Origin: Enterococcus silesiacus
GTDB taxonomy: Bacteria > Bacillota > Bacilli > Lactobacillales > Enterococcaceae
NCBI GenBank assembly: GCA_001465115.1
Contig: CP013614.1
Location: forward strand, 186,001 to 250,000
DNA length: 64,000 bases
Direction of reading: 5' to 3'
In this document: piece by piece, positions 1-64,000 of the stretch
Layout of the letters: each line of letters starts with the position of its first letter
Position numbering within the stretch: position 1 is the stretch's first letter
Made by a program: the position numbers and the translations under genes
Notes under the pieces: model-generated
The model's database searches: none
The model's input: only the letters and a program-made list of their open reading frames with translations
What the model was told of the DNA's origin: nothing

Positions 1-59
1 CTACGATCTCATCTCTTTCTAAGAGCTAAAGCTCTAAGAATTGAAGGACTACGACTGAC

Positions 60-125
60 CAAAGAGCAGAGTGGTTGATGCAAAGTACAAGGTGGACGAA
101 GTGAACGTTGTCTCCTTGTCTTATA
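60..125 (-). repeat. Dispersed intergenic repeat, reverse copy
   Basis: Read on the minus strand this stretch carries the same ordered blocks (AAGGAGACAACG, then CCTTGTACT, then a CATCA block) found in direct orientation near 852, 58794, 58872 and 62018. It is diverged. The surrounding bases 1-330 show no open reading frame with a ribosome binding site; a small inverted repeat (AGAGCT/AGCTCT) lies near 22-36. Confidence 0.5.
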
Positions 126-329
126 TCTATCATTGATCATTTGCTTTACTTTGAACGAAACCTCCTTTCACTAAATTTGTAGAATAGAAAAAAACGATAT
201 CAGGTAACCTCACCCAATATCGTTCACAATAGTCCCAAAGAATCATCTACCACTTTTTCAAAGTAACCCAAAAAGAATCCAAGAAACCTATAGAAAAATA
301 GGCAGACTTTAGGTACAATGAAAGAAGCT

Positions 330-482
330 AGTACATGTTGCTAGCACTATTGGCAACTTGTTTGGGCAGTGTTCGCTGTCTTTACAAGGCTTCAAATGCT
401 TGGTTGCTGCCAGGCTTTGAAGTGCCAATTTATTTTTATATTCAGATTTGAACAGTTCATGTTAGCATGAGCTGTTTTTATT
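330..482 (+). ncRNA. Possible structured leader or small RNA
   Basis: This non-coding stretch has an unusually GC-rich core with a potential stem (GGCTTCAAA near 390 against TTTGAAG near 417) and ends in a convincing intrinsic terminator at 451-482. A TACAAT hexamer near 315 could be a -10 box but has no good -35. No reading frame of note is present. It may be a small RNA or the 3' end of a transcript entering from the left. I cannot name a family. Confidence 0.2.
451..482 (+). terminator. Intrinsic terminator
   Basis: The arms AACAGTTCATG and CATGAGCTGTT pair over 11 positions with one U-G wobble around a TTAG loop, followed by a short T-run. Confidence 0.65.
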
Positions 483-851
483 GCAAATCACAGCGATTAC
501 TTGTAGAGCTGATGATGCGCAATACTTGGCGACCGAAGAGAGAGAAGTGTCCCTCGTTCTATTCTACTTCCTAAGTATATCCGAAAAGAATACGAACACG
601 CAACATAATTTTTCTTACAAATCCCATTAAATAACACTCAAAATCGCTCCCTTATATATAAGGAAAAATAACAAAAAAATTTTTTTCAGCAGGTTATTTT
701 TATCCTCAAATGACAGCTAGATATAAGTAAAATAGTTCATTTAAAAAGTCTGGTTAGTATGATATACTTTTCATTGTAGAGAAGTTATGACGGTGGCGAC
801 TTCTGAAAGGTGGTGGTGCTTATGAAAGTGAGTACTAAAATTTCGAAGGAT

Positions 852-924
852 GCAACGCTCCTGAAGTCGCCTTGTACTGTTCAACATCAGTTCATAAAAC
901 CATTCACTGTGTTTCTCAGCAAAA
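852..924 (+). repeat. Dispersed repeat copy inside the toxin transcript
   Basis: The bases contain ACGCTCC, then GTCGCCTTGTACTGTTCAAC and ATCAG, then a TTCACTGTGTTTCTCAGC block, the same order as the copies near 58794 and 62018. It lies directly upstream of the toxin start, and the long open frame that begins at 810 runs through it, so residues encoded before the TTG at 936 are probably repeat-derived and not toxin. Confidence 0.7.
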
Positions 925-935
925 GAGAAAGCCTT

Positions 936-1040
936 TTGTCAGCATTGGATACAATTAAACTGATCCTAAGCTTTGGTATGTTTACCATCGCTTTAATTCG
1001 TTTAGTTGTAGAATTGCTTAAAAACGACAAAAAGAAATAA
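936..1040 (+). CDS. Putative holin-like type I toxin, 34 aa
   Basis: The predicted peptide begins MSALDTIKLILSFGMFTIAL, continues with a hydrophobic segment and ends in a lysine-rich tail (KNDKKK). This is the layout of the small membrane toxins annotated as putative holin-like toxins in Firmicutes (TxpA-like): a short N-terminal amphipathic part, one transmembrane helix and a charged C-terminus. I chose the TTG at 936 because it follows an AAAGAGAAAG Shine-Dalgarno-like stretch and gives the usual family length. An in-frame ATG at 810 would give a 76-aa product whose first half matches a dispersed repeat. The stop codon lies inside the left arm of a 15-bp inverted repeat shared with a convergent antisense RNA. 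The function is inferred from size, topology and arrangement. Confidence 0.65.
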   Translation: MSALDTIKLILSFGMFTIALIRLVVELLKNDKKK

Positions 1041-1079
1041 CCAGTCATTAACTTTAGCAGGTTAACTGGTTATTTCTTT
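1031..1079. terminator. Bidirectional terminator shared by toxin mRNA and antisense RNA
   Basis: AAAGAAATAACCAGT at 1031-1045 is a perfect reverse complement of 1065-1079. A-runs on the left and T-runs on the right make it usable in both directions. The inner TTAAC/GTTAA bases can extend the stem. The toxin stop codon is within the left arm. Confidence 0.8.
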
Positions 1080-1150
1080 AACTAAAAAATCCGCTACCGT
1101 CTTAAACGGCTCTACATAGGAGAGGTATGTTAGCGCATATCTCTCTTATC
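1031..1150 (-). ncRNA. Predicted antisense RNA antitoxin
   Basis: An extended -10 promoter on the minus strand (1157-1165) would start a transcript of roughly 110-120 nt. It would run leftward into the shared hairpin at 1031-1079 and so overlap the 3' end of the toxin mRNA. This is the layout of convergent type I systems such as txpA/ratA. The RNA contains an internal CCGT/ACGG hairpin. It is predicted from promoter and terminator positions only. Confidence 0.5.
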
Positions 1151-1156
1151 ACTTGC

Positions 1157-1165
1157 ATTATAGCA
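1157..1165 (-). promoter_or_regulatory. Extended -10 promoter of the antisense RNA
   Basis: The minus strand reads TGCTATAAT, a perfect extended -10 element. The -35 region 17 bp upstream (TGGCAA) is poor, which is common for extended -10 promoters. It faces the toxin gene. Confidence 0.55.
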
Positions 1166-1322
1166 TACAATAATTTTTTTTGCCATATCCATAGAAATGC
1201 TTTCAAAAAGATCAAACAACTGAATTCTTTTGCATGTGAAGCTAAAATGTAAAAGTAAAAAATCAGAAAGCAGATATTTTTAAAATAAGAAGGCTCAGCT
1301 TGCTGAAAGGAAAATCAAAGAC

Positions 1323-1676
1323 ATGATGAAACGTGAAGAGATAATTGAGTATATAGTTGAAACGTACACGATCTATCCAGAATATATTTTTGAAAAATTC
1401 CCTAACTATTGTGTCTTTCGACATAAACGGAAGAAAAAATGGTTTGGACTGATCATGACGATTCCTAGAAATAAACTTTATGGGGATGAAGAGATAAAAA
1501 TTGATGTCATTAATTTGAAAATAAATCCAGAATTAAATGAGATAATAAGAAATAAAAATGGCTATTACCAAGCGTATCATATGAATAAAGAGCATTGGAT
1601 CACAATAGATCTTTCTGCTGTAGAGGATCTTGATCAAATCGCTGGATTAATCGATGATAGCTTCAAACTAACTTGA
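1323..1676 (+). CDS. MmcQ/YjbR family protein
   Basis: The 117-residue product fits the MmcQ/YjbR (DUF419) family: a small alpha/beta protein with a double-wing DNA-binding-like fold and no established biochemical role. Visible family features are the N-terminal helix, an early PEYIFEKFPNYCVFRHK segment, the KWFGLIM strand, and a C-terminal part running from a YYQAYHMNKEHWITIDL stretch to a final helix. Two consecutive ATG codons start it; AAAGG lies about 13 bases upstream. The gene stands alone, with no terminator or operon partner clearly visible. Confident of family, not of function. Confidence 0.8.
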   Translation: MMKREEIIEYIVETYTIYPEYIFEKFPNYCVFRHKRKKKWFGLIMTIPRNKLYGDEEIKIDVINLKINPELNEIIRNKNGYYQAYHMNKEHWITIDLSAVEDLDQIAGLIDDSFKLT

Positions 1677-1744
1677 GGGCTAAAACCGACTGTTCTTAAT
1701 TTTTTTAAAAGTAACACTATAAAATATAGCAATTTATCAATCAG

Positions 1745-1778
1745 CAGTACATGTAAGACCATGCTGAGTCCGCTTACA
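1745..1778. promoter_or_regulatory. Inverted repeat upstream of the SRPBCC gene
   Basis: CATGTAAG near 1750 is matched by CTTACATG near 1771 across a spacer of about 14 bases. It lies some 75 bases before the next start codon and could be an operator or leader hairpin. No regulator is identified. Confidence 0.3.
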
Positions 1779-1846
1779 TGCTATACTTTAACTACAACAA
1801 TTTACTAAAAAAGTATCTGCAAAAAAATGCAAAAGGAGGCTTCACA

Positions 1847-2269
1847 ATGAAACACATCAAAAAAGAATTCTTACTTAATTGCACTCCAGAAAAAGCTTGG
1901 CAGCTTGTCGTTGATCGTAGCAAATATGAAAAATGGGCTGCTGCTTTTCAAGAAGGCTCAACCTATTCTGGTGAAATGAAATTGAACGAAACGGTTTCAT
2001 TTGTTGATGAGTCAGGGAATGGTTTGGTTGCTAAAGTCGTTATTTTTGAACCAGAGCAAGAAATCAAATTCGCATTCTTAGGAGAAGTTACTGATGGTCA
2101 GTATGTGGAAGTGCCTGAATTTGCCGAAATGCTTGAACACTACTTCTTCGAGCCAGTAGGCAATCAAACGAAAATGCTTGTAGATGTTGTGATGGATGAT
2201 GAGTATTATGAGATGATGAATGATTTGTGGGATAAAGCAGGAATAGAACTGATAAGATTAAGCAATTAG
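1847..2269 (+). CDS. SRPBCC (AHSA1-like) domain protein
   Basis: The 140-residue product has the SRPBCC/START-like pattern: an opening strand (KKEFLLNCTPEKAWQLVVD), the KYEKWAAAFQEGSTYSG segment, a central beta sheet, and a long C-terminal helix (EMMNDLWDKAGIELIRL). Such proteins form a hydrophobic ligand-binding cup; those near Hsp90 activator Aha1 are usually left unnamed. I chose the ATG at 1847 because AAAGGAGG sits 7 bases ahead of it. An upstream in-frame ATG (1778) has no ribosome site. A terminator follows at 2322. No partner gene suggests a substrate. Confidence 0.75.
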   Translation: MKHIKKEFLLNCTPEKAWQLVVDRSKYEKWAAAFQEGSTYSGEMKLNETVSFVDESGNGLVAKVVIFEPEQEIKFAFLGEVTDGQYVEVPEFAEMLEHYFFEPVGNQTKMLVDVVMDDEYYEMMNDLWDKAGIELIRLSN

Positions 2270-2321
2270 TGATGTGAAAAGTTAAACAGACAGTTTAAAT
2301 GATAAAATTTAATAAGAAAAG

Positions 2322-2365
2322 TGGGACAATAATCGGGAAAAATGGATTATCGTCTCCTTTTTTCA
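2322..2365 (+). terminator. Intrinsic terminator after the SRPBCC gene
   Basis: The arms GGGACaATAATC and GATTATcGTCtCC form a long stem with small bulges, followed by six T residues. Confidence 0.75.
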
Positions 2366-2482
2366 TTTAAGAGTACACATAAGAGTACACAAAGAGCACT
2401 CGAACCTGTAAAATTAAAGTAAAGGTTGTGACAAATAACCAAATAAAAATGTTAGGTTTTAAAAAGAAGGGATGAAATCAAT

Positions 2483-2965
2483 ATGAAAAAAAAGGTTTAT
2501 CTAATCAGCTTTTTGTTACTTTTATTAATCGGTTTTATAACATTTACTGTCTATAATAAACCAAAAGTACAGACTCAAAATAGTGAGGAATCCAAACCCA
2601 AAAGCCAAGCACTAGACAAAGCAGCAATTGAACGATCGTTGAAAAAAGCAAGTGAAAGAAATATAGAAGCATTTTCAATTGATCTAAAAAGTGCAGGTGC
2701 AGAAAAAATATATGAAACGTTTAATGGACCGAATGCAGATGAAATTATCACCCTTTTAGAAATGGATCGTGATGATTCTGATAGAATTTTAGTGTCTCCA
2801 GATGGGACGATTCTATCAGGCCAAGCAACTATAGACGAAAATGGTACGAAAGTTGACTCTAATACAGATAAAAATAGTATAACGGTCAAAGAGCTTAAAG
2901 ACTTAGTTCTAGAACACAAAGAAAAAATCGATGAATTAGCAGCTCAAAATAATCCTTTAGAATAA
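2483..2965 (+). CDS. Hypothetical membrane-anchored extracellular protein
   Basis: The 160-residue product starts with a lysine cluster and one hydrophobic helix (residues about 5-24). There is no lipobox cysteine and no clear signal peptidase site, so it is probably an N-terminally anchored extracellular protein. The rest is charged and helical. The C-terminal half has a VSPDGTILSGQATIDENG turn followed by a long helix ending in LAAQNNPLE. I do not recognise the family. AAGAAGGGATG gives a ribosome site 10-14 bases before the ATG. It is followed by an acetyltransferase gene, but no shared function is evident. Confidence 0.6.
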   Translation: MKKKVYLISFLLLLLIGFITFTVYNKPKVQTQNSEESKPKSQALDKAAIERSLKKASERNIEAFSIDLKSAGAEKIYETFNGPNADEIITLLEMDRDDSDRILVSPDGTILSGQATIDENGTKVDSNTDKNSITVKELKDLVLEHKEKIDELAAQNNPLE

Positions 2966-3075
2966 TCAAGTTAAGCAGTAAGAGGATTTATTTTCTGTTA
3001 AAGGGAACCTTGCAAGTCGCTATTCTATTATTGAAGCATTTGTTGAGATGCAGTAAAGAAAGAGATGAGGTAAAA

Positions 3076-3594
3076 ATGATGATTGAAATCAAAAAAACAA
3101 CCCTAAGTGAACTAGCAACGTTGAAAGCAATAAGTATCAAAACCTTCACAGATACCTTTGCAAAAGACAATACGCCAGAAGATTTAAAAGAGTATCTTGA
3201 TCAAGCGTATACAGAAGAAAAATTAACCAGTGAGCTTCAAAATGAACATTCGGAGTTCTATTTTATTTATTCAAATGAACAACTAGCTGGATATTTAAAA
3301 CTCAATGTAAATGATGCACAGACTGAAACCGTTGAGGAAGATGCGCTAGAAATCGAACGGATTTATATCGATTCAGAGTTTAAAAGGCTAGGACTTGGGA
3401 AAATGCTTTATAAAAAAGCGATAGAACGAGCAACTGAGTTAAATAAGACTTCTATCTGGTTAGGTGTCTGGGAGCGAAATTTTTCTGCGATGAAATTTTA
3501 TCAAAAAATGGGATTTACTCAAGCAGGTCAGCATTCTTTTTATATGGGAGAAGATGAACAGATTGATTTAATCATGAAAAAGGAACTAAGATAG
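3076..3594 (+). CDS. GNAT N-acetyltransferase, PaiA-like
   Basis: The 172-residue product is a GNAT-fold acetyl-CoA-dependent acetyltransferase. The acetyl-CoA pyrophosphate-binding motif A is visible as RLGLGKMLYKKAIERA (about residues 100-115). The conserved WLGVWERNFSAMKFYQKMGF stretch and a closing DLIMKKEL match the pattern of the spermine/spermidine acetyltransferase PaiA of Bacillus. The substrate may be a polyamine or a related amine, which is inference from similarity. The ATG at 3076 has GATGAGG 6 bases ahead. An upstream TTG (3010) lacks one. No neighbouring PaiB-type regulator is present. Confidence 0.8.
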   Translation: MMIEIKKTTLSELATLKAISIKTFTDTFAKDNTPEDLKEYLDQAYTEEKLTSELQNEHSEFYFIYSNEQLAGYLKLNVNDAQTETVEEDALEIERIYIDSEFKRLGLGKMLYKKAIERATELNKTSIWLGVWERNFSAMKFYQKMGFTQAGQHSFYMGEDEQIDLIMKKELR

Positions 3595-3693
3595 TCTTTT
3601 TACTGTTGAGAATGAGATTCTTTCAAGCAAAATAAACTATAAATCCCCCGTCAACCTGTATAATAAAATCATCGGGACGTAAGGGGGATGATC

Positions 3694-5154
3694 ATGAAAG
3701 ACGGCTTATATTACGCAGCACAATTTAGAGACAAAAAACTAAGTGTGACAGAATGGATCGATGAGCGAGCACAGCAAGTAAAGAAGTTAAATCTTGAACT
3801 CAATGCCTTTGTCGATTGGGATGCAGAAGCAGCAAAAAAACAATACGAAGCTAGAGGAGCAGAAACTGGTCCTTTTTTTGGCTTGCCAATTCCTTTAAAA
3901 ATGCTAGGCCAAGACAAAGTAGGAATGAAATCAACGTCTGGTTCTCGTTTATTTCAAGAAAACCGTGCGACTTCTACGGATAATTTTGTCAAAGGTTTAG
4001 AACGTTTAGGCCTGATTCCTTTGGGCAAAACCAATGCACCTGAGTTTGGCTTTAAAAATATTTCTGATCCGACGATTTACGGACCAGCGAGAAATCCATG
4101 GAATCTTGATTATTCGCCAGGTGGTTCCAGTGGAGGCGCTGCTGCAGCTGTTGCCAGTGGTCTGTTTCCGATTGCTGGGGCAAGCGATGGCGGCGGTTCG
4201 ATTCGAATTCCTGCTTCTTTTAGTGGACTGATAGGATTAAAACCTACACGTGGCAGTATGCCAGTTGGACCTGACGGCTGGCGTGGCTGGCAAGGAGCAT
4301 CAATTGATTTTGCTTTAACGGTTTCTATGCGAGATACGGAAACGTTATTTTATCATTTACGCGGAACCGAAAAAGCCGAGCCCTATCAAGCACCAAAAGC
4401 GGAATGGGAACATCAATCAGCGGCAAAGAAACAAGTCTTGAAAATCGCCTTTTTAACGGAATCGCCTGTTGGTACGCCTGTTTCAGTGGAGGCAATAAAA
4501 GCAACGCGCAATGCAGCAACATTTTTAGAACAACAAGGACATGAAGTAACAGAAATTCCATATCCAGTGAATGGTCGTCAATTGATTGACAGTTATTATC
4601 TGATGAATGGTGCAGAAACAGCTGCGATGTTTGAAGGAATTGAAGAGGCCATTAAGCGACCAGTTACAAAAAACGATATGGAGTTGATGACTTGGGGAAT
4701 CTACCAATATGGAAGACAGCTGCCAGCAAGTCAGTATACAAGATCACTGCAACTGTGGGATCAAGCGGCATATAAAATGGAGCAATTATTCGAGGAATAT
4801 GATGTATTATTAACGCCGACCGCCGCTGATATCGCGCCTAAAATCGATGCAGAACTGCAGAGTGATCGGATTCGTAAAGACTTAGCTCAAGCGGAGTTAT
4901 TTTCCGCTTTACAGTTAAAGGACTTAATTTACGACATGTTTGAAAAAAGTCTGACAATCACGCCTTTTACTCAGCTTGCTAATTTAACGGGACAACCGGC
5001 AATCAGTTTACCTACTCATGTAGCAGCATCAGGTTTACCGCTAGGCATTCAATTTATGGCATCCAAAGGTCGAGAAGATATATTATTCCAAGTTGGAAAG
5101 TTGTTTGAGCAAGAGCAGAAATTCTTACTCCCAAAATATTATCGTGAATCATAG
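3694..5154 (+). CDS. Amidase signature family protein
   Basis: The 486-residue product belongs to the amidase signature hydrolases, which cleave carboxamides with a Ser-cisSer-Lys triad. The triad context is present: the lysine in GLPIPLKMLG, the glycine/serine loop SPGGSSGGAAAAVASG, and the nucleophile loop GGGSIRIPASFSG. The length is normal for the family. It could act on a carboxamide, an N-acylated amine or a peptide amide; the substrate is unknown. The ATG at 3694 is favoured because AAGGGGG ends 7 bases before it; the ATG at 3688 would be too close. It is followed 9 bases later by an ABC binding-protein gene, so imported substrate and hydrolysis may be linked. Confidence 0.85.
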   Translation: MKDGLYYAAQFRDKKLSVTEWIDERAQQVKKLNLELNAFVDWDAEAAKKQYEARGAETGPFFGLPIPLKMLGQDKVGMKSTSGSRLFQENRATSTDNFVKGLERLGLIPLGKTNAPEFGFKNISDPTIYGPARNPWNLDYSPGGSSGGAAAAVASGLFPIAGASDGGGSIRIPASFSGLIGLKPTRGSMPVGPDGWRGWQGASIDFALTVSMRDTETLFYHLRGTEKAEPYQAPKAEWEHQSAAKKQVLKIAFLTESPVGTPVSVEAIKATRNAATFLEQQGHEVTEIPYPVNGRQLIDSYYLMNGAETAAMFEGIEEAIKRPVTKNDMELMTWGIYQYGRQLPASQYTRSLQLWDQAAYKMEQLFEEYDVLLTPTAADIAPKIDAELQSDRIRKDLAQAELFSALQLKDLIYDMFEKSLTITPFTQLANLTGQPAISLPTHVAASGLPLGIQFMASKGREDILFQVGKLFEQEQKFLLPKYYRES

Positions 5155-5163
5155 GAGGTTCAA

Positions 5164-6009
5164 ATGAAGAAAATATTCGCTAGTTTTAGTATTGTTGCAT
5201 TAGGTTTAGTGTTCGTTGCGTGTGGTGGCACAAAAGAGCAGACAGCTGGAAAAGATAATAGCTGGCAAAAAGTTGAGGATGCGAAGAAATTAACGGTTGC
5301 CACCTCAGGAACGTTATTCCCATCTTCTTATTATAATGATGAAAACAAATTAACCGGCTATGATGTGGATGTCATCACAGAAGTTGCCAAACGTTTAGAT
5401 GTTGAGGTTGAATTTAAAGAATACAATGTGGATGGTCAGATTACTTCCGTTGATAAAGGTGAAGCTGATTTAGCGGCGAATGACTTTGGTTTATCAGGGG
5501 ACAGAGGAAAAAAATTTATGTTGTCTTCCCCAATCAAGTATTCGTTTGACAGCATGATCGTTCGAAAAAGTGACGATTCTGGGATTGCTTCTCTTGAAGA
5601 TTTAAAAGGCAAAAAAGCAGCTGGCGAACCCAATACAAACTACATGAAAATTGCTGAAAAGTATGGGGCAAAATTGGTAACCTACGATAATGCAACAAAT
5701 GATCAATATTTGACAGATGTTGCCAATGGTCGGACAGATGTTATTTTAAACGATTATTATCTACAAAAAATGTCAGTCGGTGCGTTGCCTGATATTCCAG
5801 TAAAAATTTTAGAGAATGTCTATTTTAACGCCAACTTTACTGGATTTTTAATAAAAAAAGACAGTGTTGCATTAAGTAAAAAAATTGATGGCGCATTAAA
5901 AGAGATGCAAGAGGATGGAACTATGAAAAAAATCTCTGAGACGTATTTCCAAACAGATGTTTCAGTGGAGCCAAAAGAAAAAGTGACAGAAAGTGTTTCA
6001 GCTGAATAG
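5164..6009 (+). CDS. Amino-acid ABC transporter substrate-binding lipoprotein
   Basis: The 281-residue product has a lipoprotein signal (ALGLVFVACGG, lipobox cysteine near residue 20) followed by a family 3 periplasmic binding domain. LTGYDVDVITEVAKRLDVEV and the later ANGRTDVILNDYYLQ segment are typical of binding proteins for polar amino acids or cystine. It would sit on the outer face of the membrane and feed the permease encoded directly behind it. AGGAGG lies just before the ATG. The C-terminal tail (VSVEPKEKVTESVSAE) is a short extension. The ligand cannot be read from the sequence. Confidence 0.85.
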   Translation: MKKIFASFSIVALGLVFVACGGTKEQTAGKDNSWQKVEDAKKLTVATSGTLFPSSYYNDENKLTGYDVDVITEVAKRLDVEVEFKEYNVDGQITSVDKGEADLAANDFGLSGDRGKKFMLSSPIKYSFDSMIVRKSDDSGIASLEDLKGKKAAGEPNTNYMKIAEKYGAKLVTYDNATNDQYLTDVANGRTDVILNDYYLQKMSVGALPDIPVKILENVYFNANFTGFLIKKDSVALSKKIDGALKEMQEDGTMKKISETYFQTDVSVEPKEKVTESVSAE

Positions 6010-6690
6010 ATGTATATACCAAAAATCGATTTTCAGTTAATGATCGACTCGATTCCCTTTCTGCTGACTGGTTTACCTTATACAATTGGCATCAGTGTCG
6101 TGACGTTTTTGATGGGAAATGTCCTTGGTATTCTGTTGACAGTGTTAGGAATGTTGCCTTCAAAAGTGATCAAAGGATTTGTCCGTTTTTATATTTCATT
6201 TTTGCGCGGGGTTCCAGGTTTGGTTTTGTTATTTCTTTTATATTTTGGACTGCCCTATCAATTAAGTGCGTTGACCGCAGCTTGTATTTGTTTTAGTTTG
6301 ACCAGCAGTGCATTTATTGCAGAAATTTATCGTGGATCGATTGCCGGAGTGGAAGCAGGACAGTGGGATGCGGCGTATGCGTTAGGTTTGCCATTTGGAA
6401 AAGTGATGCGTAAAATTATTTTGCCGCAAGCTTTTCGGATTTCAATTCCTGCATTAGGCAATGTGGCGATGGATTTGTTAAAAGGCACGTCATTAGCTGC
6501 GATGATCACGATTCCTGATATTTTTCAAAAGGCCAAAATTGTTGGGGGCAGAACGTTTGATTATATGACGATGTATATTTTGGTGGCAGTGATTTATTGG
6601 CTGCTTTGTGTGGCGATTGGTTGGGGGCAAGGTTGGTTAGAAAAATATTATCTAACTCGTTATAAGGTTAAACCAGAAGTGAAAACGTAA
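6010..6690 (+). CDS. Amino-acid ABC transporter permease
   Basis: The 226-residue membrane protein is a polar amino-acid permease of the HEAA family. It has about five membrane segments, the SFLRGVPGLVLLFLLYFGLP motif, and the ATPase-docking EAA loop AGQWDAAYALGLPFGKVMRK followed by ILPQAFRISIPALGN. The start codon directly follows the stop codon of the binding-protein gene, so the two are translationally coupled. No ATPase gene follows: a terminator comes at 6695. The ATPase must be supplied in trans or this is a remnant operon. Confidence 0.85.
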   Translation: MYIPKIDFQLMIDSIPFLLTGLPYTIGISVVTFLMGNVLGILLTVLGMLPSKVIKGFVRFYISFLRGVPGLVLLFLLYFGLPYQLSALTAACICFSLTSSAFIAEIYRGSIAGVEAGQWDAAYALGLPFGKVMRKIILPQAFRISIPALGNVAMDLLKGTSLAAMITIPDIFQKAKIVGGRTFDYMTMYILVAVIYWLLCVAIGWGQGWLEKYYLTRYKVKPEVKT

Positions 6691-6694
6691 CATG

Positions 6695-6743
6695 AACTGT
6701 GTAAGTGGCTGAGTAACAGGTAGCTGCTTAGACAGTTTTTTTG
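6695..6743 (+). terminator. Intrinsic terminator after the amidase/ABC operon
   Basis: AACTGT plus inner TAAG and GCT pair with AGC, CTTA and ACAGTT, followed by seven T residues. Confidence 0.75.
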
Positions 6744-6847
6744 TTGTTAAGGATGCAATGGTTATGGCGATTTATTATTCTTTTATTCTTAAAAAGCGAG
6801 TATAATTAATCTATACAAATACTTAAAAAGAGAAAGTAGGAATAATC

Positions 6848-7036
6848 ATGGATATGAAAGAAATAAAAGAGACAAGCGAGTTCTTAGTAACAGAATACAA
6901 AGATAGTCTTATAAATGGATTGATTGAATCACCTAGTCAGTTTATGATGCGGATGAATGTGGAACCGAAAGTTGAAGAGTATATCCGTCCATTGTTAAAT
7001 CAAACAAAGCAAGAATTTAACGATAGCACTAAATAA
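6848..7036 (+). CDS. Small hypothetical protein, 62 aa
   Basis: A short acidic, soluble protein (MDMKEIKETSEFLVTEYKDS and onward) with no membrane segment or cysteine. AGAAAGTAGGA precedes the ATG. It lies 30 bases upstream of the PTS IIB gene and may be cotranscribed. A TATAAT-like element (6801-6806) is seen upstream. I do not recognise it. Confidence 0.55.
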   Translation: MDMKEIKETSEFLVTEYKDSLINGLIESPSQFMMRMNVEPKVEEYIRPLLNQTKQEFNDSTK

Positions 7037-7066
7037 TAAGTTAATAATGTTTTGGGAGGGGAAATT

Positions 7067-7438
7067 ATGCTTGTTTATATTTGCTGTGCTGGTGGTATGA
7101 CGTCTAGTATGTTTTGTCAAAAAATTGCGAAGGCAGCAGATCCTAAAGAAGTTTACTTTGGACAACTTCATGATGTAATTGCTGATTTTCAGAATTTATC
7201 AACGACCTATTCTACGCTGATTGCCTATGGTGGGGAAGGCGAAATTAATAAATTGAGTCTAGAACCAACATTTAAACCTTATGTGGATCGTGTCCTAGTT
7301 TGCCCTCAAGTGCGCTATAAAACGGCAAGTTTACAAAAACTCCTGTCACCTTTGGATATTCCATGTACGGATATCGATATGAAAACCTTCGGGAATATGA
7401 ATGGCGAAAAAGCGTTAAGAGAGATTTTAGCATTTTAA
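7067..7438 (+). CDS. Orphan PTS lactose/cellobiose-type EIIB
   Basis: The 123-residue product has the EIIB lactose/cellobiose fold: an opening strand MLVYICCAGGMTSSMFCQK with the phosphoryl-accepting cysteine (Cys6 or Cys7) and the P-loop GGMTSS. In a complete system it would receive phosphate from EIIA and pass it to sugar bound by EIIC. Neither EIIA nor EIIC is nearby, and the neighbours are small membrane proteins, so a signalling or degenerate role is possible. The start is the ATG at 7067, behind GGGAGGGG. Confidence 0.75.
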   Translation: MLVYICCAGGMTSSMFCQKIAKAADPKEVYFGQLHDVIADFQNLSTTYSTLIAYGGEGEINKLSLEPTFKPYVDRVLVCPQVRYKTASLQKLLSPLDIPCTDIDMKTFGNMNGEKALREILAF

Positions 7439-7470
7439 AAAGAGTAGATTTAATATTTGAAGGAGTTAAT

Positions 7471-7932
7471 ATGAAGGATGTTTTAATAATTTTTGTGATT
7501 CCTGCCATTGTCTTATGGATGGTTGTTTTACTTATTTATCTGAGCAAAAAAAATGTAGATAAAAAAGCGACAGAAAAAGTAACGGGAGTCGTACTGAGCA
7601 ATACAACCTATACTGTGACAAGTTCTGATAGAACAAGTTATGGTAGAGTGTCACTCGTTGAATACACAATCAATGGCAAACAATACAAAAAAGAATTTCA
7701 AATCAATCAACTGATCTATTTCCATAAAATACCAATAGGTCAGAGGAAGGGATTACCCGTTCATTCCAAGGTTGAATTACGCTACAATCCTACTAACGTT
7801 AATCAAATATTTTCTGCAGTGGATAATCAATTTGGGAAGAGGTTTATGATTTTTTTCTTTTCTATATTTGCGGCCTTTTGGACATTATTTCCTATTTTAT
7901 TTTTGTTGAAAGAATTGGGGATTCGTTTTTAA
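7471..7932 (+). CDS. DUF3592-like membrane protein
   Basis: The 153-residue protein has an N-terminal membrane helix (about 4-24), a central beta-rich extracellular or cytoplasmic domain (VTGVVLSNTTYTVTSSDR to VELRYNPTNVNQIFSA) and a C-terminal helix. The domain layout and the RYNPTNVNQ strand end resemble the DUF3592 family, whose function is unknown. AAGGAG is 5 bases ahead of the chosen ATG; an earlier in-frame start overlaps the EIIB gene. Probably an operon with its neighbours. Confidence 0.6.
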   Translation: MKDVLIIFVIPAIVLWMVVLLIYLSKKNVDKKATEKVTGVVLSNTTYTVTSSDRTSYGRVSLVEYTINGKQYKKEFQINQLIYFHKIPIGQRKGLPVHSKVELRYNPTNVNQIFSAVDNQFGKRFMIFFFSIFAAFWTLFPILFLLKELGIRF

Positions 7933-7980
7933 GTGTTTTATTATGGATTTACAATGTTTAGTGTTTAAAAGGAGAAAAAA

Positions 7981-8523
7981 ATGGTTCAATTTAAAGGGAA
8001 CAATTATTCAAAAGATAAAACGATTCTTAGGGAGGTAACCTTAAGATATTCCAGTTACTTTTTACTGCCAACATTTATTGGTGTTCTTTTTTTTATACTA
8101 GGTTTTTTCCTAGTAATAGTAGGTATGGGAATCATAATGGGTCTGTTTGATATACCAACTAATGATTTAACGACATCCCAACTTTGGATTGTATTAATCA
8201 CACTTTGTATTCTTTTGATGATCATATCTCACTATTTACAGAAGTGTTACAATAAACTATTTTATAAAAAAATATCTTTAATAGAGCTTGGAAAGTACAG
8301 ATTTAAGCTATTGATTAATGGAGAGGTATTTGAGTATCGAAAAGCGGATATTTTGAAAATTAGAAAAATTAAATTCAGTGGAAAAGCAAGAATGCTGTCA
8401 GAAGCGAAGATCTTAATAAAAATGAACAATCGAACTTTTCGATTTTCATCTGATAAAGATTCAAACGAAATAGATTCACTGAATCAGCATTTACTTCAGT
8501 GGAAGTCGGAGAGTTCTGCTTAA
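7981..8523 (+). CDS. Membrane protein with PH-like cytoplasmic tail
   Basis: The 180-residue protein has two membrane helices (about 27-55 and 68-85) followed by a soluble C-terminal domain. That domain has short strands (KYRFKLLINGEVFEYRKADI) and ends in a helix. The pattern of hairpin membrane anchor plus PH-like beta domain is common in uncharacterised Firmicute proteins. AAAAGGAG precedes the ATG. No function can be assigned. Confidence 0.55.
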   Translation: MVQFKGNNYSKDKTILREVTLRYSSYFLLPTFIGVLFFILGFFLVIVGMGIIMGLFDIPTNDLTTSQLWIVLITLCILLMIISHYLQKCYNKLFYKKISLIELGKYRFKLLINGEVFEYRKADILKIRKIKFSGKARMLSEAKILIKMNNRTFRFSSDKDSNEIDSLNQHLLQWKSESSA

Positions 8524-8642
8524 CTCTTGTTGTGATCGTTAGCGTTAGGCTGAAAAACTTTTGATGAGAATAGTAATTTGTTGTTCGATAAGTTATTTTT
8601 AGACTAAACAAGCAGAGTATCATTTATCGAAAGGAGCTCTAT

Positions 8643-8754
8643 ATGATTAAAAATTAATACCGACAGCAAAGAGTTACTCAGCCAAGCGACAGCAAGAAGT
8701 AAAGTCGTCAATGAATGGGAAGCATTTTTGAGTATGAGCTATTTAATTGTTTGA
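8643..8754 (+). pseudogene. Frameshifted gene remnant
   Basis: GAAAGGAGC, a good ribosome site, precedes an ATG at 8643 that reads only MIKN before a stop. In the +1 frame the sequence continues from 8662 as DSKELLSQATARSKVVNEWE and ends at 8754. A single-base change in the AAAAATTAAT run would join them into a plausible 37-residue start of a protein. I read this as the decayed 5' end of a lost gene. The family is not identified. Confidence 0.35.
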
Positions 8755-8775
8755 AGTTAAAAAGGAGAAAAGAAA

Positions 8776-9090
8776 ATGAATAAGAATGAAATCTGGGAAG
8801 TGTTGATTTATAAACTAAAGGAAAATACTGGCAGTAAATTTCATAAAATAATGATGAAGGAAAGCATGCCGCTCCATAAGAAAAAAGGCATGAAAATAGT
8901 CAATCATGGTCAAGCACTACACGATCCTGATACATATTTTTTAATCAGAGCGTATCATAACTTACAGCATTTAGAAGCATCTCAACATGAATTTTACAGT
9001 GATGAAGAGTGGTTGGATGGACCACGAGAAAAAATAATTGCTTTGATTGATAGTAGTACTAAAACGATTATTCCTTCGAGTATGCTGTAA
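8776..9090 (+). CDS. NIPSNAP-like dimeric barrel protein
   Basis: The 104-residue product resembles NIPSNAP/dimeric alpha-beta barrel proteins: an N-terminal strand (IWEVLIYKLK), a helix, then DPDTYFLIRAYHNLQHLEAS and FYSDEEWLDGPREKI. Relatives bind small ligands or act as monooxygenase-like enzymes, but the role here is unknown. AAAGGAG precedes the ATG, and a bidirectional terminator follows. Confidence in the fold is moderate. Confidence 0.65.
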   Translation: MNKNEIWEVLIYKLKENTGSKFHKIMMKESMPLHKKKGMKIVNHGQALHDPDTYFLIRAYHNLQHLEASQHEFYSDEEWLDGPREKIIALIDSSTKTIIPSSML

Positions 9091-9126
9091 AAAAATAGCT
9101 GAATGTGGTTAGTTCATAGAGTTACT

Positions 9127-9174
9127 AAAATAACCTCCCACAGTTTTACATATTACTGTAGGAGGTTATTTTTA
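9127..9174. terminator. Bidirectional terminator
   Basis: AAAATAACCTCC and GGAGGTTATTTT flank an inner ACAGT/ACTGT stem. It lies between two convergent genes and serves both. The minus-strand stop codon touches its edge. Confidence 0.85.
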
Positions 9175-11178
9175 ATTAGAAACTAAAATAATCGAGGCAC
9201 TTGTATTCCCTTTAATATCTTTATTAATCATATGCAAAATAGTACCAGTCTGCTGTTTTGCAATAGTTAAGCTAAAATAGCCATTGTCATCTGTAGAAAC
9301 TTCTAAAATCACATCGTTATTAGCGGTAACGATTTGAATCAGTGTATTAGGTTCGCCTTGCCCTTTAACAAGCGTTTCATTTGGTGCAATTGTGACTTCA
9401 CTTATTTTCACTTCTTCTGGTGCTGTTTTATCGGCATTGATTAGTTTGACATTTGATAAATACATAACAGTGCTTGTACGGCCAAATAGGCTGTAATAAG
9501 TCATTTCAGAGCCTAATGTAATCATTTTAGGTCCAGTGACTTGAGGTGTATAGGCTATTTTTTTGCCAACCTTATTTTTGTTGGTTTGTTTTTCTTGTGT
9601 AAGTGGTTGACCAAATCCGTATTTAATTACTTGTTGGCTGTATTCTTTAGGATTTGGATTATAGGCGTCGAAGCTTAATTCGTAAGGCTGTCCTTTCATT
9701 AAATGTACTTCTTGTGCTGCATAGGCTGCAGAGCCTTTGCCTTTTTTGTAAAATTTCAACCCCTTTTGATCTGTTGACAGAGCTGAAAGAATCTCTTTTT
9801 TATGTCGTTTTAAGACAAATTCGTAAGGATTGGATTCATTGAGAGCGCTGAAATTCTTTCCATCGTTACTCAACTGCCAAGCCTCAAAACTAGTTTGGGC
9901 TGCGTTGCGTTTGAATTCAGTATTGATCAGTAAATTTTGATCTTCAGCAAGTTGTGGTCGCAATGCTTTCATTTCACTGACCGTTGTTAAAAATGAACGA
10001 ACTTTTTCTTTGTAAAGATCACCGCCTACTTTTAAGTTTACACCATGACCAGCATCTGGAATCGCCAACTGTTCTTTATACCCAAGGGCCGCGGTGTATA
10101 GTGTGTCTTTGGCAACTGGTGGAATAAACCAATCGGCAGTACCATGGATAAAGAGCTTAGGAACGTTCGATTTGGAAACGGCATCAAGCGGCGAAATATA
10201 ATATAGATCGATGTTTAACACAGGTTTTACAAATTCGTTATTAAGTGTGTCAATCAATGCATCTTCGCAATCATACCAATCAATCTTATTGACTAATGGG
10301 ATGTATTGGAGTTTGGCTGTCAAAAGACGCATAACATCTCGGGCTTGTTGTTCTATTGCATAATAGCCGCAATCTTCGATGACAGCTTCAACGTTAGGAT
10401 GAGGGTCTTCTTGTGACATCATGACGGTTGCCGCCCCCATTGAAACACCAAATAATAAGAACTTTTGATTTGGTTTTGTTTCTAGCTCTTGATCGATCCA
10501 AGCGTTAATATCGTTTTTTTCATAAGCACCAAACGTAATATAAGTTCCTTCACTTTTGCCATGTGAGCGCGCATCAGGGATGAGTATATTATAGCCAAGC
10601 TCATACAGAAATTCGGCTTCTAACATGATCTGCATAGGATTAGAGCGGTAGCCATGCTGAACAACAGCAGTTTTGTCAGAGTGATTATCGACATAATAAG
10701 CATGTAGCGTTAAATTTGATTGAGTTGGTTCATCAAAAACTGTAATGCTTCGCTCGCTTTTACCAGCAACGTGTTCAAACCAAGGACTACTATTGCTTAT
10801 ACCTGACATACCAGCTAAATCAGAAAAAAGAGTATTGTCTCTTTTAACGGTAATATCGAAAGCTAAAGAAGCGACTAATCTGTTTATGACAGGTCCAAAA
10901 TTACGGGCATTTGGATTTGAGTTCTCGGTTAAATAGCGTTCTATCTGATCGATAACTTCCTGTTCTCTTTGCGGTAATTGTTCTCTTTCAGCCATTGTTT
11001 TGGCTTCAAATGATTCATTTGGTTCTACTTGAGAGCGGATTGTATTCGTGCGATTCAATGACGGCTCCACCTCATTTTCCTCACTGATAATCACGATATT
11101 TTCGCTAGCTAGCGCATTAGTTGGTAATAGTAAACTTAGTAAAAATAAGCCAACAATAAACGTTTTAAATTTTTTCAT
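9172..11178 (-). CDS. Secreted alpha/beta hydrolase with C-terminal Ig-like domain
   Basis: The 668-residue product has a signal peptide (about 1-25, ending near NALASE). An alpha/beta hydrolase domain spans about 130-410. The nucleophile elbow is visible as LLFGVSMGAATV (G-x-S-x-G), an oxyanion-side segment as VVQHGYRSNPMQ, and the likely catalytic His as IPDAGHGVN; an aspartate in HGTADWFIPP may complete the triad. A carbohydrate-binding-like stretch (about 425-575) and a C-terminal bacterial Ig-like domain with the end NTSASIILVSN follow. It is probably an exported esterase or peptidase of the YfhR/BAAT-like group. The substrate is unknown. The ATG at 11178 is favoured over one 7 codons upstream because GAAAGGG lies ahead of it. 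Confidence 0.8.
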   Translation of the reverse strand: MKKFKTFIVGLFLLSLLLPTNALASENIVIISEENEVEPSLNRTNTIRSQVEPNESFEAKTMAEREQLPQREQEVIDQIERYLTENSNPNARNFGPVINRLVASLAFDITVKRDNTLFSDLAGMSGISNSSPWFEHVAGKSERSITVFDEPTQSNLTLHAYYVDNHSDKTAVVQHGYRSNPMQIMLEAEFLYELGYNILIPDARSHGKSEGTYITFGAYEKNDINAWIDQELETKPNQKFLLFGVSMGAATVMMSQEDPHPNVEAVIEDCGYYAIEQQARDVMRLLTAKLQYIPLVNKIDWYDCEDALIDTLNNEFVKPVLNIDLYYISPLDAVSKSNVPKLFIHGTADWFIPPVAKDTLYTAALGYKEQLAIPDAGHGVNLKVGGDLYKEKVRSFLTTVSEMKALRPQLAEDQNLLINTEFKRNAAQTSFEAWQLSNDGKNFSALNESNPYEFVLKRHKKEILSALSTDQKGLKFYKKGKGSAAYAAQEVHLMKGQPYELSFDAYNPNPKEYSQQVIKYGFGQPLTQEKQTNKNKVGKKIAYTPQVTGPKMITLGSEMTYYSLFGRTSTVMYLSNVKLINADKTAPEEVKISEVTIAPNETLVKGQGEPNTLIQIVTANNDVILEVSTDDNGYFSLTIAKQQTGTILHMINKDIKGNTSASIILVSN

Positions 11179-11459
11179 TTTTCTTTTCAACCCTTTCATC
11201 TTTTGATAATAATCAATAAAGAACAGTATATTGTATATTACAAAAAAGTCAATAAATATTTCTAATAAAAAAGAATAATATCTATTAAAAAAGAATTATA
11301 TGTTTTTTGAATAGTTTTGTGAATTAAACATAATTAACAGAGTGGCATTGTAAACAAGTAAGAAGCTGTTTAATTATTGATAAGCCTTTTTCCCATTTAC
11401 CTTCTACTAAAACAATGAGATAATAATTATGGAAAAATTTAATTTTGGAGGGAAATAGG

Positions 11460-12719
11460 TTGGGAGATTCATTAGTTCAAAATCAGTGTTCAACTTGTGG
11501 GGGAGCAATTACTGATTTAAATGCAAAACATTGTCCACACTGTGGGACATCACAAGATATTGTTCAAACAACGATCGATGAAAAAAATAAAAATGTTGAG
11601 TTGTGCCCAAATTGCGGTTCGCCAGTTACATTTAATATTGAAAAACAGCAGTTCGCTTGTGATTTTTGTCACTCTACGTTTACAACAAAAGCTGAAAAAG
11701 AATTTGATAATCTGACGTTTGAGCCAGATAATTTGATTCCATTTCAAGTACCAGAAGGCTTAGCCAAGAAACGATTCTTTGAATGGTTGATTCAAGGCGA
11801 AAATGTTCCTTTGGATATCCTTGGGAAAGTCACAAATATTCAGCTGGAACAAGTTTTTATTCCATACATAGGTGCAAGTGTCGCCTATGAAGGGGCGTGG
11901 GGGGCAGATATTGGATACAATCGTTCTGAAAGCTATACAGAATATGTAACAAAAGAAGACAAAAAGGGCAATAAATATTCTGAACCAGTCACAAAAACAC
12001 GAACTGTTGTCGACTGGAATCATTCGAGTGATATTTTTACAGGAACAGCTTTCAAGAGCTATCTAATCAATAATGAATTGACAGGTCCTGTGGCAGAATT
12101 TGCTAAAAGTGCTAGCCATTTGGCTTTTGTGGAAGATGTAAAACCATTTGATGAACATTATACAGCAGGTACTCGGCAACTGAAGATTTCATCGGATCGA
12201 GTGTCAGAAGTTTTACGTTCAATCCGTGATTTTGCCAAGGACGAAGCGCAGAAAACAATGCTTGGTATTTTACCAGGCGATAAAAATAAAAATGCAAAAA
12301 TAACGAAGTTCACTTACGATTTAACCTCAAAATACACGTATGTCCCTTTTTGGAAAATCATGTATAAGTATGAAGGGATCGATTATATCGTAATCGTCAC
12401 CGCAGCTAAAAAAGATAAAATCGAAATGGATGGCAGCCGGCCATTAAGCCAGGAAGATTCAACAGTTGAAAAAGGCCTGAGGAAAAAAGGCCGATATGGT
12501 CTGTTCGCTAGTGTGCTATTTCTCTTGGTCAATATATTTAATATTCTTCCGGATGCTGCAGGACCATTTCTTGCGATTCTTTTTTTAGCAGGAATCGGTG
12601 TTTGGATTTACTTTGCAATCAAGCGGCATAGTTTCCTGAGCTCAAATAAAAAGCATCTTAAAAATAATTTACATGAATACCCGGAATACATGGATTTATT
12701 ACGACAATATCCAGAGTGA
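11460..12719 (+). CDS. Zinc-ribbon membrane protein
   Basis: The 419-residue product opens with two zinc ribbons: CSTCGG with CPHCG (about 10-30), and CPNCGS with CDFCHS (about 49-74), the second of the TFIIB-like type. A long soluble middle domain follows and then two membrane helices near the C-terminus (about 348-385). Such proteins are common in Firmicutes and unexplained. I chose the TTG at 11460 because GGAGGGA is 7 bases ahead; the in-frame TTG at 11445 overlaps that site. A terminator follows. Confidence 0.75.
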   Translation: MGDSLVQNQCSTCGGAITDLNAKHCPHCGTSQDIVQTTIDEKNKNVELCPNCGSPVTFNIEKQQFACDFCHSTFTTKAEKEFDNLTFEPDNLIPFQVPEGLAKKRFFEWLIQGENVPLDILGKVTNIQLEQVFIPYIGASVAYEGAWGADIGYNRSESYTEYVTKEDKKGNKYSEPVTKTRTVVDWNHSSDIFTGTAFKSYLINNELTGPVAEFAKSASHLAFVEDVKPFDEHYTAGTRQLKISSDRVSEVLRSIRDFAKDEAQKTMLGILPGDKNKNAKITKFTYDLTSKYTYVPFWKIMYKYEGIDYIVIVTAAKKDKIEMDGSRPLSQEDSTVEKGLRKKGRYGLFASVLFLLVNIFNILPDAAGPFLAILFLAGIGVWIYFAIKRHSFLSSNKKHLKNNLHEYPEYMDLLRQYPE

Positions 12720-12740
12720 TTCTGAATTGCCTTAAGCATG

Positions 12741-12781
12741 AAAGCATACTAAGTATTTTCTAAACTTAGTATGCTTTTTTT
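12741..12781 (+). terminator. Intrinsic terminator
   Basis: AAAGCATACTAAG pairs perfectly with CTTAGTATGCTTT across an 11-base loop and is followed by a T-run. Confidence 0.9.
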
Positions 12782-12812
12782 AATAGAATGATTAAAAGGA
12801 GAGCTTGTCGAT

Positions 12813-12878
12813 TTGAAAGTTGATTTCACTGAAACTGATCCACTATTTTCTCTTCCAATAAAAGCTTGGGGAAATTGA
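12813..12878 (+). pseudogene. Tiny ORF, likely truncated gene start
   Basis: AAAGGAGAG followed by a TTG start opens a 21-residue frame (MKVDFTETDPLFSLPIKAWG plus N). It reads like the start of a soluble protein cut short. It could be a small peptide gene or a relic. The remainder of 12879-12980 shows nothing recognisable. Confidence 0.25.
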
Positions 12879-12980
12879 GTTTTTATTTTACGGTGAAAAG
12901 TATAGTCAACAAATTATTCCTCGTTCAGCCAAAATAATCATTTTGTAAATAAACATAGACGTATCTTCTTTTTTTCGATA

Positions 12981-13018
12981 ATATAAAACTATCTATCTTT
13001 GTGTAGATAGTTTTATAT
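12981..13018 (+). promoter_or_regulatory. Perfect 15-bp inverted repeat in the leader of the LRR gene
   Basis: ATATAAAACTATCTA at 12981-12995 pairs perfectly with 13004-13018 around an 8-base loop, ending just before the AAAGGAG ribosome site. It has no T-run, so an operator or translation-controlling hairpin is likelier than a terminator. Confidence 0.6.
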
Positions 13019-13034
13019 CAAAGGAGAGCGAATA

Positions 13035-13961
13035 ATGAAAAAATCAGTAAAATCATCAATGGTTGTGTTGGCGCTAGGTTTAGGTTTGTCAATTGGCACA
13101 TCTGAAGAAGTAGAAGCAATGTATGAGTCACCGTACTCTTATTTTAATGATTATGGCATAAGAGAAGAATTATTTGCTGATGTAGATAATCTTTATTCTG
13201 ATCGTTACCGAGCTGAAATGGACCAGTTGATGGAGAAGCACGAAAAGGGATCGATCTCTGATGATGAATTTGATCGCTTGTCGGAAAAGTTAGCTGAGAT
13301 AGATGAAAAAAATTTTCTCGAAAGAAAAACACTATTTGACAGTTACGGTTTATTAAAAAAAATAGATATCAAAAATATAACGCACTTTGATACAGATTTT
13401 GAGGAGTATTCTTCTCTTACTGGTATTGAAGAACTGACAGCATTAGAACAAGTTCAAGGTGAGGGTGGCAATTTTAACAGTTTTAGAGAGCTCTCGGAGT
13501 TAAAAAACTTAAAAACAGTTATGTTGGAGGCAAATAATCAACTAACGTTAAATAGTTTTAAAAAGTTAAAAGACTTAGAAACGATACAGTTGTTGTTTGA
13601 TGGCTATGAAAAAAATGAAGAACAGGATAGTCAAGAATATACACAAGCACTGCCAACAGATATTTCTGCTTTATCTAATTTGAATAAATTAAAGAATATC
13701 CAAATCAGTGCTCGAGGTAGAATGGCCACGGTCACCTTAAAAAAAGGAACGACCTCTTATCAATTATTTGACCCTATCGTGCCGTCAAAGCAATTTGATG
13801 GAGCTGAAATGAAGTATTTTTCTGATAATGAAAGTAGTGAATGGTTGGAATGGAATGACTTAAAAGGTGATGAGAAATACTTGGGATTCAGCTGGCGTAT
13901 AGAAAAGGGAACAAATCTTTCTTATACTGGCGAAGGGCAAATCCCAATTCGCTGGAAATAA
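13035..13961 (+). CDS. Secreted LRR-like protein
   Basis: The 308-residue product has a signal peptide (about 1-28, ending near VEAMYES). A charged helical region follows (about 45-110), then irregular leucine-rich repeats: ITHFDTDFEEYSSLTGIEEL, RELSELKNLKTVMLEANNQL, FKKLKDLETIQLLFD and ISALSNLNKLKNIQISARG. The C-terminal part (about 235-308) is beta-rich and ends at TGEGQIPIRW. There is no LPXTG or WxL anchor. It is probably secreted or loosely surface-bound; the ligand is unknown. The ribosome site AAAGGAG is next to a strong leader hairpin. Confidence 0.6.
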   Translation: MKKSVKSSMVVLALGLGLSIGTSEEVEAMYESPYSYFNDYGIREELFADVDNLYSDRYRAEMDQLMEKHEKGSISDDEFDRLSEKLAEIDEKNFLERKTLFDSYGLLKKIDIKNITHFDTDFEEYSSLTGIEELTALEQVQGEGGNFNSFRELSELKNLKTVMLEANNQLTLNSFKKLKDLETIQLLFDGYEKNEEQDSQEYTQALPTDISALSNLNKLKNIQISARGRMATVTLKKGTTSYQLFDPIVPSKQFDGAEMKYFSDNESSEWLEWNDLKGDEKYLGFSWRIEKGTNLSYTGEGQIPIRWK

Positions 13962-13975
13962 TCAAAATAGACAAA

Positions 13976-14060
13976 CGAAGGGGTTGCTTCTGCTTCCACC
14001 GTTTATTCGGATTCCAAGTGATTGGGTTATAGCTCGTAGAGTTATGGCCCAATTACTTTT
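13976..14060 (+). repeat. Hairpin-bearing intergenic repeat, copy 1
   Basis: This stretch is closely similar, over about 85 bases, to 41265-41350. Both carry TTGCTTCTGCTTCCACCGTT and end in a hairpin (GTGATTGGG to CCCAATTAC, 14018-14056) followed by Ts. Base differences between the two copies keep pairing through wobbles, so the hairpin is probably selected. It works as a terminator after the LRR gene. Confidence 0.75.
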
Positions 14061-14188
14061 ATTATTTCTCATAAATTTTAATGATGATCGAAGGAATTGA
14101 GTGGTTGTGGCAATTGATTACAAGGTATAATTGTAAAAGTGTTAAACTAGATAGTTACCTCTAACAAAGTTAAAAGGAGAATAAAAAT

Positions 14189-15136
14189 ATGATTCGAAGT
14201 GAGTTGAAAAAGAAAGCCCAGAGCCATCTGCATGGTTATTATGGAAATTGGAGCTTACTAGCTATTATTCCAAGTGCAGCTTTATTTATTTATTTCTTTT
14301 TTATAGTAGTTCTGTTTCAAGCACCGATTAGTACACAAGATCAATCAAATGAGTATAAATCTTGGCAAGATGACTATTCAGAAAAGTCAAATCGACACAA
14401 TAATGAGTATCAAAAAGGCTATGATGATGGTTATTTTGAGGGCTATGACGAAGGCTATGATAAAGGTTTTTATGAAGAGGATTCTTATGATGAAGACGAT
14501 TATAGAGGGAAAAATTTAGATTCACTTTCCCACAAAGCTGCTATAACACCGTTGAAAAATACGACACGAACGGTTACGTATACACAGACAACAACAATAG
14601 ATTCCAATTTTGGCGGTTTTTTTGCCTTTTTATTCGGTATTTTGTTATTGTTAGTTACTATTTTGTATCGTGGCATGGTTCAGTGGGCGGCAATTGATAA
14701 TGTGGAAGGACGTAAATTTAGTCTTAAAACAATCTTTGTCGCATTTATTAAAGAAAATGGGAAACGAACAGTAATCGCAAATCTTTTAGTTGTACTGTAC
14801 ACGTTTTTATGGTCCTTATTGTTTATTATTCCGGGTGTTATCAAGCAGTTGTCGTATGGTATGACAAATTATTTATTGAAAAAAGATCCTGAATTAACAC
14901 CAAAGGCCGCGATGGCTCTTAGCCAAGAGTTGATGCAGGGGTATAAGCTTGAATATTTGATTTTTTCTTATTCATTTATTTTATGGCAGTTTGCAACGAC
15001 GTTTAGTTTTGGTTTAGCTGGTATGTATGTTATTCCATATTATGGGGTATCAGAAGTGTTGTTTTTTGACCAGATTATTGCAGAAAAACATTATTTATTT
15101 TCACAAGAAAAAGAAGCAGGTTTTGAAGACTTTTAG
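14189..15136 (+). CDS. DUF975 family membrane protein
   Basis: The 315-residue product begins MIRSELKKKAQSHLHGYYGN, the usual opening of DUF975 proteins. It has about five membrane helices (about 22-44, 148-168, 200-225 and two near the C-terminus). Between the first two is an unusual hydrophilic insert with a repeated G-Y-D-(E/D)-G-Y/F pattern (YDDGYFEGYDEGYDKGF). The C-terminal LAGMYVIPYYGVSEVLFFDQ block is typical. The function is unknown. AAAAGGAG precedes the ATG. Confidence 0.75.
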   Translation: MIRSELKKKAQSHLHGYYGNWSLLAIIPSAALFIYFFFIVVLFQAPISTQDQSNEYKSWQDDYSEKSNRHNNEYQKGYDDGYFEGYDEGYDKGFYEEDSYDEDDYRGKNLDSLSHKAAITPLKNTTRTVTYTQTTTIDSNFGGFFAFLFGILLLLVTILYRGMVQWAAIDNVEGRKFSLKTIFVAFIKENGKRTVIANLLVVLYTFLWSLLFIIPGVIKQLSYGMTNYLLKKDPELTPKAAMALSQELMQGYKLEYLIFSYSFILWQFATTFSFGLAGMYVIPYYGVSEVLFFDQIIAEKHYLFSQEKEAGFEDF

Positions 15137-15140
15137 AGTA

Positions 15141-15221
15141 GAAGATTGATTCTACTTCCATTATTTATTCGGATTAAGGGTGTGAAACAAAAGTGCATGT
15201 CGCTTTTGTTTCACACCCTTT
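15141..15221 (+). repeat. Diverged repeat copy plus strong terminator
   Basis: The left part (15141-15175) is a diverged copy of the start of the repeat at 13976, including TTTATTCGGATT. The right part is a perfect 16-bp stem, GGGTGTGAAACAAAAG against its complement (15178-15218), ending in Ts. Here the repeat head is joined to a different hairpin. Confidence 0.7.
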
Positions 15222-15302
15222 AAATTCGAATAAACGATACAATCAGGAAATGAGTTAAAGGATAGTTAAACAGAAACCGCTTTGGAACAATCCTATCGTA
15301 TT

Positions 15303-16001
15303 TTATGAACCAGAGCTAACAAAAGGTGTGATCAGACCAGCTAACCCTTCAATATTTCTTGTTTGGATCATAATTGTTCCTGTACCGTGGAATTCATTGA
15401 CCACGCCTTCGCCTGTTGTGAAACCAAAGAGTCCAGAAGCAACCTTGATATTGTAATCTAACGATTCAGACCAAGCGACCACATGTTGATTATCCACAAC
15501 AAACGGCTTGCTTCCGTCTAAATGAATTTCAATGATATCCCCATAGCTGTTGATCAGTAACGAGCCAGAGCCAGCTGTTTCCATTACAAATAAACCACCA
15601 GTGCCGCCAAAAATTGCACCGCTAAGCTTTTGACGTTTCATATTATACGAAACGGATGTATCACAGGCTAAAAATGCACCTGTATTTAAACGCCAATGCT
15701 CTGATCCAACGTGTAGTTCTTTAATTGTGCCAGGTGTTGCCGGAGCTAAAGCCATTTTAGCAGTATCAGTTAAACCAGAAGCTTTTGTGATAAAAAAACT
15801 TTCCCCACTAGTGACTGAACGACCTAAAGCTCGGATTGCACCGCCTAGACCAGACTTCCCATTGCTGTTCATTTTTCCTTCAAGATTGATTTCCCCGTTG
15901 TGGTACACCATCGCACCACTTTCTAGCTGAATACTTTCCCCTTTTTTTAATGCTACTTCGACTAATGGAAAAACTGTATTTTCTGTCATTTTATAGTCCA
16001 T
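15303..16001 (-). CDS. AIM24/TIGR00266 family protein
   Basis: The 232-residue product fits the AIM24 (TIGR00266) beta-helix-like family. Key stretches are VALKKGESIQLESGAMVYH, the glycine-rich NSNGKSGLGGAIRALGRSV, the SGESFFITKASG block and the TFGTGE-like GLFGFTTGEGVVNEFHGTG end. The molecular function in bacteria is not established. AAGGAGG precedes the ATG on the minus strand. It is convergent with the DUF975 gene and divergent from the molybdenum cluster. Confidence 0.85.
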   Translation of the reverse strand: MDYKMTENTVFPLVEVALKKGESIQLESGAMVYHNGEINLEGKMNSNGKSGLGGAIRALGRSVTSGESFFITKASGLTDTAKMALAPATPGTIKELHVGSEHWRLNTGAFLACDTSVSYNMKRQKLSGAIFGGTGGLFVMETAGSGSLLINSYGDIIEIHLDGSKPFVVDNQHVVAWSESLDYNIKVASGLFGFTTGEGVVNEFHGTGTIMIQTRNIEGLAGLITPFVSSGS

Positions 16002-16218
16002 TGATAAACCTCCTTTTTTCTGTTAGTTACTAGTATACCTTAAATAATGTTGACTTTCTTCTAATTTTTTTTAATAAAATAGGGAAGAGCGTTTCTATAT
16101 TGATCGTATGTAGAAAATGCCTAAAAGTTGACTGTAATGAAGTATAGTGAGCCTCTTTTTTTACGATCATATACAATGAAAATAAATCATTTAAGCGTAA
16201 GAAATAGTAAAATAGTAA

Positions 16219-16246
16219 TTGACTTGTTGGAAGGATGTTTTATAAT
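16219..16246 (+). promoter_or_regulatory. Promoter of the mobA-fdh-moeA operon
   Basis: TTGACT and TATAAT are separated by 16 bp, about 125 bases upstream of mobA and immediately ahead of a large palindrome. It is the best promoter match near this operon. Confidence 0.75.
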
Positions 16247-16256
16247 AGAATAAAAG

Positions 16257-16286
16257 TTATAGCTAAAAAATATTTTTTAGCTATAA
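16257..16286. promoter_or_regulatory. Perfect 30-bp palindrome downstream of the mobA promoter
   Basis: The sequence TTATAGCTAAAAAAT is followed at once by its exact reverse complement, with no spacer. It starts 10 bp after the -10 box, covering the expected transcription start, where a repressor would block transcription. As RNA it would also fold, but the A/T core and position favour an operator. No obvious local regulator gene is present. Confidence 0.65.
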
Positions 16287-16369
16287 TAAAATTTTAGTTA
16301 AAATGATTTTATGTTGATGTTGAATAAGCAAATGCTGTTTTAGGACACTAGAGTTAAATTTAGGGAGGT

Positions 16370-16963
16370 GTGATTATCCTAAATCAAATCGCTGATTGTA
16401 CCGCAGTTATTCTATGTGGTGGGAAAAGTTCACGGATGGGGTTTGATAAGTCTTTATTGCAGGTAGATGGGGAATATATGTTATTGAGAAGTGTTGCACA
16501 GCTAAAAAAAGTCTTTTCAAAGGTTTTACTAGTGACAGACAAGCAAAGTAAATTTCCAGCAATTTTCTCACAAGTAAGAATTTTGGAAGATCGTTATCCA
16601 GAAAAAGGACCGCTTGGTGGTTTGGTCACAGCATTAGAATATGTAGAAACACGGCATATTTTTTTACTAGCTTGTGATATTCCTAACTTGAATAATACGT
16701 TGATTCAAAGAATGGCGAAATATAGTGAAGCATATGATGTTGTTATTTGTGAGCAAGATAAGCGTCTTGAACCTTTGTTTGCTTTTTATCGTACGAGTTG
16801 TTTACCTGTTTTACAGCCGCAACTAGCGACAAATGATTGGCGCATTAGAAAAAAATTTGATCGATTAGCAGTAAAAGTCGTGGCTCTAGACTCCTCTTTT
16901 ACATTAAAAAATGTGAATACACCAATGGAATTATCGTTGTGGAGTCAAGGAGAACAGGAGTGA
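16370..16963 (+). CDS. mobA: Molybdenum cofactor guanylyltransferase MobA
   Basis: The 197-residue product joins GMP from GTP to molybdopterin, making the MGD form used by formate dehydrogenases. The nucleotide-binding signature is clear: AVILCGGKSSRMGFDKSLL (about 11-29), then EDRYPEKGPLGGLVTAL, and LACDIPNL with the metal-binding aspartate. The start is uncertain: AGGGAGG lies very close to the GTG at 16370, and a non-standard start a few codons later is possible. It is the first gene of a formate dehydrogenase operon and is followed 15 bases later by focA. Confidence 0.9.
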   Translation: MIILNQIADCTAVILCGGKSSRMGFDKSLLQVDGEYMLLRSVAQLKKVFSKVLLVTDKQSKFPAIFSQVRILEDRYPEKGPLGGLVTALEYVETRHIFLLACDIPNLNNTLIQRMAKYSEAYDVVICEQDKRLEPLFAFYRTSCLPVLQPQLATNDWRIRKKFDRLAVKVVALDSSFTLKNVNTPMELSLWSQGEQE

Positions 16964-16978
16964 AGAAAGGAGCTTGAA

Positions 16979-17788
16979 ATGGATTTTGATAGTAGCCGGA
17001 ACGTTGTCACAAGCTTAGGGGATAAGGCTGTAGCTAAAAGTAAGTTGCCTTTTTTAAAACTGAGTATTTTAGGGATTATGGCAGGTTTTTTTATCGCATT
17101 GGGGTATTTAGCATTTATTAGAATCTCTGGTACAGCCCCTAAAAGCTGGGGAGCGTTCTCAACCTTTTTAGGAGGGTGTTTATTTCCAATAGGATTGATA
17201 GCGCTTACTTTCATTGGAGGAGAGCTTGCTACAGGGAATATGATGGTGATGGCTCTAGGTGTTTTACAAAAAAAGGTTAGTGTACAGCAGTTGCTTTACA
17301 ATTGGCTGGTTGTTTTGGTTACCAACTGTCTAGGAGGCATTTTAGTTGCGTACTTTTTTGGGCATATTGTTGGATTGACTGAAGGAGCTTTTTTGGAAAA
17401 GACAATTTCAGTTGCTCAAGCGAAAATTGGAGATTCACCACTGGTAGCATTTATTTCAGGAATCGGTTGTAATATTTTTGTTTGTTTAGCGGTTTATCTT
17501 GGCGCTATGGGCAAGAGTTATCTAGGTAAAATGTTTGGTCTCTGGTTTCCAGTGATGGTTTTTGTGGTTTGTGGTTTTCAGCATGTGGTAGCGAATGCCT
17601 TTATTATACCTGCGGCTATTTTTTCACATGCTAGTACTATTTTGTGGTCTGATTACCTTATTAATATGTTGTTTGTATTTTTAGGGAATGCGGTTGGCGG
17701 CAGCTTATTTTTGGCAGTACCGTTGATGTATCTTAATAGCGAGAAGCAAGAAACGAGTGAGCCGGAGGGTGCTTATGAAAAATATTGA
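16979..17788 (+). CDS. focA: Formate/nitrite channel, FocA family
   Basis: The 269-residue membrane protein is a formate/nitrite transporter with six membrane helices. The N-terminal part holds FIALGYLAFIRISG, then FIGGELATGNMMVMALGVL, and the fifth-helix region FGLWFPVMVFVVCGFQHVVANAF with the family's conserved FQHVVAN motif and pore histidine. Its place beside formate dehydrogenase genes indicates formate as substrate, importing or exporting across the membrane. AAAGGAG precedes the ATG. It overlaps the next gene by 14 bases. Confidence 0.9.
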   Translation: MDFDSSRNVVTSLGDKAVAKSKLPFLKLSILGIMAGFFIALGYLAFIRISGTAPKSWGAFSTFLGGCLFPIGLIALTFIGGELATGNMMVMALGVLQKKVSVQQLLYNWLVVLVTNCLGGILVAYFFGHIVGLTEGAFLEKTISVAQAKIGDSPLVAFISGIGCNIFVCLAVYLGAMGKSYLGKMFGLWFPVMVFVVCGFQHVVANAFIIPAAIFSHASTILWSDYLINMLFVFLGNAVGGSLFLAVPLMYLNSEKQETSEPEGAYEKY

Positions 17789-18341
17789 ATTTCCTGATAT
17801 GATCCAAATTGGTTCTACGGGACGTAATAGTGGAAAAACAACGCTTGCCAAAGAATTGATTGCCGCAAATTATCGTCATTTTTCTATATATGGCTTAAAA
17901 GTTATTACAATCAGTGGAGCTCGTGGAAAATGTCAGCGCGGTGAAACGGGCTGTGGGATTTGTACGAGCATTGATGAAGGGTACGAACTGATTGAGGAAA
18001 AGAATTGTAGCGGATCAAAAGATACGATGCAGCTGCTAAGAGCAGGGTGTAAGAAGGTCTATTTGTTAAAAGTATTCCATGACCATTTGCTGGAGGGTTT
18101 TTTAACGTTTCTCCAATATGTTCCAAGAGATACGCTAATTATTTGTGAGTCAAATTCAATTCGAGAAGTAGTCAAACCTGGTTTGTTTATTATGATGGGT
18201 AATCAAAAAAGTATCAAAAAAACTGCTGCAACAGTCATCGAGCAGGCAGATATTATTTTAGATCAACCAAAATTGCCAGAGAACTTTTCGCTGATAAAAA
18301 AGAAAGAGGGGATTTGCCTTGTTGAAAAAAATGCAGGATAG
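17775..18341 (+). CDS. MobB-like P-loop protein with a cysteine cluster
   Basis: The 188-residue product has a Walker A loop (IGSTGRNSGKTTLAKEL, about 9-25) of the kind found in MobB, the GTP-binding helper of MobA. It also carries KCQRGETGCGICTSIDEGYE (about 47-66), a cysteine pattern able to bind a metal or cluster, which is not part of classical MobB. Further cysteines follow (KNCSG, RAGCKKV). Its job is probably cofactor delivery or assembly for the formate dehydrogenase encoded next. The start is the ATG at 17775 with GGAGGG ahead, inside the end of focA. Confidence 0.65.
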   Translation: MKNIEFPDMIQIGSTGRNSGKTTLAKELIAANYRHFSIYGLKVITISGARGKCQRGETGCGICTSIDEGYELIEEKNCSGSKDTMQLLRAGCKKVYLLKVFHDHLLEGFLTFLQYVPRDTLIICESNSIREVVKPGLFIMMGNQKSIKKTAATVIEQADIILDQPKLPENFSLIKKKEGICLVEKNAG

Positions 18342-18353
18342 GGGAGAGAAAGC

Positions 18354-18842
18354 ATGAATTCATTGAGTTTATCAGAAAAAGAAGCCATTATTTTAGCAAA
18401 TGACTCAGATCCACAGCGTATTCTGAATATACTGATTGCAATTCAATACGATTCAGAAGAAGGATATATTGATGAAGAAACAGCCAAACTAGTAGCGGAG
18501 CGACTGCATTTATCTCAGGCTCGTGTGTATGAGATTTTAAGCTTCTATGCCATCTTAAAAACGGAGCCACAGGCAAAATATGTCTTGAAAATTTGTAATA
18601 GTACGCCTTGTTTATATACCGGAGGCGGGATGTTGTCTGAAATGTTGGAAACGATATTGGAAGTGCCAGCAGATGAGCCGACACCAGATGGGCTGTTTAT
18701 GTATCATAGTATTCCTTGTATTGGCGCATGTGATCAAGGACCAGTGATCAAAATCAAAGATACAGTTTTTGGTGATTTGACGGAAGCGAAGGTTTATCAA
18801 TTGATCGATGACCTCCAGAATGGATGTTATCAAGAGCTATAG
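18354..18842 (+). CDS. NAD-linked formate dehydrogenase, NuoE-like [2Fe-2S] subunit
   Basis: The 162-residue product is the 24-kDa (NuoE-like) thioredoxin-fold subunit. Four cluster ligands are visible: CNSTPC (about 81-86) and CIGAC (about 122-126). An N-terminal helical domain precedes them, with VYEILSFYAIL typical of the family. It carries a [2Fe-2S] cluster beside the flavin subunit. It sits 12 bases after the MobB-like gene and 11 bases before the NuoF-like gene, in one operon. Confidence 0.9.
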   Translation: MNSLSLSEKEAIILANDSDPQRILNILIAIQYDSEEGYIDEETAKLVAERLHLSQARVYEILSFYAILKTEPQAKYVLKICNSTPCLYTGGGMLSEMLETILEVPADEPTPDGLFMYHSIPCIGACDQGPVIKIKDTVFGDLTEAKVYQLIDDLQNGCYQEL

Positions 18843-18853
18843 GAGGAAAAAAG

Positions 18854-20152
18854 ATGATCAAACGAAATCAACCAGTCTTATTAAAACGTATAACGAAAAT
18901 GAAGCAGGCGACTGATGTCACAGAGTATCGGAAATATGATGGTTTTTCAGGTCTATTGAACGCAATCGAAATGGAAAAAGCAGCGATTTTAGACGAGCTC
19001 GATTTAGCGCATTTAAGAGGGCGCGGCGGAGCAGCTTTTCCTTTAGGGAAAAAATGGCGGCATTTGTATAGCTCTAAAAGTGATACAAAATATATTGTTT
19101 GTAACGCAGACGAAGGCGAACCGGGCACGTTTAAAGACAAAGCTTTATTGGAACATGATCCTTTGAGTGTGATTGAAGGAATGGTTATTGCGGGTTATCT
19201 TTTTTCTGCTAAAGCTGGTTATATTTATATGCGTGGTGAGTATCGCCGAATTCAGAAAATTTTTCAAGAAGCACTAGATAATGCTGAGCAAGCCGGATTT
19301 TTAGGCGAAAATATTTTAGGAATTCCAGGATTTGACTATAAAATCACAATTATTTCAGGTGCAGGTGCCTATGTGTGCGGCGAGAATTCAGCACTTTTAA
19401 ATTCAATCGAAGGTAAAACAGGTAGGCCAAGAGTAAAACCGCCTCACTTAGCAGATGTTGGCTTATACTTACAGCCTACTCTAGTGAATAATGTTGAATC
19501 CTTTGCAGGAATACCGGTTATTTTGCGAGAAGGTGGTCAGGCTTATCGTGATCTTGGGACTGAAGATGGCGGTGGTACAAAGTTGATTTGTTTATCTGGC
19601 CATATTAAAAATCGTGGGTTGTACGAAGTCAATCTTGGCACACCGCTGCAAGAAATTCTTTATTCAGAAGAATACGGAGGCGGCTCATCCACAGGTCGAA
19701 CATTAAAGTTTATTCATTTCGGCGGCCAATCTGGACCGATTGGCGCACTTCGAAATCTGGATGACTGTATTTATTCGTATGAAGGACTCTGGGATAAGGA
19801 TTTATCTATTGGTTCGGGAGCGATCGTTGTGATGGATGAGCAGGTGAGTATAGTTGATTATTTAGTCAACGTAGCAGCATTTTTTGCACATGAATCTTGT
19901 GGTAAATGTACACCTTGTCGTCTGGGCACGACACGAATTTTAGAATTGCTGACAAAATTTAATACACAAACAGCCGTTGCTGGGGATCTTGAACGCCTTG
20001 AAAAAATGTTGATGCATGTAACGAACCTTTCCGCTTGCGGCTTAGGTCAATCCGTTGCCAATCCAATGAAAAGTGGGTTAGCTTATTTTCCAGAGGAATT
20101 TGAAGCTGGCATCCAAAAGGTAGCTGCACCAGTAAAAGGGGGGCTTTGGTAA
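18854..20152 (+). CDS. NAD-linked formate dehydrogenase, NuoF-like flavoprotein subunit
   Basis: The 432-residue product is the FMN/NADH-binding subunit. The NADH loop is LRGRGGAAFPLGKKW (about 50-65), the FMN region includes NADEGEPGTFKDKALLEHDP, and VCGENSALLNSIEGKTGRPR is conserved. The C-terminal [4Fe-4S] ligands are ESCGKCTPCRLGT and the later CGLGQ. It passes electrons between the iron-sulfur chain and NAD. I chose the ATG at 18854 behind AGGAGG; an upstream TTG overlaps the previous gene. One base separates its stop from the catalytic subunit gene. Confidence 0.92.
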   Translation: MIKRNQPVLLKRITKMKQATDVTEYRKYDGFSGLLNAIEMEKAAILDELDLAHLRGRGGAAFPLGKKWRHLYSSKSDTKYIVCNADEGEPGTFKDKALLEHDPLSVIEGMVIAGYLFSAKAGYIYMRGEYRRIQKIFQEALDNAEQAGFLGENILGIPGFDYKITIISGAGAYVCGENSALLNSIEGKTGRPRVKPPHLADVGLYLQPTLVNNVESFAGIPVILREGGQAYRDLGTEDGGGTKLICLSGHIKNRGLYEVNLGTPLQEILYSEEYGGGSSTGRTLKFIHFGGQSGPIGALRNLDDCIYSYEGLWDKDLSIGSGAIVVMDEQVSIVDYLVNVAAFFAHESCGKCTPCRLGTTRILELLTKFNTQTAVAGDLERLEKMLMHVTNLSACGLGQSVANPMKSGLAYFPEEFEAGIQKVAAPVKGGLW

Positions 20153-20153
20153 G

Positions 20154-22874
20154 ATGGAAACAAAATTAAAAACAGCAACAGTCACAATGTCGATCGATGA
20201 CCAGATGATCACTGTACCAAAAGGAACAACGGTCTTAGAAGCCGCAACGATGTTAAACATTGATATCCCAACACTTTGTCATTTAAAAGAGTTAGCACCT
20301 GATGGCTCATGTAGAATGTGTACGATTGAAGTAGAAGGTGGACGTAAAGGGGGCTTGACCACTGCTTGTACGGCGCATTGTCAAGAAGGAATGGTGGTTC
20401 ACACAACCTCTCCTAGGGTCAAGGATTCTCGTCGTTTTATACTGGATCTTTTGTTGAGTAACCATAAATTAGAGTGCTTCTCTTGTGGTAAAAATGGCGA
20501 TTGTAAGCTGCAAGATTATTGTTTGGATTATGGAATTGATGATACTAGTTTTACGGATGGAAAACGAATGCCTTGTCATCAAGAAGATACGAGCAATCCT
20601 TTTTTCGAGTACGATCCAGAAAAGTGTATCATGTGTCGCCGTTGTTCCAAGGTCTGTCAATTACGTCAAGGTCGAGATGTAATCAGTATTTCTAAACGTG
20701 GTTTCGATACTAAAATGACGCCAAGTTACGGTGCCGCTTTTGATCAGTCGCTTTGTGAATCCTGCGGAAATTGTGTTTCTGCTTGTCCAACGGGTGCCTT
20801 AGTCAGTAAAGATCATAAAACCTATCGGGAATGGGAGACCAAAAAAATTCCAACCACTTGTCCTCATTGCGGTACAGGTTGTCAAATGAATCTGATCGTG
20901 AAGGGAAATAAATTAGTTGGTGTAGAGCCGATCAACGGTGCGGCCAATAAAAATCTTTTATGTGTTAAAGGCAAATTTGCTTCTTATAAATTTGTCGGTT
21001 CCGGCGACCGTTTGACTGAGCCACTAATCAAACGAAATGGTATTTTTGAACCGGCTACTTGGGACGAAGCATTGACCTTAGTTGCAGAAAAATTCAGTCA
21101 ACTAAAAGAGGAACACGGAGCGGATTCGTTAGCTGGATTTTCTTGTTCTCGTTCAATCAATGAGGATAATTATGTTTTCCAAAAAATGATGCGGGCAGCT
21201 ATCGGCACGAATAATGTTGATAATTGTGCTCGCGTTTGTCACTCGGCTTCAGTCCATGGATTGGCGCATACCTTAGGTTCAGGAGCCATGACCAATCCTA
21301 TTGCCGATATTACGACAGACGTTGAAGTGATTTTGTTAGTAGGTTCCAATCCAGAAGAAGCCCATCCTGTGATCGGCTCGCAAATTCGTCAGGCAATGCA
21401 GCGTGGGACTAAAGTCATTGTGGTTGATCCACGTAAAATCGACTTAGTAAAAAACAGTGAACTTCATCTGCAAATCCAAGCTGGCACGAATGTCGCCTTT
21501 GCAAATGGTATGATGCACGTCATTCTAAAAGAAGGATTAGCTGACCGAAGCTTTATTGAAGAAAAAACAGAAGGTTTTGAAGCACTAGAACAATTAGTAG
21601 CAGAATATACACCGGAAAAAGTTGCCGAAATTTGTCACATTAAAGCGGAAGATTTGATCAAAGCAGCTAGATTGTATGCTAAGGCAGACAAAGCGCCAAT
21701 CATCTATTGTTTAGGTGTAACAGAACACTCTACCGGTACTGAAGGTGTGATGAGTATGTCCAACCTGGCGATGTTGGTAGGAAAAATTGGGAAGCCTGGT
21801 TGCGGTGTCAATCCACTTCGTGGTCAAAATAATGTACAAGGAGCATGTGATATGGGCTGTATGCCATATGATTTCCCTGGTTATCAAAAGGTTGCAAATC
21901 CACAAGTGATGGAGAAATTTGAAAAAGCCTGGGGGGTTCCGCTAAATAAAAACGTTGGAATGACCTCTACACAAGTCTTACCTGCTGCAACGGAAGGTAA
22001 GATCAAAGCGCTGTATATTTTTGGAGAAGATCCGATCGTAACCGACCCTGATACCAATCATGTACGTAACGCGCTAGAGAATTTAGAATTTTTTGTTGTC
22101 CAGGAATTGTTTATGACAGAAACCGCAGCATATGCCGACGTAGTCTTGCCAGGAATCAGTTATGCAGAAAAAGATGGCACCTTCACCAATACCGAAAGAC
22201 GTGTTCAACGCGTACGGAAAGCGGTCGAGCCAAAAGGTGAGGCTAGAGAAGATTTTGATATTTTCTGTGACGTAATGACACGCTTAGGATATCCTTGTCA
22301 CTATGACTCAGCCAAAGAAATCATGGATGAAATCGCAAGCGTGACCCCAACATTTGGTGGTATAAATTATGACCGATTAGAAGAAACAGGTGGCTTGCAG
22401 TGGCCCTGCCGCAATCAAGAAGATCCTGGCACGCCGATCATGCATGTGGGTGAGTTTACTCGTGGTAAAGGGTTGTTTATGGCAATTCCTTATAAAAAAT
22501 CTAGAGAGCTGCCAGATGAAAGCTACCCGTACTTAATGTCTACAGGCAGAATGCTGTATCATTATAATACTCGTGCGATGACGGGTCGAACCGAAGGCAT
22601 CAATCAAATCGCGAACCGTTCTTATATTGAAATCAATACAGTAGATGCGATTCGTTTAGGCATTGAAGAAGGGGATAAAGTTACGGTTAAATCTAGACGA
22701 GGAACGATCGAAACCTATGCTGCTGTAGGCAATCGTGTTTTCCCGCAAGAAGTATTTATGACGTTTCACTTCCCTGATGGAAATGTGAACGAGCTGACCA
22801 ATGCTGCGTTTGATGATATTGCGATTATTCCTGAATACAAGGTGTGTGCAGTGGCTATTGCACCTGCTAAGTAA
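20154..22874 (+). CDS. fdhA: Formate dehydrogenase catalytic (alpha) subunit, Mo-bis-MGD enzyme
   Basis: The 906-residue product oxidises formate to CO2, or the reverse. In order it has an N-terminal [2Fe-2S] ferredoxin domain (CHLKELAPDGSCRMC, about 42-57) and a His/Cys cluster region (CFSCGKNGDCKLQDYC). Two [4Fe-4S] motifs follow (CIMCRRCSKVC and CESCGNCVSACP), then the molybdopterin domain with CPHCGTGCQ. The active-site residue is Cys362 in NCARVCHSASV, encoded TGT and not the UGA of selenoenzymes. The C-terminal domain has MTGRTEGINQIANRS and PEVF-like QEVFMTFHFPDGNVN. With the NuoE/NuoF-like subunits it makes a soluble NAD-dependent complex. Confidence 0.93.
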   Translation: METKLKTATVTMSIDDQMITVPKGTTVLEAATMLNIDIPTLCHLKELAPDGSCRMCTIEVEGGRKGGLTTACTAHCQEGMVVHTTSPRVKDSRRFILDLLLSNHKLECFSCGKNGDCKLQDYCLDYGIDDTSFTDGKRMPCHQEDTSNPFFEYDPEKCIMCRRCSKVCQLRQGRDVISISKRGFDTKMTPSYGAAFDQSLCESCGNCVSACPTGALVSKDHKTYREWETKKIPTTCPHCGTGCQMNLIVKGNKLVGVEPINGAANKNLLCVKGKFASYKFVGSGDRLTEPLIKRNGIFEPATWDEALTLVAEKFSQLKEEHGADSLAGFSCSRSINEDNYVFQKMMRAAIGTNNVDNCARVCHSASVHGLAHTLGSGAMTNPIADITTDVEVILLVGSNPEEAHPVIGSQIRQAMQRGTKVIVVDPRKIDLVKNSELHLQIQAGTNVAFANGMMHVILKEGLADRSFIEEKTEGFEALEQLVAEYTPEKVAEICHIKAEDLIKAARLYAKADKAPIIYCLGVTEHSTGTEGVMSMSNLAMLVGKIGKPGCGVNPLRGQNNVQGACDMGCMPYDFPGYQKVANPQVMEKFEKAWGVPLNKNVGMTSTQVLPAATEGKIKALYIFGEDPIVTDPDTNHVRNALENLEFFVVQELFMTETAAYADVVLPGISYAEKDGTFTNTERRVQRVRKAVEPKGEAREDFDIFCDVMTRLGYPCHYDSAKEIMDEIASVTPTFGGINYDRLEETGGLQWPCRNQEDPGTPIMHVGEFTRGKGLFMAIPYKKSRELPDESYPYLMSTGRMLYHYNTRAMTGRTEGINQIANRSYIEINTVDAIRLGIEEGDKVTVKSRRGTIETYAAVGNRVFPQEVFMTFHFPDGNVNELTNAAFDDIAIIPEYKVCAVAIAPAK

Positions 22875-22888
22875 ATGGAGTTGATTGA

Positions 22889-24091
22889 ATGATCGAAGTC
22901 GAAGAAGCGATAGCCAAAATTCAGCAAGTATCTGCTCAGCAAAAAAAAGTAGAGACTGTTTCTATTTTAGAAGCTGTAGGTCGAGTTTGTGCCGAAGATG
23001 TTCTTGCAAAAATAGCTGTTCCCCATTTTCCCAGAGCTGGGATGGATGGCTATGCTGTAGTGGCCTCCGAAACAAAAGGGGCTACTAAGGAGCAACCTGT
23101 TTGCTTAACCGTCATCGATGCGATTTTTGCTGGGGATCCAGAAGCTGATTTGGTAAAAAGACAAAAGTCAGCAGTTAAAATCATGACCGGCGCTCTGATC
23201 CCGGCAGGCTACGATGCAGTTATCAAACAAGAATGGACAGATTATGGCGATACAATCGTCAAAGTCTATCAAGCAAGCAAAGCTGGCGATAATTATGGAG
23301 TGGTGGGTGAAGATGTTCGGTTTAATCAGAAAATTATTTCTCAATATCAATTAATCAATAGTCGAACTATTGGCATCCTAGCCGCACAGGGAATCAAGGA
23401 AATTCGTGTTTTAGCACCAATGAAAATCGGGATTTTAGCAACAGGCAGTGAGTTGGTTTCTTTAGGCACACCGCTAACCTCTGGAAAAATCTATGACAGT
23501 AATTTGTATACCCTAGCAGCATTTATCCAATCAAGCGGTAGTCACGTCATATTCAAAGAACGTTGTTCAGATAGTATTGCTGAGATTTCTCGATTTATCC
23601 ATGAAAAAATGGAAGAAGTTGATTTGTTGATCACAACGGGTGGCGTGTCTGTCGGTGAAAAAGATTATGTTCCACAAGTGATTCAGCAATTAGCAGGGGA
23701 GCAGCTGTTTCACTTTGTAAATATGAAACCAGGCACACCTGTGATGGCAAGCTTGTATAAGAAACGGGTGATCTTAAGTTTATCAGGAAATCCGTTTGCG
23801 GCTGTGGTCAATCTTCATTTATTTTATTGGTCAACATTGGCTCATTTTATGAACTGTACAGAATTAAATTTAGTGAAACGGAAAGTCAAATTGATGGAGG
23901 CATTAAAGCCGTCAATGATTCGTCGTTTTGTTCGGGCATATGAAGAGAACGGTGTTGTTTCTTTAGTATCAAAATTACATTACTCATCTGTTTTCCATAA
24001 CACACTTGAAACGAATTGCTTGATAGACCAACCTGCTAAGACAGCATTGAACGAAGGCGATTACGTGATGGTTTATTATTGGAAAATTTAG
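22889..24091 (+). CDS. moeA: Molybdopterin molybdenumtransferase MoeA
   Basis: The 400-residue protein inserts molybdate into adenylylated molybdopterin. It has the early PHFPRAGMDGYAVVASE stretch, the KIMTGALIPAGYDAVIKQE domain, GILATGSELVSLGTPL, the TTGGVSVGEKDYVPQV core and NMKPGTPVMASL; all are family hallmarks. The length matches typical MoeA. Starting 14 bases after fdhA, it is the last gene of the first molybdenum transcription unit; a terminator follows at 24137. A second, shorter MoeA-like gene lies downstream. Confidence 0.92.
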   Translation: MIEVEEAIAKIQQVSAQQKKVETVSILEAVGRVCAEDVLAKIAVPHFPRAGMDGYAVVASETKGATKEQPVCLTVIDAIFAGDPEADLVKRQKSAVKIMTGALIPAGYDAVIKQEWTDYGDTIVKVYQASKAGDNYGVVGEDVRFNQKIISQYQLINSRTIGILAAQGIKEIRVLAPMKIGILATGSELVSLGTPLTSGKIYDSNLYTLAAFIQSSGSHVIFKERCSDSIAEISRFIHEKMEEVDLLITTGGVSVGEKDYVPQVIQQLAGEQLFHFVNMKPGTPVMASLYKKRVILSLSGNPFAAVVNLHLFYWSTLAHFMNCTELNLVKRKVKLMEALKPSMIRRFVRAYEENGVVSLVSKLHYSSVFHNTLETNCLIDQPAKTALNEGDYVMVYYWKI

Positions 24092-24136
24092 TGAAGGATT
24101 CGGGTGTTTACCTGTGTCACTTTTCTAAATTTATAG

Positions 24137-24179
24137 CTGTGGAACAAAAGGAAATATGACTTTTGTTTCACAGATTTTT
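24137..24179 (+). terminator. Intrinsic terminator after moeA
   Basis: CTGTGGAACAAAAG pairs with CTTTTGTTTCACAG (one mismatch) and is followed by ATTTTTC. It ends the mobA-moeA unit. The stem core resembles the one at 15178. Confidence 0.85.
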
Positions 24180-24217
24180 CAATTTTTTTATTTCTAAAAA
24201 AAATTATTTATATCAGA

Positions 24218-24246
24218 TTGTTTTTTTTTAGTTGTAGTGATAAACT
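24218..24246 (+). promoter_or_regulatory. Candidate promoter of the moaC-modC operon
   Basis: TTGTTT and TAAACT are spaced by 17 bp, 65 bases before moaC. The -10 box is only moderate. Confidence 0.45.
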
Positions 24247-24284
24247 TAAAACAAAGAGAATGTTACATATTTAACAAATAGAAA

Positions 24285-24299
24285 ATGAAAGCGTTTTAA
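24285..24299. promoter_or_regulatory. cre-like CcpA site ahead of moaC
   Basis: ATGAAAGCGTTTTAA fits the catabolite-response consensus WTGWAARCGYTWWCA at 14 of 15 positions. It lies between the candidate promoter and the moaC ribosome site, where binding would block elongation or initiation. This suggests that cofactor synthesis is repressed by preferred sugars. Confidence 0.6.
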
Positions 24300-24310
24300 G
24301 AGGTGTGAAA

Positions 24311-24811
24311 ATGAATAAACCTTTACAGTTTACGCATATCAACGAACAAGGAAAAGCACGCATGGTAGACATTTCTGAAAAAGAAACGAGCGCAAGAGTA
24401 GCGACAGCTTACGGAGAAATCCATATGAACAAAGTTGTTGCTGATGGCATCAAAAATCAAACGATAAAAAAAGGTGAAGTCCTACAAGTGGCCAGAGTGG
24501 CTGGGATTATGGCAGCCAAGAAGACGTTTGAACTGATCCCGCTTTGTCATGTATTAGCTTTAAGCAAATGTGAAGTAGAGTTTAACTGGAAAACGGATCA
24601 ACTATTAAGTGTCCATTGTGTAACGAAAACAATCGGTCAAACGGGCGTAGAAATGGAAGCACTGATGGGAGCCAATATTGCGTTACTAACGATTTACGAT
24701 ATGTGCAAGGCACTTGACCGTGAAATGAAGATCACAAATGTTTGCTTAGTTGAAAAATCTGGTGGGAAAAGTGGACACTTTATTTCAACCAATCATCTAC
24801 CCCATGAATAA
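24311..24811 (+). CDS. moaC: Cyclic pyranopterin monophosphate synthase MoaC
   Basis: The 166-residue protein works after MoaA to form cyclic pyranopterin monophosphate. Conserved features are ISEKETSARVATAYGEIHMN near the start, AAKKTFELIPLCHVLALSKCE (the LIPLCH motif), TGVEMEALMGANIALLTIYDMCKA and the lysine-rich VEKSGGKSGHF. The ATG at 24311 follows AGAGGTG; an in-frame GTG two codons earlier overlaps it. It is first of eight colinear cofactor and molybdate-uptake genes. Confidence 0.95.
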   Translation: MNKPLQFTHINEQGKARMVDISEKETSARVATAYGEIHMNKVVADGIKNQTIKKGEVLQVARVAGIMAAKKTFELIPLCHVLALSKCEVEFNWKTDQLLSVHCVTKTIGQTGVEMEALMGANIALLTIYDMCKALDREMKITNVCLVEKSGGKSGHFISTNHLPHE

Positions 24812-24835
24812 GAAAGCTAAAGGAGCGCAACTAAA

Positions 24836-25801
24836 ATGAAGGATTCCTTTAATCGTGAAATTGATTATGTTCGATTATCTGTGACGGATCGCTGCGATCT
24901 TCGCTGTACCTACTGTATGCCGGCTACAGGTATGTGTTTTCTAAAGAAAACAGAAGTGTTAAGCTTTGACGAAATTCTTTTTTTGCTCAGGAACCTTGCT
25001 GAACAAGGAATTAAAAAAGTGAAAATTACAGGAGGCGAACCGCTGACAAGATTAGATACTGTTCCTTTGATTAAAGCAATCAAAGCAATCAGCGGGATTG
25101 AAAAAGTAACATTAACAACGAATGGCATACAACTTGCGAGATACGCTAGTGCTTTAAAAGCAGCGAAATTAGACGGAATCAACATCAGTATCGATACGCT
25201 TGATCCAGATGAATTTCGTGAAATTACTAGAATCGGTGATTTGAAAAGAGTGCTGGCTGGCTTAGAAAAGGCAATAGAGGTAGGTTTGCCTAATATTAAA
25301 GTCAACACTGTAGCCAGAGGTGAACTAACTGATGAAGAAATTTGTGAAATCGCCTCACTTGCTAAAGCGAATGGGATCCATGTTCGCTTTATCGAATTAA
25401 TGCCGATTGGATTAGGGAAGGGGTGTCCAGGAAAAACGCAAGAAGAGCTTATTTCGGTGCTACAGGCAACTTATGGTGAACTTAAACCTTTTGATCAGCG
25501 TTTAGGTAATGGGCCAGCAAGTTATTTTTCTGTAACAGACTTTAAAGGGAAAATTGGATTTATCAGTGCTTTAGGGCATTGCTTTTGTGCTGATTGTGAT
25601 CGAATTCGTATCACAGCGGATGGCTGCTTGAAAACTTGTCTGCATATGGATGACGGATGTGAACTAAAATATGCCTTACAGACAGAAAACAAAGAATTAT
25701 TATTAGAGCAAGTTTTTTCAGCGATTCAGAAAAAGCCTGAGAAACATCATTTTCTTGAGAGTCAAGGCGATTCTCGGTTAATGTCACAAATTGGAGGTTA
25801 A
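24836..25801 (+). CDS. moaA: GTP 3',8-cyclase MoaA (radical SAM)
   Basis: The 321-residue protein starts molybdopterin synthesis from GTP. The radical-SAM cluster motif is CDLRCTYCMP (about 21-30); the second cluster, which binds GTP, uses CFCADCDRIRITADGCLKTC near residues 256-275. KVKITGGEPLTR is the SAM-binding GGEP motif. The C-terminus ends in Gly-Gly, as required in MoaA. The ATG has AAAGGAG ahead. 24 bases separate it from moaC. Confidence 0.95.
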   Translation: MKDSFNREIDYVRLSVTDRCDLRCTYCMPATGMCFLKKTEVLSFDEILFLLRNLAEQGIKKVKITGGEPLTRLDTVPLIKAIKAISGIEKVTLTTNGIQLARYASALKAAKLDGINISIDTLDPDEFREITRIGDLKRVLAGLEKAIEVGLPNIKVNTVARGELTDEEICEIASLAKANGIHVRFIELMPIGLGKGCPGKTQEELISVLQATYGELKPFDQRLGNGPASYFSVTDFKGKIGFISALGHCFCADCDRIRITADGCLKTCLHMDDGCELKYALQTENKELLLEQVFSAIQKKPEKHHFLESQGDSRLMSQIGG

Positions 25802-25804
25802 AGG

Positions 25805-26242
25805 ATGATGGCAGTCGGAGAAATTATCGGAATCAATATTAGTGAAAAGCGAGGGACACAGAAAAAAGAAATTCCAGAAGTTGATTTAGTGAAGGGGTTT
25901 GGCTTAGAAAATGACGCTCATGGTGGAAACTGGCATCGTCAAGTCAGTTTATTGTCCTTTGAGAAGATCACAGAGTTTAATGAACGGGGAGCGCGTGTTG
26001 GTAACGGTGCTTTTGGTGAAAATATTATTGTCTCAGGAATTGATTTACGTCTATTACCTGTAGGCAGTCAAATTCGGATCGGTGAAGCCGCTTTAGTGGT
26101 GACGCAAATTGGCAAGGAATGCCATAAGCATTGCCAGATTTACGCGCGTGTAGGTGATTGCATCATGCCCAGAGAAGGTATTTTTGCTGTTGTTGTAGCA
26201 GAAGGGCACATTAAAAAAGGGGACAAGCTTGAAGTTGTATAA
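25805..26242 (+). CDS. MOSC domain protein
   Basis: The 145-residue product is a stand-alone MOSC domain, a fold that handles sulfurated molybdenum cofactor. VGNGAFGENIIVSGIDLRLL and the cysteine-bearing IGKECHKHCQIYARVGDCIM are visible; the cysteine at KEC is the candidate sulfur carrier. In this operon it may handle the terminal sulfur ligand needed by formate dehydrogenase, in place of or with FdhD, which is not in the window. That role is inferred. GGAGG lies just before the start; two ATGs are consecutive. Confidence 0.85.
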   Translation: MMAVGEIIGINISEKRGTQKKEIPEVDLVKGFGLENDAHGGNWHRQVSLLSFEKITEFNERGARVGNGAFGENIIVSGIDLRLLPVGSQIRIGEAALVVTQIGKECHKHCQIYARVGDCIMPREGIFAVVVAEGHIKKGDKLEVV

Positions 26243-26708
26243 AGTAGGGATCATTACATTGAGTGATAAAGGCTATCAAGGTCTTCGCGATGATCAATCA
26301 GGGCAAATCATAAAACAGCTGGTCGCAGATAATTTTGAGGTGAGTAGACAAACCATTTTACCCGATGAAGCAATAGCATTAAAAAAACGATTAATTGAGT
26401 GGTGTGACGTATGCGATTTGATTTTAACGACTGGCGGAACTGGGTTAGGTGTGCGTGATATCACACCAGAAGCAACCTTAAGTGTAGCAGAAAAAACGAT
26501 TCCGGGTATTAGTGAAGGAATGCGCATGTCTAGTATCCAAAAGACACCACTTGCCATGCTGAGCCGTGGTGTTGCTGTACAGCGAGGGAAAACCTTGATC
26601 ATCAATTTGCCGGGAAGCCCGAAAGGAGTACGTGAAAATTTGACCTATTTATTGCCGATTTTACCCCATGCCCTAGATATATTGACCGATCGAAAAACAG
26701 AGCATTAA
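26229..26708 (+). CDS. moaB: Molybdopterin adenylyltransferase MogA/MoaB
   Basis: The 159-residue product adenylylates molybdopterin before metal insertion. Family motifs are GIITLSDKGYQGLRDDQSG, ILTTGGTGLGVRDITPEAT (about 68-87) and INLPGSPKGVRENL. The start is a TTG at 26229 preceded by AAAAAGGGG, overlapping the MOSC gene by 14 bases, which implies coupled translation. Whether to call it MogA or MoaB is a naming matter. Confidence 0.9.
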   Translation: MKLYKVGIITLSDKGYQGLRDDQSGQIIKQLVADNFEVSRQTILPDEAIALKKRLIEWCDVCDLILTTGGTGLGVRDITPEATLSVAEKTIPGISEGMRMSSIQKTPLAMLSRGVAVQRGKTLIINLPGSPKGVRENLTYLLPILPHALDILTDRKTEH

Positions 26709-26723
26709 GCGGAGGAAACAAAG

Positions 26724-27698
26724 ATGAAAGTTGTAAAAACAGTAGATGCACAAGGGTTGATTTTGTGTCAAGATATTACCAAAATCGTTAGAGGTGAGTA
26801 TAAAGGCGCAATCTTTGCCAAAGGACATCAAGTGACCTCAGAGGATATTCCTGTGCTGCTTTCACTTGGAAAAGAGCATTTGTTTTTAGCATCTGGCGAG
26901 TCCGATCTGATCCATGAGAATGAAGCCGCTAATTTTTTATATTATTTAATTACAGGAGAATTTATGCAGCCGACGCCTGTCTCAGAAGGGAAAATCGAGG
27001 TCGTGGCTGAAGTAGATGGATTATTGAAAGTAAATAAAGAGCTACTGTTTAAGCTAAATTCAATCGGGAAAATCGCTGTTGCAACATTGAAGGGCAATCA
27101 AAAAGTAGCTGCTGGCCAAAAAGTAGCCGGAACACGAATCATTCCTTTAGAAATCGAGCCGGAGAAATTAATGGAGGCAGAACGTTTAATTGGAGAAGAC
27201 TCTATTGTAACATTGATTCCGTTTAAACCTGTAACTGTCGGGATTGTTACGACAGGAAGCGAAGTATTTAATGGTTTGATTGAAGACTCTTTTACGCCAG
27301 TAGTGAAAGAAAAACTATCTCATTATCCGAGTGCGACAATCACATTTCATGAAATCGTCAATGATGATCCAGTGCTGATCACAAAAACAATTGAGGAAAT
27401 GCTGGAAAAAGGCGCGGATATTGTTTTTTGTACTGGTGGCATGAGCGTTGATCCAGATGACCGCACGCCGCTTGCAATCAAGCAAACAGGTGCTAAAATC
27501 ATTTCCCATGGCACCCCCGTAATACCTGGATCGATGCTATTGCTTGCTTATTTAGAGGGAAAAACAATTGTCGGCTTGCCTGGCGGTGTGATGTTTTCGA
27601 AACAGACTGTTTTTGATTTGCTATTGCCGAAAATAATCGCTCAAGACAACATAACCAAAGAAGAAATTGCACATTTAGGCTATGGCGGCTATTTATAA
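26724..27698 (+). CDS. MoeA-like molybdopterin-binding protein
   Basis: The 324-residue product has a MoCF-biosynthesis domain in its C-terminal half: VGIVTTGSEVFNGLIEDSFT, FCTGGMSVDPDDRTPLAIKQ and GTPVIPGSMLLLAYL, then VGLPGGVMFSKQT. The N-terminal half is unlike the MoeA domain I/II. It belongs to a shorter MoeA-like subgroup of unknown step. Having both this and full-length moeA suggests separate roles, possibly binding or regulation. AGCGGAGG precedes the ATG, 15 bases after moaB. Confidence 0.8.
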   Translation: MKVVKTVDAQGLILCQDITKIVRGEYKGAIFAKGHQVTSEDIPVLLSLGKEHLFLASGESDLIHENEAANFLYYLITGEFMQPTPVSEGKIEVVAEVDGLLKVNKELLFKLNSIGKIAVATLKGNQKVAAGQKVAGTRIIPLEIEPEKLMEAERLIGEDSIVTLIPFKPVTVGIVTTGSEVFNGLIEDSFTPVVKEKLSHYPSATITFHEIVNDDPVLITKTIEEMLEKGADIVFCTGGMSVDPDDRTPLAIKQTGAKIISHGTPVIPGSMLLLAYLEGKTIVGLPGGVMFSKQTVFDLLLPKIIAQDNITKEEIAHLGYGGYL

Positions 27699-27720
27699 AA
27701 ACTTTGCAGGGGGAGAAACA

Positions 27721-28539
27721 ATGAAACAAAATCGGAAAGTACGAGTTATTACATTATTGCTATTAGCATTTTTGGTTGTAACAGGCTGTACATCTAACGA
27801 TAAAAAAACAACTGCTTCAACGAATTCTAGCAATCAGGCTGAGGAGCATCATTTATTGATAGCTGCTGCCGCAAGTCTTGAATCAGTTATGGAAAAGCAA
27901 ATTATTCCAGCATTCCTTAAAGATAATCCAGGAACGACCATTGAAGGAAATTACGACAGTTCTGGAAAATTGCAGTCACAAATTGAAAAAGGCTTAGAAG
28001 CTGATCTGTTCTTTTCAGCTGCGACAAAGCAAATGGATACTTTAGTTTCACAAAAATTGATCGATAAAAACAGTGTCGTTCCATTACTACAAAATCAATT
28101 AGTGATGATTGTACCAAGTACATCCGATGTTGATTGGAAAGACTTTAGTGATTTGAAGAAAGCGGAAATGATCGCAGTGGGTGATCCTGCTAGTGTTCCA
28201 GCAGGTCAATACGCTGAAAAAGGCTTAGAAGCTTTAGGGGATTGGGCGTATGTCAAAGAACATGCTAGTTTTGGTACTAATGTAACAGAGGTTTTGAATT
28301 GGGTTGCTAAAGGCAGTGCTCAAGCTGGTCTGGTTTATGCTACTGATGCTGCCTCAAATGATAAAGTAAAAGTTGTGGCGGATTTACCAGAAGATACGTT
28401 GAATGAACCGATTATTTATCCTGTTGGAATCGTTGAAAAGTCAAAAGAAAAAGCAACGGCAGAGAAGTTCATCACATTTTTAGAAAGTAAAGAAGTTGCT
28501 AAATACTTTGAAGATACTGGTTTTATCATAAATAAGTAG
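27721..28539 (+). CDS. modA: Molybdate-binding lipoprotein ModA
   Basis: The 272-residue product has a lipoprotein signal (LLLAFLVVTGCTSND, lipobox Cys near residue 22). The binding domain follows: LLIAAAASLESVMEKQIIP, then YDSSGKLQSQIEKGLEADLF and the serine-rich SAATKQMDTL. It captures molybdate (or tungstate) outside the cell. The ATG at 27721 follows GGGGGAG. It closely follows the MoeA-like gene and is part of the same operon. Confidence 0.92.
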   Translation: MKQNRKVRVITLLLLAFLVVTGCTSNDKKTTASTNSSNQAEEHHLLIAAAASLESVMEKQIIPAFLKDNPGTTIEGNYDSSGKLQSQIEKGLEADLFFSAATKQMDTLVSQKLIDKNSVVPLLQNQLVMIVPSTSDVDWKDFSDLKKAEMIAVGDPASVPAGQYAEKGLEALGDWAYVKEHASFGTNVTEVLNWVAKGSAQAGLVYATDAASNDKVKVVADLPEDTLNEPIIYPVGIVEKSKEKATAEKFITFLESKEVAKYFEDTGFIINK

Positions 28540-28548
28540 GTGAGTATA

Positions 28549-29220
28549 ATGGATTTAAGTCCAATCATTATTTCGTTTCAAACAGCAAGTATTGCTATAA
28601 TAGCTACTTTCCTTAGTGGAACGTTGATTGCTTATCAGGTTTTTCGTATGAAAAATCATGGATTAAAAATCTTGCTCAACAGTTTATTTACCTTACCGCT
28701 GGTGCTGCCGCCAACGGTTTTTGGTTTCTTTTTACTGGATATTTTTGGTGTTCAGCAGCCAGTTGGTCGATTTCTATTAGATTTTTTTGCGGTAAAGGTC
28801 GTTTTCTCATGGACTGCTACAGTGATTGCTGCCGTTGCGGTGTCGTTTCCTTTGATGTATCGCTCAGCGATTGCGGCTTTTGAACAAGTTGATTCGGAAA
28901 TAATCGCCGCTGCCCAAACCTTAGGCTTTTCGGAAAGAAAAATGTTTTTGAAAATTGCCTTGCCTCTGTCGATCAATGGGCTTTTAGCAGGTGGTGTGCT
29001 AGCTTTTGCTCGAGGATTAGGAGAATTTGGGGCGACAACGATGTTGGCAGGCAACATTGCAGGAAAAACAAGAACACTTCCTTTAGCTATTTATTCAGCT
29101 GTTGCAGCAGGAGACTGGGCTTTAGCGCAAAAGTACGTTGCCATCATCGTGATCATTTGTTTGCTGATGTTATTTCTAACGGAGTTGTTTAGCCGGAAAT
29201 CAAGGAGGACGCACGCGTGA
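28549..29220 (+). CDS. modB: Molybdate ABC transporter permease ModB
   Basis: The 223-residue membrane protein has about five helices and the ModB signature LPLVLPPTVFGFFLL. The ATPase-docking loop is ECAA-like: IIAAAQTLGFSERKMFLKIA, then LPLSINGLLAGGVLAFARGL. The ATG at 28549 is preferred because AGTAGGTGAG lies ahead; a GTG 3 codons upstream overlaps the ribosome site. It overlaps modC by 4 bases. Confidence 0.92.
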   Translation: MDLSPIIISFQTASIAIIATFLSGTLIAYQVFRMKNHGLKILLNSLFTLPLVLPPTVFGFFLLDIFGVQQPVGRFLLDFFAVKVVFSWTATVIAAVAVSFPLMYRSAIAAFEQVDSEIIAAAQTLGFSERKMFLKIALPLSINGLLAGGVLAFARGLGEFGATTMLAGNIAGKTRTLPLAIYSAVAAGDWALAQKYVAIIVIICLLMLFLTELFSRKSRRTHA

Positions 29221-30218
29221 AACTGTTTGTTGATATTCAAAAAAAGCTACGAGATCATCTGCTGACAGCTAGCTTTGAGATAGACGCAACAACTCTAGGT
29301 ATTTTAGGGGCATCGGGGTGTGGGAAAAGTATGCTGCTTAAATGTATTGCTGGTATCGAAACACCAGATTCAGGAAGGATTCAATTAGGTGATCGCGTGT
29401 TGTTTGATCAGGAAAAAGGGATCGATTTACCACCGCAACAACGTAAAGTTGGTTTATTGTTTCAGCAATATGCCTTGTTTCCTCATTTAACAGTATATAA
29501 AAACTTAAGTAGTGTGACGAAAGATTCACAATTGGTTGTAGAGCTGTTGCGGATGTTTCATTTAGAAAATGTAAAAAGTAGTTACCCTAGACAGCTTTCA
29601 GGTGGACAAAAGCAACGGACAGCTTTAGCGCGTATGTTGGCCTCAGAACCTGAATTGTTATTATTGGATGAACCATTTTCTGCTTTAGATACCTCGTTAA
29701 AAGAAGAGCTTCAACTTGAATTACAAAAACGTTTGAAGAATTTTAAAGGCAATGTGTTGATTGTTAGTCATAGTTTAGATGAACTGTATCGTCTTTGTCC
29801 AATGCTTGGAATCATGACTGAATCAGGTTTGATCAAAGGAGCAACGACTGAGTTGTTTAAACAACCTCAAACGCTAGAAGCGGCTCGATTAACAGGCTGT
29901 AAAAATATTTTTCCAATTGAACGGCTTGATTCCCATACAGTTCAAGTGAGTGGATGGCAAATACCATTGACAGTTGCTGAAAAAGTACCGAAAGATTGCT
30001 GTTATATTGGCATTCGAGCACACGATTTGCTGTTTGATGAGCTTGAAGTCAATCAACTGCATGTGCAATATGTCAGTAGTCAACAAACACCGTTTGAACA
30101 AAACGCTTGGTTTATTTGCAAGGAAATCGATCTTTGGTGGAAAGGGAGTAAACAGGTTGAAGCCAATAAGGTTACAAGGTTCAGTCTTGCTCCAGAGGCA
30201 ATCATGGTTTTAAAATGA
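29217..30218 (+). CDS. modC: Molybdate ABC transporter ATPase ModC
   Basis: The 333-residue ATPase drives molybdate import. It has Walker A GASGCGKSMLLK (about 32-43), the Q-loop LFQQYALFPHLT, the signature LSGGQKQRTALARML, Walker B LLLLDEPFSALD and the switch histidine in VSHSLDEL. The C-terminal third is a regulatory tail in the MOP/TOBE position. The GTG start overlaps the modB stop. A terminator at 30254 ends the operon. Confidence 0.93.
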   Translation: MKLFVDIQKKLRDHLLTASFEIDATTLGILGASGCGKSMLLKCIAGIETPDSGRIQLGDRVLFDQEKGIDLPPQQRKVGLLFQQYALFPHLTVYKNLSSVTKDSQLVVELLRMFHLENVKSSYPRQLSGGQKQRTALARMLASEPELLLLDEPFSALDTSLKEELQLELQKRLKNFKGNVLIVSHSLDELYRLCPMLGIMTESGLIKGATTELFKQPQTLEAARLTGCKNIFPIERLDSHTVQVSGWQIPLTVAEKVPKDCCYIGIRAHDLLFDELEVNQLHVQYVSSQQTPFEQNAWFICKEIDLWWKGSKQVEANKVTRFSLAPEAIMVLK

Positions 30219-30253
30219 GGGACTGATTTGTTAGTTAAAGATTCACTTGATCT

Positions 30254-30302
30254 GCACCCAAATGGTTGTCGTTACAGCCGACAACATGGGTGCCTATTTT
30301 TA
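30254..30302 (+). terminator. Intrinsic terminator after modC
   Basis: CACCCA and GGTTGTCG pair with CGACAAC and TGGGTG, followed by a T-rich tract. Confidence 0.85.
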
Positions 30303-30443
30303 TTTGCGTAAAGACAGCCTTCTAACTTTATTCACATATTTTTCATTGAAAGGACAAGTCTACGTCTGTTGCTTAATGATAAAATAGTAGATGAAAGATT
30401 GTGGAAATACAGAGCAATCAAGAAAAATAGGAGAAAAATAAAC

Positions 30444-31340
30444 ATGGGGAAGATTTTAGAAATCAAAGGAGTAACCAAATATTTTGGTGAACAACAAGTG
30501 TTAGATGAACTTGATTTTTCGTTGGATGAACCCAAGATCATTGCCTTAGTGGCACCAAATGGGACGGGGAAAACAACGTTATTAAATAGTATTGCAAATA
30601 TCGATCAGATCGATTCAGGGACGATTAGAATATTCGAACAGCCAAATACAGATTATCGTTTATTTTATAAAATGTCTTATTTACAGGATTCTTCTATTTT
30701 ATATGGGAATTTGACGGGTTGGGATCATTTAGAATTTGTCCGTAAAGAACAAGGCCAATCAAAAGAGGAGCTTCAACGATTGGTCGTAGAGCTGGGAATT
30801 GAAGAGTACCTGAAAAAGAAAGTCAAACACTATTCTTTAGGAATGAAGCAGCACTTATTGTTAACGGTATCGTTGATCAACCAGCCTGAATTATTATTGA
30901 TGGATGAACCGTTAAATGGCTTAGATCCAAATAGTATTATCAAGGTACGCAATATTATTCGAGCGCTGGCTAATAAAGGTGTCTCAATAATTATTTCTTC
31001 TCACAATCTTGAGGAAATTGAAAAAGTAACGGAGCATGTGCTCTTTCTGTATGAAGGAAAGTTAATCGAAAAAGCAGATGTTATGATCGATGCAATAGAA
31101 TATACGCTGGTTTTAAAAGATCTCGAAAAGGCCCTCTCTTTTCTATCGCGCATCGACGTTCCATGCACCAAACTCTCTGAATATAAATTAGTCGGAACCT
31201 TTTCAAAACAGCAATTTGCTGTTTTTCACTCTTTTTGCGAAGAACAGGAGATAGAATTATTTGATTGTCAGGTGACAAATGGTCAGTTAGAATCAGTCTA
31301 TTTTAATTTATATGGGCAAAATCAGCGGGGCTCATTATGA
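30444..31340 (+). CDS. ABC transporter ATP-binding protein (ABC-2 exporter)
   Basis: The 298-residue ATPase has Walker A APNGTGKTTLLN (about 37-48), signature YSLGMKQHLLL, Walker B LLLMDEPLNGLD and switch SSHNLEEIE. A C-terminal domain of about 90 residues follows, typical of ATPases driving ABC-2 membrane proteins such as drug, lantibiotic or polymer exporters. Two permease genes follow with 4-base overlaps, so the three make one exporter. The ATG at 30444 follows AGGAGA. Substrate unknown. Confidence 0.9.
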   Translation: MGKILEIKGVTKYFGEQQVLDELDFSLDEPKIIALVAPNGTGKTTLLNSIANIDQIDSGTIRIFEQPNTDYRLFYKMSYLQDSSILYGNLTGWDHLEFVRKEQGQSKEELQRLVVELGIEEYLKKKVKHYSLGMKQHLLLTVSLINQPELLLMDEPLNGLDPNSIIKVRNIIRALANKGVSIIISSHNLEEIEKVTEHVLFLYEGKLIEKADVMIDAIEYTLVLKDLEKALSFLSRIDVPCTKLSEYKLVGTFSKQQFAVFHSFCEEQEIELFDCQVTNGQLESVYFNLYGQNQRGSL

Positions 31341-32482
31341 TCTTTGAATGGAAAAAGTGGATCAAAAATCCTAAAAATATGATCTTAATCGGTTTTGCTC
31401 TGCTGTCGGTTTTTGTTTCATTAACGAATCTTTATTATAAAAATCTAGGAGCAGATCAAGCTGTTTTTGACCACTTAAAAGCAATCAATGATGAAATCGA
31501 TCCACCACAAGGGTATACTGGACCAAAGGGAAATTATAAATTATTGTTGCTTTTAGATGAAAACGAGGAACTGTCTTCTAACAAAGCGCAAGAACTTCAA
31601 ACAAACCTTGTCGATATTATTTATCTCTTAGAAGATGAACATACCGCTCAGTTGGAGAAAAAGTGGCTTGAAAAAACCAAAATTCAAACAGAGCGTCTAA
31701 CTCTACAACAGAAATATTTAGATCTTGGTGGTGAACCGTGGCGTAATGAATCTAATATTGCCGAGCAGTTGGCACACAATCAGTGGCTTCTTGATCGAAA
31801 AATACCCATGACTAATTTAGACATTGGGCAACAAGGGTTTTATTTTGTCTATTATTTGCTAGATCATTGGATGAATTTTTTGATTGTGATCATGATTGGT
31901 TTATTCTTTTTTGACTTTTTAACAAGTGAATATGAACGGAAAAATTATTTGTTTATGGCGGTGCAGCCAATCACTAACAAGCGATTTTTCCAGCGTAAAT
32001 ATGTACTAGCGGTCAGTGTTTTTATTGGTGGTTTGACAATGTTACTCGTACTAGGGTTTATCGTAGCAAGTGTTGTGCATGGAACAGGTTCCTTGATGTA
32101 TCCAATCACAATCTATCAAGGAACGACCTTTAAATTGATCCCATTATGGAATTTTTTACTTCAAGCAATCAGCTTACAGTTGCTTTTTATCTTATTTGCA
32201 ATTAGTTTGTTATTGTTGTTATCTAAGTGGCTGAAAAATGCGCTAGAAGTCCTTGGATTATTTCTAGTGAGCATGTTTGTTCCGGTTATTTTAGAAGCAC
32301 TGTTCTCAAAGATCCATGCAATCAGTGTTAGTCTGCCTTTTTTCTACATGAATACGTATAGCAAGGTAGCAGAAATCAGTGGTAGCTTTTCAACCTCTTA
32401 TTTCATTCAATTGGTCGTTTTAGTGAGTTGGAACCTAATTTTAGTTCTGATTTGGCGATTAAATTGGAGGAAGAAAGAATGA
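31337..32482 (+). CDS. ABC-2 type permease, first subunit
   Basis: The 381-residue membrane protein begins with a cytoplasmic start and one helix (about 15-33). A large extracellular loop follows (about 35-175), then five helices to the C-terminus. This is the ABC-2 layout seen in bacteriocin immunity and similar exporters. The start overlaps the ATPase stop (ATGA). It has no enzymatic motif. It probably forms a heterodimer with the next product. Confidence 0.8.
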   Translation: MIFEWKKWIKNPKNMILIGFALLSVFVSLTNLYYKNLGADQAVFDHLKAINDEIDPPQGYTGPKGNYKLLLLLDENEELSSNKAQELQTNLVDIIYLLEDEHTAQLEKKWLEKTKIQTERLTLQQKYLDLGGEPWRNESNIAEQLAHNQWLLDRKIPMTNLDIGQQGFYFVYYLLDHWMNFLIVIMIGLFFFDFLTSEYERKNYLFMAVQPITNKRFFQRKYVLAVSVFIGGLTMLLVLGFIVASVVHGTGSLMYPITIYQGTTFKLIPLWNFLLQAISLQLLFILFAISLLLLLSKWLKNALEVLGLFLVSMFVPVILEALFSKIHAISVSLPFFYMNTYSKVAEISGSFSTSYFIQLVVLVSWNLILVLIWRLNWRKKE

Positions 32483-33606
32483 TGAATCTGATTCTGTTTG
32501 AAGGAAAGAAAACCTGGCAAACACGAAAAACACATTTATTTTTACTATTGGGTCTTTTGCTGACCGTGATTTTATTTCTATTTAATGGCTATCTGGGTCA
32601 AAAAGAAAACCTTGTGATTGATTCTTTGCTAGGTAGTAACACAAGAGTTATGGGGCAAAATCGTTATAGTGATGAGATCAATCAATTTTTAAAACAGACA
32701 AATCAAGAGATAGAAGAGCAAGAAGAGAACTTTCGTGCAGCAGCAGATAAGGGGCAATCATTAGTTGGAAAACTAACTTTACCAACCTATCCATTTTATC
32801 GAACAATGTTAAATAACGAGTTAGCAAAGCGTAAATTGCCTCCTCAATCGATGCGTTATGGAACAAAGAACACGATATTTTCAGCGATTCTATTGTCTTA
32901 TTTGGCAAGTGGGTTTGGTATTGTCCTGCTGTTATTCTTGTTTGGTGACAGTTTAACAAAGGAAATAGACGAGCGAAGCTTATATTTCTATCTCTCTCAA
33001 CCAGTGAAAAGAAGCCGTTTGTATTTTGCTAAGTATATGTTGGTATGGTTACAGTCAATAGTAGTGGTGGCTGTACTGTTTCTATTTAGTTTTGTAATAG
33101 CGAGCCTTTTTTCAGGTGGCAGCTCATTTGATTATCCAGTGATTGTCTTTACAGAAAAATCGATGACACTGATGCCAATCATTCAATATAGTGGACAGGT
33201 ATTTTTGGTGTTTATGTTTGTTTTAGCATTTTGTCTTGCGCTTCATTTTTTTGTTAGTATTCTATTGAAGAAAACAAGCTTTAGTTTGGTTGTCACGCTG
33301 ATGATCTTGTTTGAAGGCTATAATTTAAGTACGTTAAACAATGAATTCATGAGAAAAATCGCTCATTTTAATCCATTTGCGTATTTGAATGTGAGTAGAT
33401 TGTTTGTAGGTTACGATTTCCGACCGTTTGAGTTATTTTCTATTGAGAACCAGGAATATTATGCTAACTGGTGTTTGCCGAGAACACTGCATAATGGTCA
33501 GATCAATAGTTTAAATGGCGTTGTTGTATTAAGTATTGGGACCGTAATCTTGTTATCTCTGGGCTATTTTTGCTTTAAGAAAAATGTTCATCGTTGGAAA
33601 ATTTAA
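32479..33606 (+). CDS. ABC-2 type permease, second subunit
   Basis: The 375-residue membrane protein has the same plan as its neighbour: helix at about 20-38, an extracellular loop (about 40-145), then a set of helices. SLYFYLSQPVKRSRLYFAKY between the second and third helices is a typical ABC-2 loop. The ATG at 32479 overlaps the preceding stop and has GGAGGAAG ahead; an upstream in-frame start lies within the previous gene. Confidence 0.8.
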   Translation: MMNLILFEGKKTWQTRKTHLFLLLGLLLTVILFLFNGYLGQKENLVIDSLLGSNTRVMGQNRYSDEINQFLKQTNQEIEEQEENFRAAADKGQSLVGKLTLPTYPFYRTMLNNELAKRKLPPQSMRYGTKNTIFSAILLSYLASGFGIVLLLFLFGDSLTKEIDERSLYFYLSQPVKRSRLYFAKYMLVWLQSIVVVAVLFLFSFVIASLFSGGSSFDYPVIVFTEKSMTLMPIIQYSGQVFLVFMFVLAFCLALHFFVSILLKKTSFSLVVTLMILFEGYNLSTLNNEFMRKIAHFNPFAYLNVSRLFVGYDFRPFELFSIENQEYYANWCLPRTLHNGQINSLNGVVVLSIGTVILLSLGYFCFKKNVHRWKI

Positions 33607-33620
33607 AACGGGAGTGAGTC

Positions 33621-33779
33621 GTGTTGAAAGAAGAAGACTTTATTTATTATGTTACTGTAGCACTTAAAAATTTAGGGTACAACAAAGCTGGTATTTTTAA
33701 TGTTGAAGGAGAAATAAAGAGACTGCTTAAACGATATTCTATCGAAGAGATCAAGGCTAAAACAGAACAAAGGAAATAA
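33621..33779 (+). CDS. Small hypothetical protein, 52 aa
   Basis: GGGAGTGAG precedes GTG and TTG candidate starts at 33621 and 33624. The soluble product reads KEEDFIYYVTVALKNLGYNK, then AGIFNVEGEIKRLLKRYSIE and a lysine-rich end. It lies 14 bases after the second permease and may be cotranscribed. It looks like a small helical cytoplasmic protein; no family recognised. Confidence 0.5.
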   Translation: MLKEEDFIYYVTVALKNLGYNKAGIFNVEGEIKRLLKRYSIEEIKAKTEQRK

Positions 33780-34186
33780 GCACTCTTTAAATCGTTTGGC
33801 TAGAAAAAGAATCCAGTAAGGTTCTTGCCGTAATAGATAATGGTAGGTTTGAATGAGTAGTATATTCTGGGAAATAGCAATTATCGACGAATCCGTCATT
33901 TGTTTTTCTAAGTATGGTATTAGTTGTGCCAAGTTTCATTAAACTTTATGTTTTTTTAGATAGCTGGTTAGACCCTTAAGTTGTCTTACAACTTAGAGTG
34001 AAGCCTTAGCTTTTTGTTTAGACGGAAATGAAGTGGCACGAAACCGAATGGAAATCATGCCTAAATAATATTGAGCATTTAAATACTGGCGTTAAGCAAA
34101 TACCATGCCTTAGCTCTGAAAAATAGAATAGAATTAAAAAGTAAGTAATATATTTAAAATAACTAAATATTGATGAAATAAATAAA
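33780..34186. other. Intergenic stretch, no gene seen
   Basis: No start codon with a ribosome site opens a convincing frame on either strand. A small inverted repeat (AAGTTGT/ACAACTT) lies near 33979-33996. The stretch may be decayed DNA next to the integrase. Confidence 0.4.
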
Positions 34187-34227
34187 AAAAGCTTCCGATT
34201 ATCTGTTATAATCGGAAGCTTTTATTT
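34187..34227. terminator. Bidirectional-looking terminator
   Basis: AAAAGCTTCCGATTAT pairs perfectly with ATAATCGGAAGCTTTT across a 5-base loop, with A- and T-runs on the flanks. Confidence 0.85.
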
Positions 34228-34390
34228 GTCATTTTTAGGATAACGAACGTTTCTAAAACAAATGTTACTATTTAAATAGTGAGGTGTCAACATGTTTTTT
34301 TTGAATAAAACAAATATTTTTATGTTTATTTCAAAAAAATACTTTTTTTTCGCGATTTTTTTAATAGAATAACATAGGGTATAAGTTTTT

Positions 34391-34413
34391 AGCCGTCAGT
34401 TTAGCCGTCAAAC
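34391..34413 (+). repeat. Paired GCCGTCA repeats left of the integrase
   Basis: GCCGTCA occurs twice with 12-bp spacing (34392 and 34404), the second inside AGCCGTCAAAC. The same paired motif recurs right of the gene. These are candidate recombinase arm or attachment sequences. Confidence 0.5.
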
Positions 34414-34438
34414 TATTAAATAGGAAGGATTGAATCAA

Positions 34439-35533
34439 ATGACTAGAAGAGGGGAAAATATCTATAAAAGAAAAGATGGGCGTTGGGAAGGAAGGTATGC
34501 AAAAGGCCGGAAGGAAAATGGCACTATCCATTATGGGTATATTTATGGGTATAAATATAAAGAAGTCAAACAACGCTTAATTCACTTAAAATCCGCACAA
34601 CAAAATACGGACGAACTTTTTACCAAAGAGTACGAAGGAACGTTAAATGAATGGTCAGAGTATTGGCTAAAAGAAATTAAAGCTGATATCAAGCCCAGCA
34701 CATATAGTAGCTATTTGACCAAGCTGACACATCATATTTTACCTATGTTTGGCAGTCAGCCGATTTATATGATCAAAAAAAGTCAAGTGGAGTACTGGTT
34801 AAATAAACTGAGGGAAAAGTTATCGATCAGCTCGATCCATGCAACCTATAGAGTCTTAAGAAGTTGTCTAAACTATGCAGTTAAGCGTTCTTTACTTATA
34901 AAAAATCCTTGCATAGATGTTCAACTACCTAAACAAAAATCAAATACGGTACAAAGTTTGACAAAACAAGAACAAAAAAGACTTGAAATAGAAGCGAAGC
35001 AACATAAAGCTGGATTACCAGTTTTGATTGCCTTGGAAACTGGAATGAGAATTGGTGAAATTGCTGGATTAAAATGGCAAGACATTGACTTTTTAGAGCA
35101 AGTAATCAGAGTGAAGCGAACACTGCAGCGAGTAACGACAGAAGGAACAAGTCAAAAAACAGAATTAGTTGAGCTTTCCCCAAAGAGCAGTAATTCTGTT
35201 CGGATTATTCCATTGTCTCAAAATATGGGTTATTTACTTCAGAAGGTACAAAAAGAAGCACAAAGTGATTATGTAGTTGGCAAAAGAAAGGCGTTAGAGC
35301 CGCGTGTGATTAACTACCATTTTAAACAAATCTGTCAAAAGGCACAGCTGCCGCCTGTTCATTTCCATGCGTTAAGACACACCTTTGCTACTCGCTGTTT
35401 AGAAAACGGTGCGACTGTAGCAACGATCAGTGACTTATTAGGACACAGTTCAATCAAAATGACATTGGATACGTATATTAGTTCTTTCATGACTGAAAAG
35501 AGAAAAGTGATAGATTCTTTCAGCTCACTCTAA
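34439..35533 (+). CDS. Tyrosine recombinase / site-specific integrase
   Basis: The 364-residue product is a phage/ICE-type integrase. It has an N-terminal arm-binding domain (RGENIYKRKDGRWEGRYAKG), a core-binding SAM-like domain (about 70-160) and a catalytic domain with all key residues. These are the first Arg in LETGMRIGEIAGLKW, HALRHTFATR (H-x-x-R), the LGHSS histidine and the nucleophile tyrosine in LDTYISSF. The ATG at 34439 follows TAGGAAGG. No excisionase, relaxase, phage or cargo genes adjoin. It stands alone at the edge of the WxL island. Confidence 0.9.
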   Translation: MTRRGENIYKRKDGRWEGRYAKGRKENGTIHYGYIYGYKYKEVKQRLIHLKSAQQNTDELFTKEYEGTLNEWSEYWLKEIKADIKPSTYSSYLTKLTHHILPMFGSQPIYMIKKSQVEYWLNKLREKLSISSIHATYRVLRSCLNYAVKRSLLIKNPCIDVQLPKQKSNTVQSLTKQEQKRLEIEAKQHKAGLPVLIALETGMRIGEIAGLKWQDIDFLEQVIRVKRTLQRVTTEGTSQKTELVELSPKSSNSVRIIPLSQNMGYLLQKVQKEAQSDYVVGKRKALEPRVINYHFKQICQKAQLPPVHFHALRHTFATRCLENGATVATISDLLGHSSIKMTLDTYISSFMTEKRKVIDSFSSL

Positions 35534-35559
35534 CATATAATACTGTTGATATTTTCTTC

Positions 35560-35580
35560 GCCGTCATCCAGCCGTCAAAC
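35560..35580 (+). repeat. Paired GCCGTCA repeats right of the integrase
   Basis: GCCGTCA at 35560 and 35571 (11-bp spacing), the second inside AGCCGTCAAAC, which is identical to the 11-bp motif at 34403-34413. Confidence 0.5.
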
Positions 35581-35730
35581 CAAGAAGTAGAAGTGATTAT
35601 ATCAAGGCTTTAACTAAGCTTATCTTGTTATAACAGATAATAAGATAAAATAATGTGTGAAAAAATATAATATACGTCATTCGAATTATCTTTGATAGTA
35701 TACAGCAAAAGCAAAAGGATGTGAAAAGAT

Positions 35731-36411
35731 ATGTACGCGATTGGGATACTTTCGGATATGCAAGTGATACGAGAAAAAGAGCAGGAACGATTTCTTACTG
35801 ATTTTGATATTACAGTTCATGATTTAGAAAATACTGACCTAGCTGCTCTCCAAGGTATCATTCTTCCTAAAAATGAATATATTCAAATAGAGAAATTATT
35901 TCAGTGGTTGATCAAAGTGAGAGAAAATACGTTAAAACCGATTTGGATTTTAACTAGCGAGCCACTAGGTGATGAAAAAATTATCTATTTAAAATTAGGT
36001 GTGACAGGCTTTCTTTTGGAAACAGATTCATTTGAGGAAATTGCTTGGACGATAAAGAACGGAATGCTTTCCATGAGCAAAGAGGATACTGCAGCAGACA
36101 AAAATCATATTTTTCGGATGGATCCATCAAGCTTCACCGCTTTAATTGCTGGTAAAAAGATGATGCTAACAAAGTTAGAGTATATGTTGCTGGATTACTT
36201 GTATGCCTCTGAAAATTCGGTGCGAACCTATGAGGAAATCGCCAATTACTTATGGAAACAAAAAGAATCAGCGCCAAAATATCGAGTAGCCAATTTAATT
36301 TTTCACATTCGTCAAAAAATAGAAATGATCGATGTAAAATACGCAGATATGATCAAAACAGTTCGATCAAAAGGGTATATTTTAACACTTCCAGAAGAAT
36401 TTATTGAGTAA
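35731..36411 (+). CDS. Winged-helix regulator with aspartate-less receiver domain
   Basis: The 226-residue product has a C-terminal OmpR/PhoB-type winged helix (about 135-222: KMMLTKLEYMLLDYLYAS, YRVANLIFHIRQKIE and TVRSKGYIL). The N-terminal part has receiver-like size and spacing, but the usual acidic pair and the phospho-accepting Asp are missing (LQGIILPKNE stands where the Asp strand ends). It is therefore probably not controlled by phosphorylation. No kinase gene is adjacent. It precedes a WxL gene by about 100 bases and is a paralogue of the regulator at 57309; both begin MY(A/T)IG. Likely regulator of locus 1. Confidence 0.8.
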   Translation: MYAIGILSDMQVIREKEQERFLTDFDITVHDLENTDLAALQGIILPKNEYIQIEKLFQWLIKVRENTLKPIWILTSEPLGDEKIIYLKLGVTGFLLETDSFEEIAWTIKNGMLSMSKEDTAADKNHIFRMDPSSFTALIAGKKMMLTKLEYMLLDYLYASENSVRTYEEIANYLWKQKESAPKYRVANLIFHIRQKIEMIDVKYADMIKTVRSKGYILTLPEEFIE

Positions 36412-36516
36412 CAAAAATTAAAAAAACATCCAATTCCTTGATCTTCCCCTGTAGTTGTTTCGTTGAAAGGAGGGATGTAAATTTTTTAAATAATTGCTAT
36501 GGAAAGGAGGAAAAAA

Positions 36517-38991
36517 ATGAGGAAAAAAAGAAAGGTTCAACTGGGAATACTGACAGTGATTACCGGAGTTGTTATTGGTGTAGCTTATTTCACTCAGAAT
36601 ATGAACGATAAATTAATGGCAGCCCCTCCCGTTGGGTATTCTGATTTTATCACGACCCCTGGAGTGAATGCAGTTGATATTAATGCGACTTCAAAAGTCG
36701 AAATTTCAGGAGACTATGCATTGAAGTTTCGGATATCAGATAAAATCACATATGAGCCAATTGGTGCATCGAAAGTTGAAGATATCATAAGCAAAAATAC
36801 ACTTCCAGGTGCTAAGGATCCACATAATTTCAGAGGGAAGAGTCAAGTCATCAGCTTTAACCCTAAAGATGAAGCCTTGTACCCTGAGCGCGCTGTTTGG
36901 ATTCGAAGAGCTGCTATTTATAAAGGTCGAGAAGTAGATATAAAGATGGTTATTGATAAATTGACTTTTAAATATCTCCCTGATTATCCAGGTGGCGGCT
37001 ATCCAGATGCAAACTTTTTTGCTTTAGATGTTACTGAACGAAATTTGTATAATGGTTATTTAACTGCGAGCGATTCACCAATCCTTTGGGAAAAAGCTTT
37101 CTTAATGATGGGTGGAAGAAGTGGTTCTGCTAATATGAATCATGAACAGTCAAGTAATCTTTCAGAGTCTTATACTCAAGGAGATACGATTTCCTATCAT
37201 TATGAATTTTATGATTCTAAAACAAAGTTGCCATTAGCTGTCAAAGGAATTTGGAATTACAACAATATCAATCAAGCAAAACAAGTCAAAACAGACTTTG
37301 ATGGCGACTTCAGTAATATTTTTGTCGCGACAGATGCTACGGTAAATTTGGGTTATCAGTTAGGCAGTCCACCTGTTGAAGATATTCTGATTTTTGGAAG
37401 TCAAGATATCGTGGATAAAAGCTATACTAGGTTAGATAAGATGTTTCAAGAAACTAAGTATACTACAGCATTTTCAGCTGCTAGAAAAACGACAGCGATG
37501 CTAGTAATGTATGAAACTGAATCACTAGCCCGAATCGCTCCTGCAAACCCAGTAGTCATTGGTAGTACGAATAGCCAAACACACAAAGACCCTAACTACC
37601 TAAACATGAACTACACCATCATTCAAGATGTGGCGGATAATCGGCTTATCAATCGTAATAATAAATTTGTGCTCGAAACAACTGTTCCAGATTATTATGA
37701 TATCGATGTAACAAAAGTTAAAGTTAGTTCATACGGAAATGCAGATGACTTAACGAATCTATTTACAATTGCGGTCGATCCAGCTAATGCCAGTAGATTA
37801 CTGCTAACAGCTAAAGATCCAACTACAAATGAATTCAATGGGAAGGTATTCGATATCAAGGTTTCAGCAAAACCAAACAGCACATTTAACTTTGATAAAG
37901 TTGCCTATAATTACCAAACTGGTGGTAAAGATGATGGCTATATGTTGTTTGAACAAGGTTTATCTGCCAAAGTTCACTATGAAGTCAATGATAGTGTGAC
38001 AGGTTTGGTCGTTCACAATAAAGATATCACTTCAGAAATTACGGATGAGTCAATGGTGAAAGTTCTGTATGAAGGAATTCCAGACGGCGATCCAAAAAAA
38101 GAGCTCACCTTCCCTAGAGATACCGATTTTTCAAAAATAGACATACAAACAGCTTATTTGGATAATCTTCGTGTAGATACAGAGAATGCCATCGATGAGC
38201 CAGTCACTGTGACCTATAAAAATGGAAAGCTACCTGATTCATCTGTTCTTGGACCACAAAAGGTAACGTTGATTTTAACGACAGCCAAAGAAGTTAGCGT
38301 GGAAAAAGAAGTAACTATCACTATCACTGATATTAGTGCGACCTTAACCGTCAAATTTATCGGAGAACTAACCAATGAACTGCATGTGCCGATTACATTA
38401 GAGGGGAATACGACGGATAAAGTTGACCTGACAATTGATAAATCGGTTCAAACGGTTGTTTCCGATTTAGTAGCGAAAGGTTATACAAAATTACCTTGGG
38501 ATAATGCGGATGCTGAAAATGCAACGCCATATACAGCGGGAACTGTTATCTATAAATTTCAAGGAAACTTAGCCTTAGATTCGGTTCCCGCAACCTTGAA
38601 CTTCGGTAAGCTAACCTATGATGCTAAAACAAAACGTGTAGAAAATCCTATTTTCAAAGAAAAGCTGGTCGTATCAGATACACGAGCAAATCCAGCTCAA
38701 GGCTGGCACTTGACCGCAACGCTAACTAGTCCAATGACAAATAATAAAGGGCAAGAGCTAGTCAATGCGCTACGCTATGTAGAACAAGGCCAAGAAACGA
38801 TTCTCGATGCGAATGCACAAGTCATCTATGCTAATAACGAAGGGAAAGACGGTAAATTTGCGGTGAGTGATTCATGGGGGACAGCGCAAGGAACAGACGG
38901 TATAAAACTTCAAATGAATTCTTCTGATACAGTGTATACCGGAGATTATATTGGAACGATTACTTGGAAGATTATGGCTGGGCAGCCATAG
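36517..38991 (+). CDS. Large WxL-domain surface protein
   Basis: The 824-residue product has an N-terminal hydrophobic export segment (about 9-28). A long beta-rich ectodomain follows, including repeated-looking Ig-like parts (about 440-620). The C-terminal WxL domain is marked by GWHLTATLTSPM and the closing GTITWKIMAGQP. WxL domains bind peptidoglycan non-covalently. It would be displayed on the cell wall, possibly as an adhesin. AAAGGAGG lies 8 bases before the ATG at 36517. It is first gene of locus 1. Confidence 0.88.
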   Translation: MRKKRKVQLGILTVITGVVIGVAYFTQNMNDKLMAAPPVGYSDFITTPGVNAVDINATSKVEISGDYALKFRISDKITYEPIGASKVEDIISKNTLPGAKDPHNFRGKSQVISFNPKDEALYPERAVWIRRAAIYKGREVDIKMVIDKLTFKYLPDYPGGGYPDANFFALDVTERNLYNGYLTASDSPILWEKAFLMMGGRSGSANMNHEQSSNLSESYTQGDTISYHYEFYDSKTKLPLAVKGIWNYNNINQAKQVKTDFDGDFSNIFVATDATVNLGYQLGSPPVEDILIFGSQDIVDKSYTRLDKMFQETKYTTAFSAARKTTAMLVMYETESLARIAPANPVVIGSTNSQTHKDPNYLNMNYTIIQDVADNRLINRNNKFVLETTVPDYYDIDVTKVKVSSYGNADDLTNLFTIAVDPANASRLLLTAKDPTTNEFNGKVFDIKVSAKPNSTFNFDKVAYNYQTGGKDDGYMLFEQGLSAKVHYEVNDSVTGLVVHNKDITSEITDESMVKVLYEGIPDGDPKKELTFPRDTDFSKIDIQTAYLDNLRVDTENAIDEPVTVTYKNGKLPDSSVLGPQKVTLILTTAKEVSVEKEVTITITDISATLTVKFIGELTNELHVPITLEGNTTDKVDLTIDKSVQTVVSDLVAKGYTKLPWDNADAENATPYTAGTVIYKFQGNLALDSVPATLNFGKLTYDAKTKRVENPIFKEKLVVSDTRANPAQGWHLTATLTSPMTNNKGQELVNALRYVEQGQETILDANAQVIYANNEGKDGKFAVSDSWGTAQGTDGIKLQMNSSDTVYTGDYIGTITWKIMAGQP

Positions 38992-39003
38992 AAGGGGGAA
39001 CTT

Positions 39004-39363
39004 ATGAAAAATAGACAACGTTTGATTTTGACCCTCTTCCTAACTGTCCTCGTTAGCTTATTTGGCACAGTCTCACCTGTTCAAGCTTCACAAGGGGGCG
39101 GAGATGGACAAGTTACCAGAGGTGGCAAGATTATATTTTATGATGAAACACAAGAGACACAAGCGAGTTCTTCTACAGAACCAAGTACATCTGAAATCAG
39201 TCTGCCTTCATCATCTGATACTCAAGCTGTTGAAAAACCAATCGGACGCTTCCCGAAAACGGGTGAGCTTATCCAACAGTACGGTTGGCTAGGCGGCGTA
39301 CTTCTGCTTCTTCTTATATGTCTGTTGTTTTTACGCAACAGTAAAAAGGGGGAACAGAAATGA
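39004..39363 (+). CDS. Small sortase-anchored protein (FPKTG)
   Basis: The 119-residue product has a signal peptide (about 1-29), a short serine/threonine-rich stalk (about 50-75), the sorting signal FPKTGE (variant of LPXTG), a hydrophobic helix and a positively charged tail (RNSKKGEQK). It would be linked to peptidoglycan by sortase. A small LPXTG partner is a standing part of WxL loci. Its stop overlaps the next start by 4 bases. Confidence 0.88.
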   Translation: MKNRQRLILTLFLTVLVSLFGTVSPVQASQGGGDGQVTRGGKIIFYDETQETQASSSTEPSTSEISLPSSSDTQAVEKPIGRFPKTGELIQQYGWLGGVLLLLLICLLFLRNSKKGEQK

Positions 39364-40169
39364 GACGAGTAACCAAGTCTTTTTGGATAGGTGCAGTAGC
39401 CATTGTAGTAAGCGTAGGAGGATTTGCTCAGCATTATCATGCAGAATCAGAAGAGACATTGACTGGTTCAGGTAGTGTAGAGGTCATCGGTAATGATCGT
39501 TCCGACATAGTAGATCCAGAAAATCCGGGAAACCAGATAGATCCTGGTGAAAGCCCACATACAACGGGTCCGCTTAGAATCGATTACGTATCAGAACTGA
39601 ATTTTAACAAAGCGCTGATTCAACAAAAAGAACGGAAATACGAAGCGTTAGCGCAACAATTTTATGATGAAACGACCGCTAGAGGCAGTTATATCCAAAT
39701 CACTGATCAAAGGGGCTTAGCGACCGGCTGGACATTACAAGTCAAGCAGCGTACGCAGTTTAACAATCCTGTGATTCAAAATAAAGAAGAACAGTCGTTA
39801 GTTGGCGCTTATCTATCTTTAGATAAAGGCTGGGCCAATTCTAGCGGTACGAGCACTCCACCGGCAGTGACACGAGAAACAATTGGCTTAAATGCCATCG
39901 ATACTGCTTATGAAGTGGCAACAGCGGCACCTAATACAGGCCGCGGTGTATGGACAATCGCGTTTGGCGCTTCTGATATGAATAGCGATGATCAACCAGT
40001 GACACTGAAACCACTTGTGGATAAAAATGGCAAAGCAATTATGGATGAGGAGTATCAAAAACCTGCTTATACGAATTCTGCCATCACTTTAACTGTACCG
40101 GAGTCGACAAAAATCTACCCAGTACAATATCAAACGGAGATAACTTGGATATTAGCCGAGTTGCCTTAA
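39360..40169 (+). CDS. WxL-domain surface protein
   Basis: The 269-residue product has a signal peptide (about 1-28, ending near HYHAES). A proline/glycine linker (NPGNQIDPGESPHTTG) and a C-terminal WxL domain of about 190 residues follow. The domain holds LRIDYVSELNF, GWTLQVKQ with the first W-x-L, and TEITWILAELP at the end. Expected to bind the cell wall and to pair with the DUF916 product downstream. Overlap ATGA with the preceding gene implies coupling. Confidence 0.9.
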   Translation: MRRVTKSFWIGAVAIVVSVGGFAQHYHAESEETLTGSGSVEVIGNDRSDIVDPENPGNQIDPGESPHTTGPLRIDYVSELNFNKALIQQKERKYEALAQQFYDETTARGSYIQITDQRGLATGWTLQVKQRTQFNNPVIQNKEEQSLVGAYLSLDKGWANSSGTSTPPAVTRETIGLNAIDTAYEVATAAPNTGRGVWTIAFGASDMNSDDQPVTLKPLVDKNGKAIMDEEYQKPAYTNSAITLTVPESTKIYPVQYQTEITWILAELP

Positions 40170-40200
40170 TAAATAGTAAAAAAAGAGAGGGAGTAAACAA

Positions 40201-41004
40201 ATGAAAGTAAGAAGTTTATGTACAGTATCATTAGTAGCAGTTATTTTAGGAACATCATTAGCAGGAGGTAGCCAAGCCTTTGCAGCACCAAAAGAGTTGC
40301 CTTCAACAGGAACAGTAGAAGTAATTGAAGGTGGCGATCCAGGTGCCGGCAAAACTCCTGACCCAGAAAAACCAGATGAAAAATTACCAACTCACCCAGA
40401 CATCGAAGATAACAAAGATGGCGGCGCGTTAATGATCGACCAAGTTTCTAACTTAAACTTTGGTACAATCAAAACATCAAGTAAAGATGTTGAAGCCTTT
40501 GCTGCACCAATCGACTTAACTGAAGCAACACCGGCCGGAGTAGGTACTCGTGGCGCAATCGTTGGTTGGACTGATATTCGTGCAAATGGTGTCTATGGTT
40601 ATACCGTAACCGCTGAATTAACACAACAATTTACTGGTACTGCAGCGAACGGAAGTACCGTTTTAGATTCATCTACGATCGACTATTCAAATGGAATGGC
40701 TGTAGCAGATAGCGAAAATAAAAACCTTGTACCATCAAATACAGCAACAGGTTTTAAATTAGCATTTGGTGGCGGCGCTCAACCAGTTGTAACTGCTGAT
40801 AAAACAGCAAAAGAAGGTAAAGGAACATATGTCATGGAGTTTGGTCAAAGTAAAGATTATACACCAGGCGCAGATGCTCCAGTTGGAGCACCAGGAACAG
40901 ATGGCGAGTCTGTGAAATTGACTGTACCTTCAGCAACAGCTTCAAACATGAGTATCGACACATATACAGCTAAAGTAACTTGGAAAATCGTTGCCGCAGA
41001 ATAA
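40201..41004 (+). CDS. WxL-domain surface protein with atypical first motif
   Basis: The 267-residue product has a clear signal peptide ending AFAAPKE. A charged linker with DPEKPDEKLPTHPDIED follows, and a WxL domain (LMIDQVSNLNFGTI, then GYGYTV-type segment VYGYTVTAEL, ending AKVTWKIVAAE). The first W-x-L is replaced by Y-T-V, while the second Trp motif is intact. Codon use is clean and strongly A/T-ending, hinting at good expression. Terminates locus 1a before a repeat-rich gap. Confidence 0.88.
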   Translation: MKVRSLCTVSLVAVILGTSLAGGSQAFAAPKELPSTGTVEVIEGGDPGAGKTPDPEKPDEKLPTHPDIEDNKDGGALMIDQVSNLNFGTIKTSSKDVEAFAAPIDLTEATPAGVGTRGAIVGWTDIRANGVYGYTVTAELTQQFTGTAANGSTVLDSSTIDYSNGMAVADSENKNLVPSNTATGFKLAFGGGAQPVVTADKTAKEGKGTYVMEFGQSKDYTPGADAPVGAPGTDGESVKLTVPSATASNMSIDTYTAKVTWKIVAAE

Positions 41005-41047
41005 TTGTGCGTTGTAAAAGTAGAGGATGGGATAGAAGTGTTTAACC

Positions 41048-41252
41048 CCGAGAACCAAGTAGGTACTGTGCAACATCAACTCATACTTCGTTGTGTTTTA
41101 CAGCAATAAGAAGGAATTCACGAAAATTGCCAAGAATCACAGTAAGTTTACGAACTGATGATGATTGGTACCTACTCGGTGTTCTTCAAATTTTTGTGAC
41201 CAAGTAGGTACTTTTCTACATCAGCTCGTACCTCGCTGTGTTTTACAGCAAT
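41048..41252. repeat. Three dispersed-repeat copies, direct-inverted-direct
   Basis: AACCAAGTAGGTACTGTGCA at 41053 begins a copy ending in TTTTACAGCAA near 41107. A reverse copy lies at 41143-41187 (complement of GAGTAGGTACC). Another direct copy runs 41198-41252. The inverted arrangement can fold into a long hairpin between WxL genes. No gene is present in 41005-41425. Confidence 0.65.
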
Positions 41253-41264
41253 TTCAGCTTATTT

Positions 41265-41350
41265 CCGAAGGGATTGCTTCTGCTTCCACCGTTTATCCGG
41301 ATTCCAAGTGATTGGGTCGTAACTCGTAGAGTTATGTCCCAATCACTGTT
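41265..41350 (+). repeat. Hairpin-bearing intergenic repeat, copy 2
   Basis: This is nearly the same as 13976-14060. Its hairpin GTGATTGGG/CCCAATCAC with inner TAACTC/GAGTTA is followed by GTTTTTCC, so it can act as a terminator. Confidence 0.75.
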
Positions 41351-41425
41351 TTTCCATGTTCGATGCAATGCTAGAAGTTCGTATACATACTGAAACAATT
41401 AATGAAAATTTTTATGAGGTGAATT

Positions 41426-42556
41426 ATGAAAAAAAGAAAATGGCTTCTATTTTTAGGCCTACTAAGCTTGATATCTATGATGTTTTTAGGCAATCTTCAG
41501 AAAGTACATGCAAATGAAAAAGATCCAGGTGGCGCAACGGGGTTTACATATAAGGTTTCTTTCCCTGACAATCAAATAGAAGAAAATATCGGATTTTACA
41601 AATTGAAAATGGCTCCTAATGATCATCAAGTAATTAAAATTGCCTTATCCAATCCTGGTAAAGAAAAACTAACGGTCGACGTTAGTTTGAATGGCGCAAA
41701 AACCAATCAAAATGGCGTGATCGAATATGGCGATTCTTCTATTGAAAATGATGCCTCGCTAAAATTTGATTTTAAAGAGATTGTAACAGGACCCAAAACA
41801 GTTGAGCTAAATCCAGGAGAAACAAAAGATCTTGAACTGACGATTCAGATGCCAGAAACGACGTATGAGGGAACTATTGCAGGTGGTATTCAGCTGATGC
41901 GGGCAAATCAGGGAGCAGAAGCAGATCAAAAAGGCGGTTCACAAATCATCAATCAGTATGCCTATGTCATTGGCTTGTTATTACAAGAAAACGACCAACT
42001 TCCTTCACCTAATTTAGCATTAAACAGTGTGAAAGCCAATCAAGATAATGCGCGTAATGCTATTTTCGTCAATTTTTCAAATGTAGAGGCAGCGTATTTA
42101 AATGACATGACCGTAGAAGTACAAGTGACCGAAAAAAACAAAGAAAATATTCTTTATGAGCGCAAACAAACAGCAATGCGCATGGCACCCAATACATTTA
42201 TCAATTTTCCAGTTAGTATGAATGGTGAAAAAATGGTCGCAGGCAAATACAAAGCGAAAATCTTAGTGACGTCTGGAAATGAAAAATGGGCGTGGGATAA
42301 AGAATTTACAATCGATCAAAAAGAGGCAGATAAATTTAATGAACGAGATGTCGGGTTAGTTCAAGAAAAAGGAATAAACTGGCAGCTGATTGCGTTAATT
42401 GCAGGTGGCTTGCTAGTAGGAATTGCGTTGATTTTTATTGTGCTTGTCATGATGCGCAAACGAAAAATGGCAAAAAATTCAAATACTCCTTCAAAAAAAA
42501 GACAAAATGGAAAGAAGTTGCCAAATAAATCCAAAAATAAACGAAAAGATCGTTAG
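41426..42556 (+). CDS. DUF916/DUF3324 protein (WxL partner)
   Basis: The 376-residue product has a signal peptide (about 1-29). The DUF916 peptidoglycan-binding domain follows (FTYKVSFPDNQIEENIGFYK to about 170), then the DUF3324 host/partner-binding domain (LNSVKANQDNARNAIFVNFS to about 305). A membrane helix (about 322-345) and a very basic cytoplasmic tail end it. Such proteins anchor and present WxL proteins. It stands 421 bases after the WxL gene with repeats between. Confidence 0.9.
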   Translation: MKKRKWLLFLGLLSLISMMFLGNLQKVHANEKDPGGATGFTYKVSFPDNQIEENIGFYKLKMAPNDHQVIKIALSNPGKEKLTVDVSLNGAKTNQNGVIEYGDSSIENDASLKFDFKEIVTGPKTVELNPGETKDLELTIQMPETTYEGTIAGGIQLMRANQGAEADQKGGSQIINQYAYVIGLLLQENDQLPSPNLALNSVKANQDNARNAIFVNFSNVEAAYLNDMTVEVQVTEKNKENILYERKQTAMRMAPNTFINFPVSMNGEKMVAGKYKAKILVTSGNEKWAWDKEFTIDQKEADKFNERDVGLVQEKGINWQLIALIAGGLLVGIALIFIVLVMMRKRKMAKNSNTPSKKRQNGKKLPNKSKNKRKDR

Positions 42557-42568
42557 GGGCTGAAAAGA

Positions 42569-43237
42569 ATGACTATTTTAGATCAGCTATTTATTGGTGG
42601 CATATCTGTGGCAATCGTTTTATTTTTCCTAGCTTGTTATTTTTTGTTTCAGTCGATTAGAACCCAAAAAAAGCTGACAAAACTGCCAAAAAGAAAAAGT
42701 AAAAATAAAAAGAAAAATAGACGCATTACGCAAAAGCGTCTCTACCTAAAAAAGTTTAGAAAAAAACAACTTATTTCCTTAAGTATCTCTTTAATTTCAG
42801 CCGTTTTATTGGTCAGTGGTGCGAGTTATCTTACGTATTATCAATCAATGAATCTTACGTCAGATGATTCTGATACACTGGTCAAATGTTACTATTTAAT
42901 CAGAGATTTTGAAAAAGAATTGATCACAGCAAAAGCAGGCGAAGAAGAAGAAGCAAAAATTCAGCAAAACATCCGCTATTTAGCTACTTCTATGACCAGT
43001 CAAGGAACAAAAAAAGCCAGTAAGATCAATACCGAAGAAGGCCAGCTGATCTTGAATCGCTACTATAATGTTGTCAAACAACTAGGGATGAACGCGAGTA
43101 CACAAACCAATAATTTTTATGGAAATGCCCAATTAGTCGATGCTTTTTTAGAAGACATAAAGAAAAGTGAAACCTATGAAAAAGCCGCATTTAGTTATTA
43201 TAAAGTGAATGAGTCCGCATTAAGTAAAGAGCAATAA
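42569..43237 (+). CDS. Membrane protein of the WxL locus
   Basis: The 222-residue product has two membrane helices (about 10-29 and 72-92) separated by a strongly basic stretch with many Lys/Arg (KRKSKNKKKNRR and onward). A C-terminal extracellular helical domain of about 120 residues follows. I know no function. It lies between the DUF916 gene and the signal peptidase homologue (12-base gaps), so it probably assists export or assembly. The 76-residue protein at 50224 looks like a shortened counterpart. Confidence 0.65.
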   Translation: MTILDQLFIGGISVAIVLFFLACYFLFQSIRTQKKLTKLPKRKSKNKKKNRRITQKRLYLKKFRKKQLISLSISLISAVLLVSGASYLTYYQSMNLTSDDSDTLVKCYYLIRDFEKELITAKAGEEEEAKIQQNIRYLATSMTSQGTKKASKINTEEGQLILNRYYNVVKQLGMNASTQTNNFYGNAQLVDAFLEDIKKSETYEKAAFSYYKVNESALSKEQ

Positions 43238-43249
43238 GTAGGGATTTAC

Positions 43250-43804
43250 ATGAAAAAAAATAAAAAAACAACAAATTCTTCTTATACCAAAGATCTTTTA
43301 ATTGCCTGTTTATGTGTGTTATTACTGCTTTTAATAGTCAGTCTGATTCGGTTTAAAGGAACAAGAGTCCAAGGCTATGCGATGATGCCTGCTTTGCACA
43401 ATGGAGATTTAGTTGTGGCTAAAAGAACGAAACAACCCAAACGTTTTGATTTAATCGTTTTTAAAATTGGGGAAAAGCAGCAAGTTCGACGAGTAATCGG
43501 CTTACCTGACGAGACGATCCAATATAATAAAGATCTTTTATTAGTCAATGGAAAGCCAGTCGATGAAAAATTTATTGTCGACGAAATCAATGAAAGCCAG
43601 TATAACGGAAAAAACTATACAGAAAATTTTTTCAGTGGTGAGTTGAATGGATCGAAAACAATTCCCAAAGGGTACTGTCTTGTGTTGGGCGATAACCGCC
43701 CTTATGCGACAGATAGTCGTCATTATGGCTTAATTGCGACCCGGAATATTATTGGCGTGATCAAGATAAGGCTTCTGCCAGTGAATGATCTGACAGGATT
43801 CTAA
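43250..43804 (+). CDS. Signal peptidase I homologue lacking both catalytic residues
   Basis: The 184-residue product has the signal peptidase I plan: one N-terminal membrane helix (about 15-32) and a catalytic-type domain. Box motifs are recognisable: VQGYAMMPAL, FDLIVFK, VRRVIGLPDE and LGDNRPYATDSRHYG. In active enzymes the first reads S-M and the third K-R. Here Ser is Ala44 (GCG) and Lys is Arg80 (CGA), so cleavage activity should be absent. Family precedent: SipA of the Streptococcus pyogenes pilus locus and SpsA of staphylococci. A chaperone or scaffold role in surface-protein assembly is inferred. Confidence 0.85.
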   Translation: MKKNKKTTNSSYTKDLLIACLCVLLLLLIVSLIRFKGTRVQGYAMMPALHNGDLVVAKRTKQPKRFDLIVFKIGEKQQVRRVIGLPDETIQYNKDLLLVNGKPVDEKFIVDEINESQYNGKNYTENFFSGELNGSKTIPKGYCLVLGDNRPYATDSRHYGLIATRNIIGVIKIRLLPVNDLTGF

Positions 43805-43813
43805 AGCGGTTAA

Positions 43814-43840
43814 ACACTCCATGATTCAGTGTATTTTTTA
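43814..43840 (+). terminator. Intrinsic terminator ending WxL locus 1
   Basis: ACACT and AGTGT enclose a 9-base loop and lead into ATTTTTTATT. Confidence 0.55.
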
Positions 43841-43898
43841 TTGTAAAAATAGAAAAATTTGGTAAAGTGGAAGTAGTACGTTTAACCGGAGGCAAAAG

Positions 43899-44768
43899 AT
43901 GAGTGTGTATTTAGAACGACCAGAATTTGAAGAAAACCTGCTTTTCAGAGCGTTTATCAATGATGGGATGACGATCGTTTATCCTCATTGGCATAAAGAA
44001 ATCGAAATCATATACTCGATCCGTGGAACAGTCAATATCGGCGTTGGGGACGAAATCGTTCATGTAGCAGAAGGAGAGATTTATTTTTTTGCCAGTGGCG
44101 AACCGCATTATTTTTTAGCTTCGTCAGATAGTGAACGAATTGTTTATCAGTTTGATTTGAGTATATTTAATGAGAAACAGTTAAAATCAGCGGATGATTG
44201 TTCGTTGATCGAATTATTTGAAACAGGAGAAAAACACAGTTCAAACTGGTCGAAATCTTTAGCGATAGACATCAAGAAGTTATTACAGCAATTATTTGAG
44301 GAATACGGGAATCAACATCTTGGGAAGAGTTATGCCCTGTTTAGCTTGTTGTTTGAACTGGTCACAACATTCTATAGAAGACTACCTCAAACGAAAATGG
44401 AAGTCAAAAAAGGTGCTAAAGCTTCTACCATGAAGTATAAAGAAAACTTAGAACAGTTAGATCGTATCTTTACTTATGTAGAAAATCATTATGAAGAATC
44501 AATTACGTTAGAGGAGATAGCAAAATACAGTGGGTTTAGCTCTTATTATTTTACACGCTTTTTTAAAGCCAATACGGGTACGACTTTTATGAGTTTTTTG
44601 ACTGAGTATCGTATTAATCAAGCAAAGTTTATTTTAGCCAATGAAAAAGTTCCTATGATCGAAGTCGCTGAAAAATCTGGTTTTGCTAGTGTGAAGACCT
44701 TTCATCATGTGTTTAAAGAGCAGGTGGGGATTTCACCGTTGAAGTATCAGAAGATGATTATAGAATAA
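43899..44768 (+). CDS. AraC family transcriptional regulator
   Basis: The 289-residue product has an N-terminal cupin (MTIVYPHWHKEIEIIYSIRG with metal/ligand-type histidines; VAEGEIYFFASGEPHYF). A C-terminal AraC DNA-binding pair of helix-turn-helices follows (ITLEEIAKYSGFSSYYFTRF, VPMIEVAEKSGFASVKTFHH). Cupin-AraC proteins usually sense sugars or related metabolites. It is separated from locus 1 by a terminator and has its own GGAGG site. The target is unknown; the neighbouring surface genes are candidates. Confidence 0.88.
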   Translation: MSVYLERPEFEENLLFRAFINDGMTIVYPHWHKEIEIIYSIRGTVNIGVGDEIVHVAEGEIYFFASGEPHYFLASSDSERIVYQFDLSIFNEKQLKSADDCSLIELFETGEKHSSNWSKSLAIDIKKLLQQLFEEYGNQHLGKSYALFSLLFELVTTFYRRLPQTKMEVKKGAKASTMKYKENLEQLDRIFTYVENHYEESITLEEIAKYSGFSSYYFTRFFKANTGTTFMSFLTEYRINQAKFILANEKVPMIEVAEKSGFASVKTFHHVFKEQVGISPLKYQKMIIE

Positions 44769-44814
44769 AAGACAGCAAGTAGAGTAAGTCATTTTACTCT
44801 ACTTGCTGTCTTTT
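44767..44814. terminator. Bidirectional terminator
   Basis: A nearly 20-bp perfect stem (AAAAGACAGCAAGTAGAGTA and its complement) lies between the convergent AraC and kinase genes. The kinase stop codon falls in its loop. Confidence 0.9.
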
Positions 44815-46108
44815 GATGGAAAATTGGTATAGCAAGTATCACTGAAAAATAGCCTTCATTAAATTGAAGGGAAAAAATAGCACCCTCATATTGATGGATC
44901 GTTTTTACAACAGAAGTGAGTCCATGTTTTTTATAGAATTTTTTTGAATTTATTGATTTCTCAGCTGTTTTTTTCAACTTATCTTGAGGCCTAGTTGCAT
45001 TTGTCAAATTAATATAAAGCTGATGTTCTTCTTTTTTTATCAATACATATAAATTTTTTTCTTCTCCTTTTTGGCTTTCTTTTATAGCGTATTCAGATAG
45101 AACAGACAAACAATGAAGAAAGTCGATCAAACGAATTTGGATCTCATTTTCTTCTATGTTATTAGGGATATTTAGACGAAGCTTTATCTGTTGAGTATCG
45201 CAATGCTCGATCAGATAAAGCAACAGTCCTTGAACCGATGGAATAGAAATATTTCCAAGTTCAGCATACGGATCTTCTTCTAAAACATCTTTTGAATAAT
45301 CAGTGATGGAGGCAATGTAAGTTAGCGCTTTTTGCGATTGATCTTGTTCGAGATAATCCGCTAAACTTAGCAAGATATTCCGATAATCATGTCTAAATTC
45401 GTCTGAAACAGTAATTTTTTCCAATTCTTGGTTGTATTGTTCAAAGAGTACTTCCTTTTTTAATTGTTGCTGATAGTATTTACTATATGAATAAGTAGTC
45501 GTGTAGACAATCAAGTTTAATGTAAGTAATAAAAACGTTAGGTAAAGAAATGACTCCACAAAAAAATGTTGTCCTGCTAATTGTTTAAGCAAAGAAAAAA
45601 TTGTAAGAAAAAAAAGAGCAATCATTGATTGAAATTTATAGCTTTTGGGAATATGTAAAATAGAATCACTAATCAAGTAAGTTTTATCAACTTTTATGAC
45701 AATTAAAATCAATAAAAACAGAATTATTTGTTGTCCAATTAATGATAAAGGCACGAGCATTTGGCGTTGACCTACATCAATATAGTTTAGTTGAAATAGA
45801 AAATTCACTAGATCATATGTAAAAAGCCAAGGAATCATTGCCAATGATTTAATCAAAAAAAGTGTTAAAGACATCAAAATCCAACTACCTGTAAAACGTA
45901 TTATAAAAATAGCTAAAGCGGTATAAAAGATAAATAATGTAGTAAAGATAAAAGATGTTCTAATAAAAAAACTAATCAAGATGATTGAAGCTAGTAGAAT
46001 AGATAGTATAATGGATTGTTTTGTGTCAATATATTTCTTATGAAGTAGTGCCCAGACAATTTGGAGATAATTAATAGCAAATAATTCTGTTGCTAAATAA
46101 GGTTCCAT
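44789..46108 (-). CDS. AgrC-like histidine kinase with degraded ATP site
   Basis: The 439-residue product has six or seven N-terminal membrane helices (to about 215) and a cytoplasmic GHKL-type part. The phospho-acceptor segment is present (SDEFRHDYRNILLSL). The N box, normally D-N-A-x-E-A, reads LSEYAIKES, without the essential Asn, and the G-x-G of the ATP lid is reduced (YKKHGLTSV). It is likely unable to bind ATP well and may act as a receptor partner of the intact kinase encoded upstream. It has its own promoter (46140-46168). Confidence 0.82.
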   Translation of the reverse strand: MEPYLATELFAINYLQIVWALLHKKYIDTKQSIILSILLASIILISFFIRTSFIFTTLFIFYTALAIFIIRFTGSWILMSLTLFLIKSLAMIPWLFTYDLVNFLFQLNYIDVGQRQMLVPLSLIGQQIILFLLILIVIKVDKTYLISDSILHIPKSYKFQSMIALFFLTIFSLLKQLAGQHFFVESFLYLTFLLLTLNLIVYTTTYSYSKYYQQQLKKEVLFEQYNQELEKITVSDEFRHDYRNILLSLADYLEQDQSQKALTYIASITDYSKDVLEEDPYAELGNISIPSVQGLLLYLIEHCDTQQIKLRLNIPNNIEENEIQIRLIDFLHCLSVLSEYAIKESQKGEEKNLYVLIKKEEHQLYINLTNATRPQDKLKKTAEKSINSKKFYKKHGLTSVVKTIHQYEGAIFSLQFNEGYFSVILAIPIFHQKTASRVK

Positions 46109-46139
46109 AAATGTTTACTCCTTTGAGTCAATTTGTTTC

Positions 46140-46168
46140 ATCATATCAAAAAGTTTAAAAAGTCACAA
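46140..46168 (-). promoter_or_regulatory. Promoter of the degraded kinase gene
   Basis: On the minus strand TTGTGA and TATGAT are 17 bp apart, about 25 bases upstream of the ribosome site AAGGAG and 30 before the ATG. So this kinase can be made independently of its neighbour. Confidence 0.65.
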
Positions 46169-46220
46169 TTTATAACTAGTTACTAAAGGTATAAATTCTA
46201 ACTAAATAGCTAATAAAAAC

Positions 46221-46267
46221 AAAAAATGTAGGAATACGAGTGCAAGACTCATTTTCCTACATTTTTA
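46221..46267 (-). terminator. Intrinsic terminator between the two kinase genes
   Basis: AAAAATGTAGGAA pairs with TTCCTACATTTTT, with an inner GAGT/ACTC stem. It ends the regulator-kinase 1 transcript. Confidence 0.85.
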
Positions 46268-47584
46268 TTTAGATATAAACTGTTGTCCTGACATCTTTGG
46301 TACTGAAAAACTAACAATGAAAAAAGGCTCTTTTTTTGCGATTTGGTAACTTGCTTTTTTATAATTATCGATCAGTTTAGCTAGAATGTGCAACCCTTTT
46401 CCTTGGTGGTTTTCTTTTGTTGAAAAATTATTTTGTAGCAAGGATTGTAGTGAAATATCTTTATCCGTGGTATAGGTATTTTTTACGACTATTTTTACAA
46501 AATTCGGGTCACCAGTAATCACTATTTCAATCAGCTTGAGCTCTGTCTCCTGAACAGCTTCATAGGCATTATCTAATACAATAGAAAAGCAGCGAATGAA
46601 GTCAACGATATTCATATCGATATCTGTCAATTTTTCCGTTACTTGGATCTTTAACTGAATATCTGTTTCTGAACAACGTTTGAGAAAACTAGTCAACAGA
46701 CCTTGGATTGGTGGATTATGGATCACCGCAATCGTTTTATACATGTTTGGTGTCAGCTGTGAGTTTGAATAATCAATAATCGTATGGAGTAAATGAAGCG
46801 CTTCTTGGGTATCGTTAATTTCTAAATAGGAAGTCAGACCGATCAACAGTTGTTTATAATCATGGCGAAACTCATTTGAACGGTTGATTTTTTCCCTTTC
46901 TTGTTCGTATTTTGCATTAAGAATATGAATATATTGTTGCTCATTTTTACGTTTAACAATAAGTAGAATATTCCAGCTGAGAAATGCGGTGAAACAGATA
47001 ATGATAAAAGTACTGTAAAAAAATGGAGCGGAATAACCTTCTGAAACACTCAATTGTTGTAGGCAAACCGTTATGGCTAAGAAAAATAAAAGTAAAATAG
47101 AAAGTAAACGATATTTTTTAGGCAGCAAATGAATAGTCGCTGTTATTTTGAATCGTTTATTTAAATAATTAGCGTAAAGTAATAGGAAATAAAAAACGAA
47201 TTGCTGCAGGAAAATAAAAAACTTTAAATAGGTTGAATAGGTCTCAATAGAAATCCAATTGTTGATAAGTAAAATATCCCAAAGATCCAGTGTTACAAGC
47301 CATGAGGCTAAAACAATCGAATTCTCAAAACTTAAAAATAAAGCTGGGACCACCCAATTTTGAAGTTTCTTTACGTGAAAAAAAAATTGTAGAAGAAAAA
47401 AAGGAATTAATAGTAAGACAATAAAGTGATCATCTGTAAAAAGGCCAATAATCAACTGAATAGCTAAAATAGTACTTAGTATCATTGTTTCCTTAAAGGA
47501 CAGGATTTTTTTATAAGCAAACAACCAAAGCAACTGCAAAAGATTGAGAGCTAGTAATGAAACGAAAAATGGTCTATCTAACAT
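46265..47584 (-). CDS. AgrC-like sensor histidine kinase
   Basis: The 439-residue product has an N-terminal membrane domain of six or seven helices (to about 215), the shape of peptide-sensing AgrC/FsrC kinases. The kinase part is intact: H box SNEFRHDYKQLL, N box IVLDNAYEAVQE and G box NHQGKGLHIL. It should autophosphorylate and pass phosphate to the LytTR regulator whose gene it overlaps by 11 bases. No AgrB/AgrD pair is nearby, so the signal is unknown. Confidence 0.88.
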   Translation of the reverse strand: MLDRPFFVSLLALNLLQLLWLFAYKKILSFKETMILSTILAIQLIIGLFTDDHFIVLLLIPFFLLQFFFHVKKLQNWVVPALFLSFENSIVLASWLVTLDLWDILLINNWISIETYSTYLKFFIFLQQFVFYFLLLYANYLNKRFKITATIHLLPKKYRLLSILLLFFLAITVCLQQLSVSEGYSAPFFYSTFIIICFTAFLSWNILLIVKRKNEQQYIHILNAKYEQEREKINRSNEFRHDYKQLLIGLTSYLEINDTQEALHLLHTIIDYSNSQLTPNMYKTIAVIHNPPIQGLLTSFLKRCSETDIQLKIQVTEKLTDIDMNIVDFIRCFSIVLDNAYEAVQETELKLIEIVITGDPNFVKIVVKNTYTTDKDISLQSLLQNNFSTKENHQGKGLHILAKLIDNYKKASYQIAKKEPFFIVSFSVPKMSGQQFISK

Positions 47585-48347
47585 AATGATACTCCTGTAA
47601 CCCCTTTTTTACTTTATCAATGATTCTAGTTCCTACAAAAAGATCCTGATCACCAGCAAATGTGATTGTACCATTTTTCCGGTTAATGGTTGAGATATTT
47701 TCAAGATTGATTATGTACGACTGAAGCGATGAAAATAAGTAAGGTTGCTTCAAATTATTTTTGATTTTCCCAATTTTCCCTTCTATGATCAATTCTTCCG
47801 AAAGAGTTTTGATCAGAACCCGACTTTTCAATCCTTTCAACGATTCAATATACAAAATTTCCTTACAATTAATATAAATAGACTCGTAACCATTCATAAA
47901 TGTTGTAATATCTTGATCTTGCCTCCAAGCTGATTTAGTTAGACTTTCAACCTTCATAAGAACAGTTTCAATGGTTGCTTTCAACTCAGTTGAGTCGACT
48001 GGATTTTTTACAAGATAGCCAAGTGGAAAAATATCACTATTGATGATCGAAATTGCTTTGTCTTCAAAACTAGTCAGAAAAATAATAGTACATTTTGTAT
48101 TAATTTTTCGAATTTGCTTCGCTAAATCAATCCCCGAATATTGTGTTTTCAAATCAATATCTAAAAAGAAAATATCATTATCAGAAATAGTCAATGTTGG
48201 AATATCTTCCATAAAAAGTAAGTGATTATCTAAAGGAGACAAGTTGTAGTTAAAAGTGTTTGAATGATAATTTTCAATATAATGAATAATTCGTTTCCTA
48301 TAAAGATTATCATCTTCAACCACATAAATTGTTGTAGTATGTGTCAT
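47574..48347 (-). CDS. LytTR-type response regulator (AgrA-like)
   Basis: The 257-residue product has an N-terminal receiver (acidic VVEDDN, phospho-accepting Asp in DIFFLDIDL, Lys in GYLVKNP). A C-terminal LytTR DNA-binding domain follows (YESIYINCKEILYIESLKGL, ending KVKKGLQEYHYVR). It binds direct-repeat DNA in promoters of related systems. Twin 23-bp repeats lie just upstream, between it and WxL locus 2. AAGGAGG precedes its ATG. Confidence 0.9.
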   Translation of the reverse strand: MTHTTTIYVVEDDNLYRKRIIHYIENYHSNTFNYNLSPLDNHLLFMEDIPTLTISDNDIFFLDIDLKTQYSGIDLAKQIRKINTKCTIIFLTSFEDKAISIINSDIFPLGYLVKNPVDSTELKATIETVLMKVESLTKSAWRQDQDITTFMNGYESIYINCKEILYIESLKGLKSRVLIKTLSEELIIEGKIGKIKNNLKQPYLFSSLQSYIINLENISTINRKNGTITFAGDQDLFVGTRIIDKVKKGLQEYHYVR

Positions 48348-48460
48348 TATTATCCTCCTTGAAATAAATAAATAAATTTAAAAATATTTTTAATATATTC
48401 TAGAATAGAATGATAGAAAAAGAAAGGTCTTTATAGATTAAAAATGAAAAAGGCTGTATA

Positions 48461-48554
48461 TGTAACGAGATAGCGCTTACTTGCTATTTTTTGATTGAAT
48501 AAAAATAAAATTTATACATAAAAAAGTTAAATGTAACTTGGTAGCGCTTACTTG
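48461..48554. promoter_or_regulatory. Twin 23-bp direct repeats with cre-like cores
   Basis: TGTAACGAGATAGCGCTTAC at 48461 (plus TTG) recurs as TGTAACTTGGTAGCGCTTAC at 48532 (plus TTG), starts 71 bp apart, 20 of 23 bases identical. On the minus strand each holds AAGTAAGCGCTA(C/T)C(A/T), one mismatch from the CcpA cre consensus. They could alternatively be target repeats of the LytTR regulator. The rest of 48348-48696 is A/T rich with no gene. Confidence 0.6.
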
Positions 48555-48696
48555 TTGTTTTATTTGTTATTAGGTAATTGTACTATGAATGAGTTCATTG
48601 ATAAACAAATACGAACGGCTTAAATAAAAACAAGCTATTTTTCAATGCAAGATCAAATGAGCCCATGTAGTTTTTATGTTTAGAAAGGAAGTTAAA

Positions 48697-49833
48697 ATGA
48701 TTGTGCAATTAAACAAAATCAAAAAATACGTTAAATATGTTTTCGTTACTTTTATTCTGTTCGTTTTCTCACCGATTCATTCAGTTGCTGCCGATAAAGA
48801 ACCAGATCCATTAGGCTTTGTTGTTCAAGCAATTAGACCAGATACTCAAATCGAAACCAATAAATCTTATTTCTTTATAGAAACGCAACCTGATGAGACA
48901 CAAGTATTGAAAGTCAAAGTCAAATCAACTCAAAAAGATCCTATTAAAATAAAAGCATTTATTGCCAACGGGACAACAGGTTCAACAGGAAATATTGAGT
49001 ATGACGAACCGACAAAAGATTTAGATGAAAGCTTAAAACATCCATTAACAGAATTTGTCAAAATTGATGAGCCTGAAATCACATTAGAAAACTTTCAAGA
49101 AAAAGTGGTTGAATTATCTGTGATACCACCAAAAGAAAGTTATACAGGAATCAAGCTAGGTGCTGTTGTTTTTCAAACAGTAGAAGACAAAGAACAAACC
49201 AAAACACAAACGATCTCTAGTAAATACCAATACAAAATTGGTTTGATTACAACTGAAACAGGGGAAGAATATGAAAATGCTAAAAAACTAGAACTGATAT
49301 CAGCCAAACTTGGGTTGAAATTAGGTCGTAAACAAGTAGCCGCTGTTATACATAATCCAGAACCAAAAATAGCTGATAATTTAAAAATTGAAGCGACGGT
49401 AACCAAGAAAGGCTCAGACACAGTTCTAAAAAAACAAACAGTAGAAAACGCTCGGATGGCCCCTAATAGCACATATGAATTTTCAGTAGATTGGGGAGTA
49501 GACGCTATTGATCCAGGTGAATATACCTTAAATGTTCATGCTCAAAATGATGAAGAAGATTGGAAATGGCAAAAAGACTTCAGTGTTTCAGCTGAAAAAG
49601 CAAAAAAAATGAATGAAGAAACAGTGTTCAAAATAGAATCACCTGATTGGCTACCTTATGTCGTTGGGTTAGCGATTAGTTCGCTTGTATTAGTCGTTGT
49701 CATTTTGACTGTTAGAAATAAACGCTGGAAAAAAATGATTCGTGAACGTACCAAGAGAAGAAAAGTAAAACAAGCGAAAAGAAAGGAAGTAGAACAAGGG
49801 AAAAGTAAAAAGAACAGACAAATGAAGGAGTGA
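48697..49833 (+). CDS. DUF916/DUF3324 protein, first gene of WxL locus 2
   Basis: The 378-residue product has a signal peptide (about 5-32), the DUF916 domain (FVVQAIRPDTQIETNKSYFF, then VVFQT), a DUF3324 domain (LISAKLGLKLGRKQVAAVIH), a membrane helix (about 318-340) and a basic tail. The role is presentation of WxL proteins at the wall. The ATG at 48697 follows AAAGGAAG; the in-frame ATG 7 codons earlier has none. It is coupled to a small LPXTG gene. Confidence 0.9.
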   Translation: MIVQLNKIKKYVKYVFVTFILFVFSPIHSVAADKEPDPLGFVVQAIRPDTQIETNKSYFFIETQPDETQVLKVKVKSTQKDPIKIKAFIANGTTGSTGNIEYDEPTKDLDESLKHPLTEFVKIDEPEITLENFQEKVVELSVIPPKESYTGIKLGAVVFQTVEDKEQTKTQTISSKYQYKIGLITTETGEEYENAKKLELISAKLGLKLGRKQVAAVIHNPEPKIADNLKIEATVTKKGSDTVLKKQTVENARMAPNSTYEFSVDWGVDAIDPGEYTLNVHAQNDEEDWKWQKDFSVSAEKAKKMNEETVFKIESPDWLPYVVGLAISSLVLVVVILTVRNKRWKKMIRERTKRRKVKQAKRKEVEQGKSKKNRQMKE

Positions 49834-49838
49834 AACTA

Positions 49839-50171
49839 GTGAATCCAGGGCATAACAAAATAAGAAAAAAACAATTAATCTCAATAATACTCTTTTTCAG
49901 TCTAACCACCTTTTTTGCGCCAACAGTATCGGCGAATCAAACAGGTGAAGCAGATGTTGGCATCACGTTTAAAAAAATGGAAGACGATACGCCAGCCCCA
50001 CATGATAACACCCTTACAGCTGACAAACCTAAACCAATCAATAATCGGGTTAAATTACCAAATACTGGAGAAACGGTGAAGCAGTTATCATTATTGATCA
50101 GCGGGATGATTCTGATTGTAATCAGCTTTGCGATTATTTTAGATAAACAAATCAAGGTGAGCAGTGAGTAA
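49839..50171 (+). CDS. Small sortase-anchored protein (LPNTG)
   Basis: The 110-residue product has a signal peptide (about 8-35), a short stalk, the sorting signal LPNTGE, a hydrophobic helix and a short charged tail. It is the locus 2 counterpart of the protein at 39004. I chose the GTG at 49839, 8 bases behind GAAGGAG; the GTG at 49830 overlaps that site. Confidence 0.85.
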   Translation: MNPGHNKIRKKQLISIILFFSLTTFFAPTVSANQTGEADVGITFKKMEDDTPAPHDNTLTADKPKPINNRVKLPNTGETVKQLSLLISGMILIVISFAIILDKQIKVSSE

Positions 50172-50223
50172 TAAATTTGAAAATAACAGAGATACTTGAG
50201 TTTAAACGAAGGAGAATAATTTT

Positions 50224-50454
50224 ATGAGAGTCTATATTTGGCTTTATATATTAGGAGCATGTGGCACAATTTCTTTAGGAATGTTCCTTTTCTCCTTAAA
50301 TCGAGACAGTATTTTATTAAAAAAATTAAAATTGAAAAAATCAAAAATATTGATAAATTGGCTATTATTAGCTGTATCGATTACCTGTTTCCTTTTGATG
50401 ATTTATGCATTTATCTATATTCAAAAACAAATAAACATCTTTAATTTAACATAA
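50224..50454 (+). CDS. Small two-helix membrane protein
   Basis: The 76-residue product has two membrane helices (about 4-24 and 44-68) joined by a lysine-rich loop (LLKKLKLKKSKI). This is the same topology as the first 95 residues of the 222-residue protein in locus 1, without its extracellular domain. It is therefore probably a shortened relative. GAAGGAG precedes the ATG. Confidence 0.6.
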   Translation: MRVYIWLYILGACGTISLGMFLFSLNRDSILLKKLKLKKSKILINWLLLAVSITCFLLMIYAFIYIQKQINIFNLT

Positions 50455-50523
50455 TTACATTATGCTATTTCAACAGTTTACTATGATAACTTCCTCAAAT
50501 ATAAAATACGTTAGGAGAAAATC

Positions 50524-51225
50524 ATGAATAAAAAAGTATTAGGAACATTAGTTTTAGGTTTATCAATTGGGGCGGTATTATTACCACAAGCTGCACAAGC
50601 TGCAGATAGAGAAGCAAATACAGGAGTAGGTATTGGATTTAGCAATGATGATCCTAATACAATTATCCCTGGACCTTATGATGAAGCTTTGAGCTTAATC
50701 AACAAGCCAACTGCTTTCAAATTTGGTACTGAAAATGAAGCAAGCGCACTTAGCTCTGTTTATTACCAACAAGTTGCAGGTAAACAATACATCGCAGTAT
50801 ACGAAGATCGTGATGACAAAGATCAAACAAACTGGAAATTGAATGCTAAATTATCACCACTTGTAAGTACAACTGATGCAACTAAAAAATTAGAAGCTAC
50901 TATGACAATGAATTCAGCAAATATCTCAACATTTAGTTTAGATGATCAAAGAGATGCAGAAACTGGTAAATTACCAAATACTATTGAGGCTTTACCAGCA
51001 TTAACAAAATACACTGAAGAAAAAGTTAAAGGCGTAACTAAAGTAACTCTTAAAGCTGGCGAAAATGGTAGTTCAGATATTTTAGTTGGTACAAAACCTG
51101 GTAAAAAAGGTTTTGCTTCTGAAATTAGAAATGTACAATTAGCTGTAACTGCTGGTCAAAAAGAAGAAACAAACGGTAAACAATTTACTGGTACTGTTAG
51201 CTGGTCTTTAGAAGATACAATCTAA
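50524..51225 (+). CDS. WxL-domain surface protein
   Basis: The 233-residue product has a signal peptide ending AAQAADRE. Nearly the whole mature chain is a WxL domain: NWKLNAKLSPL carries the first motif and TGTVSWSLEDTI the second. It lacks a long linker or extra domain, so it may be a stand-alone wall-binding subunit. AGGAG precedes the ATG. Confidence 0.9.
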   Translation: MNKKVLGTLVLGLSIGAVLLPQAAQAADREANTGVGIGFSNDDPNTIIPGPYDEALSLINKPTAFKFGTENEASALSSVYYQQVAGKQYIAVYEDRDDKDQTNWKLNAKLSPLVSTTDATKKLEATMTMNSANISTFSLDDQRDAETGKLPNTIEALPALTKYTEEKVKGVTKVTLKAGENGSSDILVGTKPGKKGFASEIRNVQLAVTAGQKEETNGKQFTGTVSWSLEDTI

Positions 51226-51335
51226 CATATTTATAGAATACACGAAAAAATAAAAAAACATAATAAATACTACTTTATCTTTGAGGGAAGTTATCGTAGT
51301 AAACTGTTGAAAAAAACATTTTGGAGGAATATTTT

Positions 51336-52001
51336 ATGAATAAAAAAATAATAGCAAGTATCGTAGTAACAATGACTTTTGGAGCAGCTTTATTACCAGC
51401 TGTAGCCAATGCTGATGAGTTAAAATCGGATGTAACTGTAAATGTTCAAGGAGGAACAGGAGAAGGGCCGACAGAAGAAGATATATCAGAAAAACCAGCA
51501 CGAGATGGAGAATTTATTATTAAAGCAGTTTCTGATTTTAATTACCCTTCTGTTCCTTTAGGTGAAACAAGATCAGCAACAATCGCGAAAGATAAAGCTT
51601 ATGGGATTGAAGTTGTAGATGTAACGGGAAATGGGACTGGTTGGAATGTAAGTGTATCGATGGATTCATTTAAAATTAAAGATAAAGAAAATGAAGGTGA
51701 AGATTTAAAAGGCTGGGAATTAACTATTCCTACGGCTGAAGTTACATCAAAAAGTGCGTCGATCCGTCCTGAAAATACGCCAACTGGACAAAAAGCAACT
51801 ATATCTGGCGAGCTATCTAGCATAGTTTTTAAAGCTGATGAGGGTAAGGGAATGGGACGATATACAAATATTTTCGAACGTTTCGCAGAAAATCAAGAAT
51901 CAACGAGAACGACTGGGGTTCAGTTATCTATTCCTAATACTGCACGTAAAGCATCTTATATTGGAAAATTAAATTGGAGATTAACAAATACACCTAACTA
52001 A
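51336..52001 (+). CDS. WxL-domain surface protein
   Basis: The 221-residue product has a signal peptide ending AVANADELK and a WxL domain with GTGWNVSVSMDSF (W-N-V in place of W-x-L) and YIGKLNWRLTNTPN at the end. The linker carries EGPTEEDISEKPARDGE. The ATG at 51336 follows GGAGGAA; an in-frame start 5 codons upstream has no ribosome site. Confidence 0.88.
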   Translation: MNKKIIASIVVTMTFGAALLPAVANADELKSDVTVNVQGGTGEGPTEEDISEKPARDGEFIIKAVSDFNYPSVPLGETRSATIAKDKAYGIEVVDVTGNGTGWNVSVSMDSFKIKDKENEGEDLKGWELTIPTAEVTSKSASIRPENTPTGQKATISGELSSIVFKADEGKGMGRYTNIFERFAENQESTRTTGVQLSIPNTARKASYIGKLNWRLTNTPN

Positions 52002-52051
52002 ATTGGAAGAAAAATTTAATTATTATATCAAATATGGAAGGATAGATAATA

Positions 52052-52744
52052 GTGAAATCAACATGCTTAAAAGTAGCTTTGGCGGGTGCTTTCTTATTAA
52101 TAGTCTACGATGGTAAAACAAGTTTAGCAGTAACCACGGATGCTTTGAAAGCGGATGTTGATGCTGTAGTTATCGAGGGGAAAGAAAATCCTGTACCGCC
52201 ATTATTTGGTCAAGATCCAGAAGATCCAACCAATAACGGTACGAACAGTTCTGGGTTGTTGAAAATTGATCGAGTACCGAATTTTAGTTTCGGTAAAGTT
52301 GTTAGAAGTGGGTTGTACCAAGAAGAAAAAGCAATCAATTCTAATCCATATATTCAAATATCAGACTTAAGGGGAAGTCTGGGTGGTTGGACATTGTATG
52401 CAAAAATATCTAATTTTGTCTCTGAGCCGACAACAGATAATCAAAAAAAATACTTATTAAGTGGAGCTAGTTTATCTTTAAACAAAGGTGATATTCAGGA
52501 ATACAACTCTGAATATGCAGCACCTCCCAAAAGTCATTCTGTTTCACTAAATAAATATCAACAAAAAGTAATGTCGGCTGATAAAAACACTGGTCAAGGA
52601 GTTTGGGCAACCAGATGGAAAAGTGAAAAAATGGTAAATGACTATATAACATTAGACGTTTTACCTGGTGCAGCCAAGGCTGGAAGAGATTATACTGCCA
52701 CCATTTTTTGGCAATTAGCGGATGTTCCAAATACAGAAAACTAG
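52052..52744 (+). CDS. WxL-domain surface protein
   Basis: The 230-residue product has a signal peptide (about 1-27). A linker with GQDPEDPTNNGTNSSG and a WxL domain follow: LLKIDRVPNFSFGKV, LGGWTLYAKISNF, TGQGVWATRW and the end ATIFWQLADVPN. It is the closest in plan to the protein at 39360 (same ISDLRG/ITDQRG and TGxGVW segments), so the two loci are related by duplication. GTG start with GGAAGGA upstream. Confidence 0.88.
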   Translation: MKSTCLKVALAGAFLLIVYDGKTSLAVTTDALKADVDAVVIEGKENPVPPLFGQDPEDPTNNGTNSSGLLKIDRVPNFSFGKVVRSGLYQEEKAINSNPYIQISDLRGSLGGWTLYAKISNFVSEPTTDNQKKYLLSGASLSLNKGDIQEYNSEYAAPPKSHSVSLNKYQQKVMSADKNTGQGVWATRWKSEKMVNDYITLDVLPGAAKAGRDYTATIFWQLADVPNTEN

Positions 52745-52758
52745 ATGGAGAGTAATTA

Positions 52759-53787
52759 ATGACATTTTTTAAAACGATAAAGTGCTGTTTTGGAGCACTG
52801 TTGCTTGTTGCATTCTTTTACGTAGGCGAAGCAGCAGCTGCTGATGGCATGGGCTATTCAGCAAAAGCAATTATTCCAGAAAATCAAATTGATAAAAGTA
52901 AAACTTATTTTGATTTGAAAATGACACCAGGACAAAAGCAAAATGTAGAATTAGAACTTAAAAGTAGCAGTTCAGAAACATTAAATTTAGCGGTAGAACC
53001 ATATATGGGCACAACGAACCAAAATGGAGAATTAGAGTACAGCATTGAACCAGAAAAAAATGATTCAACGTTGGTTTACCCAATTACTAGATTGATTTCT
53101 GGAAAGCAAAAAGTTTCACTTGCACCGAAAGAAACCAAAAGAGTTACTTTTAGTTTGAAAATGCCAAAAAAAGCGTTTGAAGGAAAAATAGTCGGAGGCT
53201 TTAATATATATGATGAAGCAAACGATAGCAAAGAAGATTCAGTATCAAAGAAAAATGATGTTCAAATCAAGAATGTCTTCTCAGTTGTGATTGGCATTCA
53301 ATTAAGAGAGAGTTTGGATAAAATTAAACCCGAACTCAAACTAAATGCAGTTAAAGCTGATTTATTCAATTATCGCACAGCAATTACTGCAAATATCCAA
53401 AACACTAAGCCTAATTTTGTTAGTGAATTAACGCTAAAAGCCAAAATTAGAAAAAATGGGTCAAAAAAGGTAATCTATGAAGCAGAAAAATCAGAAATGG
53501 CGATGGCACCTAATTCTAACTTTGATTTTCCAATTTCATTAGAAAACCAAGAATTGACAGCAGGTAGTTATGAATTAGAAATTAGTGCAAATTCAAAAAA
53601 TGGCGAATGGAAATTCACAAAAAAATTCAGAATTTCAGAAGAAGATGCGATGCGATTAAATGAAGAAGCTGTTGAAATTGAGACTAAGCCAAATAATAAT
53701 TTCCAAACAATTATTATTGTATTAGTTTGTTCGGTTCTATTTTTCTTGTTGATAGTTATATTTTTGCTGTGGCGTCGTAAAAAGTAA
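52759..53787 (+). CDS. DUF916/DUF3324 protein
   Basis: The 342-residue product has a signal peptide ending AAAADGM. The DUF916 domain includes YSAKAIIPENQIDKSKTYFD, and DUF3324 includes LNAVKADLFNYRTAITANIQ. One membrane helix (about 313-335) and a short RRKK end follow. It is third of its type in the window and pairs with the WxL gene 14 bases upstream, repeating the WxL-DUF916 order of locus 1. Confidence 0.9.
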   Translation: MTFFKTIKCCFGALLLVAFFYVGEAAAADGMGYSAKAIIPENQIDKSKTYFDLKMTPGQKQNVELELKSSSSETLNLAVEPYMGTTNQNGELEYSIEPEKNDSTLVYPITRLISGKQKVSLAPKETKRVTFSLKMPKKAFEGKIVGGFNIYDEANDSKEDSVSKKNDVQIKNVFSVVIGIQLRESLDKIKPELKLNAVKADLFNYRTAITANIQNTKPNFVSELTLKAKIRKNGSKKVIYEAEKSEMAMAPNSNFDFPISLENQELTAGSYELEISANSKNGEWKFTKKFRISEEDAMRLNEEAVEIETKPNNNFQTIIIVLVCSVLFFLLIVIFLLWRRKK

Positions 53788-54051
53788 GTTCATTTTAATT
53801 AATAAACAGATTCGTTGAAAACAAACAAGAGGATAAATAATTCAATAATCGTTACATCTATTCATAAATGAAATGATTGTTAATTCCTTACCGTAATAGT
53901 AGAAAGACTATAATTTAAAAAATTAGTTAAGATGTTCATTTTTATAAAGAGCTTAAAGCGGAAAAGAACGTATGGTGATAGAAGAATACTATTTAATTTT
54001 ATCGTGTCATTCATTCCTATAATTGCCAATGCTTAGTAAAGGAGTGGTTTT

Positions 54052-56976
54052 TTGAAAAAAATATGTTTGTATAGTATAGGCATTGTATTAAATCTGTTGT
54101 TTTTATTTGGCGTACCTGAATACACATATGCACTTGATTCTGTAAGTATTTGGGGCTGGGGGAATGATTTTGGTCTTTCACAAAATAATCTCAGGACAAA
54201 AGAATATCTTTTGAATAATAATGGGATTGCTAACGGCTACATTTTAAATTCAAGTAATCAAGTGGTTAAAGATGAATTTTATATTGGTGATGCTGTGACC
54301 TTAGGCTATTTTGGAAGTGATATTTTTGCAGATGTCTCAGTGGCTGGGAAAGTACCTGATAGGGGTAGTTATTCTTTGGATAAAGGTGATATAATCCATG
54401 TAAAAAATATAGGTGTTTATAAAGGCAAAGCATTAGAAATTGTAATGAAGGTTGAGGCAAGTAACAGATCTTTTTTGAGGCTAAAGAATGATCGTAATAT
54501 ATCTCCATTAGAGTATAGTGTCACGAATAATATTCAACAGTCATATGACATTAGTTATCACGTGATTGAACAAATAACCAAAGAAAACATACCAGGATTA
54601 AAAGTACTCTTTCCTGTTGATATTACTGACCGTTATAAGAAAATACCAGACGGCAAAAATAGATCAGCGACTTTGTTTTCACCGAATTCAAAATTTATTA
54701 TGAAGGAAGGGGATTTGGGATTAGCTGGTTTGTATAGAAAGCCTAGTAAAGCTGATTCTGCTACTCACTTTGTTCAACAAAATGTTAAAGGTGGCGGTGA
54801 AGGTCCGGCAAGTATTAACAGTATTAGTGTATATAGTGATGCAAGTGAATCAATAGCTATCGGTCTATATAATCCTGATGAGAATCCACCGTACGCTACA
54901 AATTTTTTACTTTTTGATCCGAATGTAGAGAACTTTAGCGCACAAAGTTATAGCAATGTTAAACTGGAATATGTTGATAATAAAAAAGGACAGTTAGATT
55001 TTACAATAAAACAGAATCTACCGTATCAAGCACTAGATGTCTACTTTCCACAAGAATTAGTTTTAGATTATTCTAAAGAGACGGCGGATTTAAGTTTAAC
55101 AGAACCAGATATTACTTTCGAAGATAAGAAAATTAATCGCAATGAGTATGAATATAAAAATGGGAAATTTATTTTTAGTAACACTTTCTTAATGAAATAT
55201 CATGCTGACGCTGAGAAGAAAAATAGTTATCTTAACATAGAATTTACTAGTAAAATCGATTATAACACGAAACAAACAATGGCACATCATCAGTCCAATA
55301 GTAAAAATTTTGAGTATGTCTTTCCAATTCATAGCAAATCTAAAAGTATAAATCCAGCAAATCAAAGTATTATTGAATCTACGGAGGCAGATTTTTTTAA
55401 AAATGTTACTGTCTCATATCCTTTAGAGCTAAAAGCGACAGATTTAAAAGGCAAAGTAAACTTAGATTCTACGATTAGTGATTATGGTATATCTGAATTT
55501 GTTGATAATATATCAAGCAACTTTCCTAATGATAGTGCAAAAATAATCGTAAAAAATAATCAACTGAAATTTGATACTTTAGGCCCAATTGATGTTCCAT
55601 TCATACTAAAAAGCACATTATTGAATGTAGAGCAGGAATTTATTGCCAAAGTGACTGTTGTGTCTGAACCAATTACTTCAGAGTATTTTGAAAATCAAGC
55701 ATGGCTAATTAATGAAATAAATAAACAATTTGCGAGCAAAGGAAAGAAGATTGATGTTAATCTCTATATGCGAGACTTATTAGAAATTAAATCAATCGTC
55801 AATCGAACAGGAGCAGATTTTAACGGACAACACATTCCAAAAACAATTGCTTCACTTAAAAATTTAGAAGTAATAGATTTGGGAAGTAAACGTCTAATTG
55901 GAACGTTACCAGAAGAATTAGGGCAACTATCCAAACTGAAAAAACTATCAATATTTGGTAATACTTTTTCTGGAGAGATTCCTAGATCGTTATCTAAATT
56001 AGAAAATCTTGAGTCGCTGACTCTGGGTGATAATAACTTGAGTGGAACGGTTCCCCCAGGATTAGAGAAATTAGCTACACTAAAGCAGGTTTATCTAAAT
56101 AAAAATCAATTGATTGGCAGCATTCCATTATTTGATTTAGGTCCATTTTCAAACTTTGATATAGGAGAAACTCAGCTAACGTATAATGAAAATAAAAGCC
56201 CAAGTTTTATTAGTAAGGTAGCACAGTATAAACAATCGTTTGTTGTAGGAACGGACAGCTTATCTTTGACTAGTAATATAAATCTAGCAATTACAAGTAA
56301 TGGAACAACTATAAAACCATTTGATCCTACTGATAGAGGTTTTCTTAACCTACAGGCACAAAAAAAGAATATGACAAATGTTGAACTATATTCGGGACAT
56401 ACCTTCAAAATCATCCACAAGAAGAGTGGCAAAATATTGTATGATGGGCTAGCAGTAAAGACTAAAGAAATAAAAGTTGACTCTGGTGAAATTTACCAAG
56501 TTGTGATGGACAATGCAGATAAAAATCCAAATAATATCACTGAATTTGAAACAAAACTTCGCGAATATAAACTAAGCGGGGTGCCAAAAAATTTATCCTT
56601 GGATCTAAAATTAGGTGAGTTGGACTATGAACCAATAAAAATTTCAAGTAAAGATACTCTAAGCATTTTTGATAATCGTTTAAATAGCAAATGGCAATTA
56701 AAAGTTAAAGCTAGTGAACTAAAAAGTGTAACGAGAACAATGTCGGGGAGTTTCTATTATAAATCAGCAACTGGATCAACAGTAGCTATTCCAGCTGATA
56801 ATTCTTTTAAAACAATCGAAAGTGGAAAGAGCGATCCAGCAACAGGTACGATTGATGTATCAAAAGATTGGAATGACAAGCAGGGGTTATTTTATAAACA
56901 GGGGAACACTGGTAATTATAAAGATGCATATGCTGGAAAGCTTGAATGGCAGATAGTTGACGCGCCAACAGGGTAA
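54052..56976 (+). CDS. Large LRR-WxL surface protein
   Basis: The 974-residue product has a signal peptide (about 1-28). A beta-rich ectodomain follows (to about 550), then a block of plant-type leucine-rich repeats (about 585-700: LKNLEVIDLGSKRLIGTLPE, LGQLSKLKKLSIFGNTFSGE, LENLESLTLGDNNLSGTVPP, LATLKQVYLNKNQLIGSIPL). A C-terminal WxL domain ends it (WQLKVKASEL; AGKLEWQIVDAP). The N-terminal third resembles the 824-residue protein of locus 1 in layout (NxxYL, DxSYxRK-type segments). Start is a TTG behind AAAGGAG. Probably an internalin-like adhesin. Confidence 0.88.
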   Translation: MKKICLYSIGIVLNLLFLFGVPEYTYALDSVSIWGWGNDFGLSQNNLRTKEYLLNNNGIANGYILNSSNQVVKDEFYIGDAVTLGYFGSDIFADVSVAGKVPDRGSYSLDKGDIIHVKNIGVYKGKALEIVMKVEASNRSFLRLKNDRNISPLEYSVTNNIQQSYDISYHVIEQITKENIPGLKVLFPVDITDRYKKIPDGKNRSATLFSPNSKFIMKEGDLGLAGLYRKPSKADSATHFVQQNVKGGGEGPASINSISVYSDASESIAIGLYNPDENPPYATNFLLFDPNVENFSAQSYSNVKLEYVDNKKGQLDFTIKQNLPYQALDVYFPQELVLDYSKETADLSLTEPDITFEDKKINRNEYEYKNGKFIFSNTFLMKYHADAEKKNSYLNIEFTSKIDYNTKQTMAHHQSNSKNFEYVFPIHSKSKSINPANQSIIESTEADFFKNVTVSYPLELKATDLKGKVNLDSTISDYGISEFVDNISSNFPNDSAKIIVKNNQLKFDTLGPIDVPFILKSTLLNVEQEFIAKVTVVSEPITSEYFENQAWLINEINKQFASKGKKIDVNLYMRDLLEIKSIVNRTGADFNGQHIPKTIASLKNLEVIDLGSKRLIGTLPEELGQLSKLKKLSIFGNTFSGEIPRSLSKLENLESLTLGDNNLSGTVPPGLEKLATLKQVYLNKNQLIGSIPLFDLGPFSNFDIGETQLTYNENKSPSFISKVAQYKQSFVVGTDSLSLTSNINLAITSNGTTIKPFDPTDRGFLNLQAQKKNMTNVELYSGHTFKIIHKKSGKILYDGLAVKTKEIKVDSGEIYQVVMDNADKNPNNITEFETKLREYKLSGVPKNLSLDLKLGELDYEPIKISSKDTLSIFDNRLNSKWQLKVKASELKSVTRTMSGSFYYKSATGSTVAIPADNSFKTIESGKSDPATGTIDVSKDWNDKQGLFYKQGNTGNYKDAYAGKLEWQIVDAPTG

Positions 56977-57097
56977 TAATTGAGTTGCTGGAAAAAAGAA
57001 ACTGAAATATTTTATTTAATTAATCCATTTATCTCAGTTTGGATAGGGCATTAATACAATGCTATTGCAATTTCAAAATAAAATATACAAAATCATG

Positions 57098-57133
57098 AAA
57101 AGCCTAGAGAATTATTTCTTTAGGTCTTTTTTT
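57098..57133 (+). terminator. Intrinsic terminator after WxL locus 2
   Basis: AAGCCTA and TAGGtCTT pair around an A/T-rich loop and lead into eight Ts. Apart from this hairpin the gap 56977-57308 shows no gene. Confidence 0.6.
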
Positions 57134-57308
57134 AAAAAATATAATTGTGATTAGAAAGCGCATTCTTGTTGTTTTTTTTATCTTTGATTAAGAGTATTAT
57201 ACATATAATGAAATGAAAAATCGGTAAAAAAAGAATATAATTTCGAGTTGTTGTTTCGTTATTATTTAAACCAAAAATATATTTTATCAGGAATGGGGAG
57301 GGCAAATC

Positions 57309-58001
57309 ATGTATACGATTGGATACTTGATAGAAAAAGAACAAGAGGTAAATGCTCATTTAAATTTTTTGACAGCTAAAGGCTGGAGTTTATCGGAAAT
57401 CAATATAAGAGAACAATTCGTGTATCAAGAGAATTTTGATGCTATTATTATATGTGAAGATAATATGTCTGAGGCTTGTTTTTGGTTAATGGAACTAAAA
57501 AAAAATGTAAACGTACCTATTTATTTATTATCAGCAATCGATGAGTCTCGTTCAAACATTGTCTATCTACAACTAGGAGCACAAGCCTGTTTTTCTATGA
57601 AGATGGAAGCAGAGGAACTTTACTATACGTTAACGAATTTACTTAGCCATTATTCAAATAAAAGTAGCCCTCTATCAACGAAGACATCGACCTCATCTAA
57701 GCAAAAAGAAATAGAGTTAATCCCTAGAAATTTAAGTGTGCTGATCGATGGAATAATAGAGGTGGCTTTGACTAAAAAAGAATATAATGCATTAGAGATG
57801 TTATACAATAGTCCAGGACAAACGATTTCTTATAATGAGCTTAAAGAAAAATTATGGAATTCTGAAATGAATGTTGAAGATAAAAACTATCGAGTCGCCA
57901 ATATTATGTTCCATTTACGAAATAAAATCGAAATAAGTGTAACCAATCCAAGATTCATCAAAACCGTTCGTTCTAAAGGATACATGTTAGATATAAAATA
58001 G
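57309..58001 (+). CDS. Winged-helix regulator with aspartate-less receiver domain, second copy
   Basis: The 230-residue product has a C-terminal OmpR-type winged helix (IIEVALTKKEYNALEMLYNS, YRVANIMFHLRNKIE, TVRSKGYMLD). The N-terminal receiver-like domain has the phospho-acceptor position as Cys in FDAIIICEDN and lacks the acidic pair. The switch-side GAQACFSMKMEAEEL lacks the Lys-Pro. It is a paralogue of the regulator at 35731 and faces away from locus 2 at its right edge. No kinase adjoins. GGGGAGGG gives its ribosome site. Confidence 0.8.
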   Translation: MYTIGYLIEKEQEVNAHLNFLTAKGWSLSEINIREQFVYQENFDAIIICEDNMSEACFWLMELKKNVNVPIYLLSAIDESRSNIVYLQLGAQACFSMKMEAEELYYTLTNLLSHYSNKSSPLSTKTSTSSKQKEIELIPRNLSVLIDGIIEVALTKKEYNALEMLYNSPGQTISYNELKEKLWNSEMNVEDKNYRVANIMFHLRNKIEISVTNPRFIKTVRSKGYMLDIK

Positions 58002-58013
58002 AACAAACAGAAG

Positions 58014-58038
58014 AGCCCGAAACTGAGGGCTTTTTTTT
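58014..58038 (+). terminator. Intrinsic terminator
   Basis: AGCCC and GGGCT enclose GAAACTGA and are followed by eight Ts, right behind the regulator gene. Confidence 0.85.
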
Positions 58039-58049
58039 ATGATGAAAAC

Positions 58050-58078
58050 TTGCATTTTCTTTTATTTGATGTTATTCT
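58050..58078 (+). promoter_or_regulatory. Promoter of the alternative S14 gene
   Basis: TTGCAT and TATTCT are spaced by 17 bp, directly upstream of the Zur-like operator. Confidence 0.55.
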
Positions 58079-58088
58079 TATCACCATC

Positions 58089-58109
58089 AAAGAGTAATGA
58101 TTACGATTT
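58089..58109. promoter_or_regulatory. Zur box
   Basis: AAAGAGTAATGATTACGATT plus T matches the Bacillus-type Zur palindrome (AAATCGTAATNATTACGATT plus T) at all but two positions. It lies about 10 bp after the -10 box and just before the ribosome site, a position for repression when zinc is plentiful. Confidence 0.8.
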
Positions 58110-58129
58110 AGAAAGAGGTGAAAGGAAAA

Positions 58130-58399
58130 ATGGCTAAAAAATCAAAAATCGCCAAAGCAAAACAGCAACAAGCATTAATCGAAAAATATGCTGAACAACG
58201 CATTGAGTTAAAAGCAAATAAAGACTATGCAGCTTTAGCAAAATTACCAAAAGATTCCAATCCAAATCGCTTGAAAAACCGTGATTTGATCGATGGACGA
58301 CCAAGAGCATACATGCGTAAATTCGGTATGTCTAGAATCAATTTTAGAACATTAGCGCATCAAGGACAAATTCCTGGTGTACACAAAGCAAGCTGGTAA
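58130..58399 (+). CDS. rpsN: Zinc-independent ribosomal protein S14
   Basis: The 89-residue product is S14 of the small ribosomal subunit. The C-terminal [20 protein letters not shown] and [11 protein letters not shown] ends are diagnostic. It contains no cysteine, so it lacks the zinc ribbon of the short C-plus form. Such C-minus paralogues replace the zinc form in zinc-poor cells. The Zur box upstream supports exactly this. The ATG at 58130 follows GAAAGG; an in-frame start 4 codons earlier overlaps the ribosome site. Confidence 0.93.
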
Positions 58400-58442
58400 T
58401 GATTAACTAGTAACCGACAAATAGACGCAAAGAGGTGATAGG

Positions 58443-58583
58443 ATGGAGAAACAAGATCTTTCAAGTGCACGCAGAAGATTGAAGTGTACGAACCGAAAAA
58501 CAAGAAAACGCGCATTAAAAATTATTCAGCAATATAAACGGGAACAAAGACATCGAGTGATGGCTTCTGGTAGTGTTGGGTAA
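58443..58583 (+). CDS. Small basic protein in the zinc-starvation unit, 46 aa
   Basis: The 46-residue product is highly basic: MEKQDLSSARRRLKCTNRKT then RKRALKIIQQYKREQRHR and a short tail. It resembles the short proteins annotated as putative metal homeostasis proteins in Lactobacillales; I recall this pattern but cannot confirm it. It lies 43 bases after rpsN with AGAGGTGAT ahead of the ATG, so it is probably in the Zur-controlled transcript. An RNA- or ribosome-binding role would also fit its charge. Confidence 0.6.
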   Translation: MEKQDLSSARRRLKCTNRKTRKRALKIIQQYKREQRHRVMASGSVG

Positions 58584-58609
58584 GTGTTTTACTAATCGAA
58601 TGAGAAAAT

Positions 58610-58650
58610 GAAGTTCTTCCTTTTTAGTATAGAAGGGAAGGGCTTTTTTG
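58610..58650 (+). terminator. Intrinsic terminator after the S14 unit
   Basis: AAG and CTTCC pair with GGAAG and CTT (small internal mismatch), then TTTTTTGTTTTT. Confidence 0.6.
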
Positions 58651-58793
58651 TTTTTGTTGAGATTATTAGGATTGTAAAGTTGTTTTGATTTAAGCTGTCC
58701 CATTTCTATGGTGTGGCTAATTTGGAGTGATTGAAACCTTTCTCCTTTAGATTGCTAAGCGCTGTCTAAAGTCAGTTTTATGTGAGGCGTTTG

Positions 58794-58950
58794 GTGATTC
58801 GCAAGTAAGGAAACTTCGCTCCCTTAGGTCGCCTTGTACTGTTCAACATCAGCTCTGGCAAAGCCAGTCGAGTGATTCGCAAGTAAGGAGACAACGCTCC
58901 TTTTAGTCGCCTTGTACTGTTCATCATCTGCTCTGGCGAAGCCAGTCGCA
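58794..58950 (+). repeat. Tandem pair of the dispersed repeat, 78-bp period
   Basis: GTGATTCGCAAGTAAGGA begins units at 58794 and 58872. Both contain GTCGCCTTGTACTGTTCA and end GCTCTGGC(A/G)AAGCCAGTCG, where CTGGC/GCCAG forms a small stem. The gap 58584-59092 has no gene. Confidence 0.8.
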
Positions 58951-59040
58951 GTGATGAACAGCAATATCCAGGAACTTTTCAACTGGAATCTAGGAAGAAA
59001 GCTCTTTCATAATTTTGTATAGTAATAGTGTAGAAGTGGA

Positions 59041-59064
59041 ACCGTTTTATTTTTCCACAAAATA
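59041..59064. promoter_or_regulatory. Operator-like inverted repeat before the sugar gene cluster
   Basis: GTGGAA (about 59036) and TTCCAC (about 59053) face each other around ACCGTTTTATT, some 30 bases before the ribosome site. A LacI-like or other repressor could bind; none is encoded nearby. Confidence 0.3.
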
Positions 59065-59092
59065 ATATGAGTAGATTACTGGAGGTTTTTTG

Positions 59093-60169
59093 ATGACGTT
59101 GAAAGTAGGAATTATTGGTTGCGGCGGGATTGCGAATGGGAAACATTTACCAGCACTTGCACAGGTTAAGGAAGTGGAGTTAGTTGCTTTTTGTGATTTA
59201 ATCAGTGAGCGGGCAGAAGAAGCGAAGATGCATTATGGGACATTAACAGCTAAGACATTTACCAATTACCAAGAAATGCTTGAAGAAATGGACTTGGATG
59301 TTGTTCATGTTTGTACACCAAACAGCACCCATGCGGAATTATCGATTGCAGCAATGGAAGCGGATTGTCATGTGATGTGCGAAAAACCAATGGCAAAAAC
59401 ATCCGCTGAAGCACGGAGTATGATCGAAGCCGCAAATAAAACAGGAAAAAAATTAACGATCGGTTATCAAAATCGTTTTAGAAAAGATGCGACCTATTTA
59501 CATGAAGTCTGTGATGAAGGCGAGTTAGGGGATATTTACTTTGCGAAAGCCCATGCCATTCGCCGTCGTGCAGTGCCAACTTGGGGTGTTTTCCTTGATG
59601 AAGAAGCCCAAGGTGGCGGACCGTTGATCGATATCGGGACTCATGCGCTGGATCTGACGCTATGGATGATGGACAATTATAAACCCAAATATGTTGTAGG
59701 AAAAGCGTATCATAAATTGTCTGAAACAGAAAATGCAGCCAATGCTTGGGGCTCTTGGAATCCTGAAAAATTCACTGTTGAAGATTCAGCATTCGGCTTT
59801 ATCATGATGGAAAATGGCGCGACAATCTTTTTAGAATCTAGCTGGGCATTGAATAGTTTGGATGTAAAAGAAGCAAAAACAACTCTTCACGGTACGAAGG
59901 GCGGAGCTGATATGAATGATGGATTGACGATCAACGGAGAAGATCACAGTACGCTTTTTGAAAAGAAAATCGAATTAGAACCAGGCGGTGTTGATTTTTA
60001 TGATGGAGCCGGCGACAAGCCGGAAGTGTTAGAAGCACAATCATGGATTGATGCAATTATCAATGATACAGAACCTGTTGTTAAACCAGAACAAGCCTTG
60101 GTTGTGACAGAAATTCTTGAAGCAATTTACAAAGCATCCGAAACGAATCAACCTGTATTTTTCAATTAA
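59093..60169 (+). CDS. Gfo/Idh/MocA family dehydrogenase
   Basis: The 358-residue product is an NAD(P)-dependent sugar or polyol dehydrogenase. The Rossmann start is VGIIGCGGIANGKHLPAL. The conserved CEKPMAKTSAEARSM holds the EKP catalytic lysine, and GGGPLIDIGTHALDLTLWMM holds the DxxxH active-site pair. Members oxidise a sugar hydroxyl, often at C3. The ATG at 59093 follows GGAGG. With ThuA-like and TIM-barrel genes downstream it suggests oxidation and breakdown of a glycoside or cyclitol. Confidence 0.9.
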   Translation: MTLKVGIIGCGGIANGKHLPALAQVKEVELVAFCDLISERAEEAKMHYGTLTAKTFTNYQEMLEEMDLDVVHVCTPNSTHAELSIAAMEADCHVMCEKPMAKTSAEARSMIEAANKTGKKLTIGYQNRFRKDATYLHEVCDEGELGDIYFAKAHAIRRRAVPTWGVFLDEEAQGGGPLIDIGTHALDLTLWMMDNYKPKYVVGKAYHKLSETENAANAWGSWNPEKFTVEDSAFGFIMMENGATIFLESSWALNSLDVKEAKTTLHGTKGGADMNDGLTINGEDHSTLFEKKIELEPGGVDFYDGAGDKPEVLEAQSWIDAIINDTEPVVKPEQALVVTEILEAIYKASETNQPVFFN

Positions 60170-60182
60170 CTCAAGATTATCT

Positions 60183-60290
60183 AGCTTCATGAGCCAGCAT
60201 CTCGTAAAAAAAGATAAAATATGAATGTGACAAAAAACATCACAGTCATATTTTCCTATTTTTCGTCGATGCTAAACGGCTCATTCAGCT
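60183..60290 (+). terminator. Nested hairpin with terminator core
   Basis: An inner stem AAAATATGAaTGTGA with TCACAgTCATATTTT (60216-60254) is followed by CCTATTTTTC. It is enclosed by AGCATC/GATGCT and an outer AGCTTCATGAGCC/GGCTCATTCAGCT pairing. It could reduce transcription into the ThuA-like gene or act as an RNA processing structure. Confidence 0.6.
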
Positions 60291-60312
60291 TTTAAATTAG
60301 GGGGAAAAAACG

Positions 60313-61050
60313 ATGATCCAAGTCACAGTCTGGAATGAATTCCGTCATGAAAAAACAGATGAAGCTGTAAAAAAGGTTTACCCAGATGGCATTCATCAAC
60401 AAATCGCACAATTTTTAAAAGAAGATGATTTTTCAGTACGAACCGCTACCTTAGATGAACCAGAGCATGGCTTAACAGAAGAAGTTCTAGCAAATACCGA
60501 TGTCTTGATTTGGTGGGGACATGTTGCCCACCAAGAAGTTTCTGATGAGATTGTGCAACGCGTCTATCAATGTGTGTTGGAAGGGATGGGCTTAGTCGTC
60601 CTTCATTCAGGTCATATGTCAAAAATTTTCATGAAACTAATGGGCACATCGTGCGATTTAAAATGGCGAGAAGCACAAGAACATTGCCGCATCTGGACTG
60701 TAGCGCCAAGCCACCCCATTGTTGAAGGAATCGGTGAGTATATAGAGCTTGAAAAAGAAGAAATGTACGGCGAACATTTTGATATTCCCACACCAGATGA
60801 CTTGATTTTTATCAGTTGGTATCCAGGCGGAGAAGTCTTTCGCAGTGGTTGTACCTACCATCGCGGCAACGGAAAGATCTTTTATTTTCAGCCAGGTCAT
60901 GAAACGTATCCTTCTTATTATAATAAAGAAATCCAAAAAGTAATCAAAAACGGTATCCGCTGGTGTCAACCAACGCAAAATGCTTATCCAAATTACGGGC
61001 ACCATGAACCTTTAGAATCTATTGCAAACAAGAAAGGAAATGAACAATGA
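60313..61050 (+). CDS. ThuA-like protein
   Basis: The 245-residue product fits the ThuA (trehalose utilisation) family with a class I amidotransferase-like fold. It has [10 protein letters not shown] at the start, [31 protein letters not shown] and the late [20 protein letters not shown]. ThuA partners with ThuB-type dehydrogenases in disaccharide breakdown by 3-keto intermediates in rhizobia. A similar role is inferred here. AGGGGG precedes the ATG; it overlaps the next gene by 4 bases. Confidence 0.85.
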
Positions 61051-62015
61051 AATTAGGTGTATTTACTCCATTATTCAATAATTTAAGCTTTGAAGAAATG
61101 ATCGATACAGTCTCAAAAGCAGGACTAGAAGCAGTTGAAATCGGCACAGGCGGCTCGCCAGGAAATGCTCATTTAGATATCGATAAACTATTAGCAAGTT
61201 CAGATGCGAGAAAAGAGTATTTAGCGAAACTTGAGGACAAAGGCTTAACGATCAGTGCATTAAGCTGTCATAATAATCCTATTTCTCCACTAAAAGAAAC
61301 GGCCCAAGAAGCAGATCAACTATTGCAAAAAACGATCAAACTAGCTTCTTTAATGAACGTATCAGTCGTCAATGGCTTTTCTGGTGTCTCAGGAGGAAAC
61401 CCAACCGACACACAAGTCAATTGGCCCGTTTTACCTTGGCCGACAGAATACGATGATAACTACAATTACCAATGGGAAAAGAAATTGATCCCTTACTGGA
61501 AAAATATCAATACCATCGCAGAAGATGCTGGAGTGAAAATCGGCATCGAATTGCATGGCGGTTTCTTATGTCATACACCTTATACGATGTTAAAACTCCG
61601 TGAAGCAACAGGCAAAGCAATCGGCTGTAATTTAGATCCAAGTCATTTATGGTGGCAAGGCATCGATCCAGTTGCAGCAGTGAAAATTTTAGGTGAAGCG
61701 GGTGCAATTCATCATTTCCACGCAAAAGATACGTATTTAGATCAAGACAATATCAATATGCACGGGTTAACGGATATGCAGCCATATGGGAATGTCAAAA
61801 CCCGTGCGTGGACGTTCCGCTCAGTTGGATGCGGTCATGATTTAAAAGTTTGGTCAGACATTATTAGCGCACTTAGAATTTATGGATACGATTATGTTTT
61901 AAGTATTGAACATGAAGACCCGATCATGTCAACAGAAGAAGGCTTAAACAGAGCGATTACTAATTTGAAAAGTATTATGATTAAAAAACAACCTGCGGAA
62001 ATGTGGTGGGTATAA
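61047..62015 (+). CDS. Sugar phosphate isomerase/epimerase-like TIM-barrel protein
   Basis: The 322-residue product belongs to the xylose-isomerase-like TIM barrels. [20 protein letters not shown] opens it. Metal-ligand positions are visible as [14 protein letters not shown] (Glu), [11 protein letters not shown] (Asp, His), [10 protein letters not shown] (His) and [12 protein letters not shown] (Glu). It probably epimerises, isomerises or hydrolyses an oxidised sugar made by the neighbouring dehydrogenases. It is coupled to the ThuA-like gene. Confidence 0.88.
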
Positions 62016-62017
62016 TT

Positions 62018-62177
62018 AAGGAAACAACGCTCCATAAGTAGCCTTGTACTGTTCAACATCGACTCACTGTGTTCCTCGTGGTTCACAGCAAAGCTGAACG
62101 AAGCGTTTAGCTCTCAAGAAACCAAGTAGGTACTGAGCAACATCAGTTCATTGCATTCACTGTGTTTTACAGCAATT
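62018..62177 (+). repeat. Two dispersed-repeat copies after the isomerase gene
   Basis: One copy (62018-62095) has AACGCTCC, GCCTTGTACTGTTCAACATC and a CACTGTGTTCCTCG end. The second (62114-62177) has AACCAAGTAGGTACTGAGCA and TTTTACAGCAATT, like the copies near 41050. The rest of the 446-base gap holds an A/T-rich stretch with some short inverted repeats (near 62295-62370) but no gene. Confidence 0.75.
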
Positions 62178-62461
62178 AGGAATCTGAATGTGGAACGCTT
62201 TTTGTTCCATATGAAGATTGTCTATTTTCCTGGAGAGCTGCTTCGTGAAGCTGGATGAAACAAAAGCTGAGTAGGCTGCTCAGACTTTGAGCAGTAGAAT
62301 GAGAAAAATATAGCGATGCTTTTTATCGCGGATTTTTCTTATCTACTGTCGAAAAGTCTAGCCTGCAAAGCTAGACGTCAAAGAGAAGAACGCAACTGTT
62401 TCTAATCTACTCTTTCACTACCCAAGACCATTCACATTCTACTATAGAAAGGACTCAAAAA

Positions 62462-63496
62462 ATGACAGCAATCAATTTTGCCGTAATCGGCTATGGCGGT
62501 ATGGGATCATACCATATCCATAATATTATGCCTAATGAAAACGAACGAATCCATGTCGTTGGAACCTACGATATTTCAGGCGAACGTCAAAAAATTTCCA
62601 GTCAACACAAGCATAAAATTTACCATTCACTAGAAGATGTCCTAACCGATGAAACGATCGAAGCAGTGTTGATCGCTACGCCAAATGATTCACATAAAGA
62701 TCTAGCGGTCCAAGCATTGAAAGCTGGAAAACATGTTGTCTGTGAAAAACCAGTCACCATGAATGTAGAAGAATTGGACGAAGTGCTAAAGGTCGCTAAA
62801 GAGACAGGTCAAACCTTTATGGTTCATCAAAACCGACGCTGGGACCCTGATTTTTTGATCACACGAGAATTATACAAAATACAACAAATCGGAGAATTAT
62901 TCCAAATCGAATCACGGGTTCAAGGAGCGAATGGCATCCCGGGTGATTGGCGTCATGAGTTAAAACATGGCGGTGGTATGCTTTTAGATTGGGGTGTCCA
63001 TTTATTAGATCAACTATTATTTTTAGTGGATAGCCGAATCGAAAAAGTATCTGCCGATTTAAGCTATATTCTTGGCGATGAGGTGGATGATGGATTTATC
63101 ACGTATATTATTTTTGAAAATGGCATCCGAGCAATTATCGAAGTTGGGACAACTAATTATACAAAATTACCTCGCTGGTATTTAAAAGGAACCCAAGGAA
63201 CAGCCGTCATCCAAGATTGGGATCTTTCTGGTGAGATGATCGTTGATTCAGGCAAGAAAAATATCCAAGCACCAAAACCAATTCAAGCAGGCGTTGGTTT
63301 GACTAAAACCATGGCACCACCATCAGAAGAAGCAACCGAGACAGTACCATTGCCAAAGGTTTCTGCAGAATATGATACGTTTTATAAAAATTTTTATAAA
63401 GTTGTTAGAGAACAAGCAGAACCCGTAGTTAAAAATGAAGAAGTCCGTCAAGTGATGGTTCTGATCGAAGAAATCTTTAAAGCAGCAAAAAGATGA
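62462..63496 (+). CDS. Gfo/Idh/MocA family dehydrogenase, second copy
   Basis: The 344-residue product has the same family features: FAVIGYGGMGSYHIHNIMP, CEKPVTMNVEELDEV (catalytic Lys) and GGGMLLDWGVHLLDQLLFLV (Asp and His). It is only distantly like the dehydrogenase at 59093, so two oxidation steps or two substrates are likely. GAAAGGA lies ahead of the ATG. A terminator follows. Confidence 0.9.
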   Translation: MTAINFAVIGYGGMGSYHIHNIMPNENERIHVVGTYDISGERQKISSQHKHKIYHSLEDVLTDETIEAVLIATPNDSHKDLAVQALKAGKHVVCEKPVTMNVEELDEVLKVAKETGQTFMVHQNRRWDPDFLITRELYKIQQIGELFQIESRVQGANGIPGDWRHELKHGGGMLLDWGVHLLDQLLFLVDSRIEKVSADLSYILGDEVDDGFITYIIFENGIRAIIEVGTTNYTKLPRWYLKGTQGTAVIQDWDLSGEMIVDSGKKNIQAPKPIQAGVGLTKTMAPPSEEATETVPLPKVSAEYDTFYKNFYKVVREQAEPVVKNEEVRQVMVLIEEIFKAAKR

Positions 63497-63523
63497 ATCA
63501 AATGAACGAAATAGCTTCATCCT

Positions 63524-63563
63524 AAAAGTAAAGTTGCCTAAATAGGGTACTTTACTTTTTTTT
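63524..63563 (+). terminator. Intrinsic terminator
   Basis: AAAGTAAAGT and ACTTTACTTT pair perfectly around a 14-base loop and lead into Ts. Confidence 0.85.
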
Positions 63564-63620
63564 AGACTAAGCATAGAATATTAAAGAGTGAGTTTAGGAA
63601 GAAGAAAAGGGAGAGCATTT

Positions 63621-64000
63621 GTGAAGAAAAAATTACAATTATTCAAAAAAAAGCCAATTAAGTATTCATTGATCATAGTTGGAATGATTTTGTTGGTTTT
63701 TATCAGCAACTTATACTTACAGTGGTGTCAAAACGAATTATCATTTGATTTAGTAGCTAAATTTGCTTTTTCTTGGCATACTGAAAAATTTATTTTAGGT
63801 AGTCTAGTCTTGTTGCTATTTTTACTATTTCTATGTAGTGTGGCAGGTTCACTAATACTTGGAAGTGTCCTGTATGCAATTACGATCGGAATTTTAGGCT
63901 TTGCCGATTATCAAAAAATGTTTTACCGAACTGAGCCGATTTATCCAGATGATTTAAAAATGATTACGGAGTTTGGTTTATTAAGAGAAATGATTGGAAC
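63621..64000 (+). CDS. LTA synthase-like membrane protein (partial, cut by window end)
   Basis: A GTG start behind AAAAGGGAGAG opens a frame that stays open to the last base (126 residues visible). Three membrane helices are seen (about 14-34, 60-80 and 82-102). They are followed by YRTEPIYPDDLKMITEFGLL, a stretch characteristic of LTA synthase/phosphoglycerol transferase family membrane proteins. The extracellular sulfatase-type catalytic domain would lie beyond the window. Not linked to the sugar cluster by obvious coupling. Confidence 0.7.
   Translation, partial: MKKKLQLFKKKPIKYSLIIVGMILLVFISNLYLQWCQNELSFDLVAKFAFSWHTEKFILGSLVLLLFLLFLCSVAGSLILGSVLYAITIGILGFADYQKMFYRTEPIYPDDLKMITEFGLLREMIG

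What the first reader, a model, noticed from the sequence alone, without database searches (positions are those of the whole stretch)
43250..43804. Catalytically dead signal peptidase in a WxL locus
Seen: Ala44 replaces the nucleophile Ser and Arg80 the general-base Lys, while the surrounding boxes are kept. Known: S. pyogenes SipA, also lacking the catalytic pair, is needed for pilus assembly. Inference: this protein is a chaperone or scaffold for WxL or sortase-linked assembly, implying that these loci build an organised surface structure.
Basis: partly seen in the sequence, partly recalled or inferred. Interest (0 to 1): 0.75.

Follow-up and report, generated by a model that had tools for sequence, protein, structure and literature searches.

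The report
Dead signal peptidase in WxL operons
This gene makes a protein shaped like the enzyme that clips signal peptides, but its cutting residues are gone; related bacteria carry several such copies, each in a surface-protein (WxL) gene cluster beside an unnamed membrane protein, so it probably helps assemble surface proteins rather than cut them.

Summary
Window 43250-43804 encodes a signal peptidase fold with Ala44 for the nucleophile and Arg80 for the base; a helper Ser (LepB Ser278) is Ala153. It is not a one-off. In the host genome all 10 WxL loci with a signal peptidase gene hold one with a broken dyad. Among 108 loci from 22 genomes, found through the neighbouring gene F5 (42569-43237, unnamed membrane protein), 104 have a peptidase downstream: 0 of 104 intact. 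A tandem second peptidase (41 loci) is intact 41 of 41 times. In a reverse test, 53 of 53 F5-bearing loci had a broken first copy, and all 29 peptidases of 27 F5-less loci were intact. WxL loci without F5 had none (0 of 38 fetched, 0 of 16 at home). The dead copies form one clade under purifying selection: Lys nearly always Arg, Ser changed repeatedly. Best reading: a membrane pseudo-peptidase working with F5 as an assembly or presentation factor for WxL complexes, SipA-like, probably by a separate loss (no tree with SipA made). Family and lost dyad are well supported; the assembly role is inference. My searches found no paper on WxL-linked signal peptidases.

The parts
43250..43804 (+). Pseudo-signal-peptidase (184 aa): short basic N-tail, one membrane helix (by sequence and model), S26 fold, no dyad
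43379..43381 (+). Codon 44, GCG = Ala, at the nucleophile position
   Evidence: sequence; alignments
43487..43489 (+). Codon 80, CGA = Arg, at the general-base Lys position
   Evidence: sequence; alignments
43706..43708 (+). Codon 153, GCG = Ala, at the place of LepB Ser278 (box E)
   Evidence: sequence; alignment; role of Ser278 from PMC4049620 section 8
42569..43237 (+). F5: companion protein, 222 aa, two long N-terminal helices with a basic loop between them, then a predicted four-helix bundle; no known family
41426..42556 (+). WxLIP (CscA; DUF916 + DUF3324), 376 aa
40201..41004 (+). Small WxL protein (CscB), 267 aa
39360..40169 (+). Small WxL protein (CscB), 269 aa
39004..39363 (+). Small sortase-type protein (CscD; EF2685/EF0750 family), sorting motif FPKTGE
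   Evidence: NF053819, 74 bits; motif
36499..38991 (+). Large WxL protein (CscC), 830 aa
35731..36411 (+). OmpR-type regulator upstream of the locus (winged helix matched; no receiver domain matched)

Best explanation
The gene encodes a member of an apparently non-catalytic branch of type I signal peptidases that belongs to one kind of WxL (csc) operon. Shown by computation: one clade; Lys replaced almost always by Arg; Ser free to become Gly, Ala or Met; S1 peptide pocket largely kept; purifying selection; the gene goes with the F5 gene, with which it forms an add-on to the WxL operon. Inferred: it sits in the membrane with its domain outside, near the Sec exit. It binds a peptide stretch of the locus's secreted proteins (a signal peptide, or the C-terminal sorting peptide of the small LPXTG-type protein) in its cleft without cutting it. 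With F5 it holds or orders WxL, WxLIP and LPXTG-type partners until they assemble at the wall. Cutting is left to ordinary peptidases or, in some loci, to an intact tandem peptidase encoded next.
Against: No experiment. SipA itself bound no pilin, sortase or peptide in the published pull-downs, so the parallel does not show peptide binding. The S3 pocket is not kept as in active relatives (position 70 is Tyr in 62 of 104; position 38 varies). 62 of 104 keep the Ser, so weak or unusual activity of those is not excluded. F5 also occurs with no peptidase in the stretch (4 of 108 in the genus, 5 of 20 outside), so F5 does not always need it. No contact between F5 and the peptidase was tested. The 104 cases are related paralogues and orthologues, not independent events; the loci come in part from the same species.
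Confidence: 0.58

Rival explanations
1. Regulatory or structural subunit of an active signal peptidase: the dead copy pairs with an intact one and steers or slows it for the locus's own preproteins.
For: In 41 of 104 loci an intact peptidase gene follows, 41 of 41 Ser/Lys. A review calls S. aureus SpsA inactive and dispensable and SpsB essential (PMC12445088, passages); that their genes are neighbours is recalled.
Against: 63 of the 104 loci, the window's among them, have no second peptidase in the stretch; there it would have to act on a housekeeping enzyme. In the genus the tandem copies go with YfhO (41 of 41), which may be the real reason for them.
Confidence: 0.2
2. Still a protease by another route: members that keep Ser use Arg or another group as base, perhaps slowly or at high pH.
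For: 62 of 104 keep the Ser (60 S/R, 2 S/Q). LexA Lys-to-Arg mutants are recalled (not looked up) to keep pH-shifted self-cleavage.
Against: 42 of 104 have Gly, Ala or Met in place of Ser, this one among them, within one clade and the same operon position; the Lys-supporting Ser is lost in 71 of 104.
Confidence: 0.08
3. Decaying relic: a duplicated peptidase that lost function and is being lost.
For: Repeated changes at the nucleophile position (16 between Ser and non-Ser). Four of 108 F5 loci in the genus have no peptidase in the stretch; remnants were not looked for. The search sees open frames only.
Against: dN/dS about 0.16; residues fixed that active relatives lack (Arg80 in 100 of 104, Tyr or Phe at 43 in 103, Tyr or Phe at 152 in 103); F5 kept at 5-17 matches per genome in 22 of 22 genomes.
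Confidence: 0.03
4. Sorting-signal presenter: the cleft holds the odd sorting peptide of the small LPXTG-type protein for a sortase, as proposed for SipA with a class B sortase.
For: In F5 loci the xPxTG motif starts with Tyr or Phe in 66 of 93 (Y 55, F 11, L 27), in F5-less loci of other genomes in 3 of 15 (two of the three in proteins over 1200 aa; Fisher 2.6e-4), at home in 2 of 7 (Fisher 0.03). Some SipA-dependent pilins have non-Leu motifs (PMC7900414 passages).
Against: Rows are related, so these p values are too small. 10 of 103 motif-bearing genes in F5 loci have lost the Thr or the whole motif, and so have 7 of 22 in F5-less loci, so motif decay is not special to F5 loci. No sortase in the locus; 5 sortase matches in the genome.
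Confidence: 0.09

Closest known systems
Streptococcus pyogenes SipA/LepA (pilus assembly factor)
   Different: Asp/Gly/Arg/Asn at the places of LepB Ser90/Lys145/Ser278/Gly272 there, Ala/Arg/Ala/Gly here; pilus operon with a class B sortase there, WxL operon with F5 and no sortase here; by sequence ours is far nearer an ordinary peptidase (EF3073 3.6e-27; SipA entries 8e-5 and 1.3e-4)
Staphylococcus aureus SpsA (inactive) with SpsB
   Same: Inactive peptidase alongside an active one (a tandem in 41 of 104 loci here)
   Different: No WxL locus or F5 there (recalled); the window's own locus has no active partner
csc / WxL clusters (Siezen 2006; Hassan and Williamson; Hassan 2023)
   Same: The cscA-D gene set, all four present here
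   Different: F5 and a signal peptidase are not among the four described families; the word peptidase occurs 0 times in the main texts of PMC10599100 and PMC9772566
Enterococcus faecalis EF3073 (PDB 4me8) and ordinary Gram-positive type I signal peptidases
   Same: Fold and boxes, best sequence matches
   Different: Ser/Lys dyad and box E Ser in ordinary members aligned here, absent in this one

Membership tests
Type I signal peptidase (S26), as a working enzyme | S26 fold and profile | tested here: met
Type I signal peptidase (S26), as a working enzyme | Ser nucleophile | tested here: not met
   Ala44
Type I signal peptidase (S26), as a working enzyme | Lys general base | tested here: not met
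   Arg80
Type I signal peptidase (S26), as a working enzyme | Cleaves signal peptides | not testable with these tools
   needs an assay
SipA/LepA pilus assembly factors | Signal peptidase fold without the dyad | tested here: met
SipA/LepA pilus assembly factors | Encoded in a pilus operon with pilins and a sortase | tested here: not met
   WxL operon without a sortase; the 5 sortase matches of the genome lie elsewhere
SipA/LepA pilus assembly factors | Required for assembly of the surface structure | not testable with these tools
   needs a deletion
SipA/LepA pilus assembly factors | Common descent with SipA | not tested
   SipA was not put in the tree; weak sequence match only
SpsA-type inactive partner of an adjacent active peptidase | Intact peptidase gene adjacent | tested here: not met
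   none in this locus; present in 41 of 104 relatives
csc / WxL cluster | cscA (DUF916/DUF3324), cscB, cscC, cscD genes together | tested here: met
F5: any known protein family or fold | Match in Pfam, NCBIfam, PADLOC or solved structures | tested here: inconclusive

The most novel reading that the evidence does not exclude
The branch became a receptor for cleaved signal peptides, or for another free C-terminus. In an SpsB complex the new carboxyl end of the cut peptide is held by the general-base Lys (PMC4704075 passage). Fixing Arg there while letting the Ser go (entropy 0.27 bits at the Arg position, 1.52 at the Ser position), with the S1 pocket largely kept, is what a product trap would need. 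The pseudo-peptidase with F5 would then sense or hold cut signal peptides of the locus's own proteins and tie WxL assembly to their processing; one such unit per locus would give each WxL complex its own checkpoint. Against it: in SipA the Asp at the Ser position and a nearby Lys could be changed without effect, and no binding has been measured here.
Probability: 0.12. Interest if true: 0.85.

Novelty: new variant of a known kind. Interest (0 to 1): 0.62.

Why it matters
WxL clusters are numerous in these bacteria (26 WxLIP genes in this genome, 8-39 per genome in the 22 of the genus), and how their parts leave the membrane and come together is, as far as I know, open. A non-cutting signal peptidase relative plus an unnamed membrane protein, with 5-17 F5 matches per genome, gives that question two concrete genes to delete. 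If its loss is separate from SipA's, it would be a second case of a signal peptidase turned to surface assembly and would suggest that the fold's peptide cleft is a reusable part. Where the homologues carry a name, it is 'signal peptidase I', so active peptidases in such genomes will be overcounted.

Tried and rejected
Relic or sequencing error: judged unlikely from the shared loss and dN/dS. Basic WxLIP tails as a mark of F5 loci: no difference (10 F5 loci against 16, p = 0.81). F5 as a MapZ-type wall protein: a database name ('MapZ extracellular domain' for a Vagococcus relative) was a lead; no MapZ domain among the 25 listed of 39 Pfam families at E 0.01. F5 fold: a four-helix bundle like many others, under the noise level stated for bundles. 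Antiphage role: no PADLOC match. Lys-to-Arg literature: the listing showed no direct mutant study. Promoter and terminator scan of 36000-45000: no clear excess over shuffles. An eleventh F5 match in the host genome was not among the rows shown and was not identified.

Rows dropped or left out: of 140 listed non-host F5 matches I fetched 98 (at most 5 per genome); one match with stops inside was outside that draw. The stretches reach about 2.5 kb past the WxLIP match, enough for F5 and a first peptidase. The 20 out-of-genus loci were picked by hand from matches shown; L307 and L308 have the same motifs. Two of the 104 peptidases (L191, L246) lie 2.5 and 3.5 kb downstream behind another gene and are counted in; the other 102 lie within 230 bp. 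Only the best 120 of 863 homologues were listed, 120 of 137, and 80 of 108 loci kept. The dN/dS pairs overlap. The tree is a quick search without bootstraps.

Literature: searches for WxL with signal peptidase, no preprints held. I saw passages of PMC1534035, PMC10599100, PMC9772566, PMC8262879, PMC12445088, PMC7900414, PMC8035078 and PMC4704075, and abstract and named sections of PMC4049620; of all other listed papers I saw the listing only.

Full report

Locus. The order is regulator, large WxL, small LPXTG-type protein, two small WxL, WxLIP, F5, pseudo-peptidase. WxLIP, F5 and the peptidase are separated by 12-bp gaps (coordinates); a gap of 421 bp lies before WxLIP. The host genome is one contig of 3.93 Mb. 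Its nearest named relatives by these proteins are Enterococcus termitis and E. crotali (P0003, 88% identity; L074). It holds 17 PF10502 genes, 59 WxL matches and 26 WxLIP genes.

Host pattern. All 26 WxLIP loci were read. Ten have F5; the same ten, and no other WxL locus, have peptidase genes. Each of the ten has one broken-dyad copy directly after F5: S/R 5, A/K 2, A/R 1, G/R 1, S/Q 1. Three of the ten have an intact S/K copy next, then a YfhO gene (PF09586, 730 bits for the one scanned) and genes that look like lipoproteins by eye. The four peptidases elsewhere in the genome are S/K.

Genus pattern. F5 was found in 22 of 22 genomes, 5-17 matches each. Of 108 F5 loci examined (98 of 140 listed non-host matches, plus 10 host), 104 have a peptidase downstream, 102 of them within 230 bp. 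First peptidase: 0 of 104 Ser/Lys. Second peptidase: 41 of 41 Ser/Lys, and 41 of 41 of these loci have YfhO. Four loci had no peptidase in the stretch.

Wider pattern. Of 20 hand-picked F5 loci outside the genus, 15 have a peptidase, 15 of 15 broken; the 5 further copies (four tandem, one farther off) are S/K. Three of the four tandems there (L307-L309) have no YfhO match in the stretch. F5 matches with E below 1e-40 lie in the host family (33 of 105 genomes match, one of them weakly) and in one other family of the order (56 of 395 match), which a named contig suggests is that of Vagococcus (L092). Matches between 1e-6 and 1e-3 elsewhere look like membrane-helix noise.

Controls. F5 was the bait for the counts above, so the link was tested from the other side. 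Of 80 contig loci picked by a box E motif of this family, 53 have F5 and all 53 have a broken first copy (19 have a second, S/K); 27 have no F5 and all 29 of their peptidases are intact. WxL loci without F5 have no peptidase in 38 of 38 fetched stretches and in 16 of 16 at home. Thus the broken dyad goes with F5, not with WxL loci at large.

Descent and selection. On a tree of 156 rows with columns 44, 80 and 153 left out, the broken copies are one side of one branch (SH-aLRT 99); Lys against non-Lys needs 2 changes, Ser against non-Ser 16. The simplest reading is one loss of Lys, a return of Lys in the Ser-less A/K pair, and drift of the Ser position. The 104 cases are therefore not independent. 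Median dN/dS is 0.165 for these (35 pairs), 0.117 for tandem copies (8 pairs) and 0.091 for F5 (84 pairs). Residues fixed in the broken clade but not in active relatives lie in the old active-site boxes: Arg80, Tyr or Phe 43, Tyr or Phe 152. The S1 pocket is largely kept, the S3 pocket is not.

Companion. F5 has only scattered weak Pfam matches in its membrane-helix part among 75 members. Its model is confident (pLDDT 92): two long N-terminal helices with a basic loop between, then a four-helix bundle (residues about 98-210). Structure searches give generic bundles only.

Mechanism. Shown: no dyad, conserved, tied to F5 and to one class of WxL operon. Inferred: a membrane-bound, peptide-binding assembly factor. 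The SipA work supports such a role in general: SipA is essential for pilus polymerisation, keeps the cleft, shows no detectable cleavage, and no binding partner could be shown. A weak lead is the sorting motif of the small protein: Tyr or Phe first in 66 of 93 in F5 loci, in 3 of 15 in F5-less loci of other genomes and in 2 of 7 at home. The rows are related, and loss of the motif occurs with F5 (10 of 103) and without it (7 of 22), so I give this little weight.

Known or new. SipA (pilus) and SpsA are the nearest parallels. I found no description of WxL-linked signal peptidases in the searches, nor the word peptidase in two recent WxL papers; Siezen 2006 mentions the enzyme only for signal-peptide removal in the passages seen. 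F5 relatives with a name are called hypothetical, uncharacterised, YccF or MapZ domain-containing. I rate the finding a new variant of a known kind.

Noticed in passing
window 34430-35533 (+) and host genome: A tyrosine recombinase lies just upstream of the locus. Ten of 16 PF00589 matches in the genome (one of the ten under the cut-off) lie within 10 kb of a WxLIP gene, a zone of 11.3% of the genome (binomial 1.4e-6). WxL loci may spread or switch as cassettes.
   Followed up: partly
window 35731-36411 and 57309-58001: OmpR-type regulators beside WxL loci (a family of 16 in the fetched host stretches); in the one scanned only the winged helix matches, no receiver domain, and no kinase gene was seen next to it.
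   Followed up: partly
window 44789-48347 (-): Two paralogous GHKL histidine kinases (439 aa each) and a LytTR response regulator between two WxL loci.
   Followed up: no
L161, L165, L167, L168, L172, L173, L174, L191, L208, L232; also L263, L266, L268: The small LPXTG-type protein has lost the sortase Thr (LPSMGE, LPNMGE, LPKAGE, LPNAGE, IPSLGE, LANLGE), so it may stay a membrane protein; this happens with and without F5.
   Followed up: partly
L025, L032, L033 and 38 other loci of the genus: Intact tandem peptidases go with a YfhO-type glycosyltransferase gene (41 of 41), often with two lipoprotein-like genes; this suggests a surface glycosylation arm of these loci (YfhO role from PMC8035078 passages).
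   Followed up: partly
host genome C1:3579217-3580077 (L039): An intact peptidase with a cytoplasmic tail of about 104 residues, net charge +28, in no WxL locus.
   Followed up: no
window 54052-56976 (+): A 974-aa protein with leucine-rich-repeat-like stretches by eye and a C-terminus ending WQIVDAPTG, beside a two-WxLIP locus without F5.
   Followed up: no
host family, handle G027: A genome of another genus with 24 PF10502 matches but no F5 match: a separate expansion of signal peptidases, not looked into.
   Followed up: no
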